Of a stretch of DNA of 64,000 nucleotides, positions 1 through 64,000 are shown piece after piece. Under the pieces are notes generated by a model that saw only the letters and a program-made list of their open reading frames with translations, was not told the DNA's origin and made no database searches. The stretch comes from a bacterium (GTDB lineage Bacteria > Eisenbacteria > RBG-16-71-46 > CAIMUX01): contig JAUIHP010000001.1 of NCBI GenBank assembly GCA_030431975.1, forward strand, positions 124,001 through 188,000. The letters are read 5' to 3'. Made by a program: the position numbers and the translations under genes. Each line of letters begins with the position of its first letter. The first letter of the stretch is position 1.

Positions 1-785
1 CGATCGTTGACTCGGAAGACCCGGCGCGCTCCCTCCAGGTCGAGTTCTGTGTCGATGATTCCGTTCTCGAAGGCCAACTCATCCGCGTAACCGGGAAGCA
101 ACAGTCGCCAGTCGAACCGGCCCCAGGCGTCGGGAGCGAGTTCGCGAACGTGGTCATAGATGTTCGTCGTGCAGTTGTTGCTCGCGGTGTTGTAGAACTC
201 CGGCGACTCGGACAGCTTTTGCGCACGACGCATCATGGCGACGAAGAGTTCCTGGATCTGTTCCTTGCGCGCCCGGATCGGGTAGACAAAGACGTCGTCG
301 TCCCACTGATCGGCACGCAAACCGATCAGGTCACGTTCGTCGCCGATGACGTAGAGCAGTTCGTAGTTGTGAACGAGCCCTTTCCAGATCGAGTAGTCCT
401 CGCCGACTTCCTTTCGCGCCTCGACAGAAACCGCCACGAAGGTCGAGTCGGAAAAGCCGAAGCTCAGAAAGCTGTGTGCGGGACCGCGCCAGTTGTCGCG
501 GAAGGGAGACAGCACGAACCAAACGGATTCGACATCTTCGATGCGAAACGTCCTGTCATAGTAATTTGCGTCGAACTCGCCCGCGTCGTGATAGCGGAAG
601 TTGCGAATGTTTCGAACCTCGACGGTCCGGCCTTCCATCTCGATTTCCGGGAGAATGGAGTGTTCCACCTTCCAATCCCGATCGAGCGATGGAGAAATGA
701 AGAGCCACCGTCCGGCGGCGAAGAGCATGACGAGTGCCAACGCGACGAGGACAAATCGGCCGAGTAAGCGCAGTGTGTTCTTCAA
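1..785 (-). CDS. DUF4105 (Lnb N-terminal-like) membrane-anchored protein, partial
   Basis: The reading frame runs off the left edge, so only the N-terminal ~261 residues are visible. It opens with a membrane segment (residues ~4-26, RFVLVALALVML) followed by an extracytoplasmic domain. Conserved blocks typical of DUF4105/Lnb N-terminal domains are present: YDRTF, VWFVLSPF, HSFLSFGF, VSVEAR, YELLYVIGDERDLIGLR and NNCTTNI. The domain is usually described as periplasmic with cysteine-peptidase-like features; its substrate is unknown. The start is a TTG at 785-783 that overlaps the TGA stop of the upstream desulfurase gene (TTGA), indicating translational coupling in the operon glutaminyl cyclase - desulfurase - DUF4105. 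The TTG start is inferred from this overlap and from the position of the membrane segment. Confidence 0.85.
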   Translation of the reverse strand, partial: MKNTLRLLGRFVLVALALVMLFAAGRWLFISPSLDRDWKVEHSILPEIEMEGRTVEVRNIRNFRYHDAGEFDANYYDRTFRIEDVESVWFVLSPFRDNWRGPAHSFLSFGFSDSTFVAVSVEARKEVGEDYSIWKGLVHNYELLYVIGDERDLIGLRADQWDDDVFVYPIRARKEQIQELFVAMMRRAQKLSESPEFYNTASNNCTTNIYDHVRELAPDAWGRFDWRLLLPGYADELAFENGIIDTELDLEGARRVFRVND

Positions 786-1969
786 GCGGACCCCAGACGA
801 TCAGCGAGTTTCCGAACGGCACCGAGGACGGCATCGATTTCTTCGTCCGTCGTGAAGCGACCGAGGCTGAAACGCACGGCGCCCATGCCCTCGTGTTCCG
901 TCACGCCCATCGCGGAAAGAACACCGCTCAACTTCACCTCGCCGGAGTGACAGGCGGCCCCGGTCGAGGCGGCGACGCCTTCCAACTGGTTCAGAACTTC
1001 GGCCCCCACCTGACCGACAAAGTTCACTGAGCATGTGTTGGGAAGCCGTTCCGCACCGGCCCCGTTGACCGTGACCCGATCGCCCAGAATCTCGAGGAGT
1101 TCCGCTTCGAAACGGTCCCTCTTCCGGCGGGTGGCGGCAACTCCCCCCTCCTCGAAGTGGCGTTGGGCGACCTGCGCTGCCGCTCCCAAACCGACGATCC
1201 AAAGGGCGTTTTCCGTCCCGGCGCGTCGTCCGTCTTCGTGACCGGCGCCGTGTAGCAGCGGCTCCAAAGTGAGACCGTTCCGAATGTAGAGCGCACCGAT
1301 ACCTTTCGGCGCCATCAGCTTGTGACCTGCCACGGTCAGCAGGTCGACTTCCAACGCCCGAACATCGATCGGCACCTTCCCCACCGATTGCGACGCATCC
1401 GTATGCAGCAGGACTCCGCGGGACCGACAGATCCGGCCGATTTCTGCGACCGGCTGCAGCGTCCCCACTTCATTGTTGGAATGCATCACGGTAACGAGAA
1501 CCGTGTTCTCCTGAATGGCGGCTTCGATGTCGGATGGATCCACCCGGCCGGCCCGGTCCACGCCGACAACGGTCAGACCGACTCCGTGAACATCGCGAAG
1601 ATAGGCCAGCGGAACGGAAATGGCGGGATGCTCAATCGCGGACGTGATGAAGTGCGGAGGCTCGGCGAAAAGCCTTGGATCGTCCGCTCCTTCCAAGCCC
1701 GCCTGCGCACGTCGCCATCCACCGTAGACACCTTTGATGACGTGGTTGTTCGCCTCAGTCCCGCCGCCGGTGAAGACGATTTCTGAGGGTTCGGCGCCGA
1801 GAAGTGCCGCCACGTCCCGTCGACCATCATCGACAGCCTGCTTTGCCGGCCGGCCCGCCCAATGGGGACTGGAAGGATTGCCGTAGGCACTCTCGAAGTA
1901 GGGCTGCATCGCAGCCAGGACCTCGGGCGCGAGCGGAGAACTCGCGTTGTAGTCAAAGTAGATCTGCAA
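782..1969 (-). CDS. NifS/IscS-like cysteine desulfurase (class V aminotransferase)
   Basis: A 395-residue PLP enzyme that would release sulfur from cysteine for Fe-S or thio-cofactor synthesis. Visible motifs: substrate region FDYNASSP at the N terminus, H-T-D-A-S-Q (~189-194), PLP lysine in AGHK (Lys217), RAGTEN (~249-254) and the catalytic cysteine in GAACHSG (Cys340). The GAACHS form resembles selenocysteine lyase and group I desulfurases outside the classical IscS GSAC-T-S motif, so the physiological substrate is not certain. The start is TTG at 1969, preceded by GGAGG with 6 nt spacing. It lies 39 nt downstream of the glutaminyl cyclase gene and overlaps the next gene by 3-4 nt. No IscU, IscA or Suf gene is nearby. 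Confidence 0.9.
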   Translation of the reverse strand: MQIYFDYNASSPLAPEVLAAMQPYFESAYGNPSSPHWAGRPAKQAVDDGRRDVAALLGAEPSEIVFTGGGTEANNHVIKGVYGGWRRAQAGLEGADDPRLFAEPPHFITSAIEHPAISVPLAYLRDVHGVGLTVVGVDRAGRVDPSDIEAAIQENTVLVTVMHSNNEVGTLQPVAEIGRICRSRGVLLHTDASQSVGKVPIDVRALEVDLLTVAGHKLMAPKGIGALYIRNGLTLEPLLHGAGHEDGRRAGTENALWIVGLGAAAQVAQRHFEEGGVAATRRKRDRFEAELLEILGDRVTVNGAGAERLPNTCSVNFVGQVGAEVLNQLEGVAASTGAACHSGEVKLSGVLSAMGVTEHEGMGAVRFSLGRFTTDEEIDAVLGAVRKLADRLGSA

Positions 1970-2008
1970 GGTTTTCCTCCGCGGTCGAGTTCTCGTGCTG
2001 TGTCGCAG

Positions 2009-3196
2009 CTACTCCACCACGACGATCTTTCGAGTTTCGACATGATCCGGCGTGCGCAGAAAGAGGAAGTATACGGACGGAGTGAGATCCCGAAAGGCAA
2101 AGCGAGCGTCGGGACCCTCCGCGAGGGCAGAGCGCCAAATCCGGCGGCCGGAGATGTCGTAGAGGCGGAGCGTGCTGCCGGAAGCAACGATGTCTCTCGA
2201 AAGGTCGGAGCCCAAGGAGACGGACGAAGGAGGGCCGGACGAGGCCGAATCGCCCCACGAGCCCGCGCCTCTCCACCCCAGGGAAGCCCAGGAAAGAACG
2301 AACGACCTCCGAACCGGATTGGGCAACCGGCGAAGGACGCCCGAGGGCAACAACAGCTCGGGATCCGCGCCACTCGTATCCAACGAGGGGACGGTGATCT
2401 CGAAGAGCTTTGGCCAGTTCTTGCCCGTGACAAAGAGACGTCGCTCATCCGGCTCGAAGGCGATTCCATTGAGAACGCCTCCGCTTGGGATCGAGTCGCG
2501 AAGCGCAGAGAGGTCCATCCAGGCTTCGACCTGTCCGCTGAAGGGCTCGATGATCGCGATGTAGTCCGACCCGATAATGTTCGACCAGATCCGGCCATCG
2601 ATGAACTCGAGTTCGTTGAGATAGCGGATCTCCTGAACGCCGTCGCGAACGACGAACTCGGAAACCAGCTCGCGCGTTTCCGGAATGAAGTAGCGAACGG
2701 TGGCGCTACCGTCGGTCGCGATGAGAAGCGTCCCATCGTGGGTCAGCCCCCAGCCCTCGTAGGGATACTCGAACTGTTCCTGGACGACAAAGCTGTCCTC
2801 TTCGGAATAGACGAAACCGACTTCGTTCTGCCAGGTGATCTGATAGAAAACTCCACCGAGCTCGACCATGCCCTCGCCGAACAGTTCGGGATCCATGTCG
2901 TACTGGAACAGGACATTTCCGGTCTCCAGATCGACCTTGCGCATGGACGACTCGCCGTAAAGGCCGGTGCTCTCGTACAGGATGTCGCCCTGCACGATGA
3001 GTCCCTGGGTGTACGCCTCAGGGTCGTGCGGGAACACGTTGAGCACGTCATAGTCGAGCACCGGGGCCGCGCCGGCTGGTGCGGACGTACAGACCGTGAG
3101 CACGATCGATGCGGCTACGGCGAGAGCGATCGCAAGAGTGGGCGTGCGCCCGGGTGCGGGTGCGGGTACAGGGATTTTCTGCTGAAGACAATTCAT
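2009..3196 (-). CDS. Secreted glutaminyl-peptide cyclotransferase with C-terminal FlgD-like domain
   Basis: A signal peptide (hydrophobic core LAIALAVAASIVL, after a proline-rich stretch) is followed by a glutamine-cyclotransferase five-bladed propeller at residues ~45-300. Diagnostic stretches are F-P-H-D-P-E-A-Y-T-Q-G-L, ESTGLYG, YPYEGWGLTHDG, LNELEF and FVTGK-x-W-P. The enzyme converts N-terminal Gln of proteins to pyroglutamate. Residues ~310-395 form a FlgD-like Ig module ending ETRKIVVVE, shared with other secreted proteins of this window. I chose ATG 3196 because the signal peptide follows directly; an upstream in-frame start at 3298 would add 34 residues without signal character. It heads the operon with the desulfurase and DUF4105 genes. 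A plain glutaminyl cyclase lacks this C-terminal module. Confidence 0.88.
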   Translation of the reverse strand: MNCLQQKIPVPAPAPGRTPTLAIALAVAASIVLTVCTSAPAGAAPVLDYDVLNVFPHDPEAYTQGLIVQGDILYESTGLYGESSMRKVDLETGNVLFQYDMDPELFGEGMVELGGVFYQITWQNEVGFVYSEEDSFVVQEQFEYPYEGWGLTHDGTLLIATDGSATVRYFIPETRELVSEFVVRDGVQEIRYLNELEFIDGRIWSNIIGSDYIAIIEPFSGQVEAWMDLSALRDSIPSGGVLNGIAFEPDERRLFVTGKNWPKLFEITVPSLDTSGADPELLLPSGVLRRLPNPVRRSFVLSWASLGWRGAGSWGDSASSGPPSSVSLGSDLSRDIVASGSTLRLYDISGRRIWRSALAEGPDARFAFRDLTPSVYFLFLRTPDHVETRKIVVVE

Positions 3197-3480
3197 GATG
3201 ATCGTTCCGATGCTCTCACAAAAACGCCGACCGAGGACGCTTCTTTGGAACTTTCGGCGTGCATTGGCAATCAAAGAGACAGGAATTGGGAGCGACACGG
3301 ACTGACCGCTTCCCCCCTGTTCCCGCGGGCAGGAAGTGTCGCTACCGACCCAAAATCTTGAGCTGGGTGCTTTGGGCTGAGGGTAGGAAGAGGGGAGGCT
3401 CGCATTCCGTCGATCCTCCTACTCATTGCCCACCCGGGTTGATCCGGCTCACCCTTTTGACCGAAGTGTTTCGGGAGCGA

Positions 3481-3550
3481 AGGGCGGCCAACTCATCTTT
3501 CCTACTGACCGACCCTCCTGGATGAGTTGACCGCCCTCGCAAATTTTTTT
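3481..3550 (+). promoter_or_regulatory. Large inverted repeat plus T-tract in front of ispG
   Basis: The left arm AGGGCGG-cc-AACTCATC (3481-3497) pairs with the right arm GATGAGTT-ga-CCGCCCT (3521-3537), 15 of 17 positions, with a 23-nt loop. Seven T residues follow at 3544-3550. The structure resembles an intrinsic terminator, but the T-tract starts 6 nt after the stem. Because the only upstream gene is divergent, it would act on the ispG transcript itself (attenuator), or serve as a DNA operator overlapping the ispG promoter. Confidence 0.5.
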
Positions 3551-3557
3551 GTAGGCT
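3527..3557 (+). promoter_or_regulatory. Candidate promoter of ispG (leaderless arrangement)
   Basis: TTGACC at 3527-3532 and TAGGCT at 3552-3557 are separated by 19 bp. The -10 element ends 7 nt before the ATG at 3565 and no Shine-Dalgarno sequence is present (CCCCTCC precedes ATG). The -10 is weak and the spacer long, so this is a candidate only. Confidence 0.35.
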
Positions 3558-3564
3558 CCCCTCC

Positions 3565-5616
3565 ATGACAACTGACGATCCTTCGAACGACCGACGTACT
3601 GCGCCCGGGTCCCGATTCCCGACCCGCGAAGTCCGCATTGGCAGCCTTCGTCTCGGCGCCCACCATCCCATTCTCATCCAGTCGATGACCATCGCAGACA
3701 CCTGCGATACGGACGCGGTGGTCACCGAAATCCAAGGACTGGTCGAGGCCGGCTGCCCCCTCGTGCGCGTGACCGCACCGAGCATCCGCGACGCGGAGAA
3801 CCTCGCCGAGATCAAGCGCCGCCTGCGAGCCGATGGCACAGACGTCCCTATGGTCGCGGACATCCACTTCACTCCCAACGCCGCGATCGAAGCGGCTCGC
3901 CATGTCGAAAAAGTTCGGGTCAACCCAGGCAATTACGCGGACCGGAAGAAGTTCAAAGTCTTCGAAGTCACGGACGCGGCCTACGCGGAAGGTTTGGACC
4001 GGGTTCGGGACAAGTTTCTGCCCCTCGTTCGCGTACTGAAAGAGGAAGGGCGCGCCTTGCGGGTCGGAACGAACCACGGGTCGTTGTCCGACCGGATCCT
4101 CAACCGCTTCGGGGACACGCCGGACGGGATGGTCGAGTCGGCACTCGAGTTCGTCCGGATCTGCCGGGACGAAGGCTTCCACGACATCGTGCTCTCGATG
4201 AAGTCCTCCATCCCAAGCGTCATGATCGCGGCCTACCGCCTGCTCGTGCAGAAGATGATCGCCGAAGACATGGACTACCCCATCCACCTGGGCGTGACCG
4301 AAGCGGGCGACGGAATCGAGGGACGGATCAAGAGCGCAATCGGGATCGGCTCCCTTTTGGTCAGCGGGATCGGAGACACCATCCGTGTTTCGTTGACGGA
4401 AGACGCCATCCACGAGCTGGGCGCATGCGAGAACGTGCTCGCCGCCGTCCGTAGCGAGTCCGTATCTGCCGTGGGCCCGATGGAACAGCCGTGGACCGGG
4501 TTGTCTCTCGCAACCTCGCCACAAAGGCGTTCCACTCATTCCCGGCGCATCGGGCGTTGGCCCATTGGCGGCGAAGAACGAATCGCGGTCGAAGCCCGGG
4601 TTCGGATGGACGCCAACGGGAATCTGTCGGTGGACGACGAGAGGATCGTTGCAAACGCGGGCAAAGAACACGGTGCGGAGATTCTCTCTCTTTCCCTCAG
4701 CGGTTCGGATGAGGTGACTCCTGACCAGGTTCGGGCGCTGTCCGATCGCAAAGTTCACCTGGGGATCGTCCCCGTTATCTGGGAACTGGGTGACGGGGCG
4801 ACCCACCCACCCGCGGAGACGCCGCAGGAGTGGCTTCAGAAGATCGACGCCATCAGTGTCGATGCCGGCGGCTCCCGAGGAAGTCTCGACGCGGGCGGCC
4901 TCGGCGTCATCCCCACCCACGTCGACGAGTGGATGAGTTTCGCCAAGCGCCACGACATCCTGCTTCGTTGGCGCATCCCGTCCGCGTTCTCGCCTGAGGA
5001 CGCCGCCGTTCTCCATCGTGCGAAAGAGCGCACCGCGGGTTGGATGCCGGCGTCGGGGCCGAACTGGATTCAACGGACGCGGGATCTGGCGCGGATGGCC
5101 GGCGATCTGCCTTTGCACCTCTCACTCCCCGGGCGCGGCGCGCGCGGTCCGACCCTGGCCGGAAGCGTCCTTTTGGACGGAATCGGCGACGTCGTTTGTC
5201 TGCTCCCAGATCAGGGTGAAGCGTGGCCTGCCGGAGGCGTCTCATGGACGGAGGATCCCGTCGGCGGCGCCTATCACATCCTTCAAGCCTGCCGAATTCG
5301 TCTGACCAAGACCGAGTTCATTGCGTGCCCCTCCTGCGGACGTACCCAGTTCGACCTGCAGACGACCACGGCGCGGATCCGGCAGCGGACCGGCCACCTC
5401 AAAGGGGTCAAACTCGCGATCATGGGTTGCATCGTGAACGGCCCGGGCGAGATGGCGGACGCTGACTTCGGGTATGTCGGGTCCGGGCAGCAGCGGGTCG
5501 ACCTTTACGTGGGCAAAGAACGCGTCGAGCGGAACATTCCGGAAGCAGAGGCCGAGGAACGTTTGGTCGAGCTGCTGAAGGAACACGGCGCCTGGCGGGA
5601 GCCAACGCCGGCCTAG
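3565..5616 (+). CDS. ispG: 4-hydroxy-3-methylbut-2-enyl diphosphate synthase, long form (IspG/GcpE)
   Basis: This enzyme converts MEcPP to HMBPP in the methylerythritol phosphate isoprenoid pathway, using a [4Fe-4S] cluster. The N-terminal TIM-barrel part contains ILIQSMT, LVRVT, VADIHF and KVRVNPGNY. The C-terminal cluster domain has Cys588-x2-Cys591 (CPSC) and Cys622 in MGCIVNGPGE, with Glu629 as the usual fourth ligand. At 683 residues it is much longer than the ~370-residue proteobacterial enzyme. The extra ~280 residues between barrel and cluster domain match the large IspG type of plants, Chlamydia and Bacteroidetes. No Shine-Dalgarno sequence precedes the ATG. It is convergent with the macro-domain gene, the 3' ends overlapping by 4 nt. 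Confidence 0.95.
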   Translation: MTTDDPSNDRRTAPGSRFPTREVRIGSLRLGAHHPILIQSMTIADTCDTDAVVTEIQGLVEAGCPLVRVTAPSIRDAENLAEIKRRLRADGTDVPMVADIHFTPNAAIEAARHVEKVRVNPGNYADRKKFKVFEVTDAAYAEGLDRVRDKFLPLVRVLKEEGRALRVGTNHGSLSDRILNRFGDTPDGMVESALEFVRICRDEGFHDIVLSMKSSIPSVMIAAYRLLVQKMIAEDMDYPIHLGVTEAGDGIEGRIKSAIGIGSLLVSGIGDTIRVSLTEDAIHELGACENVLAAVRSESVSAVGPMEQPWTGLSLATSPQRRSTHSRRIGRWPIGGEERIAVEARVRMDANGNLSVDDERIVANAGKEHGAEILSLSLSGSDEVTPDQVRALSDRKVHLGIVPVIWELGDGATHPPAETPQEWLQKIDAISVDAGGSRGSLDAGGLGVIPTHVDEWMSFAKRHDILLRWRIPSAFSPEDAAVLHRAKERTAGWMPASGPNWIQRTRDLARMAGDLPLHLSLPGRGARGPTLAGSVLLDGIGDVVCLLPDQGEAWPAGGVSWTEDPVGGAYHILQACRIRLTKTEFIACPSCGRTQFDLQTTTARIRQRTGHLKGVKLAIMGCIVNGPGEMADADFGYVGSGQQRVDLYVGKERVERNIPEAEAEERLVELLKEHGAWREPTPA

Positions 5617-6176
5617 GCAACAACCTCGGTCGTTACGGCAAGGAAGGTCAGATAGGCCTCCTTGCCGAAGAGCGCAAAGACGACTCGCTCCACCGAGCCG
5701 CGCTCGTTCCGCAAGAAGTCAAACGTGGTCTCGACGCCAATCCGGGCAGCTTCCTCCATCGGGTAGCCGTAGATCCCCGCGGACAGTGCCGGAAAAGCGA
5801 CCGACTTCACCTCGTTCTCTTTGGCCAGCCGCAAGGAAGAGGCATAGGCGCCCTGCAGCAGCACCGGCTCTCCCGTGTCGCCTCCGTCCCAAACGGGACC
5901 GACCGCATGAATGACATGCCGGGCACTGAGTCGAAACCCGGGTGTGATGACGGCAGAGCCGGTGGGACACCCGCCAATCTTCTGGCAGGCGGCATAGAGT
6001 TCCGGCCCGGCCGCGTCGTGCACCGCTCCGTCGACGCCACCGCCACCGGCCAGCCGAGCGTTGGCCGCAGTAACGACCGCATCCACTTCGAGCCGGGTGA
6101 TGTCTCCCTCCTCGAGGACGAGCGAGGCATCACCGACCGCAAATGTTTGGGAGAGAGGATCTTGGTTGTTCTGCAC
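5613..6176 (-). CDS. Macro domain protein (ADP-ribose / O-acetyl-ADP-ribose processing)
   Basis: The 187-residue product is a single macro domain. It shows GDIT near residue 24-27, VDAVVTAANARLAGGGGVDGA (~31-51, the ADP-ribose binding and catalytic loop), GPE-L, and GIYGYP, the second conserved loop. Members bind or hydrolyse ADP-ribose conjugates or O-acetyl-ADP-ribose in the cytoplasm. I chose GTG 6176 because GGGAGG lies 5 nt upstream; the longer frame to 6260 has no translation signal. It follows the small DUF5989 gene by 37 nt on the same strand, so the two may be co-transcribed. Confidence 0.88.
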   Translation of the reverse strand: MQNNQDPLSQTFAVGDASLVLEEGDITRLEVDAVVTAANARLAGGGGVDGAVHDAAGPELYAACQKIGGCPTGSAVITPGFRLSARHVIHAVGPVWDGGDTGEPVLLQGAYASSLRLAKENEVKSVAFPALSAGIYGYPMEEAARIGVETTFDFLRNERGSVERVVFALFGKEAYLTFLAVTTEVVA

Positions 6177-6213
6177 ATTCACCTCCCAGGGACGACTCGA
6201 TGCTGGGAGCCAG

Positions 6214-6372
6214 CTAAAACAGAGCGTAGATGAAGGGAGCCAGTGCCGAACCCTGCGCAAAGACCAAAAGGCCGCCGATAAGGACGAGGATGAGGAGGAG
6301 CGGAGCCATCCACCACTTTTTGCCTTCCTTGAGGAAGAGCCAAATCTCCTGGAAGATACTGAACCGACTCAC
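6214..6372 (-). CDS. Small membrane protein, DUF5989 family (52 aa)
   Basis: A 52-residue protein starting at GTG 6372 with GGAGG 4 nt upstream. It has an amphipathic N terminus (FQEIWLFLKEGKKWW), one hydrophobic helix (PLLLILVLIGGLLVF) and the C-terminal signature QGSALAPFIYALF. This fits my recollection of the DUF5989 family, tiny inner-membrane proteins often found in polysaccharide-related operons. Function is unknown. It lies directly upstream of the macro-domain gene and divergent from transaldolase. Confidence 0.82.
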   Translation of the reverse strand: MSRFSIFQEIWLFLKEGKKWWMAPLLLILVLIGGLLVFAQGSALAPFIYALF

Positions 6373-6492
6373 GGGTCCTCCGCACTGTTCGAATAGGACT
6401 TCTCAGAGTATCTTATCCGGACGCTTCTGCGAAATGTTTGAAGAGAGTTGACGCCGACAACCGCTACCGAGCGGAGAAGGAGACACCTCCCC

Positions 6493-7623
6493 ATGGCCAA
6501 GAATCCCGCATTTGAACTCCAGGAGGCCGGCACCGCGGTCTGGCTCGATCAGCTGAGCCGCGAGATCATCCAGTCGGGTGAGCTTGCCTCCTTCATCAAG
6601 GACGCCGCCATGACCGGCGTGACCTCCAACCCCGCGATCTTCCACTCCGCGATGACCAAAGGCACCGCCTACGACGCGCAGCTGGGCGACCTGGTCGATA
6701 CCGACCTCAACACGGAAGAAATCTACGAAGAGCTGGCCGTCGAGGACATTCAGCTGGCCTGCGACGTCCTTCGGCCGGTCTATGACGAGAGGATGGGCAC
6801 CGACGGCTTCGTCAGCCTCGAGGTCTCTCCGCACCTCGCGCGCGACACGGAAGGCACCTACAACGCGGCCCAGCGGCTGCACGGAATGGTCGAGCGCCCG
6901 AACGTCATGATCAAGATTCCGGGAACTCCCGAAGGCGTGCCCGCGATCCGTCAGTGCCTGGAAATCGGGATCCCGATCAACGTCACGTTGCTTTTCAGTC
7001 TCGAAGCCTATGAGGACGTGGCCCGGACCTACGTCGATGCCATGACGGCCCGCGCCGCGCGCGGACTCGAGCCCAACATCCCGTCGGTGGCTTCGTTCTT
7101 CGTCAGCCGGATCGATTCGCTGGTCGACAAGCTCTTGAATGAGCGCGCTGAAGCTACGTCCGGTGAAGAGCGTGAACTCGCCTTGTCCCTGAGAGGTCAG
7201 GCGGCGATTCACAATGCGCGGTTGGCCTATCAGTCCTACCTCGAAATCTTCAATTCCGACCAGTGGGCAGGGATTGCGCAGCAGGGCGGACTCGCTCAAC
7301 GACCGCTTTGGGCCAGCACGAGCACGAAGAACCCGGAGTATCGCGACACGATCTACGTCGAAACCCTGGTCGGACGGAACACCGTCAACACGATGCCGGG
7401 AGATACGCTGAAGGCGCTGCTCGATCACGGAAAGATCGAGCCCGACACGGTCATGAAGGACGTAGATCCCGCACGGCTCTACTTCGGCGAGCTGGAAGAG
7501 CTGGGGATTTCGTTCGAGGACGTGACCGATCAGCTGCTCGACGAAGGGATCGACAAGTTCATCAAGCCGTATGACGACTTGTTGGCGGCGCTCGAAGCGA
7601 AGACGGCAGCGATCAAGGCGTAG
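6493..7623 (+). CDS. tal: Transaldolase
   Basis: A 376-residue cytoplasmic enzyme of the non-oxidative pentose phosphate pathway, transferring dihydroxyacetone between sedoheptulose-7-phosphate and glyceraldehyde-3-phosphate. Key motifs are GVTSNPAIF (residues ~42-50) and the Schiff-base lysine in NVMIKIPGT (Lys141). The length and the SLEVSPHLARDT block fit the longer actinobacterial/cyanobacterial type better than the small FSA-like type. ATG 6493 is preceded by AAGGAGA about 11 nt upstream; the earlier in-frame start at 6448 lacks such a signal and is not conserved in character. It is followed by a terminator-like hairpin shared with the convergent GNAT gene. Confidence 0.95.
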   Translation: MAKNPAFELQEAGTAVWLDQLSREIIQSGELASFIKDAAMTGVTSNPAIFHSAMTKGTAYDAQLGDLVDTDLNTEEIYEELAVEDIQLACDVLRPVYDERMGTDGFVSLEVSPHLARDTEGTYNAAQRLHGMVERPNVMIKIPGTPEGVPAIRQCLEIGIPINVTLLFSLEAYEDVARTYVDAMTARAARGLEPNIPSVASFFVSRIDSLVDKLLNERAEATSGEERELALSLRGQAAIHNARLAYQSYLEIFNSDQWAGIAQQGGLAQRPLWASTSTKNPEYRDTIYVETLVGRNTVNTMPGDTLKALLDHGKIEPDTVMKDVDPARLYFGELEELGISFEDVTDQLLDEGIDKFIKPYDDLLAALEAKTAAIKA

Positions 7624-7666
7624 GCGGTCGACGCCCGTTCGCTGAACACGGCGGGCGGGCGCAAAC

Positions 7667-7688
7667 CACGCTAACCACAGATAGCGTG
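7667..7688. terminator. Hairpin between convergent transaldolase and GNAT genes
   Basis: CACGCTA and TAGCGTG form a perfect 7-bp stem with an 8-nt loop, 43 nt after the transaldolase stop. There is no T-tract, so termination is inferred from position. Confidence 0.4.
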
Positions 7689-7728
7689 AAAGCGCGAAGT
7701 CCGGGCCCCGCCAACACCCCGCTACGCG

Positions 7729-8241
7729 CTAGTCAGTCCGGAACCGCTTCTCCATCTGCACGATGTGATCCGTGTATCCCGCACGCTCGTAAAGGCGACG
7801 TGCTGCCATGTTCCGAGCCATCGCCTGGAGCCGGATTCTCGGCATGCCAAGCTCGCGAGCGTGTGACTCCGCCATCGCGGTAAGCTGCCTGGCCACTCCA
7901 CGCCCACGAAAGTCGGAAAGCACGACCAGATCGGACAGGTAGGCGTAGGGGGACGGATCATCGTCCGGCTCGTCGCTCGGCACCTCCCCCAGGACGGCGA
8001 CGTAGCCCGCCACTTGGCACGTACGGTCTTCGACGGCAACGTAGATCCTGCCTTTCGTCCGCTCGCATTGATCGAAAAGGCTTTCCAGGTACGCATCAAC
8101 GACTCGTTCGCCGGGAGGCATATGCGGATCGAGTGCGCGCTCCGCTTCCTGCAGTTCGATGAATGCACGACGAACGGACGCGGCATCGGTTTCCGCGTCG
8201 TAGGGCCGGATCGAAATCGAGAACTCCGAGGACGATTCCAC
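7729..8241 (-). CDS. GNAT family N-acetyltransferase
   Basis: The 170-residue protein has the GNAT fold signature: SISIRPYD at the N terminus, YLSDLVVLSDFRGRGVARQL (the acetyl-CoA pyrophosphate loop R-G-R-G-V-A), and the C-terminal A-R-R-L-Y-E-R-A-G-Y motif. The acceptor substrate cannot be read from sequence. The start is GTG 8241 with GGAGG 9-10 nt upstream. It lies 81 nt downstream of the dockerin-like gene on the same strand, but no functional link is evident. Confidence 0.85.
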   Translation of the reverse strand: MESSSEFSISIRPYDAETDAASVRRAFIELQEAERALDPHMPPGERVVDAYLESLFDQCERTKGRIYVAVEDRTCQVAGYVAVLGEVPSDEPDDDPSPYAYLSDLVVLSDFRGRGVARQLTAMAESHARELGMPRIRLQAMARNMAARRLYERAGYTDHIVQMEKRFRTD

Positions 8242-8322
8242 GGATGCCCCCTCCTTTGTCGGGCAGTACTCAGCTTACTTCCGAACTCGACGGGAGGGGT
8301 AGTCCTCTGACCGGGCTGAGTT

Positions 8323-8937
8323 CTACGGACAGTGGTTGGGCGCTACGAATGCGGGCGAGAAAATGATCAGGTCCGAGAGTGTCACGGCGCCGTCGTTGTC
8401 GTAGTCGTGGCACAGCCCACCGGACCCATCCAGAAACCCTCCCGTAAAATCGACCAGGTCACTGAGATCGACGCGACCGTCACCTGACGCGCCGTCGAAG
8501 TCGGGACTCTTGACGTTGTCGTAGTTGGCGACCGAGACTCCGTTGACTTTGATCGTGGCCGAGAGGTTCGTGTCGTGGATGCAGCCTCCGCCGGCCAGCT
8601 CGAAGTACGCCCAACCGTCATCGTCCGTTTCCGTGGTAAGGAGGATCTCCGTTGTAAGGACGGACCCCGGACACAGGTTGATTCCCGATTGCAGGACGAT
8701 CAACTCCACGGAGAATCCCGGGAGCGGTTGATTCGAAGAGTTGTGGACGAAGATCGAGAGCTGAGACGCCGGGAGCGGTTCGGGAAGGTTCGGCCCGAAC
8801 ACGAGCCCGTTGAGAGCGTCGGCGGGGTAGACCTCAGCGATCGCAACGGGAAGGTCTCCGGCATCCGCAGTGACCGACGCGCCCAGAGTTAGAAACGACG
8901 CAAGCACCCATTGGGTGACAGCAAAGAATCGATGCAT
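8323..8937 (-). CDS. Secreted protein with C-terminal dockerin-like repeats
   Basis: A 204-residue product with a signal peptide (likely cleavage near VTADA-G). The N-terminal ~110 residues look like an Ig or carbohydrate-binding-like beta domain with no family I recognise. The C terminus carries two EF-hand-like dockerin segments: D-G-A-S-G-D-G-R-V-D-L-S-D-L and D-Y-D-N-D-G-A-V-T-L-S-D-L, with the Asp/Asn calcium-ligand spacing typical of dockerin type I. Unlike most secreted proteins here it has no FlgD-like tail. ATG 8937 has GGAG 6 nt upstream; the extension to 8985 would disrupt the signal peptide. Confidence 0.75.
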   Translation of the reverse strand: MHRFFAVTQWVLASFLTLGASVTADAGDLPVAIAEVYPADALNGLVFGPNLPEPLPASQLSIFVHNSSNQPLPGFSVELIVLQSGINLCPGSVLTTEILLTTETDDDGWAYFELAGGGCIHDTNLSATIKVNGVSVANYDNVKSPDFDGASGDGRVDLSDLVDFTGGFLDGSGGLCHDYDNDGAVTLSDLIIFSPAFVAPNHCP

Positions 8938-9178
8938 ACAGTTCTCCAATCGATAGATGGAGAGAGGGTGAGGGAAGAGTACCACATCGGACTACGGTAC
9001 TCTTTCGGAGCTTTCGTCCCACTTCCTATTGCGCCATACTCCGCTTGGCGAGCCCACGCCTCCCCCCTCCACCGGGAAAGCATTGTTCATGCAGGGCGGA
9101 CGCACCATCCACGGCTACCGTTGGAGCCATTGCATGCGGAGGGATTGTGATTCGGCTCAACGACGGGAGGCTGAATCC

Positions 9179-9889
9179 ATGGAACTGTCCCATCCGATCT
9201 ATCGCCTGAAACGACAGGCGCGACTTCTTTCGAGAGAACTCGGCGTTTCCCTACACACGGCCCTGGATGAGATCGCGAAGCGCGAAGGATTCTCCAGGTG
9301 GAGTCACCTCGTGGCCAAGGCCGCAAAAACGTCTTCCAGCCGAGGGTTACTCGACAACCTGCGTCCGGGTGATCTCGCGCTTCTGGGCGGCAAGGCCGGC
9401 CACGGCAAAACAATGCTCGGATTGGAAACGGCTCTAACCGCTGTGCGAAGGAATCACGAAGCTGCGTTTTTCTCTCTGGCCTTCGGCGACGGCGAAGTTG
9501 CAGACAGCCTCGTGTCGTTGGGAGCGAACGAAGACGAACGGTCGCGACTTTGCGTCGACACGTCCGAAGAGATCAGCGCGGAGTACGTCGTACAAAAGAT
9601 GGACGCGTCCCCGCGCGGGACTCTCATTGTCATCGACTATCTTCAGGTCCTCGACCTGCGGCGGGTCAATGCAGCATTGATGTCGCAGGTGCGCCTGTTG
9701 CGCAGAGTCGCACACGAGCGCGGCTGGATCGTCCTTGTTCTTTCTCAGATCGATCGCCGAGCTGCATGGTCGGATGGACGCGGACCGAGTCTTTCTGACA
9801 TCCGCCTACCGAATCCGTTGGATCTGTCGCTCTTCAGCAAGGCCTGTTTCGTTCACGAGCGACGCTGGACGATGACCGCCGTGAATTGA
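9179..9889 (+). CDS. Small DnaB/RecA-like P-loop ATPase ('DNA helicase'-annotated family)
   Basis: A 236-residue protein with an N-terminal ~45-residue alpha-helical module (PIYRLKRQARLLSRELG ... FSRWSHL). This is the 'Glyoxalase-related' type of segment seen at the front of several bacterial proteins. A RecA/DnaB-fold domain follows. Walker A is GKAGHGKT (residues 71-78), Walker B is TLIVIDYLQVLD (Asp153), and a sensor-like LSQID lies near residue 200. It lacks the DnaB N-terminal domain and is far shorter than DnaB (~450), so it is unlikely to be the replicative helicase. ATG 9179 has GGGAGG 8 nt upstream. Its role is unknown. Confidence 0.72.
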   Translation: MELSHPIYRLKRQARLLSRELGVSLHTALDEIAKREGFSRWSHLVAKAAKTSSSRGLLDNLRPGDLALLGGKAGHGKTMLGLETALTAVRRNHEAAFFSLAFGDGEVADSLVSLGANEDERSRLCVDTSEEISAEYVVQKMDASPRGTLIVIDYLQVLDLRRVNAALMSQVRLLRRVAHERGWIVLVLSQIDRRAAWSDGRGPSLSDIRLPNPLDLSLFSKACFVHERRWTMTAVN

Positions 9890-9933
9890 TCTCGTGCTGA
9901 ATGAACCGGACTGGGTTTCCTGCCACTTGACTC

Positions 9934-9979
9934 GATGTGCGACAGATGTCACATTCATGTGTGACAACTGTCGCACATC
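9934..9979. promoter_or_regulatory. 46-bp palindrome upstream of the trypsin-like protease gene
   Basis: GATGTGCGACAG-a-TGTCACA at the left pairs with TGTGACA-a-CTGTCGCACATC at the right; 19 of the outer 20 positions of each arm match. It ends 20 nt before the TTG start at 10000. A regulator-binding operator is likely; an RNA hairpin in the leader is the alternative. Confidence 0.65.
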
Positions 9980-9999
9980 AATCGAACGAGGAGACCCAC

Positions 10000-10770
10000 T
10001 TGCCTACAAACCGTACCGCTTGGCTTCACCCGTGTTTGGCTTCCGTTCTCGGCGCTCTCGTCTGGAGCACGTCTGCACTGGGCCTCGTGACCCGACACGA
10101 TCGACCGGACTCCGAGTATCGAGCGTTGGGCGAGGGTCATCCGCAGGCCGTAGAGTTGAGCGAGAGCGGAGGTTCAGGAGCGGCGACACTCATTGCGCCT
10201 CGGTGGCTCATGACGGCAGCGCACGTTGCCGAGCACAAGGAGGTCGGTGCTTCGGTTCGGATTGGAGACCAGGAGTATCGGATTCAGTCGATCGTCCCTC
10301 ATCCCGACTACTCCCTTCGTCCTATGCAGCACGACATCGCTCTGATCGAACTGGACCGGGACGTCACCGGGGTCGAGCCCGCCGCGCTCTATGACGGCTC
10401 CGATGAACTGGGGCAGGACGTGTTGTTCGTCGGAAGCGGTAACTACGGGACGGGACGGACCGGTCCGCAAACGCGCGACAAGGTTCGGCGCGCAGCCACG
10501 AACCGGGTCAGCGACGTCGACCCGTTGTGGCTCTCTTTTCGTTTCGATCCGCCGGGAGAGGCTCTCTATCACGAAGGGATCAGTGGTCCCGGGGACTCCG
10601 GCGGCGCAGCCTTTGTGCGGACCGACTCGACCCTCTGGGTCATCGGTGTCAGCTCCTGGCAGGACACGAAGCCGACGGAACGGAATCAGGGACTCTATGG
10701 CGTCATCGAGAAGTACACGCGCGTCTCGACACACCTACCATGGATCTACTCGGTGATCGATAGTCCGTGA
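10000..10770 (+). CDS. Secreted trypsin-like serine protease
   Basis: The 256-residue protein starts with a signal peptide (core LASVLGALVW, likely cleavage near STSALG) followed by one S1 (chymotrypsin-fold) domain. The catalytic triad is His75 in TAAHV, Asp112 in QHDIALIEL and Ser200 in GPGDSGGAAF. The start is TTG 10000, with GAGGAG 6 nt upstream. The longer frame from 9937 would begin inside the palindrome and bury the signal peptide. There is no C-terminal sorting domain. The 3' end overlaps the first copy and a half of a 14-bp tandem repeat array. Confidence 0.88.
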   Translation: MPTNRTAWLHPCLASVLGALVWSTSALGLVTRHDRPDSEYRALGEGHPQAVELSESGGSGAATLIAPRWLMTAAHVAEHKEVGASVRIGDQEYRIQSIVPHPDYSLRPMQHDIALIELDRDVTGVEPAALYDGSDELGQDVLFVGSGNYGTGRTGPQTRDKVRRAATNRVSDVDPLWLSFRFDPPGEALYHEGISGPGDSGGAAFVRTDSTLWVIGVSSWQDTKPTERNQGLYGVIEKYTRVSTHLPWIYSVIDSP

Positions 10771-10848
10771 TCCATGACCGTTGATCCACGGCCCGAGATC
10801 GGTAGTCAGTGATCTATGACCGCGATCTACGACCGTGATCCGGGATCC
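10753..10848. repeat. Seven-copy 14-bp degenerate tandem repeat (GTGATCnAyGACCG)
   Basis: Units start at 10753, 10767, 10781, 10795, 10809, 10823 (12 nt) and 10835. Examples are GTGATCCATGACCG, GTGATCTATGACCG and GAGATCGGTAGTCA. Every unit contains GATC. The array spans the end of the protease gene and the space before a terminator hairpin. Confidence 0.8.
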
Positions 10849-10893
10849 GGCGATGGGGCCGGTGAGCAATAGCGCCGTCCCGAAACGGAAATG

Positions 10894-10919
10894 GGAACCG
10901 ACCCCGGAGGGTCGGTTCC
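10894..10919. terminator. Bidirectional terminator-like hairpin
   Basis: GGAACCGACCC and GGGTCGGTTCC form a perfect 11-bp stem around a 4-nt CGGA loop, between the convergent protease gene (ends 10770) and the FG-GAP protein gene (ends 10928). No T-tract follows. Confidence 0.7.
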
Positions 10920-10927
10920 TGGCCTTG

Positions 10928-12886
10928 TCACCGGACGACCAAAACTCTCTGCACCAGTTCTTCTGTTCCAGCCCGCAATCGAACGAAGTATGTGCCGGTG
11001 GCGACGGGTCGGCCTTCTTCGTCTCCACCGTCCCATTCCAGTCGATGCGAACCTGCCGCCCGCAGCGCGTCTTCGAGGCGCAAGACGGTACGCCCGGCCG
11101 GGTCGTACACCGTGGCGCGAACGCGGGCAGGTTCAGACAAGGCGTAGTTCAGTGAGGTCGTGCGCCGGAAGGGATTCGGGGCCATCGCGGAAGCCTGCAG
11201 CTTGCGTGCGAACTCGTCGTCTCCCTGCACAGAAGCCGGATCATTGTTTTCAACGGCGATTTCCCTGAGCACGGGCGAGGTTCCGTTTGAGAGTGTCTCC
11301 ATAGATACTCGGTACTGGAGGTATCGAGCTGTCGGATCGATGAGCGTCCCCAGATCCGTACCGTTCGAGGGAACCGTGACATAGTTTCCGAGTGCCTCGG
11401 GATCGGTCCCGGCGCGAACTTCGATCTCGAGCGAAGTGCCGGAGGGTACATCGGCGTCCCAGATGAGCGTTCCCCAGGATGGAGTGCCTCCATCAAGAAC
11501 AGAGCTTTCGAGTTCACCGAGAGGCAGGAAGTCCGTCAACGTGTAGGCCGCGATTTGGATTCCCTGTCCGTAGCTGTCTTCGAAACTCGCCACGAGCTCG
11601 GGTTTCCCGTCCCGGTCGATGTCGCCAACTGCGGCCCAGGGATGACTCGGCGCCGAGATGTCCGGGTAGCGAAGCTCCCAGCTGGTGCCGTTTCCGAGGT
11701 TCTCGGCCCACCCGAGCTTGCTGAACGTCGTCCCGTTGGCACCGGAAGCAACGCCGTCCAAGTCGCCGTCTCCGTCAACGTCTGCCAGTGCGGTGTTGTA
11801 TCCACGCGTGAAGGAACCCACGATGGAAGCCGACCAGTTGAGACCCGTTCCATCGTTCAGCCACGCCGCCATCACACCCGTGTTCAGGCCACCGCCGAAT
11901 ATGTCGATGTCACCGTCGTCATCCAAGTCCCCAACATCCATGTAGCCGGCGCCCTGGAACACGGGACTGATAATGTGTTGCGTCCAGTTCTCACCGGTCC
12001 CGTTCAGGTTTTCAAACCACTCGAAACGGCCGTAGCCCGCGACCAGCAAGTCGACGTCGAGATCTCCATCCATGTCGACTGTATGAATTACGAAGGCGTT
12101 GTCGAAGTCGTCCGATACGTCGTGCTGGTTCCAGGTCTCGCCCTGCCCATCGACATTTTCGAACCAAACGACGAACGCATCTGCTTCGTAGGGTCCACCG
12201 ACCAATTCAGAGCAGCCGGCCAGATCGAGATCGCCGTCCCCGTCGATGTCGGCCGCGCTTACCCAGCGCGCGCCCCAGAAGAGTTCTCCGATTTCCCGCT
12301 GTTCCCAAGCACCACCTTCGCCGTCCAGGTTCTCGAACCAGGCGAATCGGCCGTTCCTCTGCTCGGGCGGGGGCGGAGGAGGATCGATCATCCCGTAGTA
12401 CGCCGACGCGATGATGTCGAGGTCGCCGTCGAAGTCCATGTCCACGGCATCGACGTACCAACTTCCGAGGAAGTCTTCGGTCACGCTCGTGCGTGTCCAC
12501 TCCCCGTCCAACTGGCGCCAGAGGTAAATCGCGCCCCGCTGGTCGTCCGGGTCGAACGGAGAAATGAGCGGGTCGGGAATAAGAATGTCATCGTAGCCGT
12601 CTCCGTCGATGTCGTAGACGGCCAGGCGGGCCGGACGGTCGGAGTCCGGCGTGATGACCTCGGAGGGAAACGAAATCCTGGACACCGAGGACAGGGAGAC
12701 CTGCCCTGGAGACGTCAGCCAAGCCAGGTTGCCGTCGTCGAAGCGGTTACCAAACGAGAGTACGGGTCCCGGTTGTCCATCTCCCCCGGACCAGTCTGAT
12801 TGGGTTTGGGTCGCGCTCATCACAGGGGTCGCGGCCATCGCGAGGACGATCGCGGACGCGGAGGCCAGCAGCGTGCGGCTCATCAT
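10928..12886 (-). CDS. Secreted FG-GAP/VCBS repeat protein with FlgD-like C-terminal domain
   Basis: A 652-residue exported protein. After the signal peptide (LLASASAIVLAMAATPVMSA) come at least eight repeats with the core D-[IVM]-D-G-D-G/D-x-D-[IL]. Examples are DIDGDGYDDIL, DMDFDGDLDII, DIDGDGDLDLAG, DLDDDGDIDIFG and DVDGDGDLDGVAS, which is the calcium-binding FG-GAP/VCBS propeller pattern. The last ~85 residues are the FlgD-like module (YALSEPARVRATVYDPAGR, W-D-G-G-D-E-E-G-R, ATGTYFVRL, ending RVLVVR). ATG 12886 is preceded by AGGAGG with 6 nt spacing. A cell-surface or extracellular role is inferred; the binding partner is unknown. It is divergent from the HAF protein gene. Confidence 0.88.
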   Translation of the reverse strand: MMSRTLLASASAIVLAMAATPVMSATQTQSDWSGGDGQPGPVLSFGNRFDDGNLAWLTSPGQVSLSSVSRISFPSEVITPDSDRPARLAVYDIDGDGYDDILIPDPLISPFDPDDQRGAIYLWRQLDGEWTRTSVTEDFLGSWYVDAVDMDFDGDLDIIASAYYGMIDPPPPPPEQRNGRFAWFENLDGEGGAWEQREIGELFWGARWVSAADIDGDGDLDLAGCSELVGGPYEADAFVVWFENVDGQGETWNQHDVSDDFDNAFVIHTVDMDGDLDVDLLVAGYGRFEWFENLNGTGENWTQHIISPVFQGAGYMDVGDLDDDGDIDIFGGGLNTGVMAAWLNDGTGLNWSASIVGSFTRGYNTALADVDGDGDLDGVASGANGTTFSKLGWAENLGNGTSWELRYPDISAPSHPWAAVGDIDRDGKPELVASFEDSYGQGIQIAAYTLTDFLPLGELESSVLDGGTPSWGTLIWDADVPSGTSLEIEVRAGTDPEALGNYVTVPSNGTDLGTLIDPTARYLQYRVSMETLSNGTSPVLREIAVENNDPASVQGDDEFARKLQASAMAPNPFRRTTSLNYALSEPARVRATVYDPAGRTVLRLEDALRAAGSHRLEWDGGDEEGRPVATGTYFVRLRAGTEELVQRVLVVR

Positions 12887-12930
12887 AAGGTTCCTCCTGC
12901 AGGGGTACATACTTTCGTCGACGAACCCCT

Positions 12931-12990
12931 GTACCCAACCATAACCCAGCTGTGACGATTTCCTGTCACACTGGGACCCTGCTTGGGTAC
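12931..12990. promoter_or_regulatory. 60-bp nested inverted repeat between divergent secreted-protein genes
   Basis: Outer arms are GTACCCAA (12931-12938) and TTGGGTAC (12983-12990). Inner arms are CCCAG-c-TGTGAC (12945-12956) and GTCACA-CTGGG (12965-12975). It sits between divergent starts at 12886 and 13036, where a shared operator would be expected. The TGTGAC/GTCACA core recalls the TGTCACA/TGTGACA boxes of the 9934-9979 palindrome. Confidence 0.6.
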
Positions 12991-13035
12991 GGTGAACCAG
13001 GCTTCACCCAAGAGTTTCCCGACAGGAGTTTCCGC

Positions 13036-14370
13036 ATGGCGCCGACACGTTTCCTGCCTTCTCTGCCCTCTCTCACCCTGCTCCTCACGACGCCTGCGCT
13101 TGCGCAGGACTTCGACGTCCTCGATCTTGGTGCTTCCGGAAGCCAGAACCAGACTTGGTCCATCAGCAATTCCGGCCACGTCGCCGGCTACGCCGCCTTT
13201 GGCGCCACGACCGAAGGCTTCGTCTACGTCGACGGCCAGGTCGAGTATGTCGGCATTCCGGCCGGTACTTCGCGGTCGGACATGCTGGGCATCAACGACG
13301 TGGGAAGTGCCGTGGGCAAGTCCGGCCTGACGTTCGAAGATGGTCAGGCCATTCTCTGGCAGCCCGGCGAACCGCTGCAGAGTTTGGGAACCTTGGGCGG
13401 AAGCCGGTCGGCGGGAATCGCCATCAACAACATGGACCAAATCGTCGGCTGGTCCGATCTGACCGGCGACGAGGAATCCCGCCCGTTCCTCTACGAAGAC
13501 GGGATGATGGCCGCACTCCCGATTCTGGGTGGGACGCAAGGGCAGGCCACCTGGATCAACGACTCCGGTCAGATCGTCGGCACGACAACAACAGACACAG
13601 ACGGTTTGCAGCAATTCGCCGTGCTCTGGGACGGAGGGGATCCGGTTCGTCTGCCTCCCTTCCACGCCGGCCAGAACAATCTGGTGGACTACATTCACAA
13701 CAACGGGGATATCGCGGGCAGCGTTCGCATTCCGGACGAGATCAACGGCGGGTTCAAGCGTCGCGCCGCGATCTGGCGGGACGGAGAGATCCATCAGATT
13801 CTGGGAACGTTGGCCGACGGCAGCGGCGCCGAGCCTTTCGCCCTGAGCTGGGCGTCGGGAATCAACAGCAGCGGCGAGATCGTAGGAATGTCCGTCAATG
13901 CGGCGAGTTCGCTGGTCCCCTTTCTCTATCGAGACGGCGAGATGATTCAGTTGGACGAACTCATGCCCGACGGTTGGATCGCGGACTTCATCGGATCCGG
14001 GGCGATCAATGATGCCGGCCAGATCACGGTCAGCGGGTTCATGCCGCAGGGCACACGCCGAGCGTTGCTCCTGACCCCGAACACTTCTGCAGTCGAAGGC
14101 CCGGAACACCGCCGGGAACTCAACGTGTTTGCCACAGGTTCGCGCATCCTCTACTCGATCGAGGAGCCGGCTCCCGTCTCGGTCGAACTCTTCGACCTGC
14201 GTGGAAGTCGTGTAGCCACGGTGGAAAAGGGATGGCGTGAGGCCGGGACGCATGAAGTCGAGTGGATGGAAAGAGACGCCAACGGCCGCTCTGCGGCGTC
14301 AGGGGTCTACTTTGCCCGCGTGAAGACTCCGAATCATCAGGGCACAGCCCGGATCTTCGTCGTCCGATAA
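13036..14370 (+). CDS. Secreted HAF-repeat protein with FlgD-like C-terminal domain
   Basis: A 444-residue protein. The signal peptide ends ...TTPALA, leaving Gln as the predicted first mature residue (QDFDVLDLG). The body contains repeated HAF-type units (W-x-I-N-x-S-G-x-I-V-G, LGTLGGSRSAGIAIN, GQATWINDSGQIVGTT, WASGINSSGEIVGMS) characteristic of extracellular HAF repeat proteins of unknown function. The last ~80 residues form the FlgD-like module (VELFDLRGSRVA, EWMERDANGRSAASGVYFAR, ending RIFVVR). ATG 13036 has AGGAG 7 nt upstream. It is divergent from the FG-GAP gene across a large inverted repeat. Confidence 0.88.
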   Translation: MAPTRFLPSLPSLTLLLTTPALAQDFDVLDLGASGSQNQTWSISNSGHVAGYAAFGATTEGFVYVDGQVEYVGIPAGTSRSDMLGINDVGSAVGKSGLTFEDGQAILWQPGEPLQSLGTLGGSRSAGIAINNMDQIVGWSDLTGDEESRPFLYEDGMMAALPILGGTQGQATWINDSGQIVGTTTTDTDGLQQFAVLWDGGDPVRLPPFHAGQNNLVDYIHNNGDIAGSVRIPDEINGGFKRRAAIWRDGEIHQILGTLADGSGAEPFALSWASGINSSGEIVGMSVNAASSLVPFLYRDGEMIQLDELMPDGWIADFIGSGAINDAGQITVSGFMPQGTRRALLLTPNTSAVEGPEHRRELNVFATGSRILYSIEEPAPVSVELFDLRGSRVATVEKGWREAGTHEVEWMERDANGRSAASGVYFARVKTPNHQGTARIFVVR

Positions 14371-14438
14371 CGATCAGACGGCCAGTTCCGCCGTGGACTC
14401 CGAAGGCGGCCGGTGCCGGCGACGGAGTCTATCGCGCC

Positions 14439-15707
14439 TTAGTCGGCGATCCGAACGACTCGTACCGATTCGTTGAATCCCCGGCCGCTCGCCCGCACGA
14501 AGTAGACGCCGGATGCGCTCGGTCGATTCGCATCGTCCAAGCCGTCCCAGGAGAAGGAGTGCACTCCCGGGTCCAGCCTCTGTGCCTCTGTGATGGATCG
14601 AACGAGACGTCCGTCCGCAGAGACGACATGGATGGACAGATCCGTCTCGACGCTCAGCTGCAGTTGGAACGTGGTCCCTTCCGCAAAGGGTGAGGGGAAG
14701 CATGTAAGCGCGGCGATTCCGTTTCCACTGTTCGCCGTGACCTCGGCAGCAGCAGGCTTTGGATGCTCGAAGAAGTAATCCACCAATTCTTCCCTGAAGG
14801 ATGAATTGAAACTTGGAGAGTGCGAGCCGTCGAGGATCGTCCAGAGTTCGCCCGAACCGGAAGCATCACATCCGTCCTCGTACTTCGTGACGATGGTCTC
14901 GGCCCCCGAAAGAGAGTTGACGAGATCGAGTGGCGGCGAACTCGTATCGGGAGTCAGAGAACACCCCCCGACTCCGGCCCAGTACTCCACCGACTCGACT
15001 GCACTCGGATATGTGTTCCCAAAGATGTTGCCGCCGTCGTAGAAGATGACGTTGTCGGCCGTCCCGTGGATCTGCAGTACGTGAACGGACGATCCGGGAT
15101 TGCACTGGATCGGGTCGTCCCAAACCGCTCCCGCCAGACTGGCAATCGCGGCCACGGTTTCCGGGTGGTCACAGGCCATGCGGTGGGACATGAAGCCTCC
15201 GTTGCTGTGACCGCAGAAGTAGACCCGGTCCGGATCGACATCCACCTGACTGCTGATCTCCGTGATGAGATCGAGAAGGTACTGAGAGTCGTCGACGGTC
15301 GAGCCGAAGAAGTTGCAACACGCGTCGGTCGCATTCCAGAATCGGTTGCCGTTGTTGTCGATCGTTCCTTCCGGGTGAACGACGAAGAAGCCTCTGGATT
15401 CCGCGATCGTCGGAAGCTGCCAGTAGGACTGCATGGAGGCTCCATTGCCTCCGTAGCCGTGCAGGGCGAGAACCAGGGGAAGCGGAGCGCCGGGCTCGTA
15501 GGAACTGGGGACGGTCACGGTCAAGGGTCCGCGACCGAGATCGACAATGATGTCTTCGGCCAGAGCCGTGCGCGCTTCGCTCGCGACGATCAGACAGGCC
15601 AAGAACGCCGAGACGGCGGCGGCAGCGAAAATGTGTCCGTGGGTCGGGGTCGGGGTCGGAACGGCGGCCGGGGTCGGGACCAGGGTCGAGAGCTTTGCAC
15701 TATTCAT
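14439..15707 (-). CDS. Secreted PHB-depolymerase/LpqC-like esterase with FlgD-like C-terminal domain
   Basis: A 422-residue alpha/beta hydrolase. A Thr/Pro-rich N-terminal stretch precedes the signal-peptide core (FAAAAVSAFLACLIV; likely cleavage ALA-E near residue 50). The esterase domain (~53-325) shows the oxyanion HG motif LALHGYGGNG (~80-89), nucleophile Ser168 in CGHSNGG, and QIHGTADNV near the acid/histidine region. LpqC-type enzymes hydrolyse polyhydroxybutyrate or feruloyl esters; the substrate here is not determined. Residues ~335-422 are the FlgD-like module (FSWDGLDDANRPSASGVYFVR, ending VRIAD). No clear Shine-Dalgarno precedes the ATG at 15707; a longer start at 15752 is possible but less like a signal peptide. 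Confidence 0.85.
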   Translation of the reverse strand: MNSAKLSTLVPTPAAVPTPTPTHGHIFAAAAVSAFLACLIVASEARTALAEDIIVDLGRGPLTVTVPSSYEPGAPLPLVLALHGYGGNGASMQSYWQLPTIAESRGFFVVHPEGTIDNNGNRFWNATDACCNFFGSTVDDSQYLLDLITEISSQVDVDPDRVYFCGHSNGGFMSHRMACDHPETVAAIASLAGAVWDDPIQCNPGSSVHVLQIHGTADNVIFYDGGNIFGNTYPSAVESVEYWAGVGGCSLTPDTSSPPLDLVNSLSGAETIVTKYEDGCDASGSGELWTILDGSHSPSFNSSFREELVDYFFEHPKPAAAEVTANSGNGIAALTCFPSPFAEGTTFQLQLSVETDLSIHVVSADGRLVRSITEAQRLDPGVHSFSWDGLDDANRPSASGVYFVRASGRGFNESVRVVRIAD

Positions 15708-15960
15708 CAGACGATGATGCCACAGGGCAGCCGCCGAAACGAGGCCGTCCACTCCGAAGCCTGCCGGAAATACCCCATTCCCACTCGGCGGCGGGCAGCA
15801 GTCTTCGCCGTCACGTGGTCTCCCATGCCCCCTTCGCCTCCGGGCTTCGGATTAGGTTTCTCTGACAAGTCCGCTGGTGCTAGCCTTGATTCCTCCGTTG
15901 GCGCTCGGATTCCTCTCACCCGACGCTTTCGCTACCGGGATATCTCGTGGGAGGTCTTTC
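15708..15960. other. Divergent intergenic region without recognised feature
   Basis: This 253-bp space separates the leftward esterase gene from the rightward LVIVD gene and must hold both promoters. I see no convincing -35/-10 pair, repeat or small gene. Confidence 0.4.
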
Positions 15961-18057
15961 ATGTCTCGCCGTGGTCTCGCTTCGTCCCTGCCCATATGGC
16001 TGATGCTTCCGGCGGCCGCACTTGCCGATTGTGACGCCACCGGTGACCACATACGTTGGGTGGATGGATTCAACTACCTGTCCTATTCCCCGGGCTACGG
16101 GTACACAGGATTCGTAGACGCCGCAATCCGGGTCGGCGATGCGGTCGTAATCAGCGTCGGCGACCAGGAGTCAGTGCTCAGCTTCGAGGTCTTGTCCGAC
16201 GGCCAACTGGAGCCGGCCGACTCCCTACCCATGGATGTCTCGACTCGACTCGTCGAGGCCGGCAACGACGTGGTCTGCGGAAGCAGCGACGATGAAATCG
16301 CGGTGATCTCTCTCGACAACGATGCGAACATGACGGTCTCGGGCACAGTGCCCCTTCCCGCGGCGAATCTCGTTGCGAACGGCGACTACCTCTACGCCTC
16401 GAATACGACTGGGTTCTATGTGATCGACGTGTCGGATCCAGTCCAGCCGACGGTAGTCGGCCAAGCCACAGGGCCTGTTGGTCAACTGGCCGCGGAGGGA
16501 GAGCGAGCCTACGTTCTCACAACCTCCGAGATGTGGTCGGTAGATGTTTCCGACCCCACAAGCCCGAGCTTCGTGCAGAGCTTTCACCCCAGTGCGTTTC
16601 GGGACAGGATCCAGGCGAAGGACGGCTATCTGTACGCAGCCAACCGATCAGAGGGCCTTGAGGTCTTCGACCTGTCGAGTCCGGATCTTCCTGAACTTGA
16701 AACGACGATTCCTGTCGACAACGCGCACTCACTCGTTCTCGGTGACGATCATCTCCTCTGCAACGGTCGGCTCTTCGACCTTTCCACGCCGGGAGCTCCG
16801 ATTCCACTAGGGGCCGTGGGTGGAATCGGTGGTGACATCGAAAACGGATACGTGTACGTCGCCGCGGGTGGAGAGGGGCTGCAGGTTTTCGCTATCGGTG
16901 CGGGAACCAATCCGGAGCCCGTGGCTAGCTGGGACGACGGGTCGCAGGCAATGGACCTCATCCCGCTAGGCGACTATCTCGTCTACCAGACGTTCACAAG
17001 CATCGATGTGCTGGACGTCTCGGATCCCCTGAATCCAAGCTTCATCACGTCCATGCAGATCTCGAGCAAGGACATGGTTCATCAGGACGGTTACCTCTAC
17101 GTTGCCGGCGCTGACGGGTTCACGGTTGTCGACGTTTCGAATCCGGCGTCGCCCAGTGTGGTCGGATCACTAACAGGATGGAACATCGAGCTCGCCGCGA
17201 TCTCCGGAACTCGGCTCTATGGCGCCACCATCGATGGAGTCCTGATCCTCGATGCTTCCGTGCCGGGCTCCCCCACTTTGTTGGGTGGTTTTCCCCTCCC
17301 AGACGTCCGTAGTCTCGCGGCGAGAGGGACCGATCTCTACGTCGTGACGGACTTCGAGGGAAACGGTGACGTCTACCGCGTAGATTGCTCGGATCCCGGT
17401 TGGGTGTTCTTCGACGCATCCTATGGCGGTGGGGCCGGAGGACAGGTTCGCTGCGACGATACCTATGTTTATGTCTCGGGCCGCGAAGGAATCGCCCAGC
17501 TCGATCCGGAGACTTTGGACATCATGTCGCTCGTCGGGGAACGCTCCTTCGCGACCAGGGATCTCGTTCTTGGTTCCAATGGAAAGGTCTACGGCCTGAC
17601 CTCCTCCGACCTTCACGGCTTCAAGTCGTCGCCGACGTTGGAGTATGCGTTCGGCGGCCCGGCGAATGTCGGAGCAGCCTACGGAATGGCCGAGGTGGAA
17701 GGGTTCCTCTATGTATCCGGCTTCTCGCGCCTGAATATCTTCGATCCATCCTGCGCTCCCTCCGACGTGGAGACCGAAGCCGGCTCGCGTCGAGAGCTTC
17801 GACTGACGGCCGCACCCAACCCGAGTTCCGGCGCGGTTCGCTTTCACTTTGAGAGGGAGGTCGGAAGGAGTTCACACCTCGAGTTGTTCGACTCGAGCGG
17901 CCGTATCCTTGCGTCCATCGAAGTCTCGGATGAGAGTTCGCAGATTCAGTGGGACGGTCGGGACGATCACGGAAGGGTCGTACCGACAGGTGTGATCTTC
18001 GCAAGACTGAAGACGCCCCAAGGGACCGCGTCGGGAACCGTTCGGATCGTTCGCTAG
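15961..18057 (+). CDS. Secreted LVIVD-repeat propeller protein with FlgD-like C-terminal domain
   Basis: A 698-residue protein with a signal peptide ending AALA-DCD. It carries many repeats of the LVIVD type: Y-L-Y-[AV]-x-N/G ... [GA]-[FL]-x-V-[IVF]-D-[VL]-S-[DN/S]-P. Examples are YASNTTGFYVIDVSDPVQP, MWSVDVSDPTSPSF, LEVFDLSSPDLPEL and FTVVDVSNPASPSVVG. Such repeats form surface beta-propellers. The final ~85 residues are the FlgD-like module (APNPSSGAVRFHFE, QWDGRDDHGRVVPTGVIFAR, ending TVRIVR). ATG 15961 has GGGAGG 6 nt upstream. It is immediately upstream of the C25-like operon (19 nt gap), so co-transcription is plausible. Confidence 0.88.
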   Translation: MSRRGLASSLPIWLMLPAAALADCDATGDHIRWVDGFNYLSYSPGYGYTGFVDAAIRVGDAVVISVGDQESVLSFEVLSDGQLEPADSLPMDVSTRLVEAGNDVVCGSSDDEIAVISLDNDANMTVSGTVPLPAANLVANGDYLYASNTTGFYVIDVSDPVQPTVVGQATGPVGQLAAEGERAYVLTTSEMWSVDVSDPTSPSFVQSFHPSAFRDRIQAKDGYLYAANRSEGLEVFDLSSPDLPELETTIPVDNAHSLVLGDDHLLCNGRLFDLSTPGAPIPLGAVGGIGGDIENGYVYVAAGGEGLQVFAIGAGTNPEPVASWDDGSQAMDLIPLGDYLVYQTFTSIDVLDVSDPLNPSFITSMQISSKDMVHQDGYLYVAGADGFTVVDVSNPASPSVVGSLTGWNIELAAISGTRLYGATIDGVLILDASVPGSPTLLGGFPLPDVRSLAARGTDLYVVTDFEGNGDVYRVDCSDPGWVFFDASYGGGAGGQVRCDDTYVYVSGREGIAQLDPETLDIMSLVGERSFATRDLVLGSNGKVYGLTSSDLHGFKSSPTLEYAFGGPANVGAAYGMAEVEGFLYVSGFSRLNIFDPSCAPSDVETEAGSRRELRLTAAPNPSSGAVRFHFEREVGRSSHLELFDSSGRILASIEVSDESSQIQWDGRDDHGRVVPTGVIFARLKTPQGTASGTVRIVR

Positions 18058-18076
18058 AGACTGCTGGAATCTATCG

Positions 18077-18511
18077 ATGCTGATGAGGTCTCAACTGTAT
18101 CCCGGGTTGGTCGCGGCGTGCGCGGCACTTTGCTTTTCCTGCTTCCAAGCCGTTGCCGAGTTCAGAGTGCAGTCCCTCGAGGGATCGCCCGATGGCCTGC
18201 GGGTCGAGTTTCGAACCGCAGAATCACCCGGCACAACTGCATCGAGTCCGGAGAGTGGTCCGATACCGAAAACAGTCTGGATCGCTCTCCCCCCGGGCTC
18301 CGCGCCGACGATCCGTCGTGATGGGTTCGAGGGGCATCTGGTCCCTGAACTCAGTGACGATTCGCCACAGACAGGAACGACGGTTGGCGAACTCGTCCTG
18401 GACATCCCCTGGGAATCGGTTCCGATCGATGGATGGGAGGCCGGCACGCCAACCTGGATGCGGGATCAGTTGGTGTGTTCCGCTGACCGTTTGGTCGTCG
18501 TCGAAGCCTGA
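18077..18511 (+). pseudogene. N-terminal part of C25-peptidase-like protein (frame ends at TGA)
   Basis: The 144-residue frame supplies what the long downstream frame lacks: a signal peptide (LYPGLVAACAALCFSCFQAVA, cleavage before EFRVQ) and the start of a gingipain-propeptide-like region (SPDGLRVEFRT ... PKTVWIALPPGSAPTI). It ends ...DRLVVVEA at TGA 18509-18511. Reading on in the +1 frame from 18510 gives EAQSPLVQRYERMTFSVDFR and continues to 22160. Before this point the long frame is Arg/Ser-rich nonsense typical of a wrong frame. The two pieces are therefore one gene split by a one-base shift (mutation, sequencing error or, less likely, programmed frameshift). Confidence 0.75.
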
Positions 18512-21500
18512 AGCGCAATCTCCGCTCGTCCAACGCTACGAACGGATGACTTTTTCTGTAGACTTTCGATCCTCAGACAGCCCCGTGTCCTCAGGACTGC
18601 AGTCGAATTCCGAAACCAACCTGGACTCGGAACTCGAGTCCCTCTACGAGTCCGCCTTAATCAATTACGAGCAGGGACGCGCGTGGCGGGTTCCACCTCA
18701 TCTCAGATCGAATTCCGAGGCGGAGTTCCGTTCCACAGAGCTGCTCGCGCACGGTCGCGGACAGACCCCGTGGGTCAAGGTCTTCGTTTCCAGTGAAGGT
18801 CTCTACGAAATCACCGGAAGCGACTTGGAACAGCTTGGGGCCTCGTTGGAAGGCATCGATCCAAACCGGTTGCGACTCTTCCTCCCACCGCTGTTTCCGT
18901 TGGATGAGTCGTCGAGCGTGTTCGATGAGCAGCCGGCCATGACTGAGATCGGGATCCTTGTCGAGACGGGCGACGACGGAGTCTTCGACCCCACTGACCG
19001 TATCGTTTTCGCCGGGCGCGGGCCGGACGATTGGTACTCACTCTCGGGAGAGCCACCGCAGAACGATGAGCGTTACTACCGCGACCCGTATACCAACGAG
19101 AGAGTGTACTGGCTCACCTGGAGTGCCATGCCGGGTGAGAGTCCGCGACGCATGACCATCCTCGACGGCACGCAGATCGACGCACCACTCCAGAACTTGG
19201 TTCGGGATCGCGTTCACCTGGAGGGCAACGGGGTCTACAACTCCCGCCCCCATTCCGATGGGCTGGTCCGCGAGCTGTTCTTTTGGCGTGAGCTCACGAC
19301 CACCGAGATCGCGGATGAGTCGCAGCGCGTCTCCTTTCAACTCCCGCAAGTAGATCCGGATGAGCCGGTGTCGATCCACGCCAGGTTCTTCGGCGGAAAC
19401 AACCCCATGAGTCGTTCGAGCGACCCGCCGCCGGATCATGTTCTACGCCTGGAGTTGAACGGCCACGAGATCGGGACCAAGGAGTGGGAATCGCGAGACG
19501 TCCAGGACTTCCTCGGCGAAGGCCTCCTCCTTCTGAAGGGAAGAGATCAGGCCTTCGAAATGACCGGCATCTCCTTGCCCGACGACACGATCAGTCGCCT
19601 CGACATCGTTCTCCTGGCCTGGATCGAGCTGTCCTACGGCCGGCAGCTGGTGGCCGTCAACGACACTCTCAGCTTCTTCGCCGAAGGGGAAACCGGTCCG
19701 ACGGCCTTTGCTGTTGAGATGTCGACGGAAGAAGAACCGTTCGTCGTGGATGTCACCGATCCCGCAGCGCCCGTTCGCATCCTTCCGGCATCTTCTCTCG
19801 CGGGAGAGACGCCCTTCATTCGGTTCCAGACGAACGTCGGAAGCACCGATGCCCATCGGTTCCTCGTTCGACCGATTGAGGGCCTGGCGCGCCCCAAGCT
19901 CCGGCTGGATGCATTGCCGTCGATCGGACCGTTGCGGGATCGCACGGTGGCGACGGACATGATCGTCGTCTACCACGGTGAGTTTGCGGCCCCTGCCGAA
20001 GATCTGGCCCGGCACCGCGAGTCGCGACTGCCCTCCGGATCCGGAGAAGTGATCGCCGTGGATATCGAGGACATCCGCGATGAGTTTTCCTTCGGACGTT
20101 CCGACCCGACCGGATTGCGCCACTTCCTCGAGTTTGCCCGCGCGCGCTGGAACGGAGGGGACGGCGAGGGACCGGCCTATGTTCTGCTGGTCGGCGACGC
20201 CAACTTCGACGAACGAAACTTCCTCGGTGCGGATGAACGAAACTGGTTGCCGACCTATGCCGGCTACTACGACCTGTTGTTCCTCGATACCGGCATTGCA
20301 GACATACGTGTGCCCTCGGACGACTACTTCGTGCTGTTGGAGGGGCCGGAGGACGAGGCCATCGATATGGCCATCGGGCGGCTCCCTGCCCAAACGCCCG
20401 GGCAGGCACGCGACATGGTCGACAAGATCATCGACTACGAAACCGGACGGCCGACCGGGAACTGGATCAATCGCGCTGTGATGGTAGCGGACGATCTCTG
20501 CCAAGGAACTTCTCGGGACATCCTCGGTGGGCTGTTCGTTCGTGACGCCGAGAGGCTTGTCGGTGAACTGCCCGGCAGCCTCTTTCACGACCGGCTCTAT
20601 CTCGTTGAGTACGGGATCGAATGTGACCGGGCGTCCAAGCCCGACGCGGCCGCCGATCTCCTCCGCAAGCTGAACGAAGGCGCTCTCCTCTTCAACTACG
20701 TCGGCCGGGGCGGTAGGACCCAGCTTGCCGATGAACGGGTCTTTGGGTCGGGCTCCGTTCCGTTCCTGGGGAACGTCGGCCGTCCCTTCTTCTTTGCGGC
20801 CTGGTCGAGCCACGTATCCGAGTTTCACAGGGGAACGGAAAGCCTGTCCGAGGCTGTACTCCGCCATCCCGACGGCGGCGCCGTAGCTACAGTGGGAAAC
20901 TCTTGGATCGGATTCGTCGGTGACAATGCAAGTCGGTCCCGGAGTTTCTGGAATGCAGTGTTTCCCGAACATCGAACTGCGAGCCCTGGATCGATTGGCG
21001 CCTCACTTGCCGCAGCCAAGATGGGAAGTCTCTCACGAGCCGTTCGGAGCTATCAGCTGCTCGGTGACCCGGCGATGGTCCTTCCGGTTCCGTCACGCCA
21101 AGTCCAATCGCAAGTCTTGGTGGCAGGGAGCGAAGAGTCTGCCGATTCGCTCTACGCGGGGCAGATTCATGATGTCAGAGGAAGCGTGTACGATCCGAAT
21201 GGAAGCATCGATACTTCGTTCGAGGGCTTCATCGAGATCGAAGTCTTCGACGCGGGCTCCAAGTTTGAACTCGGAGATACCTACATAGAGAGCTACTTCG
21301 TCGATGGAGACCCGATCTATCGAGGGCGGGCGCCCGTCCACGCCGGCCGGTTCGAAACTCGTTTCGCAGCTCCGGCGGAACTCTATGACGGCGAGCGCGG
21401 CGTAGCACATCTCAGAGCCTTCGCCACAGCAACCGACGCAGGCGACGTCGCGGCAGGGTCCGACTCCCTGTGGGTCTCGGACGCAGACGCTCCCCCTAGT

Positions 21501-22160
21501 GAAGACATGGAGGGACCGGCCGTCACGATCAGCATCGAAGAAGGCGAGGCGGTACTCGCTGAATCGTCCGTGGAGTTTCACTTCGAGGACGAATCCGGAA
21601 TCGACATTACCGGAGCCTCGGATTCACGCCGAGTATGGCTCGAGCTACGCGCGGAAACCGACAGCACGTTGGTCTTCGATCTCACCGACGCTCTGTCCGC
21701 AGAAGACGACTACCGTATGGCTCATGCGATGTGGAGCCTGCCCCCAGGACTCGAATCCGGCCTGGTCTATGAGATCCACGTCCGTGTTTCGGACAATCAG
21801 GGAAACGCTTCTACGTTCCGACGCAGCTTTCGGATCGTAGACACGCTGAACTCCGGCGCAGACCTGTCCGGAGTCTTCAACTTCCCCAACCCGATGACGG
21901 ACGGGACCGGTTTCCACGGCACGATTTCCCAGTCGGCAGAGGTGGAGGTACGGATCTACTCGATACGCGGCCGCGAGATCGTTCGACTCGGACCCAAACG
22001 GTGGACGCCGACTCAGCTTCGTGAAGAGGGGATTCCCTGGGACGGTCGGGACAAGGACGGCGATCGGCTTGGAAACGGCGTTTTCTTCTACCGGATGGAC
22101 GCGAGATTCGATGACGGCCGGGAGGAAAGCGTCATCGAGCGACTGGCGGTGCTGCGATAG
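18510..22160 (+). CDS. C25 (gingipain/PorU-like) peptidase homologue, catalytic residues apparently lost; FlgD-like C-terminal domain
   Basis: The ~1,217-residue main part of the frameshifted gene; the first in-frame ATG is 18546. The order is propeptide-like beta region, caspase/gingipain-fold C25 domain (~19960-21100), beta domains and a FlgD-like tail (FNFPNPMTDGTGFHG, WDGRDKDGDRLGNGVFFYR, ending LAVLR). C25 landmarks are YVLLVGDANFDERNF, IDMAIGRLPAQT, LLFNYVGRGGRTQLADE, SLSEAVLRHPDGGAVATVGNSW and RSYQLLGDPAMVL. In active members the motif is NYxGHGG; here the His codon is CGG (Arg, 20706-20708). The usual Cys, before x4-F in FFFAAWSSHVSEF, appears to be Ser (AGC, 20808-20810). A catalytically inert surface protein is therefore likely. 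It heads an operon with the three following genes. Confidence 0.8.
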   Translation, partial: EAQSPLVQRYERMTFSVDFRSSDSPVSSGLQSNSETNLDSELESLYESALINYEQGRAWRVPPHLRSNSEAEFRSTELLAHGRGQTPWVKVFVSSEGLYEITGSDLEQLGASLEGIDPNRLRLFLPPLFPLDESSSVFDEQPAMTEIGILVETGDDGVFDPTDRIVFAGRGPDDWYSLSGEPPQNDERYYRDPYTNERVYWLTWSAMPGESPRRMTILDGTQIDAPLQNLVRDRVHLEGNGVYNSRPHSDGLVRELFFWRELTTTEIADESQRVSFQLPQVDPDEPVSIHARFFGGNNPMSRSSDPPPDHVLRLELNGHEIGTKEWESRDVQDFLGEGLLLLKGRDQAFEMTGISLPDDTISRLDIVLLAWIELSYGRQLVAVNDTLSFFAEGETGPTAFAVEMSTEEEPFVVDVTDPAAPVRILPASSLAGETPFIRFQTNVGSTDAHRFLVRPIEGLARPKLRLDALPSIGPLRDRTVATDMIVVYHGEFAAPAEDLARHRESRLPSGSGEVIAVDIEDIRDEFSFGRSDPTGLRHFLEFARARWNGGDGEGPAYVLLVGDANFDERNFLGADERNWLPTYAGYYDLLFLDTGIADIRVPSDDYFVLLEGPEDEAIDMAIGRLPAQTPGQARDMVDKIIDYETGRPTGNWINRAVMVADDLCQGTSRDILGGLFVRDAERLVGELPGSLFHDRLYLVEYGIECDRASKPDAAADLLRKLNEGALLFNYVGRGGRTQLADERVFGSGSVPFLGNVGRPFFFAAWSSHVSEFHRGTESLSEAVLRHPDGGAVATVGNSWIGFVGDNASRSRSFWNAVFPEHRTASPGSIGASLAAAKMGSLSRAVRSYQLLGDPAMVLPVPSRQVQSQVLVAGSEESADSLYAGQIHDVRGSVYDPNGSIDTSFEGFIEIEVFDAGSKFELGDTYIESYFVDGDPIYRGRAPVHAGRFETRFAAPAELYDGERGVAHLRAFATATDAGDVAAGSDSLWVSDADAPPSEDMEGPAVTISIEEGEAVLAESSVEFHFEDESGIDITGASDSRRVWLELRAETDSTLVFDLTDALSAEDDYRMAHAMWSLPPGLESGLVYEIHVRVSDNQGNASTFRRSFRIVDTLNSGADLSGVFNFPNPMTDGTGFHGTISQSAEVEVRIYSIRGREIVRLGPKRWTPTQLREEGIPWDGRDKDGDRLGNGVFFYRMDARFDDGREESVIERLAVLR

Positions 22161-22223
22161 AGCGCAGCGACAAAGTAGGGTAGAATCTAATCTCAACGAC
22201 AGGCACCTTGAGGATGACACCCA

Positions 22224-22967
22224 ATGAGACATCACTGTCCTCTTCTGACTCGCCCGCGAATCTCTGCCGGCCTTCTGGCTTTCGCCACACTCGCCCTCAA
22301 TCACGTTGCGGCGATCGCCTACGACGTTGAGCCGGGCTCGACCGGAAACACGATCGTACTTCAGCTCGACGATCGGTCCGGAGTTCTCGCGGGGCAACTG
22401 CTCGATATCGAAGTTTCGGCCTCGACCGAATGGATCGAAGTCGTTGAAACCACGGTTCTTGAAGGTCTGGTTCAGGAGATCGAGGTCACCTTCGCGGTCG
22501 ACCGGGTCGCCACCGGCTCCACGGGATACCTGGAGGTGGTTGCCAACGCGAGTTCAGCGGGCATTGCTTTGCGCCGGACCATCCCTCTCGAAGTGGCCCT
22601 GGGGGTCGCTGACGAACAGCGTTCCTTCGCCATCGACGAGTGTTGTCTTGCGTCCTCAGGACTCGACCCGATCGATCCGTCGACCACAGGCCCGGCGCTA
22701 CTCGGAAACACGCCGAACCCGGTCACTTCTCTGACCGACATTGTGTTCGACCTTGGAGTCTCCGGCGGAACGGCTTCTTTGCGTGTGCACAATGTCGAAG
22801 GTCGTTTGCTTCGCACCATCGAGACACCTCCGCTTTCGGCTGGCGTCCACCGGATCAGTTGGGACAGTCGGGACGACAGCGGACGGGATCTTCCCTCCGG
22901 CGTGTATTTCTACACGGTGTCCTCCGGCGACTGGTCCGAGACTCGAAAGATTCAGCTGCTGCGATGA
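22224..22967 (+). CDS. Secreted protein with FlgD-like C-terminal domain, otherwise unrecognised
   Basis: A 247-residue exported protein. A signal peptide (ISAGLLAFATLALNHVAAIA, likely cleavage before YDVEPG) is followed by ~120 residues of a beta-rich, possibly cohesin- or Ig-like domain (V-L-A-G-Q-L-L-D-I-E-V-S-A-S-T-E-W-I) with no family I can name. Residues ~160-247 are the FlgD-like module: GNTPNPVTSLTDIVFDL, LRVHNVEGRLLRTI, SWDSRDDSGRDLPSGVYFY, ending KIQLLR. It begins 63 nt after the C25-like gene and its TGA overlaps the next ATG (ATGA), so it belongs to the same operon. The cysteine pair DECCLASSG in the linker is unusual. Confidence 0.8.
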   Translation: MRHHCPLLTRPRISAGLLAFATLALNHVAAIAYDVEPGSTGNTIVLQLDDRSGVLAGQLLDIEVSASTEWIEVVETTVLEGLVQEIEVTFAVDRVATGSTGYLEVVANASSAGIALRRTIPLEVALGVADEQRSFAIDECCLASSGLDPIDPSTTGPALLGNTPNPVTSLTDIVFDLGVSGGTASLRVHNVEGRLLRTIETPPLSAGVHRISWDSRDDSGRDLPSGVYFYTVSSGDWSETRKIQLLR

Positions 22968-25633
22968 GGAATACGACACACAAATCACTGGCTGGGATCG
23001 CATCCCTCGTTGTCCTGGTCGCGATGTCATCAGCAACACCGACGCTTTCCAATCCTGACGCGCCTCGTTCGACCCGTATCGTCGAACCGCTTGTCGTCGG
23101 TGGCCAGAGTTGCACCATTCAGATTCTTGCGGAAGCCGTCGTTTGCGAGGGCGAAGAAACGCCGTTCGTAGCGGAACTCGTCTGCGCGGACGGCCTTCTG
23201 CTCGTCAACGATCCGGAGTGGCTCCTCGACGGAGAACCTGTCGGCTCGGGCGACCAGATCCAGCTCGAACTCACCGCTGGAGAGCATCTCGTCGAGGTCT
23301 CGTGCGGATCTTGTCAGGACCAAATCCTGGTCGAGGCCGTCGACTGCTCCATGCAACCGAAACTGGATGCCGTCTACTCCGATGACCAAACGGAAGCGGA
23401 TCCGGGAATCTTCCTCGCGGCCAACATCGCCCCGGTCAACGGCCTCACCTTCGGCCATCTTCGGTATGCCATGCGGCCCTTTACGCTGGCCGCGGATTCC
23501 AGCGTTGCAGATGGGACCTACACGCTCACCGTCGAGGGTGACCCGATTCTCGAACTCTATGAAGAGTCGGGGGCATCGATCTCTCTGCCTGCTGCTTACG
23601 ATCGGTCTGAGCTCCCCGTAACGTTTCTGGTCAATGCAACGACGCTTGGCGAAGCTGATTTGGTAGCCACGCGGAGCGAGAACGCGACGACGGGTAGCCC
23701 AACGGAGGATCGCGTCAGAGTGCGCGTCGGACCCTGGCCCGGACTTTCGGGACGGGAACTGTCGGCCCACCCGCACTTCCTGTTTGCGAACACGTTCAAT
23801 GACGATGACGTCATGACGGCAGCAATCGACCCGTCCCGACACGCCGAGCGCATCGGATTGACCTACGATGCCTATGTTGTGGCCCAGCGGCCTGCAAGTG
23901 CCTGGGCTCTCGGCGGCACCCTCGTCGACGTGACCGGCGGAGCCGAAGCCATGACGGTTCAGGCGGGATCCATCGGGGACAACATCACCGAACTCTGGTC
24001 TTCGGGACTCGATGCCGGCGACCGCCTGAGTCGCGACTACGCCATCGTCTTCGACTTCGGCCAGGACGGCAGATTCGACCCGGGTGACCTGATCGACGGC
24101 TTCTCCTACTCGGAAGCGGGCACCCACGTCGTGGCCGATCTCTCACAACCCGGACCGTACGACGTGTCGGTGGAAACCTACTCCGGAGGAGGTTTCCTTA
24201 CCCAGGTGCTCTACTATCCCAGTTCCATCGAACAACTGGGAGCCGTACCCCTGGTTGTCGTCAGTCACGGAAACGGGCACGCCTACACCTGGTACGAGTA
24301 TCTCGGCAACCATTTCGCGTCCCACGGTTACGTTCTGATGTCTCATCGAAACAACACCGTTCCCGGCATAGAGACTGCATCGACGACGACCCTCACGAAC
24401 ACGGACTATCTCCTCGGTAACCTCGACACCATTGCGGGTGGAGTCCTCGATGGCCACATCGACGAGAGCGCGTTGACTTGGATTGGGCACAGTCGAGGTG
24501 GAGAGGGTGTCGTCCGAGCCTACGATCGGGTGCTGGAAGACCCGGGACTCGTGACCCACTTTTCCGCGGAGGACATCGCACTGGTGGGGAGTATCGCTCC
24601 GACCGCGTTTCTCCCCTCGGACGAATCGGATCCGCACGAGGTCGACTACTTCCTCATCGGCGCCGAGGCCGACGGTGACGTCTCCGGTCGACCCAACTGC
24701 ACGCAGTGCCAGTACTTCCGGCTCAGTGACCGCGCTCAGGGAAAGGTCCAGACGCTCTACGTCCACGGGGCCGCCCACAACGACTTCAACTGCTGTGGGA
24801 ATGATGACGGCACGGGACCGAATCAGATTGGCCGAGCCGAGAGCCAGGTCATCGCGAAGAGCTATCTCCTAGCACTGGTCGAGTACTACATCCAAGGCAA
24901 CGAAGCCACGAAGGAGTACTTCACGCGGATGTACGATGACCTCAGCCCTTCCGGAATCGATGCGAGTGTCGAGATTTCGACCTCGTACCGCGAGCTCGGC
25001 ACACCGTCCAACCTCGTCATTGATGACTTTCAGAGTGCCGGCTCGACAGGACAGAGTAGCTCTGGGGGAACGGTGACGCTCGACGTCTCAAACGTCTTTG
25101 AGGGATTCAACGAAGACAACGACACGTCGTTCACACCGACGACGACGGATCCAATGAATGGAATGATCTACCATTCCGGGCAGGGTGACTTTACGAAAGG
25201 CCTCATCTTCGATCACTCGACGGATTCGGCTCGTTTCCTCGAGTTCGAAGTCGTGCCGGAGTTCCGCGACTTTCGCTTTCATCAGTACCTCTCGTTCCGT
25301 GCCTGCCAGGGGACACGTCATGAGGAAACGCGCGCACTGAACGGACCGCACTCATTCGGTGTCACGCTTCGGGACGCTTCCGGACAAACCAGCACCGTGC
25401 GTTTCGGGGCCTGGGGAGAATTGACGCAGCTCTACCCAAGAACGGGATACGGAAGCTTCACCGGATGGGTCAACGAGATGAATACCGTGCGCATTCCCCT
25501 CGCCACGTTCGAGATGGATGGAACCGGAATCGACCTCTCCGACATCGTGGCCATCCGGTTCGAGTTCGGGTCGGATTTCGGCGCGGAGCGGGGACGGATC
25601 GGGATCGACGATATCCAGGTAATGAAGGAGTAG
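22964..25633 (+). CDS. Secreted alpha/beta hydrolase (PET-hydrolase / PAF-acetylhydrolase-like) with extra beta domains
   Basis: An 889-residue protein with a signal peptide (GIASLVVLVAMSSA) and an N-terminal cysteine-containing Ig-like region (~45-130). A second beta region precedes the hydrolase domain at ~400-670. Hydrolase motifs are LVVVSHGNGHAYTWYEYLGNHFASHGYVL, nucleophile Ser510 in WIGHSRGGEG, and a likely catalytic His in YVHGAAHNDF. This layout resembles dienelactone-hydrolase or chlorophyllase/PETase-like enzymes; the substrate is unknown. The C-terminal ~210 residues (FQSAGSTGQSS ... GRIGIDDIQVMKE) look like a CBM11/galactose-binding-like beta domain, replacing the FlgD-like tail. 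The ATG overlaps the upstream stop (ATGA) and the next gene starts 2 nt after its stop. Confidence 0.8.
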   Translation: MRNTTHKSLAGIASLVVLVAMSSATPTLSNPDAPRSTRIVEPLVVGGQSCTIQILAEAVVCEGEETPFVAELVCADGLLLVNDPEWLLDGEPVGSGDQIQLELTAGEHLVEVSCGSCQDQILVEAVDCSMQPKLDAVYSDDQTEADPGIFLAANIAPVNGLTFGHLRYAMRPFTLAADSSVADGTYTLTVEGDPILELYEESGASISLPAAYDRSELPVTFLVNATTLGEADLVATRSENATTGSPTEDRVRVRVGPWPGLSGRELSAHPHFLFANTFNDDDVMTAAIDPSRHAERIGLTYDAYVVAQRPASAWALGGTLVDVTGGAEAMTVQAGSIGDNITELWSSGLDAGDRLSRDYAIVFDFGQDGRFDPGDLIDGFSYSEAGTHVVADLSQPGPYDVSVETYSGGGFLTQVLYYPSSIEQLGAVPLVVVSHGNGHAYTWYEYLGNHFASHGYVLMSHRNNTVPGIETASTTTLTNTDYLLGNLDTIAGGVLDGHIDESALTWIGHSRGGEGVVRAYDRVLEDPGLVTHFSAEDIALVGSIAPTAFLPSDESDPHEVDYFLIGAEADGDVSGRPNCTQCQYFRLSDRAQGKVQTLYVHGAAHNDFNCCGNDDGTGPNQIGRAESQVIAKSYLLALVEYYIQGNEATKEYFTRMYDDLSPSGIDASVEISTSYRELGTPSNLVIDDFQSAGSTGQSSSGGTVTLDVSNVFEGFNEDNDTSFTPTTTDPMNGMIYHSGQGDFTKGLIFDHSTDSARFLEFEVVPEFRDFRFHQYLSFRACQGTRHEETRALNGPHSFGVTLRDASGQTSTVRFGAWGELTQLYPRTGYGSFTGWVNEMNTVRIPLATFEMDGTGIDLSDIVAIRFEFGSDFGAERGRIGIDDIQVMKE

Positions 25634-25635
25634 TG

Positions 25636-26274
25636 ATGTTTGCGAAGGAGCATTTGAGTGCGGCCCGTCGCCGACTCGTCTCGGTGATTGCACTCGTTGG
25701 GGTCGTGGCCACGACCTTTGCAGGTATCCCGAACGCAGCTGCTGCTGCCGAAGACGGTGGTGTGCGAAGCCTGCTCTATGCTCGCCCCTTTACCCTCGAA
25801 GAGCCCTACACCTACGTCTACACAAAGGAACAGCCGGAGATCAGCCGCGGATACATTCTCGTTCTCGAAGTCGACCCGCAGCGGGCTCAGCCGCGCCAAA
25901 CCGACATGCCGGTTCTCTTCGTCGGATCGCGTCCTGCGGAACTCACGAACCGGGGGGACAAGTCAGGAAGAATCATCGTGCTCGTTCCAGGAGACACAGT
26001 CCTAAGCGAGTCTCCGCTCTTCTATGGGACGACGGAGCTGCCCGAACGGATTGATCAAGCGCAGGCCGTCCAACAACGTGATCTGGCTCTGGAAATCGGA
26101 GTCCAGCCGCGCCCGGCTACGGAGATCGAGTCTGCGTTCGACAAGGGTGGAGACACACTTGCTGTGCGACAGATCGACGATGTCTACCGGGAACTCGCCG
26201 ATCTCATCGAGGAATACTCTCCGGAGGAATCCGACCTGATCGAGGCCTACCGAATGATTCCTTCCCGTCCGTAG
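25636..26274 (+). CDS. Secreted protein of unknown function, last gene of the C25-like operon
   Basis: A 212-residue product with a long signal peptide (RRRLVSVIALVGVVATTFAGIPNAAAA-AEDGG). The mature part has a beta-rich N-terminal half (RPFTLEEPYTYVYTKEQPEISRGYILVLEVDP) and a helical, acidic C-terminal third (DDVYRELADLIEEYSPEESDLIEAY). I recognise no family. ATG 25636 follows the upstream TAG by 2 nt with GGAG just before it, so it is the fourth gene of the operon. The last 71 nt overlap the 3' end of the convergent glycosyltransferase gene. Confidence 0.75.
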   Translation: MFAKEHLSAARRRLVSVIALVGVVATTFAGIPNAAAAAEDGGVRSLLYARPFTLEEPYTYVYTKEQPEISRGYILVLEVDPQRAQPRQTDMPVLFVGSRPAELTNRGDKSGRIIVLVPGDTVLSESPLFYGTTELPERIDQAQAVQQRDLALEIGVQPRPATEIESAFDKGGDTLAVRQIDDVYRELADLIEEYSPEESDLIEAYRMIPSRP

Positions 26275-27586
26275 CCGAGACCCCGACGATCCCGACGCCG
26301 GCAAAGAACGCAAACAAAGGGATCACGGGAGTGCGGAACCTCGGCTCGGCTTCCGGTCCCGCGGACAACACCGAGAAGTAGAGGATGAGGATCACGAAGA
26401 GCCCGTGAACCGGTTTCCACCGCCCAGCCCGCCACAGCCGCCACATCCCGACGACTCCTCCCAGGAGAACGCCGACGTTTACGACCTGCGCCAGTAGGAA
26501 CACGAAAAAAGCACCCGGATGCTTTCCCAACCATTTGTCTCTGTACTCCTGAAGTGACAACCGACCCAGGTCCCCCAAAGCACCACTACCATCGGCCGGG
26601 CCGACACCAAACATCTGGAGGAGGACGGCGTCACCCGCGACCAGATACATGCGTCCGACACCCTCGACCATGGTTCTCAAAGTGAGCGCAGGATTCTGTT
26701 TGAGGATCGGTACTGCAACTTGCTCCGCCGCCTCGCTCCACTCCGCGAAGCTCATGGAATCGGCGCCGGCGATCTGGGCGCGTAGCTGCTCTCGAGCCTG
26801 CTCCTTTCCGATACCGTCGCGGAGAGAGACGACTCTGGCGGCCCGATAGTCGAGTAGGTTGAAGCCCGTCACGCTCGTGAAGTCGAACGTATCCGCGACG
26901 ATAAGGTTCCGCGTCTGCCATCCGAGACAGACCACGGCCCAGGTTGTGCAGAGCATCACCATCGGGACAAGGGCGGACCTCAAGGCCGCCCGGTTTCGCC
27001 ACAAGATCCAGAGCAAGGCTGCGAGCGGAAGAAAGTATGCGATCGGGCGAATCCATGCGAGGAGCCCAAGCATCGCTCCCGCGACGGCGTGAGCCCAGAG
27101 CGAGCCCTGCCGGACGGTGACGAACCAGGCGCTGAATGCGAGGAGCGCGACCCCGAAGACGACATCGCTGAGAATCATGTTCGAGTAGGCCGTCGTCACC
27201 GGATCGAGCGCGACCAAGGCCGATGTCACGGCGAGCGCACGCGAGGAGTGGCCCGAGGTTCGACCGAGTCGAAACAAAACGGCGATCACCGCGGTGGACA
27301 GCAGACACTGAGCGACCAGAGGCGGAAGTCGGTTTGAGCCCGCAAAGGGCCGAAACACTGCGAGAAAGGCCGGGTAGCCGGGAGTTCGAATCGTCTCGGG
27401 CGGAGCGGTCTCCTCCGGCCGTTCGGAAAAGCGACCGAGCTCGACCAGGGCCGCTGCCGATTGCTCGTAGCGAACGGTGTCGTTTTGGACAAGGCGCTCT
27501 GGACAGCACGAGGACGCCACCGCCAACGTACCGAGTCGAAGAGCCAGAGCGACTCCCATCCAGACAAGCAGCTTGGTCCAGGACAT
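26204..27586 (-). CDS. Multi-spanning membrane glycosyltransferase (GT39/ArnT-like)
   Basis: A 460-residue integral membrane protein with ~10-11 hydrophobic segments. The N-terminal pattern fits the ArnT/PMT family of polyprenyl-phosphate-sugar-dependent glycosyltransferases. The first loop carries an acidic residue after TM1 (VQNDTVRYEQSA) and the family-like T-P-G-Y-P-A-F-L (RTPGYPAFLAVF). Cytoplasmic-membrane location with an extracytoplasmic active site is expected. Donor and acceptor are unknown. ATG 27586 is preceded by AGGA 8 nt upstream. Its 3' end overlaps the convergent secreted-protein gene by 71 nt. Confidence 0.8.
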   Translation of the reverse strand: MSWTKLLVWMGVALALRLGTLAVASSCCPERLVQNDTVRYEQSAAALVELGRFSERPEETAPPETIRTPGYPAFLAVFRPFAGSNRLPPLVAQCLLSTAVIAVLFRLGRTSGHSSRALAVTSALVALDPVTTAYSNMILSDVVFGVALLAFSAWFVTVRQGSLWAHAVAGAMLGLLAWIRPIAYFLPLAALLWILWRNRAALRSALVPMVMLCTTWAVVCLGWQTRNLIVADTFDFTSVTGFNLLDYRAARVVSLRDGIGKEQAREQLRAQIAGADSMSFAEWSEAAEQVAVPILKQNPALTLRTMVEGVGRMYLVAGDAVLLQMFGVGPADGSGALGDLGRLSLQEYRDKWLGKHPGAFFVFLLAQVVNVGVLLGGVVGMWRLWRAGRWKPVHGLFVILILYFSVLSAGPEAEPRFRTPVIPLFAFFAGVGIVGVSATDGKESFGRPRSGRIPPESIPR

Positions 27587-27667
27587 GGGTGGAATCCTGA
27601 GGGAAGGTCGGGGGCGAGGAAAGGCGGGAGTTGTGTGCCTCGGGAGGCCGAAAGACGAATCGGCGGA

Positions 27668-29236
27668 CTACCCGTCCGCAGATCCCAGAGGCCGCTCCGC
27701 CACAAAGTCGAACAACGTCAGCTGCCGAATCCGGTAAAAGGCAATCCAGAACGAACGGAGAGTCTGAATGTACCGAGTCGTCGCGCTGTCCTTCTCCCGT
27801 TGAGCGTCGAACAGCTCGTTGATTCCGATCTTTCCGATCAGGTAGCGGTTGCGAGCCACATCGAACCTGCGCTCAGCGACCGTGTCGGCCTTGGCCGCGG
27901 TACGCAACTGCCGCGTCAGGAGATCGAACTGGGTCGCCTCGAAGTAGACTTCCTGATCGAGCTCACGTCGGAGCTTGTCGTTCTCGATCCGGACCCTGCG
28001 AGCCCCGGCCCGCGCACCCTCGACCGCGGCTTTGTTGCGGCCCCAACCGAGGAGCGGAACCTGGAAGCCGATGTCGAAACCCTGCGATTCGAGCGGGTCC
28101 CGATAGGCGTCCTCGAACGTCGGCGCGGACTGGTTCAGACCGTAGCTGGCAGTAATGTCGGCGGTCAGGCCGTGGGTCGTGCGCGCCCTTGCAATGCTCT
28201 CCTCGGCCTGAAGATCCTCGAGCTCCATCGCCATGAAGTCCGGTCGATGTTGACGTGCGAGTTCCACCGCGCGGGTTGGATCGATCTCGACCTCCGGATT
28301 GCGGAGAGGAGGGGCGATCTCGAGTGGTTCGTTGTACGGGAGTCCGAGTTCGATCTTGAGATCGCGCAGCGCCCGTTCGTACTCGATCTCGAGATCGGCC
28401 AGTTCCGTTTGGGCATTGATAAAAGCAAGTTCACTCTGCAATAGATCGTTCTCGGCAATCTTCCCGATCTCATACCGGCCCTGTGACAGAGTGAAGATCG
28501 TGTCGTTGACCGCAGCGTTGGCTGCGGCGTTATCGAGTTCGACCTGAGCGACATAGAGCCGGAAGAATCGGTCGGCGATGTCCGCTGCGGCTCCCTCGAT
28601 CTCCGCAAGACGTGCGCTGCGGGCCAGCTCGAATCGGAGCGGCTCCGTCTTCCGGTCCCACCCGAGAGAGTTGAAGCCGAAGACGGGTTGGTCCAGCCGC
28701 ACCCGGAGCGCCGAGGCCTGCCAGTCCGTGTAGTCGAAGTCCCCGAAGTCTTCCGTTCGGCTGAGGTTGGACGTCAGAGAGAGCCGCCCGCCGGTCATCG
28801 GGAGTTCCTGGTCGAGCGAGAGTCCCAAGGAAGAGAGGATTCGGTTCTGTTCCACGGAACGCACGGAGCCGTCGTCCTGTGTGACGCGATCAATGGAACG
28901 TTGGAGTCCGGGAAGCGTTCCCCGCAGGGTCAGGATCGGACGAAGGGAGGCGCGATGAGAGTGATAGCTCCAGCTGGACTCAGCGAATCTGAGGTCGGCG
29001 ACCTGAGCGGCGGGGCTGCTGCGCACGGCTCTTTCGACACAGTCTTCCAAGGTCAGGGGTGCCGCAGTTGATTGCCGCATTCCGCAGACGGACAGGACGG
29101 CGACGGCTCCCACCACACTGAGAACGCCGGACGGCATCCGTCTCTTCGGCCGAGACTGTTTCACTTCGCTTTCGTGTTCCTTCGGCCGGAACAGATTCAC
29201 TTCGACTCCGAGGTTCTTCGGCCGAGACTGTTTCAC
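27668..29236 (-). CDS. TolC-family outer-membrane efflux protein
   Basis: About 520 residues. After the signal-like segment (GVLSVVGAVAVLSVCGMRQSTA) the protein shows the two tandem OEP repeats with long coiled helices: APLTLEDCVERAVRSSPA, ELAFINAQTELADLEIEYERALRDLKIELGLP and VGTNELFDAQRE-like IGINELFDAQREKDSATTRYIQTLRSFWIAFYRI. It would form the outer-membrane channel of the adjacent MacA/MacB-type exporter, transcribed in the same direction. The frame can start at GTG 29236 (GGGAGG 4 nt upstream), giving a basic N-terminal extension made of three 12-residue repeats ([VK]KQSRPK...). The alternative start is ATG 29137, directly before the signal peptide, which would leave the repeats untranslated. 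Confidence 0.88.
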   Translation of the reverse strand: MKQSRPKNLGVEVNLFRPKEHESEVKQSRPKRRMPSGVLSVVGAVAVLSVCGMRQSTAAPLTLEDCVERAVRSSPAAQVADLRFAESSWSYHSHRASLRPILTLRGTLPGLQRSIDRVTQDDGSVRSVEQNRILSSLGLSLDQELPMTGGRLSLTSNLSRTEDFGDFDYTDWQASALRVRLDQPVFGFNSLGWDRKTEPLRFELARSARLAEIEGAAADIADRFFRLYVAQVELDNAAANAAVNDTIFTLSQGRYEIGKIAENDLLQSELAFINAQTELADLEIEYERALRDLKIELGLPYNEPLEIAPPLRNPEVEIDPTRAVELARQHRPDFMAMELEDLQAEESIARARTTHGLTADITASYGLNQSAPTFEDAYRDPLESQGFDIGFQVPLLGWGRNKAAVEGARAGARRVRIENDKLRRELDQEVYFEATQFDLLTRQLRTAAKADTVAERRFDVARNRYLIGKIGINELFDAQREKDSATTRYIQTLRSFWIAFYRIRQLTLFDFVAERPLGSADG

Positions 29237-29251
29237 GTCACCTCCCTGTTC
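29144..29251. repeat. Three-copy 36-bp tandem repeat at the 5' end of the TolC gene
   Basis: Units begin at 29144, 29180 and 29216 with the shared core CTTCGGCCGAGACTGTTTCA (middle copy CTTCGGCCGGAACAGATTCA). The period is a multiple of three and reads in frame as 12-residue repeats in the TolC N-terminal extension. There are no spacers, so it is not a CRISPR array. Confidence 0.85.
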
Positions 29252-29298
29252 CCGCCGCATCTCGTCCTCACTCTGCCTTGACGTAGCTACCCTGCTCT

Positions 29299-30639
29299 TT
29301 ATTCATGACGAAGTGCTTCCACCGGATCCATCCCGGCCGCCCTCTGCGCCGGGATCAGCCCGAAGATGAGTCCGACCCCGACGGAAACGAGAAAGGCAAG
29401 CAGGACAGAAGGAGTGGTCACAATGGTATTGATTCCGGTGCTGGTTTCGATCCCCAGACTGAGGAGCACTCCGAGCAGCACACCCAGCACTCCGCCGCTG
29501 AAACTGATTGCTACGGCCTCGACGAGAAACTGGAGCGTCACGTCCCGCCGAGTGGCGCCGATGGATCGGCGAATCCCGATCTCGCGAATGCGCTCGAGCA
29601 CAGACGCGAGCATGATGTTCATGATGCCGATTCCACCGACGATGAGCGAAATCGAGGCAATGGCGGCGAGGACGACATTGAAGATCGTCTGCGTGCGCCG
29701 TTCCTGGGCCAGGAGCACCTCGGGAATGATGACTTCGTAGTCGACCACCCCGTGATGACGCCTTTCCAGCATCCGGCTGACGACGTCCGCGACGGGTTGA
29801 ACGAGTCCGGAGTGCTCGACGCGAACCGTGAGTCGATCGATCTGGTGGTAGTTGTCGCTACTCTGCCCGCCGGAAGCGCCTCGACGGTTGGCACGTTCCG
29901 CATCGCGAATGTCCTGCTCCGTCAGTTGGGCGCGATTCGAGAATCGAAGCAGCTGCGTACTGATGGGCGTATAGACGTCCAGGTTGTAGTTGCGGATGCC
30001 GAGGTGCTCGAGGCTGGCGTCGCTCAGGTCACGCTGCTCGAGGACTCCCACCACCGTGAGCCACAGACTCCCGCACTTGATTCGCCTGCCCAGCGGCGGT
30101 TCCCCGGCAAAGAAACGGGTCTTGATCGCATGACCGATGACACAAACAGGAATGGCCTCGTCGAGGTGGGCGTCGGTGAAGAACGTTCCTTCACTAAGCG
30201 TGAACTGACCGGTCTCGAAATAGGACTTGTCGACGCCCACGAGCTTGATACTCCGGCGACGCCCGGCCCGGATGGCCATGGTTTCAGACTCGACCTCCGG
30301 GCTCACCGATTCCACACCGGGAACAAGTTCCACGATGCTCTGCGCATCGGCAATCGTCAATCCGGGAGAAAAGGGCCGAGCCTCACCCTCGTCGCCTTCC
30401 TCCTCCGCGGAGACCTCCCCTTCTTCCTGCTCGACCACAGGCTTGATGATGACGTTGTTGGTGCCGAGGAGCTTCATCTGCTCGAGGATTTCCTGTTCGG
30501 CGCCGCGGCCGATGGAGAGCATCGAGATTACGGAGGCGACACCGAAGATGATGCCCAGCGAAGTAAGAATCGCGCGCACCTTGTTGTGCGAGATGGATTC
30601 GAAGGCAAGTCGAAAGTTGTAGGTAAGCTTTCTGAGCAT
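29299..30639 (-). CDS. MacB-like ABC transporter permease (FtsX fold)
   Basis: A 446-residue MacB permease without fused ATPase. It has the N-terminal NFRLAFESISHNKVRAILTSLGIIFGVASVI segment containing TM1 and a periplasmic core of ~230 residues (LGTNNVIIKPV ... AQERRTQTIFNVVLAAI). Three C-terminal membrane helices include the conserved GIGIMNIMLASVLERIREIGIRRSIGATRRD and end PVEALRHE. It contains an unusual acidic insertion, EQEEGEVSAEEEGDEGEA, around residues 68-86, where canonical MacB is shorter. It is encoded between TolC and the HlyD adaptor on the same strand; the matching ATPase gene is divergent at 32256. The complex would export peptides, lipoproteins, antibiotics or siderophores. 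Confidence 0.92.
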   Translation of the reverse strand: MLRKLTYNFRLAFESISHNKVRAILTSLGIIFGVASVISMLSIGRGAEQEILEQMKLLGTNNVIIKPVVEQEEGEVSAEEEGDEGEARPFSPGLTIADAQSIVELVPGVESVSPEVESETMAIRAGRRRSIKLVGVDKSYFETGQFTLSEGTFFTDAHLDEAIPVCVIGHAIKTRFFAGEPPLGRRIKCGSLWLTVVGVLEQRDLSDASLEHLGIRNYNLDVYTPISTQLLRFSNRAQLTEQDIRDAERANRRGASGGQSSDNYHQIDRLTVRVEHSGLVQPVADVVSRMLERRHHGVVDYEVIIPEVLLAQERRTQTIFNVVLAAIASISLIVGGIGIMNIMLASVLERIREIGIRRSIGATRRDVTLQFLVEAVAISFSGGVLGVLLGVLLSLGIETSTGINTIVTTPSVLLAFLVSVGVGLIFGLIPAQRAAGMDPVEALRHE

Positions 30640-30664
30640 GGAATGGCCGGGGATCCGAGCCGGC

Positions 30665-31975
30665 TCAGGAAGTGGAGCCCGGCGCGGACGGCTCCGTGGA
30701 CGTGGTCTCGTTCTGCTTGGGTTTGCCGGCGTCGGCCTGAGGTAGACGCTCGATCTCAGCGTCGAGGGCGCCGTCCGGAGTCGAGAGGAAGATCTCGTGG
30801 TCCGTGGTCAGCCCGGCATCGACCACGACCTGATTGTCGTTCATCAACCCCAACTTCACTTCCCGCTTCACCGTGCGGCCACCTTCGCGAACATAGACGA
30901 AGCGAATCAAGTCCTCGGCATGAACGGTTTCCAAGGGTATGAAGAGCGCGTTCTCGATCTCCGCCGTGGTGATGACGTTGCTCGTCGTCATGGCAGGACG
31001 CAGGGTGGAGTCGGATTCCGCGAGGACGATCTTGACTTCGAACACCTTGGCATCAGAGTTCGGGCGCTGCTCCCCAATGTTCGCGATCTCGGTGACCTCG
31101 CCATGCAGTTGTTTCTCCGGATCGGCGTCGAGACCGATCTCGACCCGTTGCCCGACCCTGACCTTCTGGATGTCGACCTCGTTCACGTAGGTCCGCGACT
31201 CCATGACGGAGAGGTCCGGCAGCGTCGCCACAACGGGATCCCATGCGCTGACCTTTCCGCCCGCAGTCAGTTTCTGGCCGCCCCAGTCCCTCTTGTAGAT
31301 GACCATCCCGTTTTCCGGAGCATTGATGGTGAAGCCTTCGGAGAGGGTGACCAGTTCTTCGCGGCCGCGTTGCTCCTTCGTGAGTTCGGCCTCGACCTCT
31401 TGCATCTTGGCGATGGCCTGCTCGACCTGGGTGTTGTAGTTGACGAGGGAACGGTCGTAGGCGCGTTGCGCTTTCTCGTAGTCGATCTCGGCGCTACGGC
31501 GGACTGATGGAGGCTCGTAAATCGACTCATCCTTACGAAGCTTGGCCTCCTCCATCGAGTATCGGAGGTTGATCCGTTCCTCCCGGGCCTTGCTCAAAGT
31601 CAGGGACGTGTCGAGCCGGGTCTGCGTGAAGAGAGATCGGGCCTTCTGAAGCTCGACGTCCGCATCCTTGATCTTGCTGTTGAGGTCGGATCGGTCGAGT
31701 TCGGCCACAAAATCACCCTTCTCGACCACCGTTCCCTCAGCCACAAGCTCGAGGAGCGACATCTCATAGATCCGGGCCTTGCGGGCGTTGCTCGGCCCGT
31801 AGATCTTGACCGAACTCTTGGCCTGGAGCTCCCCGGTCGTGGTGACCGTCGCGACGAAGGGACCGGTTTCCGGGCGGACCATCAGGTCATAGGACTCCGC
31901 CGCGTCCCGCTTCGTGAAGGCGAAGGCAAGGACGGCGACCAGGCCGACCAGGATCAGTATGCCGCGTTTCTTCAT
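30665..31975 (-). CDS. MacA/HlyD-family periplasmic adaptor protein
   Basis: A 436-residue adaptor starting [20 protein letters not shown] (N-terminal anchor or signal). The order is a lipoyl/barrel-sandwich half ([16 protein letters not shown]), a long coiled-coil hairpin (~100-230, [16 protein letters not shown] ... [17 protein letters not shown]), a second lipoyl half ([19 protein letters not shown]) and beta-barrel and membrane-proximal domains ([21 protein letters not shown] ... VYVREGG). It links MacB-type permease to TolC. ATG 31975 has GGAGG 4 nt upstream; the longer frame to 32059 would add a proline-rich tail without signal character. It is first in the operon adaptor - permease - TolC and divergent from the ATPase gene. 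Confidence 0.92.
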
Positions 31976-32108
31976 CTTCCCTCCGGGGAGTGCCGGGCTC
32001 GCAGGTGGCAGGGCGCCCTTTGTGTCCACAACCAACGGGCGACGAGGTTCCAAAGTCACTCAATCGAGAGCAGAATACCACGGTGCATTGGCCCCCGACC
32101 GAATGTGC

Positions 32109-32114
32109 TACGCT
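32109..32114 (+). promoter_or_regulatory. Candidate extended -10 of the ABC ATPase gene
   Basis: TG-C-TACGCT at 32106-32114 is an extended -10 sequence. No good -35 is present, as is usual for extended -10 promoters. A start near 32121 would give a ~135-nt leader that includes the 18-bp repeat array. Confidence 0.3.
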
Positions 32115-32152
32115 CTTTTACAACTGGGGGCGATCGTAGATCGTGAATCTGG

Positions 32153-32241
32153 ATCTCAGGATCTGAGTGATTCTCAGAATCCGAGTGGTTCTCAGGATCT
32201 GAGTGGTTCTCAGGTCCGAGTGGATCTCAGAATCCGAGAAG
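32153..32241. repeat. Five-copy 18-bp tandem repeat with internal dyad (TTCTCAGGATCTGAGTGG)
   Basis: Units start at 32153, 32171, 32189, 32207 (17 nt) and 32224. Each contains an inverted repeat of the form CTCAG-nnn-CTGAG or CTCAG-nnn-CCGAG. The array lies in the divergent MacA/ATPase intergenic region and ends 14 nt before the ATPase ATG, overlapping its ribosome-binding region. Confidence 0.85.
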
Positions 32242-32255
32242 AAGAAGGGACTTCG

Positions 32256-33020
32256 ATGACGACCGACCCCGCGTCCACCCGCCCCCCAACGTCCAGTGCC
32301 ACGGCGACTGAACCGCCGCCTCGTGGCCCTCAGTCCGATGACGTGATCTTCTCTCTCGACAACGTGACCAAGACCTACATCGTTGGGACCGAGAAGGTTC
32401 ACGCTCTCCGTGGAGTCTCGCTCCAGATTCGGCGCAACGAGTACGTAGCCATCATGGGTCCGTCCGGCTCCGGCAAGTCCACGCTGATGAACGTCATCGG
32501 CTGTCTCGACGTCCCGACTTCGGGCACCTACGCCCTCGACGGTGAGTTGGTTGCGGAAATGACGGACGACCAGCTCGCCAACATCCGCAATCGGAAGATC
32601 GGGTTCATCTTTCAGACCTTCAATCTCATTCCGCGGACGAACGTGCTTCGCAACGTGGAGCTGCCACTCATCTATGGGGACGTCCCCCCCGCCGATTGTC
32701 GAAAGATGGTGGATCGAGCCATCGAAGCGGTCGGTTTGACCGACCGGGTCGCGCACAAGCCGAGCGAACTTTCGGGAGGACAGCGTCAGCGCGTCGCCAT
32801 CGCCAGGGCTCTGGTCTTCAACCCCGCAATCATTCTCGCCGACGAACCGACCGGAAACCTCGACAGCAAGACCGGTGACGAAATCATGGGCGTCTTCGAC
32901 GAGTTGCACCGGGCCGGGCAGACGATCATCTTGGTGACTCACGAGGATGACATTGCGCAGCGGGCGCACCGGACCGTGCGGCTTCGGGACGGCGAGATCG
33001 AGAGCGACGTCAGGCGATAG
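32256..33020 (+). CDS. MacB-type ABC transporter ATP-binding protein
   Basis: A 254-residue ATPase of the LolD/MacB type. Walker A is GPSGSGKST, the Q-loop is [11 protein letters not shown], the ABC signature is [15 protein letters not shown], Walker B is [12 protein letters not shown] and the H-loop is [11 protein letters not shown] ~30-residue Thr/Pro-rich N-terminal tail precedes the nucleotide-binding domain. It pairs with the divergently encoded permease (29299-30639), adaptor and TolC. ATG 32256 is preceded by AAGGGA 5 nt upstream, immediately after the 18-bp repeats. Confidence 0.93.
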
Positions 33021-33035
33021 AGACCCGACCGGTCT
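33019..33035. terminator. Short hairpin after the ABC ATPase gene
   Basis: GAGACC and GGTCTC form a 6-bp stem with a 5-nt loop overlapping the ATPase stop codon. It is weak and has no T-tract; position between convergent genes is the main support. Confidence 0.3.
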
Positions 33036-33144
33036 CCAGGCTCGCTACACACACCCTCCACTCCCGCGTTCGTGTCTTACGCGACCACCGACGGAGGTCG
33101 GGGTGCCCCCGCGGTCGACACCCCAATCACCGTAGAAAGAACCG

Positions 33145-34701
33145 CTACCGTTGAACGACAACGGGAGTCGTGGCCACGACAACGTTCGCGTCCATCAACA
33201 TTGCGTAGTAGACGCCTTGCGGCATCAAGCGGCCTTCGAGCGTCCGCAGGTCCCACTCCAATCGAGCATCAGCGGAGGGCGTGCCCCACGTCTTCGAACT
33301 GACGCGACGACCGTCGGCTGCGAAGACTTCAAGCCTCAGGTCATTCGAAACTTCAGCTGGATTCTCCAGAACGACCTCAAAGCGAACATAGTTCGTTGCG
33401 GGATTGGGAAAGGCCTGCATGCGGACACTGGATGAACGAGGATCGGGAACGTTGGTGGCCTCGTTGAACCACTCTCCCCAGAACAGCAGCTGCTCCACCG
33501 ATCCCGTGTCGTGGTGGCCGAGAACTCCCCACTGTCCGCCTTTGGACTCGTCAGATACCACCTGGACCGGATAGAGATGTCCGGCCGTAAAGCCTGGCCC
33601 GGTTGGTTTCGTACTCCAAGACTCCAAGGGATCGATCCCATCCGGTTCGGCAAGGAACACGTCACCGACGGTGTCGCTTCCGGCGACCCGATACCCCAGA
33701 CTGCCATAGGACAAACTTCCGTAGGACAGGGGTAGCGTGACCGACTCGGATTCCCAGGCCGTTCCCGCGTTCAGTGAAGTGTGGACTCTGATCTCACCGG
33801 AGTTGACATCGTTGTAGGCCGCGAGGAACTCTCCCTGTCCGGGGCGGTGGACGACTGATGGAAAACGACTGACAACGTCCGACTCCGCCTCGATGTTTCC
33901 AGCGAAGGCCCAGTCTTCGATCGAGGCGCCTCGATTGCCGGCAACGTAGGCACGTGTGTGCCCAGACGCACTGAAGACCAAGGCAATCGTGTCATCGGCT
34001 CCAGCCGCGCAGGCGACCTGCATTCCGTAGAAGGCACCGCCTGTCAGTTGAATCCGGTCGTCCCAGGTCTCCCCCTGATCGGTCGAACGAACGAAGTTGG
34101 GCACGTCCCAGAACTTCACGTCTTCGGCATAGCTCAGGTAGACACTGTAGTCGGCTCGAAGGTCTGCGTCGGAAGTGACGTGAGGACTGCGCGGAGGGTA
34201 GAAAGGTCGCCAATCAACATATTCCGTGAACCATGAAGTGCTCAGAAGGTCGAGAGGGAGGGACTCGAGGTAAACTGCACCTGACTCACTGAGCTGTTGC
34301 CGCATCTCATAGGCAAGAAAGACTCGATCGACGTCTCCCTCCGCAATATGAATCGAAGGATTCACGAACTCGTTTCCGTCCGCGGCGGCGAACTCACCAC
34401 GATCGGACCAGGTCAAACCACCGTCGATCGATCGACGGACTTTGACGATCTGTCCGAGTGGCCCGTCGATCTCCACCGCAACGTAGATCCACCCATCGCT
34501 GGAAATGTCCATCGAGTAGGCGCCGATTTCATCGCCGCTACCCGTCACCTCGATCGCAGGCGCGGGATCCAACGCGAGCGCGGGCTGGGGGGGCTGAAAC
34601 ATCAACGCAGCCGACAGGATGACAAGGACAACTGTCTTCGGCGCGCCTACGGATAGAAGGTCGAGGGGGCGGATTGCGGAAAGGGCATTGTCCTGGTACA
34701 T
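33145..34701 (-). CDS. Secreted BNR/sialidase-like propeller protein with C-terminal sorting module
   Basis: A 518-residue protein. The signal peptide (TVVLVILSAALMFQPPQPALA) is followed by a six-bladed BNR-type propeller with Asp-box-like motifs (RRSIDGGLTWSDRG, RSTDQGETWDDR, HTSLNAGTAWESE). Catalytic sialidase residues (Arg triad, Tyr/Glu pair) cannot be assigned with confidence, so enzymatic activity is not claimed. The last ~85 residues resemble the FlgD-like module (AFPNPATNYVRFEVVL, LEVFAADGRRV, LEWDLRTLEGRLMPQGVYYA, ending PVVVQR). ATG 34701 has AGGAG 6 nt upstream. It lies downstream of the AraC gene on the same strand. Confidence 0.82.
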   Translation of the reverse strand: MYQDNALSAIRPLDLLSVGAPKTVVLVILSAALMFQPPQPALALDPAPAIEVTGSGDEIGAYSMDISSDGWIYVAVEIDGPLGQIVKVRRSIDGGLTWSDRGEFAAADGNEFVNPSIHIAEGDVDRVFLAYEMRQQLSESGAVYLESLPLDLLSTSWFTEYVDWRPFYPPRSPHVTSDADLRADYSVYLSYAEDVKFWDVPNFVRSTDQGETWDDRIQLTGGAFYGMQVACAAGADDTIALVFSASGHTRAYVAGNRGASIEDWAFAGNIEAESDVVSRFPSVVHRPGQGEFLAAYNDVNSGEIRVHTSLNAGTAWESESVTLPLSYGSLSYGSLGYRVAGSDTVGDVFLAEPDGIDPLESWSTKPTGPGFTAGHLYPVQVVSDESKGGQWGVLGHHDTGSVEQLLFWGEWFNEATNVPDPRSSSVRMQAFPNPATNYVRFEVVLENPAEVSNDLRLEVFAADGRRVSSKTWGTPSADARLEWDLRTLEGRLMPQGVYYAMLMDANVVVATTPVVVQR

Positions 34702-34808
34702 GGGAATCTCCTGAAGTGTTTCGCATCTTCCTGGAGAGGGGGACTTCAAGAGTACCGCAATCGCCGACGGAGTCGCAACAAGCCTCAGTCCCAACCGCCG
34801 CGACGGTG

Positions 34809-35594
34809 CTACTTCTTCGTCGTCGACTCGGATCGCCGCGTCGAGGTGGCAAAGTACTTTCCGGGCGTCGTTCCCAGCACCTTGCGGAACATCGAGATGA
34901 AGGCGCTTGGACTTTCATAGCCGACGGCGAGCGACACGGAAGAGACAGGTTCATCCCTGGCCAGGCGCTTCAGCGCCTCGAGTAGTCTCAGCCGGGCTCG
35001 CCACTCTCCGACGGTCATGTCCGTCTCGTGCCTGAAGAGCCTCTCCAGCGTCCTTCGACTCGCGCCGACGGCATGGGCGAGTTCGTCCACGCTGCGAACG
35101 TCCGCCGGATCTTTCTTTAGGCTCTCGGCGAAACGAACTGCCCTCGGGTCATTGGGCATCGGAAGGCGAAGGCTGCGTTGACCGAGGTCGGATAGTTCAC
35201 TTGCAAGCAACGCAGCGTAGGACGAGTCCAACCGATCCGCCCGAGACAACGCCTTCCGTTCGATCACACGGACAATCAGTTCGCGAAAGAGATCGGAGAC
35301 CGGAACAACCCTGCAGTCCACTTGCGCAACGATTTCGGAGTCCGGATGAAAGTAGAGAGTTCGCAGCTCCGTGGGTCCCGACATTTCGATTTCGTGTTCG
35401 ATGCCGGCAGGGACGAGAACAGCCCGAGCCGGCGGCACGACCCACGCTTCGCGGTCAGTGACTACCGTGAGCACCCCACGCCGGGCATAGATGAGTTGGT
35501 GCCAGTCATGGGAGTGCCGGTCGATTCGGTACTTCGACGAGAAACCCAGAGCAAGTCCGCGGACAACGACGTTATTGCGGGCAGTGCGGACCAT
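34809..35594 (-). CDS. AraC-family transcriptional regulator
   Basis: A 261-residue regulator with an N-terminal cupin sensor domain (IDRHSHDWHQLIYARRGVLTV, PPARAVLVPAGIEHEIEM) and a C-terminal double helix-turn-helix (~150-250). The helix-turn-helix includes VDELAHAVGASRRTLERLFRHE and VSLAVGYESPSAFISMFRKVLGTTPGKYF, the AraC signature. The ligand is unknown. ATG 35594 was chosen over an upstream TTG at 35636, which would add 14 residues. It is divergent from the VOC gene at 35761, a common arrangement for a regulator and its target; the downstream BNR protein is another possible target. Confidence 0.9.
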   Translation of the reverse strand: MVRTARNNVVVRGLALGFSSKYRIDRHSHDWHQLIYARRGVLTVVTDREAWVVPPARAVLVPAGIEHEIEMSGPTELRTLYFHPDSEIVAQVDCRVVPVSDLFRELIVRVIERKALSRADRLDSSYAALLASELSDLGQRSLRLPMPNDPRAVRFAESLKKDPADVRSVDELAHAVGASRRTLERLFRHETDMTVGEWRARLRLLEALKRLARDEPVSSVSLAVGYESPSAFISMFRKVLGTTPGKYFATSTRRSESTTKK

Positions 35595-35760
35595 GATTCG
35601 GCGTGAACCCCCAAGTGTCGCATTCAAGCTACTCAATGTCAGAATAGCGCAACAGCGCCGGCCGGACAGAAGGGTATATTCGGGCCGAGAAGCGCTTCAC
35701 CCGGCCTCCTGACACGGGAGTCCCAGAACGAAGAGTTCCAACTGTAAGGAGCCCCCGGCC

Positions 35761-36144
35761 ATGCCCAACAACGTCGTTCACTTTGCCATTCACGCCGACG
35801 ACATTCCCAGAGCCCGCCGATTCTACGAGTCGGTGTTCGGCTGGCGGTTCGAAGCTTGGGGTCCCCCGGACTTCTTTCTCATCGAGACCGGAAGCGAATC
35901 CGACCCCGGCATTCGTGGAGCTCTGCAGAAACGTCGGGACTCCGTCGAGGGCAAAGGCGTGATCGGATTCGAGTGCACGGTCGGGGTCGAGTCGGTCGAG
36001 AAAGTCGCCGCCGAGATTGACGCCAATGGCGGTCGGGTTACGACTCCCAAGATCACGATTCCATCCGTCGGGTGGTTGGTTCAGTTCGAGGACACCGAGG
36101 GCAACGTGGTTTGCGCGATGCAGTACGACTCGTCCGCAGAGTAG
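35761..36144 (+). CDS. VOC/glyoxalase-superfamily protein
   Basis: A 127-residue single-domain protein: NNVVHFAIHADDIPRARRFYESVFGWRF at the start (first betaalphabetabetabeta unit with the metal-site His), and TPKITIPSVGWLVQFEDTEGNVVCAMQ at the end, matching the 'predicted enzyme related to lactoylglutathione lyase' group. Metal ligands would include His7 or His10 and Glu near the end (FEDTEGN). The substrate is unknown. AAGGAG lies 9 nt before the ATG. It is divergent from the AraC regulator. Confidence 0.9.
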   Translation: MPNNVVHFAIHADDIPRARRFYESVFGWRFEAWGPPDFFLIETGSESDPGIRGALQKRRDSVEGKGVIGFECTVGVESVEKVAAEIDANGGRVTTPKITIPSVGWLVQFEDTEGNVVCAMQYDSSAE

Positions 36145-36261
36145 TTGACCGCTGGAACGAGACGGCAGTGTGAAGAAGCCGTTCCGAAGCATTGAACACT
36201 CAGCATGAAATACTCGTCCTGAACTTGAGTGATCGACCCTTCAATTCTTCACGGAGCCGAC

Positions 36262-37827
36262 ATGGACCACCTTCGCCGCCGACGGTTACCGTGCGGACGC
36301 CGACCCTTGAGCCCAAGTTCAAGCACGACCACGTCCGCCGCCCTGGCCTGCATCCTCGGAGCTCTATTGGCTGGCACTCTCCCCGCCCTGGCGCAGAGCG
36401 GTGAAGGGATCGACAGCCCAGGATGGCCTGACTCCGAGGCAGGCCGGGCCGCCCAGGAACTCTTCGGGCTCATCAATTCGGGAACGCAGTCTGAAGTCGA
36501 AGCATTCGTTCGCGAGAACTATGACCCCGACGCCTGGGCCGACTTTCCGCCAACAGAAAACGCGGCGTGGATCGTCGGATTGAAAGATGCGATGGGCCCG
36601 CTCGACTTTCATGCAACCCGTCGATTCCCCGACGAGTTCGATGAGCACACGGTCTTCGCCATTGCCTATGCGCGGAAGGTTGAGCAGTGGCGCGCGATGA
36701 GCCTGACGGTCTCGCCCCAGCCTCCTCACAAGGTCGTCGGGATGGCAATCATGCCCACCCGTGCTCCCGCGGCCCAGACCCAAGGCCCTCGGAGCAAGAC
36801 AGAGCTGGTCGCGGAGTTGAGCGACTATCTCGACCGAATGGCTTCGACAGATCAGTTCTCCGGCGCCGTACTCGTCGCTCACAACGGATCGACAATCTTC
36901 GAGAAAGCATACGGCTTTGCGTCGCGCCGCTATTCCGTGCCCAATCGCGTCGACACGCGCTTCAACCTCGGGTCCATGAACAAGATGGTCACGGCGGTCG
37001 CGGTGCTCCAGCTCGAGGCGCAGGGAAAACTCTCGCTCGACGATGCCGTGGAGGGCCACCTACCGAGCGGCTGGCTTCCAGCGGACATCGCGCGGAGAAT
37101 CCAGGTGAAGCACCTCTTGAACCACACCTCAGGGCTTGGAAGCTACTTCCGCGACCCAAGAATGTGGGAAGCGTCGCGTCTGTCGTTTCGAGAGCTCGAG
37201 GACTACAAGATGCTCTTCGACGCCGTCGAACTCGCCTTCGACCCCGGTTCGAAGTGGGAGTACAGCAACTCGGGCTATCTCATCCTCGGCGTCCTCATCG
37301 AGAAAGTCTCCGGGCTCTCTTACGAGGAGTACGTGCGAAGACATGTCTACGAGCCGGCCGGAATGAAGGACACCGCTTTCTACGAGATGGACGTGCCCGT
37401 CCCCAACCTCGCGACCGGCCACTTCCCCGGCACTGAAGGTCCCGAACCTGGCTACCGGGAAAACTCGCTGCTTCACGTCGTCAAGGGCGGCCCCGCCGGC
37501 GGGGGTTACTCGACGGTACAGGATCTGGAGAGATTCGCGGCCGCCCTTCGCTCTGGAGCCCTCCTGGAGGCGTCTTCACTGAACCGGATGTGGACGGCAT
37601 CGGCCCTCTCCCTGGACACCCTGCCCTACGGACTCGGATTCTCCGTCGCCGGGCAAGCGGGTAATCGACGTGTCGGACACGGCGGCGACTTTGCCGGCAT
37701 CAGCGCGAACCTCGAAATCCATCTCGACACCGGATGGACCATCGCGATCCTCTGCAACCAGACGGGGGTCGTCGGGGCGGGCGATCTCAACCTCAAGATC
37801 GCAGACTGGATCGACCAGCTACCGTAG
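36262..37827 (+). CDS. Secreted serine hydrolase (beta-lactamase class C / penicillin-binding-like)
   Basis: A 521-residue protein with an arginine-rich N terminus and a signal-peptide core (AALACILGALLAGTLPALA), predicted to expose Gln (QSGEG) after cleavage. Residues ~50-165 are a small accessory domain. The hydrolase domain (~180-515) has the class C motifs: nucleophile Ser238 in GSMNK (S-x-x-K), Y-S-N-S-G-Y (Y-x-N), and HGGDFAG near the end in place of K-T-G. Members include D-aminopeptidases and esterases as well as beta-lactamases, so antibiotic hydrolysis is not claimed. ATG 36262 has GGAG 5 nt upstream. Confidence 0.88.
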   Translation: MDHLRRRRLPCGRRPLSPSSSTTTSAALACILGALLAGTLPALAQSGEGIDSPGWPDSEAGRAAQELFGLINSGTQSEVEAFVRENYDPDAWADFPPTENAAWIVGLKDAMGPLDFHATRRFPDEFDEHTVFAIAYARKVEQWRAMSLTVSPQPPHKVVGMAIMPTRAPAAQTQGPRSKTELVAELSDYLDRMASTDQFSGAVLVAHNGSTIFEKAYGFASRRYSVPNRVDTRFNLGSMNKMVTAVAVLQLEAQGKLSLDDAVEGHLPSGWLPADIARRIQVKHLLNHTSGLGSYFRDPRMWEASRLSFRELEDYKMLFDAVELAFDPGSKWEYSNSGYLILGVLIEKVSGLSYEEYVRRHVYEPAGMKDTAFYEMDVPVPNLATGHFPGTEGPEPGYRENSLLHVVKGGPAGGGYSTVQDLERFAAALRSGALLEASSLNRMWTASALSLDTLPYGLGFSVAGQAGNRRVGHGGDFAGISANLEIHLDTGWTIAILCNQTGVVGAGDLNLKIADWIDQLP

Positions 37828-37906
37828 CAAAGCCACAATCCGCGTCCTGTAAGTCTCATCCTCCGCAACTCACACTTCGGGCCCGAAAAGACACACCGGC
37901 ACATAA

Positions 37907-37926
37907 TTCCGCAATCCCTTGCGGAA
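37907..37926. promoter_or_regulatory. MarR-type operator palindrome
   Basis: TTCCGCAA-tccc-TTGCGGAA is a perfect 8-bp inverted repeat with a 4-nt spacer. It overlaps the -35 element of the promoter directly in front of the MarR-GNAT gene, the usual place for an autoregulatory MarR operator. Confidence 0.7.
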
Positions 37927-37947
37927 ATTCTCCGACTGCTCCATAGT
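37919..37947 (+). promoter_or_regulatory. Candidate promoter of the MarR-GNAT gene (leaderless arrangement)
   Basis: TTGCGG (37919-37924), 17 bp, CATAGT (37942-37947), then 7 nt to ATG 37955. There is no Shine-Dalgarno sequence. Confidence 0.45.
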
Positions 37948-37954
37948 CATTCCC

Positions 37955-38929
37955 ATGGACTCGATGGAGAATCTGGGCGAGTTGGGACTGGCATCCCGCC
38001 TCCACCGGTTGGCTGATCGCCTGCAGGCGGATGTCTCCGCAATCTACTCCGAGCTGGGATTGGAGTTCGAGGCGCGGTGGTTCCCGGTGTTGGTTGCCCT
38101 GCACCGGGATGGGCCTGCAAACGTCACGGACTTAGCTCGAAGCCTCGGAATCTCCCATCAGGCCGTGTCGCAAACGGCGCATGTCCTGATTCGGCGTGAC
38201 CTGGTAAAGGAAACCGTCGACGCCAAAGATCGCCGCCGAAAGGCCCTCAGTCTGAGCCGGAAAGGGCGACGGCTATGCCAGCGACTGGAACCTGTTTGGG
38301 AGCAAATCCGTGAGGCAAACCGGGAGCTGTTGGCGGACGTGGGCGTAGACCTGGTAGCCGACATCGAACAGGTCGAAGCCGCTCTTTCGAAGCAGGGAAT
38401 CGCGGGCCGTGTCCGAGACCATCTGGGGCTTCCGCCGAAAGAACCGGTGCAGATCGTGGGCTACCGGCCCGCCTACAAGAAACACTTTCGCCGCCTGAAC
38501 CTCGACTGGATCGAGGACGACTTCGTGGTCGAGACCAAAGACCGGAAGTTGCTCGAGGATCCGAACCGCGTCGTCCGCAGGGGCGGTGAGGTGCTCTTTG
38601 CCATCCTCGGCGATGAGGTCATTGGAACCTGCGCCCTGCTGCGTCACGACGCCGCCACGTGGGAGCTGACGAAAATGGCTGTCGATCGAAATCGTCGACG
38701 GCAAGGCCACGGCCGCCGCCTTGCACGTGCCGTCATCGAGCGGGCCACCGAGGAAGGCGCGTCCCGACTGTGGCTCCGCACGAGTCCACTCCTTCGCGGG
38801 GCGGAGCGACTCTACCGCTCGCTCGGCTTTCGCCGGTCCCGCCGCCACCCTTTCCAGGACGAGGCCTACGAGCGTGAGACCTTGGCCATGGTTCTGAACC
38901 TACCGCTTCCAGAGGAGAAGACCTCATGA
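37955..38929 (+). CDS. MarR-family regulator fused to a GNAT acetyltransferase
   Basis: About 324 residues. The N-terminal ~145 are a winged-helix MarR domain (VTDLARSLGISHQAVSQTAHVLIRRDLV, then the wing KDRRRKALSLSRKGRRL). Residues ~175-315 form a GNAT domain, with GDEVIGTCALL, MAVDRNRRRQGHGRRL (acetyl-CoA loop R-R-Q-G-H-G) and AERLYRSLGFRRSRRHPF. The two-domain architecture is known in actinobacteria and others; acetylation target and inducer are unknown. The candidate starts are ATG 37955 and ATG 37964. A TTG at 37919 is unlikely because it lies within the operator/promoter. Its TGA overlaps the ATG of the S41 peptidase gene (ATGA). Confidence 0.88.
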   Translation: MDSMENLGELGLASRLHRLADRLQADVSAIYSELGLEFEARWFPVLVALHRDGPANVTDLARSLGISHQAVSQTAHVLIRRDLVKETVDAKDRRRKALSLSRKGRRLCQRLEPVWEQIREANRELLADVGVDLVADIEQVEAALSKQGIAGRVRDHLGLPPKEPVQIVGYRPAYKKHFRRLNLDWIEDDFVVETKDRKLLEDPNRVVRRGGEVLFAILGDEVIGTCALLRHDAATWELTKMAVDRNRRRQGHGRRLARAVIERATEEGASRLWLRTSPLLRGAERLYRSLGFRRSRRHPFQDEAYERETLAMVLNLPLPEEKTS

Positions 38930-40260
38930 ACCGCGTTTTCATCGGAAGGGCGCTAACCCTGATTCCCGTGCTTATTGCGACGTCCGCGATCGCGCAGCTC
39001 GGCCCGCCTCGCTTTTCCGACCTCGACCACTCCAGGCGGGTGGCCATCGTCGATTCGCTGACGGCCGCGCTCGACACCGTCTATGTCTTTCCTGATGTCG
39101 CGACCGCGATGGTCGAAGACGTTCGCCGGAAAGTCAAAAGCGGAGAGTACGACGACATTGCCGACCCGCATGCATTCGCAGCCAGACTGACGAATGATCT
39201 TCGGGAAATCAGCAAGGACCTCCATCTAAGCGTCGGAGTCACCTCTCCGCCACCGCCACAGGAACTGGAAGACCCGGCAGTGGCGAGGGCACGCTGGGAC
39301 GATGAGGAAGCGCACGGCAACTACGGCTTCATCAAGGTCGAGCGCCTGGCCGGCAACGTCGGCTACCTCAAACTCAATCGCTTCAGCGGCCACCCCGACG
39401 CAGCCGCGACGGCCAATGCCGCCATGACCTTCCTTGCCGGCTGCGATGCCATCATCTTCGATCTCACGGACAACGGCGGCGGCTCTCCCAGCATGGTCCA
39501 GCTTCTTTGCAGCTATCTGCTCGAAGGACGAGTGCACCTCAACAGCTTCTATGTGCGGGCGACCGACGACATGAGGCAGTACTGGACGCAGCAGTTCCTT
39601 CCCGGCCCCAGGTCCACCGAAACTCCGGCCTATGTTCTGACCAGCAGCAACACGTTCTCCGGAGCCGAAGAATTCAGCTACAACCTGAAGAATCTGGAAC
39701 GGGCGACCCTGGTCGGAGAGACGACGGGAGGCGGTGCGCATCCCGTCGACCGGCACTTCTTTGATTTCGGTGAGTACCACGTGACGATGTCGCTTCCTTT
39801 CGGTCGCGCGATCAATCCGATCACGGAGACCAACTGGGAAGGTACCGGTGTGTCTCCCCACATCTCCTGCAGCCGGGCGGATGCGTTGCAAACGGCCTAC
39901 CTGGACGCGCTGAACACGCTGATGGAGGAGAGCGAGGACGAAGGCCAGCGCTTCGAACTCATGTGGGCGCGCGACGGAATACAAGCCGAGCTCGAGCCCG
40001 TGCAGCTGAGTTCTTCGACGCTCGACGAGTTCGTGGGCCAGTACGGCCCACGGAGTATTCGTCGTGAAGGAGACACGCTGATCTATCAGCGGGAAGGCCG
40101 TGATCCCACGCCACTGAAGCCGTTGAGCGCCGATACGTTCCAAGCGGAAGGTATCGCGTGGTTTCGTGTGCGTTTCGAGCGGGACTCCCAAGGTGAGGTC
40201 GAACGGATCGTGGGCCTCTATCAGAACGGACACGTCGACGGGAATCCGCGGGTACGTTGA
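38926..40260 (+). CDS. Secreted S41-family (tail-specific/IRBP-like) peptidase
   Basis: A 444-residue exported protein; the signal peptide ends ATSAIA, giving Gln as predicted mature N terminus. The order is an N-terminal helical domain as in IRBP-like S41 proteins (RVAIVDSLTAALDTVYVFPDVATAM) and the S41 core (NVGYLKLNRFSGHPDA, IIFDLTDNGGGSPSM). The nucleophile is Ser in TSSNTFSGAEEFSY and ATLVGETTGGGAHP follows. Unlike CtpA there is no recognisable PDZ domain. The C-terminal ~100 residues (LSSSTLDEFVGQYGPRSIRREGDTLIYQREG) resemble a DUF3471-like beta domain. It is co-translated with the MarR-GNAT gene (ATGA overlap). Confidence 0.88.
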   Translation: MNRVFIGRALTLIPVLIATSAIAQLGPPRFSDLDHSRRVAIVDSLTAALDTVYVFPDVATAMVEDVRRKVKSGEYDDIADPHAFAARLTNDLREISKDLHLSVGVTSPPPPQELEDPAVARARWDDEEAHGNYGFIKVERLAGNVGYLKLNRFSGHPDAAATANAAMTFLAGCDAIIFDLTDNGGGSPSMVQLLCSYLLEGRVHLNSFYVRATDDMRQYWTQQFLPGPRSTETPAYVLTSSNTFSGAEEFSYNLKNLERATLVGETTGGGAHPVDRHFFDFGEYHVTMSLPFGRAINPITETNWEGTGVSPHISCSRADALQTAYLDALNTLMEESEDEGQRFELMWARDGIQAELEPVQLSSSTLDEFVGQYGPRSIRREGDTLIYQREGRDPTPLKPLSADTFQAEGIAWFRVRFERDSQGEVERIVGLYQNGHVDGNPRVR

Positions 40261-40413
40261 TCTCGGCGCGGGTCGCAATGCAAGAAGCAGCAATGGACCG
40301 GAATCCGTTTGCGGGCTGCACGCACCTTGTGTTCGCGGCCATCTTCGCCACCCGTTACGACCCTTGTGAGTGGTTCGGGCTAGGTGATTGCTTGCAATTG
40401 CCGCGGCTCGCAA
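40261..40413. other. Intergenic region without recognised feature
   Basis: Space between the S41 gene and a small leftward ORF. I see no hairpin, repeat or gene here. Confidence 0.4.
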
Positions 40414-40521
40414 TCAGTAGAACAGCGACTTGATCTGTCCCCACGACCCCTGCTTCGTGGGGTGGCCGGCGAGGAGAACGAGAACGGGGATCGCAACCTG
40501 AAGGCAAGAACTCAGAATCAT
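40414..40521 (-). CDS. Possible 35-aa hydrophobic microprotein
   Basis: ATG 40521 is preceded by GGAGG with 6 nt spacing, as good as any gene here. It opens a frame of 35 residues, MILSSCLQVAIPVLVLLAG then HPTKQGSWGQIKSLFY. The N-terminal half could be a membrane helix. No family is recognised. It lies downstream of the SRPBCC gene on the same strand. The support is the ribosome-binding site and the membrane-like composition only. Confidence 0.35.
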   Translation of the reverse strand: MILSSCLQVAIPVLVLLAGHPTKQGSWGQIKSLFY

Positions 40522-40633
40522 CGCAATCCTCCACGGGAAGCATGACGCTGCGGTCACTCGTATCGAGCTATCGCACTCCTCGAATGTTAACGCCGGAGGC
40601 CGTTTCAGCCAGGAGAGATTGCGAACTGAGGCT

Positions 40634-41443
40634 CTACCTCTTGGCCGAAAGCCAACCTTGAAGACGCTCCTGCCACTTGGGCTGCTCAGCCTGAGCGGTC
40701 GCCGCAGCGTTGTCGCCGTATCGATAGACACTGAGATGCGCGGTCGGAACGCCGTTCATCTCGGCCACGCCGGTAAACAGGATGCCGGGATGGGGCTGCT
40801 CAAGAATGACGATCGCGAATCGTTCCGGACCGGCCTTGACGTGGTCCACATCCCCGGCCAGTCCCGGCGCACCTGAGTCCTCGAGTTGCCACCGGTTCCC
40901 TGCTGTCAGACCCGAAATGCCCAACCCGTCGGCGAGTTGATTCCAGCCCTCATCCACGGAGGACGCGGGCATCATGACCGAGGCGATCGCCCCCTTCTGG
41001 CCACGGAACTTGGTCAGATACAGGTAGAGAACGCGGAAAAACTTCGGCCAACCACCCTCGAGGCTTTCGAGTTCTTTGTCCCAGTCATCGGTCTCTGAGA
41101 AGAGACTGTGGACGACGCGAATCACACACGAGTCGCCGGACCGGGCTTCGACGGTCCATTCGGTGGCGACCGTCGGTCCTTCCGGCCCGAACGCCTTGCC
41201 TTCGCTGTAGAGCTTGTGTGGAGGTTCCCAAGTTCGAACGGTGGCGATGGGTATCTTCCCCGTACCCATGTCCATCGTGATCTCGCCACCTTCCCGCGGT
41301 TCGATCTCCATGCCCAGTTGCATGAACCAACACTCTGTTCCCGGACCTGTCGCGATCGTTTCCCACACTTCTTCCGGTGTGAACGGAACCTCGACTTCGA
41401 CCTGGATGGAACGGCGACCTGACGAATCCTTCTTTACGCTCAT
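40634..41443 (-). CDS. SRPBCC / AHSA1-like START-fold protein
   Basis: A 269-residue protein with an N-terminal AHSA1-type domain (IQVEVEVPFTPEEVWETIATGPGTECWFM, GGEITMDMG, WEPPHKL, ATEWTVEA, GWPKFFRVLYLYL). The C-terminal ~120 residues are less conserved and may be a second related fold. Such proteins bind small hydrophobic ligands or act in stress responses; the ligand is unknown. The ATG overlaps the stop of the upstream ArsR gene (ATGA). This ArsR-SRPBCC pairing is common and implies that the regulator controls the pair. Confidence 0.88.
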   Translation of the reverse strand: MSVKKDSSGRRSIQVEVEVPFTPEEVWETIATGPGTECWFMQLGMEIEPREGGEITMDMGTGKIPIATVRTWEPPHKLYSEGKAFGPEGPTVATEWTVEARSGDSCVIRVVHSLFSETDDWDKELESLEGGWPKFFRVLYLYLTKFRGQKGAIASVMMPASSVDEGWNQLADGLGISGLTAGNRWQLEDSGAPGLAGDVDHVKAGPERFAIVILEQPHPGILFTGVAEMNGVPTAHLSVYRYGDNAAATAQAEQPKWQERLQGWLSAKR

Positions 41444-42039
41444 GACTTCTCCTTGGCGCTCGAAGATGGAAGAGGATGGGATGCGATGACGAGGCGAAAG
41501 CTGCGGCCGTTGGGCGCGGAGCCGTCGTGATAGCGGGAAACGAGGTCCGCAACGGCGCCCGTCAACTCCCGCGTGAACTCGGCGCGTTCCGCCGGTGAAC
41601 GAAAACGGATCTCGGTATCGATCGACAAAGTCGCGAGTCTCTTGGCGGCGCTCGCCGAACGACGAACGAGGTCGCCGACTTCCCGAACGAGACGCCCGCC
41701 CAATGCAATGAGGTAGCTGGCCGAAAGTCGATCGACGGAGTGCTCGGTCTCCGCCGCCAGCGAACCGAGGGCTTCCGGAGACACCGCGTAGGCATGCGCG
41801 GACGCCACCATCCGGCGCTCGGTCAAGCCTCCCCACTTTCTCGTCTCCGCCACTTGCACGAGACCCAAAGACTCCAGCGTTCGCAGGTGGTAGTTGACCT
41901 TTTGTCGGGGGATTTCCAGGCGCTCGGCCAGCTCCGCGGCGGAGCGGGGCTCCTTGAGTTCGTTGAGCAGAGCTCCCCGTCGCGGATCTAGCACCGCAGC
42001 GGCAACCTTTGGCTCTTTCAGCACTTCCACGTCCTGCAT
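41440..42039 (-). CDS. ArsR-type helix-turn-helix regulator
   Basis: A 199-residue regulator. The winged helix occupies residues ~10-70 (DPRRGALLNELKEPRSAAELAERLEIPRQKVNYHLRTLESLGLV) and is followed by a helical effector/dimerisation region. There is no metal-binding CxC motif, so it is not a classic metal sensor. It is preceded by a strong promoter with an inverted repeat (42055-42074) and no Shine-Dalgarno sequence. It overlaps the SRPBCC gene by 4 nt and most likely represses both. Confidence 0.9.
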   Translation of the reverse strand: MQDVEVLKEPKVAAAVLDPRRGALLNELKEPRSAAELAERLEIPRQKVNYHLRTLESLGLVQVAETRKWGGLTERRMVASAHAYAVSPEALGSLAAETEHSVDRLSASYLIALGGRLVREVGDLVRRSASAAKRLATLSIDTEIRFRSPAERAEFTRELTGAVADLVSRYHDGSAPNGRSFRLVIASHPLPSSSAKEKS

Positions 42040-42045
42040 GAGGGA

Positions 42046-42074
42046 ATCAAATCATTGACAATATTTTTTGTCAA
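42046..42074 (-). promoter_or_regulatory. Promoter and operator of the ArsR-SRPBCC operon (leaderless arrangement)
   Basis: On the minus strand: TTGACA (42074-42069), 17 bp, TTTGAT (42051-42046), then 6 nt to ATG 42039. A palindrome TTGACA-n8-TGTCAA (42055-42074) overlaps the -35, as expected for an autorepressor site. No Shine-Dalgarno sequence is present. Confidence 0.65.
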
Positions 42075-42167
42075 GCAAGAATGCGCAGGCTCGCTGAGGG
42101 GCCTTTGGTATTCTTCAAGAGTCCCCTCTCTCCTCAACCGTACTGTCACGGAACCCTTGGAGGAGTC

Positions 42168-44948
42168 ATGACCCACCCCGTCGGTCACTTCAACGTGAGT
42201 CGCTTCTGCCTGTGCCTCTCGATCCTCGTAGCCACGCTACTCCTGCTGAAGAACTCCGATGCTTCGGCCGGCCCCAATGCCGACGGTGTGCTCTTCATGC
42301 ACTACGACGCGATCCTCAATCCAACATGCGACGACATCGAGTACTGCGACGTACTCGAGTTCGAGAACTGCGACGAAGCTGTGACAAGAACGGAAGAGAT
42401 CCACTGCGCCGCCGGCGTCTGGATCTTCGCGGCATTCCCCGATGCTTCGCAGCCACGTGTCTCGTCGGTGTCCTTCGGGTTGGATTGGGAAACGAGCACC
42501 GAGTTCCTCTTTGTCTGGACCCGTGGATCCTGCGGATCTGGAATCGAGAACCCGGATGAAGGCTGGCCGGCAGCGAACACCGGAACCACGGTGACCTGGG
42601 CCGAGCCGCAGGAACAGCCACTGCTCGAGGTCTATGTTCTTGGTGCCTACGCCTACGACTACTACGGATCGGGAGATCCCATCGACTTTCAATTGCAACT
42701 GACGCCTCACCCGACATTGGGTGGTGTTTTCGAGGACGACAGCGTGCCGCCCGTGATCGACACGATCGTCGATTTCGGCGCGTTCGGATTCCAGCGGCAC
42801 GGATACCTTCCCAACTGCCCTCCAGCCGGAGCCTGCTGTATGGACGACGGCACCTGCGTCCGCTACGGCCCCTCGAAGTGTGACAACCTGGGCGGGAACT
42901 ATCAGGGCGACGACACACAGTGCGATCCCACACCCTGCCTGCCCGCCGGAGCCTGCTGTTTTTCGAGCGGAGACTGCTCGATCCTGACGGACCCGGCCTG
43001 CATGAACGCGGGTGGAACGCCGCAAGGTCCGGGAACCAACTGCGAACCCAACCTCTGTCCCCAACCGCTGGGAGCCTGCTGCTTCGTCGACCTATCGTGC
43101 TCCGTCCTGACACCTCCGGAGTGCGCGGACGGTAACGGAGACTTCCTCGGCGAAGATACTTCGTGCGATCCGGGTTCGTGTGGCGGCGCCTGTTGTACCG
43201 GTTTCAGCTGCCAAGTCACCTCCGCTGCGGACTGCGACCTCTCCGGCGGGGTCTACGTGGGCAACGCCGTTTCCTGCGACCCCAGCGCCTGTCAATCAGG
43301 AGCGTGTTGCTACGGCGCAAACGCCTGCGTGATCGTCCCGGCGTTCGAGTGCATGGATCTTTCGGGAACGTATCTGGGCGCGGAGTCGGTTTGCTCGCCG
43401 GGCACGTGTGACAATCCGCCGCTCGATCACACCTACTTCGTCAAGCCGGACGGAACCGGTGACTATCCCACGATTCAGGACGCACTCTCCGCATTGGCCG
43501 TCGGGGACGGAACGACCATCGAACTCGGTGACGGAGTCTTCTCCGGTCCCGGGAACTACAACATGGACTTTGTGGGCAAAGCGGTGAGACTCAGATCCCG
43601 GTCCGGTAACCCCGAGGCCTGCACCATCGACGTTCAGGGACCGGAAGCCGTTCGGCGGGGGCTCATTCTGCAGTCGGACGAGGGGGAAGGTACCGAGATC
43701 TCCGGAATCACCTTCCGAAACGGGAACGCCGGCGACGAACAAGGTGGCGCAATCCGGGTCGGGGCCGACGATGGACCTCCCTACGGCCATCTGCGCATCC
43801 TCAACTGCCGATTCTTCGACAACACGGCCGAGCGTTCCGGGGCCGTCTACGCACCCCTTCTGGATCAACTCGAAATCCTCGACTGCCACTTCGAGGACAA
43901 CACTGCAACGGTCACTGCAGGAGCGCTGCGCGCCGGTGTGAACGCACGTATCGAACGCTGCACCTTCAAAAACAACGCAGCCGGTTCCCTGGCCGGCGCA
44001 CTCGAGGTTGTCAACGCATCCAATCCCTTCGTGGTTGACTGCCTCTTCGAGAACAATCGCGCCCGAGGCGGCGGAGCGGCCGAGATCGGAAGCGCAGCGT
44101 CTCCCACGTTCCTTCGGTGTCGCTTCGAGGACAACACCTCCGAAGATTGGAACGGCGGAGCGATCTACTGCAATGCCAGCGGAGGCGGTTCTCCCCTCTT
44201 CGACCAGTGCGTGCTCGCCGGAAACTCGTCCGAAGGAGTGGGCGGAGCCGTCTGGACTCGACTCTCGGAAACACGGTTCGTGTCCTGCACGTTCTTCGAG
44301 AACCTGTCCTCTGGCGCGTGCATGATCTACAACGAGCACGGAATACCGTCGCTGGACCGGTGCATTCTGGCTTACGGCCTCGGCAGCCCTGCCATCTCCG
44401 GCACATCGTTCGGCGCCGCGTTCTCGATCACCTGCACGGACATCTACGGCAATTCCGGAGGAGACTGGACCGCCGGAATCGCCGACAAGCTCGGAGTCGA
44501 CGGCAACTTCAGGTCGGCACCCCGCTTCTGCACCGCGAACGAGGAACCGTTCTCTCTGCTCTCGTCCTCACCCTGCCTACCCGGCAACCACCCCGACGGA
44601 TACGACTGCGGGCTCATCGGCGCCTTCGGTGTCGGCTGCCCGCCGGTCAGCGTCGATGATGAGCCCGTCCCACCCACTGCGCTCGCACTGCGGCTGGCCA
44701 CCCCGAATCCCACCGTACGAACGCTGGAGTTCGCGCTCGAGATTCCGCAAACGGCCGACGCCCGCCTCGCGGTCTTGGACGTGAGCGGCCGCGTTGTCAG
44801 CTGGTTGCACCGGGGCGTTCTGCCGGCGGGACATCACCACCTGGCCATGGGGATCGACCAGGTTCAGGAACTGAGCGCGGGCATCTATTTCGGAAGACTC
44901 GAGGTGGGAGGAGAAACGGAAACGGTCAAGGTCACGGTGCTGAGATAG
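42168..44948 (+). CDS. Secreted protein with five 'GACC' Cys-rich repeats, parallel beta-helix and FlgD-like C-terminal domain
   Basis: A 926-residue protein with a signal peptide (RFCLCLSILVATLLLLKNSDASA). An N-terminal ~190-residue domain is followed by five repeats of ~35-40 residues of the form G-A-C-C-x5-C-x7-C-x4-G-x-x-G-x5-C-x-P-x-x-C (GACCMDDGTC, GACCFSSGDC, GACCFVDLSC, GACCTGFSC, GACCYGANAC). A right-handed beta-helix (~420-800) follows, with pectate-lyase/adhesin-type rungs (FVKPDGTGDYPTIQDAL, LRILNCRFFDNTAERSGAV, LEILDCHFEDNTATVTAGAL, FVDCLFENNRARGGGA). The last ~90 residues are FlgD-like, ending KVTVLR. ATG 42168 has GGAGG in range. The repeats probably form disulphide-stabilised spacers; the ligand is unknown. 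Confidence 0.88.
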   Translation: MTHPVGHFNVSRFCLCLSILVATLLLLKNSDASAGPNADGVLFMHYDAILNPTCDDIEYCDVLEFENCDEAVTRTEEIHCAAGVWIFAAFPDASQPRVSSVSFGLDWETSTEFLFVWTRGSCGSGIENPDEGWPAANTGTTVTWAEPQEQPLLEVYVLGAYAYDYYGSGDPIDFQLQLTPHPTLGGVFEDDSVPPVIDTIVDFGAFGFQRHGYLPNCPPAGACCMDDGTCVRYGPSKCDNLGGNYQGDDTQCDPTPCLPAGACCFSSGDCSILTDPACMNAGGTPQGPGTNCEPNLCPQPLGACCFVDLSCSVLTPPECADGNGDFLGEDTSCDPGSCGGACCTGFSCQVTSAADCDLSGGVYVGNAVSCDPSACQSGACCYGANACVIVPAFECMDLSGTYLGAESVCSPGTCDNPPLDHTYFVKPDGTGDYPTIQDALSALAVGDGTTIELGDGVFSGPGNYNMDFVGKAVRLRSRSGNPEACTIDVQGPEAVRRGLILQSDEGEGTEISGITFRNGNAGDEQGGAIRVGADDGPPYGHLRILNCRFFDNTAERSGAVYAPLLDQLEILDCHFEDNTATVTAGALRAGVNARIERCTFKNNAAGSLAGALEVVNASNPFVVDCLFENNRARGGGAAEIGSAASPTFLRCRFEDNTSEDWNGGAIYCNASGGGSPLFDQCVLAGNSSEGVGGAVWTRLSETRFVSCTFFENLSSGACMIYNEHGIPSLDRCILAYGLGSPAISGTSFGAAFSITCTDIYGNSGGDWTAGIADKLGVDGNFRSAPRFCTANEEPFSLLSSSPCLPGNHPDGYDCGLIGAFGVGCPPVSVDDEPVPPTALALRLATPNPTVRTLEFALEIPQTADARLAVLDVSGRVVSWLHRGVLPAGHHHLAMGIDQVQELSAGIYFGRLEVGGETETVKVTVLR

Positions 44949-44950
44949 GA

Positions 44951-44970
44951 CAGCACGCTACCCGGTGCTG
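44951..44970 (+). terminator. Weak hairpin after the beta-helix gene
   Basis: CAGCAC and GTGCTG form a 6-bp stem with an 8-nt loop, 2 nt after the stop codon. There is no T-tract. Confidence 0.3.
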
Positions 44971-45050
44971 ACTGGATTGGAAAGACGTCGGGACCGGGCT
45001 CACTGCGATCCGTTGAGAGAACCCATCCGCTCATGGCAAAGGAAACGAAG

Positions 45051-47270
45051 ATGACAGGGCAGCACTCGTCGGCTGACTCGGAGTCATCCTACCCGAGAGT
45101 TCTTGTGGTCACGAACCTGTATCCGCACCCCGACCGACCGTTTCGCGGCATCTTTGTTCGGAACCAGGTCGAGTCCGTCCGAGCTCTCGGCGTAGATGTT
45201 GATGTGTTTGAGATCCGAGGTGATGAAAGCCGAGCGAATTATGTCCGATCGGTGCCACGGCTGTTCCGGATGCTTCGGCAGACACGGTTCGATCTCTTTC
45301 ACGCACAGCACACCTACGCCTTTTACATCGTATGGTGGGTTCGCTTTCTCCTCCGACTGAAGACACCCATTGCCCTTACCTTCCGCGAGTCTGAGTTCAT
45401 GAAGCCGGCCGGCGTGAGAATGGACAAGGCTGGCATCTGGGGCCTTCTGATTACCTCACGCAGACTCAAGAAACGGGCGCTCCTGATGGCGGATCATGTC
45501 GTTTCCGTTTGGGGCGGTCTGATGGACGCCATCGGTTTCGAGGGACCATTCGAAGAGATCGCTTGTGGAATCGACCTCGACAAGTTCCGTCCTATGGATC
45601 AACGAGCTGCGCGCGAGTCTCTTGAATGGAACGCGCGGGAACGTGTCATCTTCTTCCCCGCAGACGCGGGCCGACGTAACGAGAAAGGCGGAGACGTCGT
45701 CGCGAAGGCAGCCGAGATCCTTCGGGCGAGGGGATGTCCCGTCCGAGTCGCCCATGCGCAGAACGTCCCTCACGAGGAGATGGGGATTCGGATGGCGGCC
45801 GCAGATGTCGTAGTTCATCCCTCCCGTTTCGATGCGTCCCCCAACGTTGTAAAGGAAGCGATGGCCGTCGGCACTCCTGTGGTCACGACGGCCGTCGGGG
45901 ACGTGGAGCAGGTGTCGACCGGGCTCGGCAACGTCCTGTATGTGAAGCCGGACCCATCGGACGTGGCGGACAAGATCGAACGGGCCTTGAGACTAAAGCC
46001 GAACGAAGAAGGGCGCGTCCGACTCCAAGAGTTGGACCTGACGGAACAGGCCGTCGCCAGACGTCTGCACCGTCTCTATCTGACCTGGGCCAGACCACGC
46101 CCGGTAAAGCGGGTCGCTGTCGTTCGATGTGCGCACTATCCCCAGGACCCACGCGTGTTCAAAGAGGTCCGGGCGCTCCAGGAAGTTGGATTCTCCGCCA
46201 CTGTTCTTTGCCTGCGCGGATCGGGAGAACCTCTTGTTGAGGAACTCGACGGAGTCGCAATCCACCGGATGGACCTCGAGAGGACACGCGAATCGAACCG
46301 GAAGCGGCTCGCCGTCTATTCGCGGTTTCTGCTTTGGGCTGGACGAGGCCTATGGCGACTCCACCGAGAGGCCAGGCTGGCTGCCGTGCAGGTGAACACT
46401 CTCCCGGATTTTCTCGTCTTCTGCGCGATCCCGGTGAAACTGCGGGGAGTTCCGGTGGTGCTCGATCTTCACGAGGTTCTCCCGGAGTTGTTCGAGTCAG
46501 AGTACCGGGGGCGATTGAAGCCGGTGTTTTTGCGACTGCTGAAACTGACGGAACGAGCCTCCGTACGTGTCGCCGATCGGGTGATCTGTCCTGGCCCCCC
46601 GTATCTCGAGACATACCGCTCCAGGCGATTGCCGATCCATAAGTTCAGCCTCGTGTACAATACACCCGACGAGGACGTCATCACCCGAACCGAGGTCCAC
46701 CGGGACCGATCACTTATGGTCGCCCACGGGTCGATTATCGAGCGATACGGATTCGAGCTCCTGATCGAAGCTCTTCCCGAGATAATCCGGAACTGCCCGG
46801 ATGTGAAGCTCGAAATCATCGGTGATGGTGAGAACCTGGAAAGGGTGAAAAGGCTGGCAAACGAACGGGGTGTCTCTCAACACGTGGATTTTCTCGGCCG
46901 GATACCCTTCGAGACGGTGGCAAGCCGGCTGCAACGGGCCGCGGTGGGCCTCGTCACCACAGTCTCGAACGATTTCACGAACCGGATCCTCCCCAACAAG
47001 ATCTATGAACTCGTCGCTCTCGGGGTTCCCGTAGTCTCCAGCCGCATCGAGGGTCTTCACGCCCAGTTCGATTCTCATTCAATCCGCTACTTTGACGCTG
47101 GCGACAAGACGGGACTGGCACACGCGGCCACGTCCGTCCTCCAGTCACCGGAGGACGGATTGCGATTGGTGGAGAACGCAACCCGGGTCTACGACGAGAT
47201 CCGGTGGAGCAGAAACAAGCGGACGTACCAGAAGGTGTTCGTCGAGCTGGGCCAAGGGAGTCGGCGATAG
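45051..47270 (+). CDS. Tandem two-domain glycosyltransferase (GT4 + GT4)
   Basis: About 739 residues composed of two complete GT-B glycosyltransferases. The N-terminal half (~1-345) has VLVVTNLYPHPDRPFRGIFVRNQVESV and the donor-site ASPNVVKEAMAVGTPVVTTAVGDVEQV. The C-terminal half (~365-739) restarts with VAVVRCAHYPQDPRVFKEVRALQEVGF and contains VVLDLHEVLPELF, DGENLERVKRLANERGV and ILPNKIYELVALGVPVVSSRIEGL. Both have the C-terminal E-x7-E-like donor region, so two successive sugars may be added by one polypeptide. ATG 45051 is preceded by AAAGGA; ATG 45033 is an alternative start. The neighbouring radical SAM gene is convergent (29 nt between the stops). Confidence 0.88.
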   Translation: MTGQHSSADSESSYPRVLVVTNLYPHPDRPFRGIFVRNQVESVRALGVDVDVFEIRGDESRANYVRSVPRLFRMLRQTRFDLFHAQHTYAFYIVWWVRFLLRLKTPIALTFRESEFMKPAGVRMDKAGIWGLLITSRRLKKRALLMADHVVSVWGGLMDAIGFEGPFEEIACGIDLDKFRPMDQRAARESLEWNARERVIFFPADAGRRNEKGGDVVAKAAEILRARGCPVRVAHAQNVPHEEMGIRMAAADVVVHPSRFDASPNVVKEAMAVGTPVVTTAVGDVEQVSTGLGNVLYVKPDPSDVADKIERALRLKPNEEGRVRLQELDLTEQAVARRLHRLYLTWARPRPVKRVAVVRCAHYPQDPRVFKEVRALQEVGFSATVLCLRGSGEPLVEELDGVAIHRMDLERTRESNRKRLAVYSRFLLWAGRGLWRLHREARLAAVQVNTLPDFLVFCAIPVKLRGVPVVLDLHEVLPELFESEYRGRLKPVFLRLLKLTERASVRVADRVICPGPPYLETYRSRRLPIHKFSLVYNTPDEDVITRTEVHRDRSLMVAHGSIIERYGFELLIEALPEIIRNCPDVKLEIIGDGENLERVKRLANERGVSQHVDFLGRIPFETVASRLQRAAVGLVTTVSNDFTNRILPNKIYELVALGVPVVSSRIEGLHAQFDSHSIRYFDAGDKTGLAHAATSVLQSPEDGLRLVENATRVYDEIRWSRNKRTYQKVFVELGQGSRR

Positions 47271-47299
47271 CGGCAAAGGATCACTGATTCGTGATGCTC

Positions 47300-48226
47300 T
47301 CAGGAGAGCGCTCTGAGGGCTTTACGGAACCCCCTCCTTGCAACGGACGTTCTCAGGTCCGACGTAGGGTCTGGCTCTTTGAGATGTTCCAGGTAAGCCC
47401 CATTGGGGATCATCCGATGTCCCGTCTTCGCTGCCGAGCACCCCAGACAGTACTTGCAAGCCTCCAACGGATCTGAGCACTTCAGCAGGTCGCGGACAGT
47501 CCGTGCGTCGATGTCCGGCGCCCGAAGGTCGAGAGCGTCCTTGGAGACATCGATCTCGGGCAACCCCAGGAGCTTCAGCCGCTCGTTGACGAAGGGGGCA
47601 CGGGAGCATCGATGGAGTTGGCGGTTGTGGATCGTATGACACGAATGGGCCATCGTACACTCGTCGAAAACACTCTGTACCGTGGCCGCATCACCGATCG
47701 GATTCGAGGCAAAGGCCGGATAAAAATCCGGCTGAGGAATAGACCAAAGCTCGACTTCATTCCTCTCGCAGAGATCCCGGAGATCACGATCGCGCATTCT
47801 GATATCGACGCCGGGATATCGGCTCAGTCTCACAACATCCACGCGCTCCCAGAACTCTGGTCCCTGCTTCCGCAATAGAAGCCCATTGGTCGCCAGGACT
47901 AGTCTGTCCGCGATACGGCTCCGACGCGCGACATCCAGAATCGATAGTATGTCAGGGTGCAACAGGGGCTCTCCGCCAAGGATCTGCAGGTGCCTTGCAT
48001 GCGCGTGTTTCGCAAGCTCGCAGAGGTCCGAGTAGAAATCGTCAACATCGACGCACCGCTTCGCCAGTGCAGGCGAGAGGTGGTCGCAGTGAGCACAGCG
48101 AAGGTTGCAGTGGTCAACGATCTGGTAGTCGAAGTTCTCCCGCTGGACCCGCTTGCGCATCGTCCACTCGATCCTGGACCGGCACGCGGTGAGAACCTCC
48201 GTATAGACCTTCCTTAACATAGTCAT
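47300..48226 (-). CDS. Radical SAM protein with C-terminal Cys-rich (SPASM/Twitch-like) region
   Basis: A 308-residue protein. The radical SAM cluster motif is C-N-L-R-C-A-H-C in IVDHCNLRCAHCDHLSP (C-x3-C-x2-C), followed by the GGEPLLHP motif and LATNGLLL. Extra cysteines that could bind an auxiliary Fe-S cluster follow: DECTMAHSCHTIHNRQLHRCSRAP and CKYCLGC. The substrate is unknown. The H-C-D-H-L motif and compact size resemble radical SAM proteins found in polysaccharide or sugar-modification clusters. ATG 48226 has GGGGAG 4-5 nt upstream. The neighbours are a convergent glycosyltransferase and an upstream K+ channel gene 35 nt away on the same strand. Confidence 0.88.
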   Translation of the reverse strand: MTMLRKVYTEVLTACRSRIEWTMRKRVQRENFDYQIVDHCNLRCAHCDHLSPALAKRCVDVDDFYSDLCELAKHAHARHLQILGGEPLLHPDILSILDVARRSRIADRLVLATNGLLLRKQGPEFWERVDVVRLSRYPGVDIRMRDRDLRDLCERNEVELWSIPQPDFYPAFASNPIGDAATVQSVFDECTMAHSCHTIHNRQLHRCSRAPFVNERLKLLGLPEIDVSKDALDLRAPDIDARTVRDLLKCSDPLEACKYCLGCSAAKTGHRMIPNGAYLEHLKEPDPTSDLRTSVARRGFRKALRALS

Positions 48227-48261
48227 GCGACTCCCCTGGCCTAGCAGTTCATTCAGTTCCT

Positions 48262-49815
48262 CTACGGAGCGTCGAGAAAGGCCTCATCCGAAATGTAGAT
48301 GAGCAGTGAGTCCGGCTTCACCAGGTACTCCTTCTTCGGATTGATGATTTCTTTGCCGCCGGCCGTCCGGATACCGATGACCAGACCCCCGGATTCTTCG
48401 ATCCTGCATCTCTCGAGAAGTTCACCGAAGGTAATCTCCCTTTTTGGCGCGTTCGGGATCTTTCCGATGAAGACATGTTGTTGTCCCCCCATGACGACCC
48501 GGCTCATCGTGCTGGCCGTACCGTGATGGGCAACGGCGTGGGCGATCATGGAGTAGCCGATCTTCCGGGTTTCGATGACCTCGTTGGCTCCCGCGGAGAT
48601 GGCGTGGCCCACGTTTTCGGAGTCGAGGATCTCAGCCACCACGTAGAGCTGCTCGATTCGGTTGCGGATGGTCGCGGAGTGTCTCTTGAGAAAGGACCGG
48701 ATCGTGAAGGTGATGAGGATGGTCCGGGCGTCCGCGACTTGGGGCGCGACATCGCGTTCGCCGGAAACAATGACGGCCGCCGCGTGGGTAAGCCGAACCT
48801 TGTCGAGCTCGCTTTCCTTTGTCGGGTCTCCCTGGACCCAAAGAAAGTCGGGGGCCAGATGCGCTGGTCGCTCGTGGTTGTCGAAGATGACGATGCGGGT
48901 CTCCGACGGATTGAGTTCTCCCCGAAGCGCCTCCATCAAAAGGTTCGTGCTTTCGTCAAAGCCGCAAAGGACGACGTGGTTGACATAATCACTCATTCGA
49001 AACTGCTCCTCTCGGATGCTGAGCATGCCGTTGACGAGGCTCGATCCGACGATTCCGGCAAACAGGGCGAGCGTAAACATTCCCGCGATCATGACGGCGG
49101 CCGCGACGATTCGGCCCAAGAGTGTCTCGGGCGTGACGTCTCCATATCCGACGGTGGTGATGGTGACCAGAGCCCACCACAGGCTGTCGCCCAGGTCTTC
49201 GATACGTGGATTGGTCCGCGCTTCGATCAGGTACATGCTCAATCCGCCCAGTGCCGTGGCACTGAAGAGCACGGAAAGAGCGAAGTTGAAGAGGAGACCG
49301 TTCTCCTCGAACGCTCGGAGGACGATCGCAAACGGGTTTCGGTACCTAAAGATCCGGACGGTGCGGAGCAGACGCAGCAGGCGGAGAGCTCTCAGGCCGC
49401 GGAGTTCCGGAAAGAGGGCTAGAACGGCCAGAATGTCGACGAGCATCATTGGACGGAGTGCGTAGCGGATGCGCCCAACGAGCAGACTGTTCACTCGGCC
49501 GAGCGGCTGCCGACGGAAGATCTTCAGGGAGGCCGGTCGAAAGCTCCCAACGCGCAGCAAAATCTCGATGGTGAAGAGAGCAAGAAGAACGCGATCGGCC
49601 TCTTTGACCCTCATCTCGAGGCGGCTTCCGTTGGGAAGAGACGCCTCGACGAAGAGAAGGAGGATGGAAGTCACGATCAGCCCCCAAACGAGGCTCTGCG
49701 TGACGCGGTAGGCGCGTGTCTCGGGTTCGTGAAACGCAGCGTGGATTGCGATGCCGGCCCGCCGAAAGAATCGGCGGACGCGGGCCCGCGTTTTGACTTC
49801 TCGGCGCGTGTTCAC
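48262..49815 (-). CDS. Six-TM voltage-gated-type potassium channel with RCK (TrkA-N/C) domain
   Basis: A 517-residue membrane protein. Hydrophobic segments S1-S6 include an S4-like arginine ladder LRGLRALRLLRLLRTVRIFRYR (~138-159) and the selectivity filter TTVGYGD (Thr221-Asp226). After S6 a TrkA-N Rossmann domain starts at VVLCGFDEST (~281-290), followed by a TrkA-C-like end (IRTAGGKEIINPKKEYLVKPDSLLIYISDEAF). It would conduct K+ across the inner membrane under voltage and cytoplasmic ligand control. The glycine-rich nucleotide loop is degenerate (CGFDES in place of GxGxxG). The start is GTG 49815 with GAGG 6 nt upstream. Confidence 0.92.
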   Translation of the reverse strand: MNTRREVKTRARVRRFFRRAGIAIHAAFHEPETRAYRVTQSLVWGLIVTSILLLFVEASLPNGSRLEMRVKEADRVLLALFTIEILLRVGSFRPASLKIFRRQPLGRVNSLLVGRIRYALRPMMLVDILAVLALFPELRGLRALRLLRLLRTVRIFRYRNPFAIVLRAFEENGLLFNFALSVLFSATALGGLSMYLIEARTNPRIEDLGDSLWWALVTITTVGYGDVTPETLLGRIVAAAVMIAGMFTLALFAGIVGSSLVNGMLSIREEQFRMSDYVNHVVLCGFDESTNLLMEALRGELNPSETRIVIFDNHERPAHLAPDFLWVQGDPTKESELDKVRLTHAAAVIVSGERDVAPQVADARTILITFTIRSFLKRHSATIRNRIEQLYVVAEILDSENVGHAISAGANEVIETRKIGYSMIAHAVAHHGTASTMSRVVMGGQQHVFIGKIPNAPKREITFGELLERCRIEESGGLVIGIRTAGGKEIINPKKEYLVKPDSLLIYISDEAFLDAP

Positions 49816-50001
49816 ATTCGTCCTCGATCCTCTTCCCGGGCCGAGACTACAAGACCGAACCCGGCGCCGCTACCGCGAGAGGTACGAGAGGCGGCGCGAC
49901 ACTCGACGAGTCGAGACGATCCGGGGGCATCTGGCAACGGAACAGAACGAGTACACTGGCTCCTTCAGCGTAGGCATCTCTCTAGGATGAAGGAGTGTAG
50001 C

Positions 50002-50658
50002 GTGAAGGTCATCTTGGACTTGTGTGTGGTTCCGTTGGGCGTTGGCCTGTCTGTCTCGAAGTACGTAGCGGCCTGCGAGGAGGTGCTCCGGGAAGCCGGG
50101 TTGGAGGCTCACCTGCACGCCTACGGTACGAACGTAGAAGGAGACTGGGACGTGGTCCTGGCGGCAGTGAAGAGATGCCACGAAGTTGTGCACGAGATGG
50201 GCGCTCCCCGAATCACAACGTCGATACGATTGGGAACCCGTACCGACAGGGAGCAGTCGATCGTCGACAAGGTCCGAAGCGTAGAACGAAAGCTGTACGA
50301 TGCCGCCGCGTCACCCGTCTACCACATCATCCAGCAGTCCGCATGGAAGCGGGCACTTGCTGGAGAGAGCTACATCCCGGAGTCGGTCAGGACAGAAGGC
50401 TTTATCCACTGCTCGACTCGCGAACAGATTCTCTTGCCGGCAAACAGCCTCTTCCGCGGGCAGCGAGACTTGATCCTGTTGGAGATTGAACCGGCCAGAG
50501 TGACGGCGGAGATCGTCTACGAGGACTGTTATCAGTCGGGCAACGCGTTTCCCCACATCTACGGCCCCCTCAATCTCGAGGCGGTGGTTCGAACGATTCC
50601 GTTTCCCTGCCAATCGGACGGTTCGTTCTCACTCCCGCCCGCAATCTCTGGGGACTGA
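50002..50658 (+). CDS. Fusion of a thiamine-binding (MTH1187/YkoF-like) domain and a DUF952 domain
   Basis: About 218 residues. Residues 1-96 match the MTH1187/DUF77 family (VILDLCVVPLGVGLSVSKYVAACEEVL, LHAYGTNVEGDWDVVLAAVKRCHEVVHEMGAPRITTSIRLGTR), small proteins shown or proposed to bind thiamine-like ligands. Residues ~108-215 match DUF952 (VYHIIQQSAWKRAL, EGFIHCSTREQIL, LEIEPARVTAEIVYED, AFPHIYGPLNLEAV), an uncharacterised domain. GTG 50002 has AAGGAG 6-7 nt upstream and matches the usual family N terminus. ATG 49987 is the alternative. The gene is divergent from the K+ channel gene. Confidence 0.82.
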   Translation: MKVILDLCVVPLGVGLSVSKYVAACEEVLREAGLEAHLHAYGTNVEGDWDVVLAAVKRCHEVVHEMGAPRITTSIRLGTRTDREQSIVDKVRSVERKLYDAAASPVYHIIQQSAWKRALAGESYIPESVRTEGFIHCSTREQILLPANSLFRGQRDLILLEIEPARVTAEIVYEDCYQSGNAFPHIYGPLNLEAVVRTIPFPCQSDGSFSLPPAISGD

Positions 50659-50684
50659 TTCGCAGGGGTGGGTCGAGCGATAAC

Positions 50685-52595
50685 CTACTGGATATCGAGG
50701 CGGAGCACCGTGCCCGCTTCACCCACAAGAATGAACCGGCCTTTCCCCGTCGCAACGGCATCCGAAATCGACACTTTGGGGAGAGCCACGGGAACTTCGC
50801 CCCAAGTCTCCCCATCGAAGTGGAAAACGTCGAGGTCGCCGGGGAGACCGCTCTTGTCGTATCCGATCAGAAGAATGTCATCGGATGAGGAACCGCAGAT
50901 GGCATGAAGGTCCACGTCAGGAAACGCAAGTTCGGCCCGGAACTCTCCATCCACGTAGCGGACAAGGTCCGTACCCATGACGGCCCAGCAGTTGGCGGCA
51001 TCCACGCCCCAAACATCAGCTCCCCGAAAGCCTCCGCTGGCCGCCGTCCCATTCACCAGATCGACCGGATCCCAGTCTGCGCCGTCGTAGAGGAGGATCT
51101 GGTGGTAGTCGCCCACGGCCACTGCGAAATCGTCACCATAGCCCCAAACCCCTTGCATGGTCCGACGCGGAAGATTGAAGAGTCGAGACCAGGAGCCGTC
51201 CCGATATCGCCAGAGTTCACCCGGCCACGATACGGCGTAGAAACTCGAGGAACTCGTTCCCCAGATCGATTCGACTCTGGGATCACCGTGAGGCTGCACT
51301 GGGAGAGCCACCCAATCGTCGCCCTGCTTGGACAGCGCCCCTCCCTCACTCGACATGGCAATCGAAGAACCGTCCTCCCAACCGGTGACGGCCGTCAGGA
51401 AAAGATCGGACCGCTGGCGTCGGGCTCGGTTCGGCCGACTTCTCCGGGAATCAAACTCGATGCCCCAAGCCCCGACCGCAAGGTATCCATCTCCGGCGGT
51501 GCAAACACTCTTGTAGGCAAGCGAGTGACGTGCGACCAGGGACGTCCACATGCCTCCGTCTCGCCGTAGCAGGCGGTGGGACGGCGAGTCAGCCTGCAGC
51601 GCGTGCAGCTCGTCGAGACTGGAGCCCCAGACCAGCTCGACATCGTCAGGAAGGCCGACGTTCACCTCTTCCCACGTGCCGTTCTCGATTGTGTAGAGAT
51701 CGTTTTCGAAAAGGACGACACACTCGTCTCCGACACGTGTGAGTTGGAATCCAGAGTACCTTCCATCCGTCGGGCCTGGATCCTCCAGGAGTTGCCACTC
51801 TCCGCCGGCAAAATAGCCTCTTACCCGGTACGAAGTTGCCGCGTATACCTCGGTCCCACGACCGACGAAGCGGGAAATGTTCGTTTGAACTTTCCAGAAG
51901 GAAGCCGTCGTTCGCTGCTTCCACTCCCCCTCGACAAGATGAAACATCTCACCACGAGGGCCGGCGGCGATCACAAAGTCGTTCCCTGCTGTGTATACCG
52001 CCCGGGCAGCATCGGCCGGGATCTTCGAACTCGACCACTTGTTTCCATCGAAGATCGAAACGACTCCAGGGCCACCGACCACGACATGGGACGAAGAACT
52101 TCCGTGCACGGTAAACGCTTCGTGATCTACGCCCCGGACCCGAGACCAGTCCGAACCATCGAAGTGATAGAGCCATTTCCTGAAGTTCGGGGCTTCCCCG
52201 ATCGCGTAGATGTCGTCAGGTCCGGCGGCCCAGAAGTCCGTCAGTTCCACTCCCAGCATCGCCGAGACGACAAGGTGATCTCCGTCGAACTTTTGGACCG
52301 TACCTTCTGCGGTCCCGAAGTAGGCGTCGCCGGAGTCCAGGAAGACTACAGAACGAGGCTCGTGCGCGTCCGACTCGACAGTCCAGATTCCGTCGGCAAC
52401 ACCAAGGGTGACGGGATCAGGGCCACTCGGCCCGGTTGAGGTCGGGCCGGTTCGATCAGCCTCCGTGCAGGCCGCCGCGAACAAGCAAAGTGCAGGCAGT
52501 ACCCAATGAAGGCGCCGAGTCGTGGAACGGCTGCGGAGAGACAGGCCGTTCCAGATACGGGGCCGCGCGAACTTCCAGAACACCAAACTTCTCAT
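50685..52595 (-). CDS. Lipoprotein with beta-propeller repeats (WxxxxD/YDGxxW type)
   Basis: A 636-residue protein with a lipoprotein signal: WVLPALCLFAAAC, lipobox A-A-A-C with Cys at ~44, then a Gly/Ser/Thr/Pro linker. The remainder is a repeat protein in which units of ~45 residues contain W-[GA]-x-[SGD]-x-[DES]-[DE] and [FY]-D-G-x-x-W (DFWAAGPDDIYAIGE, YHFDGSDWSRV, VWGSSLDELHAL, YDGADWDPV, FHFDGETWGEV). That is a large beta-propeller of the type common in myxobacterial and FCB surface lipoproteins. No catalytic residues are evident. ATG 52595 has GGAGG 6 nt upstream; frames further upstream are not needed. It is divergent from the next propeller gene. Confidence 0.82.
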   Translation of the reverse strand: MRSLVFWKFARPRIWNGLSLRSRSTTRRLHWVLPALCLFAAACTEADRTGPTSTGPSGPDPVTLGVADGIWTVESDAHEPRSVVFLDSGDAYFGTAEGTVQKFDGDHLVVSAMLGVELTDFWAAGPDDIYAIGEAPNFRKWLYHFDGSDWSRVRGVDHEAFTVHGSSSSHVVVGGPGVVSIFDGNKWSSSKIPADAARAVYTAGNDFVIAAGPRGEMFHLVEGEWKQRTTASFWKVQTNISRFVGRGTEVYAATSYRVRGYFAGGEWQLLEDPGPTDGRYSGFQLTRVGDECVVLFENDLYTIENGTWEEVNVGLPDDVELVWGSSLDELHALQADSPSHRLLRRDGGMWTSLVARHSLAYKSVCTAGDGYLAVGAWGIEFDSRRSRPNRARRQRSDLFLTAVTGWEDGSSIAMSSEGGALSKQGDDWVALPVQPHGDPRVESIWGTSSSSFYAVSWPGELWRYRDGSWSRLFNLPRRTMQGVWGYGDDFAVAVGDYHQILLYDGADWDPVDLVNGTAASGGFRGADVWGVDAANCWAVMGTDLVRYVDGEFRAELAFPDVDLHAICGSSSDDILLIGYDKSGLPGDLDVFHFDGETWGEVPVALPKVSISDAVATGKGRFILVGEAGTVLRLDIQ

Positions 52596-52868
52596 CGAGG
52601 ACCTCCATGTTTGCGGAGAGGGCTTCTCTTTCACGGAGACGAATATCCCCCGAGCCCCGAGGAAGACAAACTGGAACCGGTGACGACCCGTGTTGGTTTT
52701 CGTCACTTCCGGAATGAACGCTCGGGGCATGGAAGAAACCCTGCGTAGAACGTGCCGACGAAGGGGCGACGCGCGATCGTTTGTTACATATCTGTTACCC
52801 TCGCTCACCCAAAAGGCAGTACAAAAGAGTGAGGTCATCACCGCTCACCTCCAATGACAGGAGTCTAT

Positions 52869-54032
52869 GTGCTCGTCCAAACTCGTCGCCTCAGGGCCCA
52901 CCTCGCGAAGCGGGGAAGCACGAAGGCGACCTACGGCACTATCGGGTCGCGCCCGCTTGCGTACCCACTCTTCCAACGGTCCGGACCTTCTTCTCTTCTC
53001 TTGCTTGCACTGCTTCTCGGCCTGCTCGCCCCCCTTCCCTCCCGCGCTGAATCGGTGATCCCAGCGGAGTCCATCCGAGCCCTTGCCGACACGCTCCCGG
53101 AATTCACGACGACTCCGTTCGTGAGTGAGTCCGAGGGCAACCAAATCGACGGGGTCGTCCGGATCATCCTTCCGGACTCGAAGGGAAACCTCTGGTTCGG
53201 CGGACAAGCCGGCCTGCAGAGGCACGACGGAAAGGAACTGTCCTTCTTCGATCTCCGCGATGACTTCGACCAGGGAATCACGGTGCGCGCGCTCGTCGAA
53301 GATCGGGCCGGCAACATTTGGATCGGCCACACGGGCGGCCTGACCCGCTTCGACGGCCGCAACTTCACGAGCTTCTTCGAGGACGACGGACTCCCTACCG
53401 CCGACGTTTGGAGCCTGTTCGTGGACGACTCCGGAACACTCTGGATCGGCACGCCGCTCGGGCCGTGCCGGTATGACGGAGAGCGCTTCGCCCCCTTCCC
53501 TCTACCGCCCGGCCGGATCGATCCGAACAAAGGGGTATCGTCACCCCAGATGGTCTGGTCGTTCGTCGAGGACGGCGAGGGCCACCTCTGGTTCGCCGGC
53601 GAGGGCGTCGTCTTCCGGTTCGACGGGAAGAAGCTCACTCACGTCCCGATCTTCGAGGATCAGTCCGCCACGTTTGTCCGCCGAATTCTGGCCGACCGGA
53701 ACGGCGCGCTCTGGTTCGTCAGCTCCAAGGGTTTGTTCTACTACGAGGATGGGACCTTCGAACGCCGGACCGGGGGAATCTGGAGGGACGGACTCGGCGG
53801 AGGCTTCGAGGACAGCCGGGGCCATCTGTGGTTCACCGTCATGCACGAAGGGGTCTTCCGGTACGACGGCTCCTCCCTGACCCGGTTCGCCGAAGCCGAG
53901 GGGCTGACGAGCCTGGGCATGTTCGACTTCGCCGAGGACCGCGAGGGCCGGGTTTGGTGCGGAGGATGGATGGGGGCGTTTCGCTTCGAAAACGGGTCCT
54001 TCGTCAACGTCACCCGGGACGGCCCCTGGTAG
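52869..54032 (+). CDS. Exported 'two-component regulator propeller' protein
   Basis: About 387 residues. A long N-region and a signal peptide or membrane anchor (SSLLLLALLLGLLAPLPSRA) are followed by seven to eight 40-residue repeats of the Reg_prop type. The pattern is [IL]-x-x-D-x-x-G-[NT]-[LIV]-W-[FI]-G-[TG] ... G-[LV]-x-R-[YF]-D-G, with examples DSKGNLWFGGQAGLQRHDG, DRAGNIWIGHTGGLTRFDG and DDSGTLWIGTPLGPCRYDG. Such repeats normally form the sensor half of hybrid histidine kinases; here no kinase or helix-turn-helix domain follows, so it is a free-standing propeller. GTG 52869 has AGGAG 5 nt upstream; ATG 52854 is the alternative. Confidence 0.82.
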   Translation: MLVQTRRLRAHLAKRGSTKATYGTIGSRPLAYPLFQRSGPSSLLLLALLLGLLAPLPSRAESVIPAESIRALADTLPEFTTTPFVSESEGNQIDGVVRIILPDSKGNLWFGGQAGLQRHDGKELSFFDLRDDFDQGITVRALVEDRAGNIWIGHTGGLTRFDGRNFTSFFEDDGLPTADVWSLFVDDSGTLWIGTPLGPCRYDGERFAPFPLPPGRIDPNKGVSSPQMVWSFVEDGEGHLWFAGEGVVFRFDGKKLTHVPIFEDQSATFVRRILADRNGALWFVSSKGLFYYEDGTFERRTGGIWRDGLGGGFEDSRGHLWFTVMHEGVFRYDGSSLTRFAEAEGLTSLGMFDFAEDREGRVWCGGWMGAFRFENGSFVNVTRDGPW

Positions 54033-54112
54033 GAGTTCCGACCATTCCAGGGGGTTGTCCGACCCGAATCCGGTCCGTATCCTGCCCGGAGCCTGAAGGA
54101 GGGTACTGGACC

Positions 54113-55462
54113 ATGCTCAAGCCGAAGATCACACCACAAGACGTCACCCCAACCCTGAAGAAGCACATGCTGGTCGACGGGTACGAGACCATTCTCGACC
54201 TCGACAAGAGCAAGAACGGGTGGTTCGTCGACGCCCGCGACCACCGCGAGTACGTCGATTTCTTCAATGGCGTCTCGTCCATGCCTTTGGGCTTCAACCA
54301 TCCGAAGCTCATGACCGACGAAGCCATCCGTCACCTTGGCCGCGTTGCGGTGAACAAGCCGGCCAACGCCGACGCCTACACTCCGGAGATGGCTTCCTTC
54401 GTCGACAGCTTCGCCAAGGTTCTGCCCGACTACTTCAAATACATGTTCTTCATCGAGGGTGGCGCGGCCGCGGTTGAAAACGCAATCAAGGCGGCCATGG
54501 ACTGGAAGGTCCAGAAGAACTTCGCCAAGGGATACACCGAGGAGCATCATCCGGACGGCTACGGCACCAAGGTCCTGAGCTTCGCCGAGTGTTTCCACGG
54601 GCGTGGTGGCTACACGCTTTCCATGACCGACTCTCCCGACCCGCGGAAGACGCGCTACTTCGCCAAGTTCGACTGGCCGCGCGTCTCGACGCCGAAAGCG
54701 ATCTTCCCGCTGGAAGGTGAGAACCTGGAGAAGACCATCGCGCGCGAGAAGAAGACGATCGCTGAGATCGAAGAAGCCTGCGCCACGCACAAGGACGAGA
54801 TCTGCTGTGCGGTCATCGAACCGATCCAGGGCGAGGGCGGCGACAACCACTTCCGTCCCGAGTTCATGCGCGAGCTGCGGCGCCTGGCCGACGAGCATGA
54901 GTTCCTTCTCATCTTCGACGAGGTTCAGACGGGACTCGGTCTGACCGGAAAGATGTGGGCTCATGAACACTACGGCGTTGCGCCGGACTGCATGAGCTTC
55001 GGTAAGAAAACACAGGTCTGCGGTTTCGTCGCCGGCCCGCGTCTGGACGAGGTCGAGAACAACGTTTTCAAGGTTTCCAGTCGGATCAACTCGACCTGGG
55101 GCGGCAATCTCATCGACATGGTTCGGTGCGAGATGTACCTGCATGTCTACGAAGAGGAGAACATCCTCGACCACGTGACGAAGCTCGGCGAACACCTCAT
55201 GAACGAACTCCACTCGATGGAGAAGGAGTTCGACGGTGTGATCGAGAACGTACGCGGTCGCGGGCTCTTCTGCGCCATGGACCTGACCGACAAGATCGAC
55301 CGTGGAATGGTTCTGAATGCCGCGCGCGAACACGGCGTCATCATCCTTCCGACGGGTCACCACGGCGTGCGCTTCCGTCCGGCCCTGACGATGAAGAAGG
55401 AAACACTGGACGAGGGACTGACGCGTCTCCGCAACGCGATCAAGGACGCGCTCGGCGCCTGA
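54113..55462 (+). CDS. lat: L-lysine 6-transaminase (lysine epsilon-aminotransferase)
   Basis: A 449-residue class III PLP aminotransferase. It transfers the epsilon-amino group of lysine to 2-oxoglutarate, giving aminoadipate semialdehyde (piperideine-6-carboxylate), for lysine catabolism. Lat-specific stretches are KPANADAYT, FIEGGAAAVENAIKAAMDWK, FAECFHGRGGYTLS, CCAVIEPIQGEGGDNHF, LIFDEVQTGLGLTGK and the PLP-lysine region MSFGKKTQVCG (Lys298/299). The match to the mycobacterial Lat motif is close. ATG 54113 has AAGGAGG 10 nt upstream. No aminoadipate-semialdehyde dehydrogenase is adjacent; the next gene is a GNAT 43 nt downstream. Confidence 0.93.
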   Translation: MLKPKITPQDVTPTLKKHMLVDGYETILDLDKSKNGWFVDARDHREYVDFFNGVSSMPLGFNHPKLMTDEAIRHLGRVAVNKPANADAYTPEMASFVDSFAKVLPDYFKYMFFIEGGAAAVENAIKAAMDWKVQKNFAKGYTEEHHPDGYGTKVLSFAECFHGRGGYTLSMTDSPDPRKTRYFAKFDWPRVSTPKAIFPLEGENLEKTIAREKKTIAEIEEACATHKDEICCAVIEPIQGEGGDNHFRPEFMRELRRLADEHEFLLIFDEVQTGLGLTGKMWAHEHYGVAPDCMSFGKKTQVCGFVAGPRLDEVENNVFKVSSRINSTWGGNLIDMVRCEMYLHVYEEENILDHVTKLGEHLMNELHSMEKEFDGVIENVRGRGLFCAMDLTDKIDRGMVLNAAREHGVIILPTGHHGVRFRPALTMKKETLDEGLTRLRNAIKDALGA

Positions 55463-55505
55463 TCCGAGCTGAGTTGATGGTGCAGGCCTTGCTTGGAGGT
55501 AACTC

Positions 55506-56042
55506 GTGAGCTTTCCGACCCTAACCTCCAAGCGGCTGATCCTTCGGCAACCCCGCAACGACGACCGGGCGGACTACCACGCCATCGTCTCGAAACCAGA
55601 GGTCACTCGTTACAGCGACCTCCCGGATCATCCGACGCGCAAGGACACGGAGGGGCTCTTTCGTTGGATGAAGAGCCTCCACTCCAAAGGCACCGGCTGC
55701 GGCTGGATCGTCGCGAGTCGACGTAGCGGAAAAATCTGGGGCGCGATTCGAATCAACGACATTCGAAAGCGGGATCGCATGGGTACGGTCGGCTACGAAT
55801 TCGATCCGGCCCAGTGGGGTCGCGGCGTGGCTTCTGAGGCGCTTGGACTTGTCGTGACCTCCGCCTTCTCAGACTTCGATCTGCACCGACTTCAGGCATG
55901 GACCATGACCGGCAATCCTGCCTCCGACCGGGTCCTGGAAAAGAACGGCTTTCAGCACGAAGGCGTTCTTCGCCAAGCGAGATACTTCAAAGACGCATTC
56001 CACGACATGCGCATGTTCGGCTGCCTGAACGACTCTCAGTGA
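55506..56042 (+). CDS. GNAT acetyltransferase, RimJ/RimL type
   Basis: A 178-residue protein with RimJ/RimL features: T-S-K-R-L-I-L-R at the N terminus, GYEFDPAQWGRGVASEALGLVV (acetyl-CoA loop G-R-G-V-A) and NPASDRVLEKNGFQHEGVLRQARYFKDAFHDMRMFG at the end. It could acetylate protein N termini or small amines. GTG 55506 has GGAGG 5 nt upstream. It is 43 nt downstream of lat and may be co-transcribed. The 3' end overlaps the convergent glycosyltransferase gene by 7 nt. Confidence 0.9.
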   Translation: MSFPTLTSKRLILRQPRNDDRADYHAIVSKPEVTRYSDLPDHPTRKDTEGLFRWMKSLHSKGTGCGWIVASRRSGKIWGAIRINDIRKRDRMGTVGYEFDPAQWGRGVASEALGLVVTSAFSDFDLHRLQAWTMTGNPASDRVLEKNGFQHEGVLRQARYFKDAFHDMRMFGCLNDSQ

Positions 56043-58153
56043 GACGATGCTCGCCCAACCGGCAGCGGATACTCCAGACTGGATTCCCACCCGGGCACCT
56101 GCGACCGAATCCAAGCGAGCGAACCTTTGGGCCCGCGACAAATGAGATGCAACGCCTCGGACCGGTCGGTCGCCGCAGCTGTCCCGACGACGGAATCCCA
56201 GGCTGAAGTTCGCAGAGCAACCCAGTGCCAGCGACGCGACTCAGCGACCCAGCTATCCACGATCTCGGCGTCGGCCATCCCGGCGAGCGTCTTCTCCATC
56301 TGGCGGCCATAAGCCGCCGTCTCCAGAGTTCGTCGAAAATCGCGGCGCATCTCGATGTCCAGAAAGAAGCCCTCACCCGATCCTGAGTTCGCTTCTGCTT
56401 CGGTCCCTGGCTCCGCACCGGACGTCGGCCCCACCAAGGGCGCATGCTCGCCCCGCAAGAGTCGTAACCCCTCCGTCTCTTCGAAGAATTGCCACCCCGG
56501 CAGCGTGGCCGCCAGGTCCCAGCGGAATCCGAGGGGATGCTGGAACGATGACCGGGGTACGGGCCGTCGTGTCGACGGCGGTGCAGCCACCTTTTCGAGC
56601 GCGACGGTGAAGAACTGTCTCTCCGGGCCTAGCGCGCGTCTGAGCACGCGCCACTCCCTCTCACTCTCCAGACCGGGTAGCTGCACTCCTCCCCGCTTGA
56701 AGCCGTAGTGTCCTTCCCAGAGAGCGATGCTTCCGACCTCCACCGAGTCCATCGTCGCCGGAGTCAACGGCGGAGCGGTGTAGGCGTTGAGTCCCACTTC
56801 GAAGTGAAACAGGCTGTGATTGCTGAGTACGGTTCCGTCATAGCCCTGCTCCAGGTACCAGCGGCCAGCGTCGCGGACGGCGCTCTGTTCGGGATTGAGC
56901 TTCAGGAGCCCGTGCTTCCCGAAAACGTACCCTGCCATGGAAATCACGAGTCCGATCACGACGACCCCTCGCACGGCGGACCGAGCCCACCACGTCCGCC
57001 CTACGATCGAGAAAAGCCCGAGTAACGTGAGTACGACGAAGTAGATCAGTCCGACGTACTGCTTGTCCGTGCCGGCCACGTATCGATTGAGGATGACCTG
57101 GGAGAAGAGCAGATAGCAAAGGGCACAGGCGACGAGCATGGTCAGCACCTGCCATCGACCGGTGCGGCGTAGGAACCACTCGTTGAACCCGTGGATGCCG
57201 ATGAGCGCAATGAACGGAGAAAGTGAGACGAGGTGTCGGTAGTAACCGGCGGACTGCAGGCTTCCGGTTTGCGCTGAGCTGTAACTCAGGTAGGCGAAGA
57301 TCATCACCGGCGGAACCCACAGAAGTACGCGCGACCTGTTCCGCAACGTTCCCGGCAACCCCAACAGGAGGAAGAATGTGAGAACGGGACCGAAGACGTA
57401 AACCACGCCGCGCAGATAGTGCAACGCTCCGGGCGCGTCGATGATGCCGCGTTCCCGCTCCTGAAACACCGCGTGATACAGAAAGAGCCCGTCACCCGTC
57501 AACAAGGCGCCGCCCAGGTTCCAAGCCACAACGCCGAGCGGCAGGATAAAGATCGCCGCCCACTTCTTCTTCCGAAGAAACAGAACTCCCCAGACGATCA
57601 GGGCGAGAGACATTTCGAGGCGGGCCAAGGGAATGAGCGCGGCAAAGAACGCACTCGTCTTGTCGCGACCGGCAAAGAAACGCTCCAAACTGATCGCGGC
57701 AAAGAGCGCCGCCAACGGCTCGGTCAGGCCCGAAAACGAAAGAAGAAGAAAAAGCGGCTGGAAGGCGACAAACGCGGCGGCCAGAAACGGGTGCGGCTCG
57801 TCCAGGTGCTGAGCCGCCCTCCAGGTGAAGAAGCACGTCAGTGCCGAGACCAGGGCCGTCGTCACTTCGACCCCGGCGTATCCGAGCTGCGAAGGCAATG
57901 CATAGAGAATCATGAAGGCCGGCCTGGTCCAGAGCCCGACCAGGCGATCGGGATGACTGAAGGCGATCCGCGCGCTTTGGTACCGCGAGACGTCGTCATC
58001 CGTGAAGTAGCCCTCTGAAAGGAAGCCAAGGGCCGCGAAAAGGACGAAGAGCGCCCCGGACGTCACCCAAATGGCGGCGGGCGACTTCAGGAAGGCCGGT
58101 TCGGCAGGTGGAATCGAGCCCGATCGGCCGCCATTTTCCGTCGAATCGGACAT
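56036..58153 (-). CDS. Large membrane glycosyltransferase-like protein (GT39/PMT type)
   Basis: A 705-residue protein with ~11 predicted membrane helices in the first ~430 residues. After TM1 it has GYFTDDDVSRYQSARIAFSHP, with the acidic residues typical of GT-C active sites in the first extracytoplasmic loop. A large soluble C-terminal region of ~270 residues (LEQGYDGTVLSNHSLFHFEVG ... VPGWESS) would be extracytoplasmic. Such proteins use polyprenyl-phosphate sugars. The acceptor is unknown. ATG 58153 has GGAGG ~10 nt upstream; the longer frame to 58216 was not used. Confidence 0.78.
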   Translation of the reverse strand: MSDSTENGGRSGSIPPAEPAFLKSPAAIWVTSGALFVLFAALGFLSEGYFTDDDVSRYQSARIAFSHPDRLVGLWTRPAFMILYALPSQLGYAGVEVTTALVSALTCFFTWRAAQHLDEPHPFLAAAFVAFQPLFLLLSFSGLTEPLAALFAAISLERFFAGRDKTSAFFAALIPLARLEMSLALIVWGVLFLRKKKWAAIFILPLGVVAWNLGGALLTGDGLFLYHAVFQERERGIIDAPGALHYLRGVVYVFGPVLTFFLLLGLPGTLRNRSRVLLWVPPVMIFAYLSYSSAQTGSLQSAGYYRHLVSLSPFIALIGIHGFNEWFLRRTGRWQVLTMLVACALCYLLFSQVILNRYVAGTDKQYVGLIYFVVLTLLGLFSIVGRTWWARSAVRGVVVIGLVISMAGYVFGKHGLLKLNPEQSAVRDAGRWYLEQGYDGTVLSNHSLFHFEVGLNAYTAPPLTPATMDSVEVGSIALWEGHYGFKRGGVQLPGLESEREWRVLRRALGPERQFFTVALEKVAAPPSTRRPVPRSSFQHPLGFRWDLAATLPGWQFFEETEGLRLLRGEHAPLVGPTSGAEPGTEAEANSGSGEGFFLDIEMRRDFRRTLETAAYGRQMEKTLAGMADAEIVDSWVAESRRWHWVALRTSAWDSVVGTAAATDRSEALHLICRGPKGSLAWIRSQVPGWESSLEYPLPVGRASSH

Positions 58154-58322
58154 TGCCCGCGCCCCTCCGAATCCGCTCACATTCCTAAACGTTGCAGCAG
58201 GACGCAGCCCTGCCATAATCCCGCCTCGATGCTACACTGGCTCGGGCTGAGGAGGGAGGCCGTCCCGACAAGCCCGAATCGGCCGCAAGTCATCCAGCGG
58301 CAGAAAGGACCCCGGGACCGAC

Positions 58323-59453
58323 GTGTCACAGTCTCCATCCTATGCTCTGGTCGTCGAGGTGACGCGCGGATTCGAGGTCGAATCGACGCATCGCGGCGCC
58401 ATCGCCGCCGTGGACTCCTACGGTCACCTTCACGCCTCGGTCGGACAAGCCGACGTTCCCATCTACGTCCGGTCGTGCGCCAAACCTTTCCAGGCTCTGG
58501 CCTTCGTTTGTTCCGGCGCCGCGGACGCCATCGGCGCGACCGAGGAAGAGATCGCCATCGCGTGTTCGTCCCACAGCGGCGAACCGCAACACCAGGAAAT
58601 CGTCCGCAGCCTGATGAAGAAGGCAGGTGTGACAGAGGACGATCTTGCGTGTGGTCCTCATCCGCCATTCGACCGGGATACCCGGGATGAGTTGCGCAAA
58701 GAGGGGAAGTCCGCAACACCGGTCCATCACAACTGCTCCGGCAAACACACCGCAATGTTGGCCACGGCCAAGCACCTCGATCTTTCCACCGATGACTACA
58801 CAAGCCCCGAGCACGGAGTCCAGTTGGCGATTCTTGGACTGCTCGCGTCCCTCGCCGGTTTGGAATTCGAAGAGATCGGAATCGCCGTCGACGGTTGTCG
58901 CGCACCGGCCTTTTACCTCCCGTTGCGCGGCTTCTCACTGGCCATGGCTCGCCTCGCGGCCGAAGGTGGCGGCGGCGAAGAATGGCGGGGGCTCTCGGAC
59001 GAGGACGACGAATACGAAACCGAAGGATTCGATTCGGACTTCGGTGACGACTTTCCCGTCCCAATCGCAGAGGGCATGTCCCGGATTTGGCAGGCCATGG
59101 TTCACCACCCTATTCTCATCGCCGGCCGATCGAATCGCCTGTGCACCGACTTGATGCAGACGGCAAACCGGCTGGGAGTTCCGTTGGTCGCCAAGTCGGG
59201 AGCCGAAGGCGCATACGCCGTCGGCGTCGTGCACGAGGGCGTCGGGCTCGGCCTGACTTTCAAGATCGAGGACGGCGCCCAAAGAGCCCGGGACGCAGCC
59301 GTCCTGGAATCGCTCTTCCAACTTGGGATCCTGCCGGACGAAGCACGCGGCCCTCTCGTCGGCTATCACCAACAGATCGTGCAGACCAATGCGGGGGATC
59401 CCATCGGAGAAGTCCGTCCCTGTTTTCGACTCTCGCGCGGCCTTCCCGGTTGA
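58323..59453 (+). CDS. L-asparaginase II (thermolabile/Rhizobium-type), with acidic insertion
   Basis: A 376-residue protein of the asparaginase II family that deamidates asparagine. Diagnostic segments are VEVTRGFEVESTHRGAIAAVD, YVRSCAKPFQALAFV (Ser51/Lys54 region), CSSHSGEPQHQ, HHNCSGKHTAML (Cys138-Ser-Gly-Lys141-His) and VDGCRAPAFYLPLRG. Residues ~214-246 form an insertion of Gly and acidic residues (GGGGEEW, SDEDDEYETEG, DSDFGDDF) not expected in the family. The start is GTG 58323; AAAGGA lies ~14 nt upstream, so translation initiation is not strongly marked. It is followed 12 nt later by the AAC(3)-like gene and then, with overlap, by a membrane glycosyltransferase: a three-gene rightward operon. 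Confidence 0.88.
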   Translation: MSQSPSYALVVEVTRGFEVESTHRGAIAAVDSYGHLHASVGQADVPIYVRSCAKPFQALAFVCSGAADAIGATEEEIAIACSSHSGEPQHQEIVRSLMKKAGVTEDDLACGPHPPFDRDTRDELRKEGKSATPVHHNCSGKHTAMLATAKHLDLSTDDYTSPEHGVQLAILGLLASLAGLEFEEIGIAVDGCRAPAFYLPLRGFSLAMARLAAEGGGGEEWRGLSDEDDEYETEGFDSDFGDDFPVPIAEGMSRIWQAMVHHPILIAGRSNRLCTDLMQTANRLGVPLVAKSGAEGAYAVGVVHEGVGLGLTFKIEDGAQRARDAAVLESLFQLGILPDEARGPLVGYHQQIVQTNAGDPIGEVRPCFRLSRGLPG

Positions 59454-59465
59454 TCGAGGGTCGCC

Positions 59466-60284
59466 ATGTCTGAAGGCTCCGTAATCGAGCGGACCGAGGG
59501 ACTTCCCCTCACTCTCACGACGTTGACCCACCAGTTGCGCCGCCTCGGATTGCAACCGGGCCGAACGGTTCTCGTCCACTCTTCGCTCAGTCGAATGGGT
59601 TGGATCTGTGGTGGTCCCGTCACCGTCATCGAAGCTCTGCAAAACGTGGTCGAAACCTCCGGCACTCTGATGATGCCGACGCACTCGTCGGATCTCTCCG
59701 AGCCTTCGGTTTGGAAGAACCCGCCGGTCCCCGAGTCCTGGTGGAAGGTCATTCGCAAAGAGATGCCGCCGTTTCGCCCCGAGTGGACGCCGACGCGGGA
59801 GATGGGCGCGATCCCGGAGTGCTTCCGTCGACTTCCGGGAGTGCTCCGTTCCCCGCATCCGCAGTACTCGTTTGCTGCGTGGGGACGTCGGGCCAACGAC
59901 CTGGTCTCTGCACACGGTTTGGACTTCGGCCTGGGTGAAGATTCCCCGTTGGCCCGTCTCTATGATGTCGACGGGGACGTCCTGTTGCTGGGAGTCGGAC
60001 ACGATCGCAATACCACTTTGCACCTGGCCGAGCATCGGGCCGAGTTTCCCTCGAAGAAATCCGTTCAGGAAGGCGCTCCCATTCTTGTCGAAGGAGAGCG
60101 CGTTTGGTTGGAGTTCGAGGATCTCGACTTGAGCGAAGAAGACTTTATGTCCATTGGTGACGCCTTCGAAAGCGAGGCGAGGTCTTTCAAACAAGGCAAG
60201 ATCGGCGAGGCCACGGCACGGCTGTTCTCGGCGAAGGAGATCGTCGACTTCGCGGTTCGTTGGATGGAGGAGCATCGCGCGTGA
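59466..60284 (+). CDS. AAC(3)-family N-acetyltransferase
   Basis: A 272-residue protein of the antibiotic N-acetyltransferase fold. Conserved blocks are VLVHSSLSRMGWICGGPVTVIEAL, GTLMMPTHSSDL, REMGAIPECFRRLPGVLRSPHPQYSFAAWG and DVLLLGVGHDRNTTLHLAE, with His at 178-180-type positions. True aminoglycoside 3-N-acetyltransferases share these, but so do chromosomal YokD-like enzymes of unknown substrate, so resistance is not implied. ATG 59466 has GAGGG 5 nt upstream. Its TGA overlaps the GTG of the next gene (GTGA). Confidence 0.88.
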   Translation: MSEGSVIERTEGLPLTLTTLTHQLRRLGLQPGRTVLVHSSLSRMGWICGGPVTVIEALQNVVETSGTLMMPTHSSDLSEPSVWKNPPVPESWWKVIRKEMPPFRPEWTPTREMGAIPECFRRLPGVLRSPHPQYSFAAWGRRANDLVSAHGLDFGLGEDSPLARLYDVDGDVLLLGVGHDRNTTLHLAEHRAEFPSKKSVQEGAPILVEGERVWLEFEDLDLSEEDFMSIGDAFESEARSFKQGKIGEATARLFSAKEIVDFAVRWMEEHRA

Positions 60285-62239
60285 AGTCGGTCCTCCCTTT
60301 TCTCGTCCTTCTGGCCGGGCTTCGCCTGGTTCTGCTCTTCGCCACTCTCGACCCGGTCGAGGAGTGGGTCATGGAAGTCTTCGACACGACCGAAGTCGTG
60401 TGGGAACACGGACCCGAGCGGCCGCTCTACGATCGAGAGGAGCTCTACACGGGAACCGCGGCGCAGGCGATGCGAGAAGGCCTCCCCATTCCCTTTTCGA
60501 AGTACCAATTCATGGACTACGGAGGCGGGTCACTCCTGACCTCGTTTCTGGCGGCCGGACTCTACTCGGTCTTCGGACCGAACTACCTCGCGTTCAAGAT
60601 CATTCCCTTCGCTGTCACGCTCCTCGGCGGACTGTTCTGGGTTCTGATCGCGCGGGCCTGGTTCGGACAGGCCGTCGCGTCCCTCTTCGCTCTGCTCTAT
60701 TTGTTCGCGCCCAGCACATTCGTGCGAACGATCTGGATCGCCAAGGGAGATCACTCCGAGGCGATGATGTGGATCGGGCTTGTGCTCTGGCTCTTCACCC
60801 GCGCCTTGATTCGGGAACGGGCATCCGCCGCCGGCCGCTTTCTAGGATGGGCCTTCTGGGGAGGCATCGCCGCGGGCTTCGGAGTCTTCGTCACCTACTC
60901 CACCGTTCCCGTGACCTTCGGCATCCTGGGAGCCGCGCTCATTCTGACTCGGATGCAACCGAGGAGGTTGTGGATCCAGTCCGGCGCGGGCCTCGGTATT
61001 GGACTCATTCCCTGGATCGTCGGGCTTTTCACGACGAAAGGAAGCGCACTCGAAGTCTACGGACAGACGTTGGGATCGATGGGCGCGCGACTGGGAGAGC
61101 GGGCCGCGACCATGTTCAACACCGGTTTCTTCGCCGGCTATGATCTTCCGGCCATGATTCGTCCGTTTGCGGGACTCGTCTTCCTGGTCGTGGTCGTGAT
61201 CGCCTGGGTTCACATCGTGCGTCGGGTAAGCACAAGTGGAGAGGATCGCACGCGTCGACTCGGCCTCGGCTTGTTGCTGGTGGGAACGGCGGCACATCTT
61301 CTGGCCTTCATTCTGGGAGCTCCCGACACGGCTTCGCGCTATCTCATGCCCCTCTACCCTCTGCTTCTGTTGGCCGTCGCGAATCTCGCGGGATCCGCGG
61401 CCAAAGCCCGTCCAATCGCGCTCCTGCCGATGGCCGTCGTCCTTCTGGGAGCCGGATCGCTCTTCTTCTCGGTCGCGGGTGGACATTGGACGGCACGGTC
61501 CCTTCCACTGCATGGAGTCGATTGGCCGCTTCTGGGCGAAGTCGTCGGACAGAAGCTCTCGCAGGACGAGATCGCCGCCATTCCCTCCAAGTATCGCCGA
61601 CACTTCCTCGTTGGTTTCGGCAAGAAGGTCTTTGCAGCTGTTGATCAGGATCGCTGGACTGAAGCCGCGGACCTCTTCCGGACGAGGGACCAGCTTGCCG
61701 TGTGGGAAGGCGTCGGTATCGCGTGGGTCGAAAGCGGACAAGTCCTCGAAGCCGGTCCGGTTCTGGAATCGCTTTCTCCCGAGGCGCAACAAGGTCTGAT
61801 CGCCGGAATGGCCCGGTACGGTGAGGTCGTCTTCGGTCCGCTTCTGACGTCGGATCAACCCATCGACTTTCCGACTGTGCAGGCAAGAATGGCGGGCTCT
61901 CGAGCGGGAGAACTCAACACGACGCGGGCCCGCGTTTGGGCAACTCTCGCGCGGCAGGGATACGACGGAGAAAACGCGGCCTGGGCGCAAGCCGGCCGCG
62001 GCTTGTCGGCCCCACAGGTTCAGACGGCGGTCGGGAGCGCGTCCTTCCGGAGCATTCGGCGAAATCAGATCGAAGTCTTCCCGGACCGCGGAGACATGGG
62101 AGTCGCGACCAACACTCCCGGCTATCGCGCCGGACTTGCCGGATCACTGGACCGGCTTCTTGCGGCCACGACGCTCACCCCGGAAGAGCAAGCCGAGCGC
62201 CGGGCAAAGATCCTGGAAGGATCCGCGGGACCTCGCTGA
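60281..62239 (+). CDS. Multi-spanning membrane protein, GT-C glycosyltransferase-like, with soluble C-terminal domain
   Basis: A 652-residue protein starting at GTG 60281, overlapping the upstream stop by 4 nt. There are ~10-11 hydrophobic segments in the first ~420 residues. The first loop contains acidic residues (EEWVMEVFDTTEVVWEHG) and the second has AAQAMREGLPIPF, consistent with GT39-like membrane enzymes. The C-terminal ~230 residues are soluble and helical with TPR-like spacing (RTRDQLAVWEGVGIAWVESGQVLEAGPVLESL). No catalytic site can be confirmed. Three GT-C-like proteins occur in this window (also 26204-27586 and 56036-58153). Confidence 0.75.
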   Translation: MKSVLPFLVLLAGLRLVLLFATLDPVEEWVMEVFDTTEVVWEHGPERPLYDREELYTGTAAQAMREGLPIPFSKYQFMDYGGGSLLTSFLAAGLYSVFGPNYLAFKIIPFAVTLLGGLFWVLIARAWFGQAVASLFALLYLFAPSTFVRTIWIAKGDHSEAMMWIGLVLWLFTRALIRERASAAGRFLGWAFWGGIAAGFGVFVTYSTVPVTFGILGAALILTRMQPRRLWIQSGAGLGIGLIPWIVGLFTTKGSALEVYGQTLGSMGARLGERAATMFNTGFFAGYDLPAMIRPFAGLVFLVVVVIAWVHIVRRVSTSGEDRTRRLGLGLLLVGTAAHLLAFILGAPDTASRYLMPLYPLLLLAVANLAGSAAKARPIALLPMAVVLLGAGSLFFSVAGGHWTARSLPLHGVDWPLLGEVVGQKLSQDEIAAIPSKYRRHFLVGFGKKVFAAVDQDRWTEAADLFRTRDQLAVWEGVGIAWVESGQVLEAGPVLESLSPEAQQGLIAGMARYGEVVFGPLLTSDQPIDFPTVQARMAGSRAGELNTTRARVWATLARQGYDGENAAWAQAGRGLSAPQVQTAVGSASFRSIRRNQIEVFPDRGDMGVATNTPGYRAGLAGSLDRLLAATTLTPEEQAERRAKILEGSAGPR

Positions 62240-62250
62240 CCTCTACTTCC

Positions 62251-62383
62251 CTGCTCAGGGTCGGAATGCCCGCCCCTACTCGAGGTCGGAAGATCGGAGT
62301 TCCCGTGCCTACCCAGGATCGGCGGACCCTTCCCCACTCCGGGTCGGCCTCCTGTGCACTACTCAGGATCGGTCGGTTTGTCG
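62251..62383. repeat. Five-copy ~25-bp tandem repeat, core CTACTCAGGaTCGG
   Basis: Copies of CTACTCxxGGTCGG-type cores start at 62251, 62276, 62309, 62334 and 62359, with spacings 25, 33, 25 and 25. The last copy supplies the stop codon and final codons of dinB on the opposite strand. The sequence between copies is degenerate but of matching length, so this is a decayed tandem repeat between convergent genes. Confidence 0.75.
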
Positions 62384-63579
62384 TTCATCGTCCCGGTGTC
62401 GCGGACCGATCGTTTACGCAACGCTCCGGCCCGCGTGATCTTTCCCCGCCCGAAGCGATCCTCCAGGTCGTGCACGGTATCGGTCAGTGCGTCGCGCCTC
62501 TGTCGCAACGGTTCGGGATCGAAGAGATCGAGGGTTCCGCCGTATTCCTCCCCGATGCCGCTCACGCCGACCCCGAGGAGCCGTACCGGTTTCCCGTTCC
62601 ATTCCGCATGAAAGAGCTTTCGCACGACGTCGAAGATTCGGTCGGCGTCGTTGGTTCGCTCGTCGATCGTCGTACGACGGGTCAAGGTGACGAACGGCGG
62701 ATAGCGTAGCTTCAGATTGATGACGCGACCGGCCACGTCGTCCCGGCGCAGCCTTCGCGCCACCCGAAGAGCCTGATCGAGCAACACGCTCTCCAGCGTC
62801 TCGACATCACCCTGGTCTTTCGCAAACGTCTCCTCATGACTGTAGGATTTGGCGTCCCAGTGCGAGACGACTCCGCGCGCGTCCTCACCCCTTGCGAGAC
62901 GTAGCAGGTGTTGGCCGTGTTGCCCGAACTTCTGTGCCATGAACTCCGGCGATCTTCGGGCAATATCTCCTACCGTGCGGATACCGAACTGCTGCAACGC
63001 CTCCTGCATCCGCGGACCGACTCCCCAAAGCTTGTCGATGGTCAGAGGCTCGAGAAAGTCCTGCACCCCACCGGGCGGAACGATCGTGAGTCCGTCCGGC
63101 TTGTCATAGTCGGAGGCGATCTTCGCCACGAACTTGACGGGAGCGATTCCCACCGAAGCGGTGAGCCGAGTCTGTTCTTTGATCTCCGCTCGGATGGCCG
63201 GTCCGATCTCTTCGGGAGTCCCAAGCGCCAACTCCATTCCGGTCAGATCGAGAAAGGCTTCGTCGAGGGAGAGCGGTTGAACAGACGGAGAGTAGCGGCC
63301 CAGGATCTCCATGATCTCCTTCGAGACGGCGGAGTACTTGCGCAGACTTCCGGGCAGCGCGACGAGGTCCGGGCAAAGTCTGAGAGCACGGGACATCGGC
63401 ATGGCGGAACGGACTCCAAAGACCCGAGCCTCGTAGGACGCGGCGGAAACGACTCCGCGACCGTCCGCGCTTCCTCCAACGACCACGGGTTTCCCGGCCA
63501 GGCTGGGATCGTCCCGAATCTCGATCGAGGCGTAGAACGCATCCATGTCGACATGGGCGATGACTTTGTCCCACTGCAT
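62359..63579 (-). CDS. dinB: DNA polymerase IV (Y family, DinB)
   Basis: A 406-residue translesion polymerase. Catalytic acidic residues are in HVDMDAFYASIE near the start and QPLSLDEAFLD. Other family marks are VVSAASYEARVFGVRSAMPM, KIASDYDKPDGL, the helix-hairpin-helix LWGVGPRMQEALQQFGIRTVGDIA, and the little-finger segment SHEETFAKD. The C terminus lacks an obvious QxxLxLF clamp-binding motif; GGTLDLFDPE may serve. I chose ATG 63579 because the upstream ATG (63588) lies inside the -10 box. No LexA-like box is obvious. The 3' end runs into a tandem-repeat array. Confidence 0.95.
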   Translation of the reverse strand: MQWDKVIAHVDMDAFYASIEIRDDPSLAGKPVVVGGSADGRGVVSAASYEARVFGVRSAMPMSRALRLCPDLVALPGSLRKYSAVSKEIMEILGRYSPSVQPLSLDEAFLDLTGMELALGTPEEIGPAIRAEIKEQTRLTASVGIAPVKFVAKIASDYDKPDGLTIVPPGGVQDFLEPLTIDKLWGVGPRMQEALQQFGIRTVGDIARRSPEFMAQKFGQHGQHLLRLARGEDARGVVSHWDAKSYSHEETFAKDQGDVETLESVLLDQALRVARRLRRDDVAGRVINLKLRYPPFVTLTRRTTIDERTNDADRIFDVVRKLFHAEWNGKPVRLLGVGVSGIGEEYGGTLDLFDPEPLRQRRDALTDTVHDLEDRFGRGKITRAGALRKRSVRDTGTMNDKPTDPE

Positions 63580-63586
63580 ACCGAAC

Positions 63587-63616
63587 ATTATAGTGGTATC
63601 GGGGAGCCCTTGGCGA
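63587..63616 (-). promoter_or_regulatory. Promoter of dinB (leaderless arrangement)
   Basis: On the minus strand: TCGCCA (63616-63611), 18 bp, perfect TATAAT (63592-63587), then 7 nt to ATG 63579. No Shine-Dalgarno sequence is possible in so short a leader. Confidence 0.6.
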
Positions 63617-63689
63617 CATCGTCCTTTGCCGCTATTCTGGGATTACATCGACGACGGGCCGGGGTGGATCGTGTTGTGGAGGAAGGCCT

Positions 63690-64000
63690 GTGTCTCCGAT
63701 CGCAAGAAGTACCGCCGTGACATCTCGTATCGCCCGATTCTCTGCCTCTCCGAGGATCCCTATTCGTCTTCTCATTACAATTCTGACCATCGTTTCCGCA
63801 GCTACGGCCTTCGTCACGACTTGCCGGGCCGGGAGCGTGGATGGCACCCTGCTCCTTCGCTGGCGCGGCGCCGAAGCCATCGAGTCCGGGATCAGTCGTC
63901 TCGTTTCGGTTCCGATTCCAAAGAACGAGCTCGTCATACACGTGATCGAACCGGACCGGGAAGAGCCGATCTTCCTCGCCATGGGAACTCCGGCGGAACT
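63690..64000 (+). CDS. Secreted protein, N-terminal part only (possible second C25-propeptide-like protein)
   Basis: The frame starts at GTG 63690 (GGAGG 7-8 nt upstream) and runs off the window end; ~103 residues are visible. It has an Arg/Ser-rich N-region, a signal-peptide core (LLITILTIVSAATAFVTTC) and then GSVDGTLLLRWRG ... SRLVSVPIPKNELVIHVIEPDRE. That opening resembles the N terminus of the C25-like protein at 18077 (SPDGLRVEFRT ... PKTVWIALPPGS) and gingipain propeptides. The resemblance is short, so the family is a guess. Confidence 0.55.
   Translation, partial: MSPIARSTAVTSRIARFSASPRIPIRLLITILTIVSAATAFVTTCRAGSVDGTLLLRWRGAEAIESGISRLVSVPIPKNELVIHVIEPDREEPIFLAMGTPAE

Follow-up and report, generated by a model that had tools for sequence, protein, structure and literature searches.

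The closest described counterpart of the gene analyzed here is PorU of Porphyromonas gingivalis (PG0026; PDB 6za2; NCBIfam model NF033707), a C25-family C-terminal signal peptidase and sortase of the type IX secretion system (T9SS), which trims secreted cargo and anchors it at the surface. There PorU is complexed with PorV, PorQ and PorZ (PMC5562754); it retains its own CTD (PMC5445135, PMC5121618) and carries a conserved sortase-type arginine, Arg722 (PMC4560394). PorU lacking its nucleophile is known from the engineered C690A variant of P. gingivalis (PMC5562754, PMC5121618, PMC4560394), in which cleavage is abolished (PMC4560394) and cargo accumulates bound to PorV (PMC5562754). Pseudopeptidases, duplicated peptidases that have lost catalysis and kept their fold, have been reviewed for metallopeptidases (PMC11266112), and the T9SS-dependent M6-like inactivated metalloprotease (NF052323) provides a precedent, by annotation, of a T9SS-associated peptidase that has lost its activity. 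A literature search for a C25/PorU pseudopeptidase found no case in the papers searched.

The window, a stretch of 64,000 nucleotides from a bacterial genome of the Eisenbacteria lineage (GCA_030431975.1, contig JAUIHP010000001.1, positions 124,001 to 188,000), contains a gene that resembles P. gingivalis PorU in its full-length architecture, its C25 domain, its PorU-type C terminus and a model score above the cut-off. It differs from that PorU in lacking the catalytic histidine and cysteine, in lying away from porV, in being frameshifted, and in being a second copy in a genome that also encodes an intact PorU. The C690A protein is a laboratory mutant of a sole copy, whereas the window copy is natural, has lost both residues and coexists with an active copy. 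As a C25/PorU protein, it also falls outside the metallopeptidase scope of the review, and the M6-like protein belongs to an unrelated peptidase family.

Gene structure and family assignment

The main open frame (18513..22160, + strand) comprises 1,215 codons and encodes the PorU-type body, which matches PDB 6za2 (E 2.6e-47) and the T9SS sortase PorU equivalog NF033707 (456.1 bits, cut-off 420, model positions 5–1094 of 1095). The C25 catalytic-type domain (about 19959..21083, + strand) matches Pfam PF01364 over its full length (1–374 of 374; E 1.2e-66, 226 bits, cut-off 23), with further profile matches to 6za2, 1cvr and 4tkx. The C-terminal region (21861..22157, + strand) is a T9SS-type CTD or FlgD-Ig-like tail of the PorU kind; the NF033707 match extends through it to the last model position but one, and it aligns with the PorU C terminus, with a TIGR04183 score of 15.7 bits that is under the cut-off of 23. 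These matches identify the gene product as a C25 protein of the PorU type, a T9SS sortase by family, and bear out both the C25/PorU homology and the export-type C terminus proposed in the first-pass annotation. A scan of the genome contig collection for relatives returned one distant Bacteroidetes sequence only, and a scan of viral contigs returned none. An AlphaFold2 model of the C25 domain, built from the window copy and one distant relative, was discarded (mean pLDDT 33); because the prediction was too poor, the fold was checked by sequence alone.

The gene begins outside the interval 18510–22160 originally assigned to it, at ATG 18077, in a frame that differs from that of the main body. 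This N-terminal part (18077..18511, + strand, frame 2), defined by alignment with the N-termini of PorU orthologs, encodes a Sec-type signal peptide, MLMRSQLYPGLVAACAALCFSCFQAVA/EF, with the probable cleavage site marked by the slash, followed by PorU N-terminal sequence (TVWIALPPGS; GTPTWMRDQLV against GDPTWMRNQRVV). Frame 2 stops at TGA 18509–18511, and a one-base shift within 18482..18512 (+ strand), outside any homopolymer, leads from frame 2 to frame 0. The open sequence after the frameshift, first put at about 1.2 kb, is in fact 3.65 kb, or 1,215 codons. Over about 1,360 codons this shift is the only lesion and, as assembled, it leaves the signal peptide out of frame with the PorU body.

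Assembly indels were checked by scanning codon-pair frames over 464 kb of this contig; of 66 synthetic deletions, the scan detected 53. Among the 77 same-strand frame switches returned, nearly all have a start codon where the frames meet, and all seven that were translated look like neighboring genes; thus, indel errors appear to be rare in this contig. The window gene itself was not flagged by the scan because its short N-terminal part gives a weak score. As assembled, one frameshift severs the window copy from its signal peptide; either the disruption is recent or the assembly contains an error here.

Catalytic dyad and active-site surroundings

Alignments to relatives show that the catalytic histidine of the GHG motif is replaced by arginine (CGG, 20706..20708, motif NYVGRGG) and the catalytic cysteine by serine (AGC, 20808..20810, segment AAWSSHVSEF), both on the + strand. 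The cysteine column holds Ser 20808, not Ser 20805, the relatives reading TASCSVGK where the window copy reads AAWSSHVSE. In a class-wide C25 alignment, all 45 other domains covering both columns, which come nearly all from the same class with one Bacteroidetes sequence from outside it, retain His and Cys, and the Arg/Ser combination occurs in the window copy only; no other dead dyad, and no second genome carrying one, was found in this alignment. Alignment to characterized C25 peptidases, the check proposed with the first-pass annotation, places the same columns on the GHG histidine and catalytic cysteine of PorU (6za2) and gingipain R (1cvr) by profile. Both substitutions are present at the codons where that annotation had placed them.

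Five more columns near the active-site motifs (20535..20939, + strand), invariant in 12 relatives, have changed in the window copy (H20535F, A20802W, G20817S, A20898N and N20937S), and away from these sites the C25 domain retains its aspartate and glycine motifs. The sole two cysteines of the domain (20499 and 20622; 20499..20624, + strand) are separated from the catalytic column by a long stretch of sequence. An alternative cysteine nucleophile was dropped as a candidate, as both match extra cysteines of active relatives. The sortase-type arginine expected about 32 residues after the cysteine is missing in the window copy and likewise in the aligned active class members; it is therefore not diagnostic in this class, and its absence was dropped as a sign of inactivity. 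We conclude that the window copy, judged from these alignments, is catalytically dead. Since NF033707 accepts this dead-dyad protein (456 vs 420 bits), annotation does not require the catalytic residues to be present, and model-based annotation would label the window copy an active sortase despite the loss of both.

Paralogy and the order of events

The source genome (G000) contains four C25 genes. One of these, on contig C15, is the resident PorU, with an intact dyad and 539.7 bits to NF033707. Its locus is ordered accA, a 465-aa protein, PorU, a TPR protein, then a barrel of the PorV family and an M6-like inactive metallopeptidase that is a partial match to NF052323 (186 bits vs a cut-off of 600); the part from the 465-aa protein to the metallopeptidase (L069) occupies 1070-13849 on the - strand. 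Within the reach of their contigs, both other members of the family have the same order. The window copy is not beside porV, the conserved locus with the porV-family gene being occupied by the C15 copy, and it is about 40% identical to the resident PorU and to the porU-locus copies of the family members. In the tree, it lies inside the family on a long branch, diverging before the split between the C15 copy and the G002 copies, with moderate support (93/90). For groups named after the first tree had been seen, the AU test rejected a sister relationship between the window and C15 copies (p 0.0245); sisterhood with the second copy of G002 was also rejected (p 0.0002), and grouping with the G001 copy or the G001 remnant was not. 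The window copy is thus an old PorU paralog, not the resident PorU of the genome.

Second PorU copies occur in both other family members. G002 has two PorU-type genes (C504 and C514+C463, the latter being the syntenic copy), both with intact dyads. G001 has a remnant gene (L070, contig C21, about 5304-6460, - strand) in which a deletion of about 1,000 residues has removed the C25 domain and brought the N-terminal 85 aa up against the C-terminal 288 aa, which are in a different frame. Second copies are therefore tolerated and sometimes lost. Synteny of the window locus, approached through an outer-membrane efflux neighbor, was uninformative, as this neighbor has no close relative in the family.

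The branch leading to the window copy is 1.3–1.4 changes per site long, and its main frame has zero stops in 1,215 codons. In simulations of unconstrained evolution, which use a simple substitution model and assume no selection on the overlapping antisense frame, the first stop (95% point) arose after 0.048–0.074 amino-acid changes per codon; both catalytic codons were replaced before the first stop in 0.15% of simulations (P 0.0015), and both together with two further active-site positions in 0 of 4,000. Given the open frame, a branch far beyond the neutral limit and the low probability of dyad loss, the loss of catalysis falls in a period when selection still acted on the frame. Loss of catalysis thus preceded any decay, and the reading frame was apparently maintained after it. 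Of 109 otherwise invariant columns, 89 are kept; those lost make up 6 of 15 in the cysteine-holding segment vs 14 of 94 elsewhere (Fisher p 0.03, post hoc). Synonymous codon bias is normal, at the 38th percentile among the long frames of the genome. Relative-rate tests show the window copy changing 1.4–1.6 times faster than the resident copy, as in relaxed selection, and constraint on it was therefore weaker. dN/dS was unusable because synonymous sites are saturated (pairwise dS about 1.4–1.9).

By sequence, the window copy combines a kept fold with lost catalytic residues, as a pseudopeptidase does; of the marks of a pseudogene it bears one frameshift, in a gene with 1,215 otherwise open codons and normal codon bias. 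The first-pass suggestion of a retained surface pseudo-peptidase is supported insofar as fold and frame seem to have outlasted catalysis (zero stops, 89 of 109 columns, normal codon bias), but a surface protein working today is not supported: the signal peptide lies in another frame, no aligned relative has the inactive form, and the extra copy of G001 is a wreck without its catalytic domain. That annotation would have given way to orthologs with an intact dyad and decay of this copy; the orthologs do have the dyad, but decay alone is insufficient to account for its loss here.

Proposed explanation and its alternatives

Our preferred explanation, to which we assign a probability of roughly two in three, is that the window gene is an old second PorU paralog that lost its sortase/peptidase chemistry while fold and frame were selected, giving a pseudo-sortase, and that the frameshift is recent or an assembly error. 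The changes of His to Arg, of Cys to Ser and of neighboring active-site residues would have accrued with fold and frame still selected. If made, the protein would be exported through Sec and then the T9SS via its own CTD, might reside at the surface on one of several PorV-family barrels, and may bind cargo CTDs but leave them uncleaved, acting as a cargo holder or a competitor of active PorU. Since the C690A mutant accumulates PorV-bound cargo and PorU keeps its own CTD, a natural dead paralog could bind cargo CTDs and hold them intact. The proposal that the paralog is kept today beside active PorU, to receive or anchor T9SS cargo signals with no cleavage, is a tentative one that we consider improbable as it stands; more likely, such a binding role was once held and is now broken or breaking. 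Retention and decay then form a sequence in time, the copy having been kept long as a pseudoenzyme and perhaps now dying.

Within the preferred explanation, the sub-case that the frameshift is an assembly error and the pseudo-sortase is fully working today is possible but less favored. The presence of just one lesion over about 1,360 codons and the intact, normally biased frame downstream agree with it, but indel errors look rare across the 464 kb scanned and the site is not a homopolymer. We regard it as unlikely that the gene is just a duplicate in ordinary decay, with a second PorU having become superfluous and both dead dyad and frameshift reflecting decay only. The frameshift, the faster evolution, the plain wreck in G001 with about 1,000 residues deleted and the lack of other dead-dyad copies in the C25 alignment all fit such a duplicate; its difficulties are the 1,215 codons without a stop, where neutrality would allow about 0.05–0.07 changes per codon vs 1.3–1.4 on the branch, the P of 0.0015 for replacing both catalytic codons before the first stop, and the normal codon bias.

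Residual peptidase activity, through a serine nucleophile or another nucleophile/base pair, is highly improbable. A serine occupies the nucleophile position and His20811 adjoins it, but the base histidine is an arginine, the only two cysteines left in the domain match non-catalytic cysteines of active relatives, flanking motif residues are replaced too, and the change of Cys690 to Ala abolishes cleavage in P. gingivalis PorU (PMC4560394). There is similarly little to recommend programmed +1 frameshifting at GCC-TGA as a means of joining the two frames: the junction does have a TGA and +1 is the direction needed, but the compared PorU relatives cross this point in one frame. Moreover, a shift from GCC to CCT entails poor re-pairing of the P-site tRNA.

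Should the inactive form prove to be retained in relatives, the pseudo-sortase would parallel, in nature, the PorU C690A mutant and offer a means to separate PorU cargo binding from PorU chemistry; should the gene instead be no more than a dying copy, it would urge caution in annotation and in tallies of secretion-system components.

The source genome has one SprA_N match and eight PorV-family genes above the model cut-off, which suggests several shuttle barrels in its T9SS. The window copy stands alone among FlgD-Ig-tailed cargo-type genes. A neighboring LVIVD beta-propeller was dropped as a PorZ partner, with 52 LVIVD matches in the genome and none to the PorZ model. The surrounding region (10928-25633) is a run of secreted-type genes, including FG-GAP, HAF-repeat, PHB-depolymerase-like esterase and LVIVD propeller proteins, with FlgD-Ig/T9SS-like tails, and the same run contains a PETase-like hydrolase (22970-25633).
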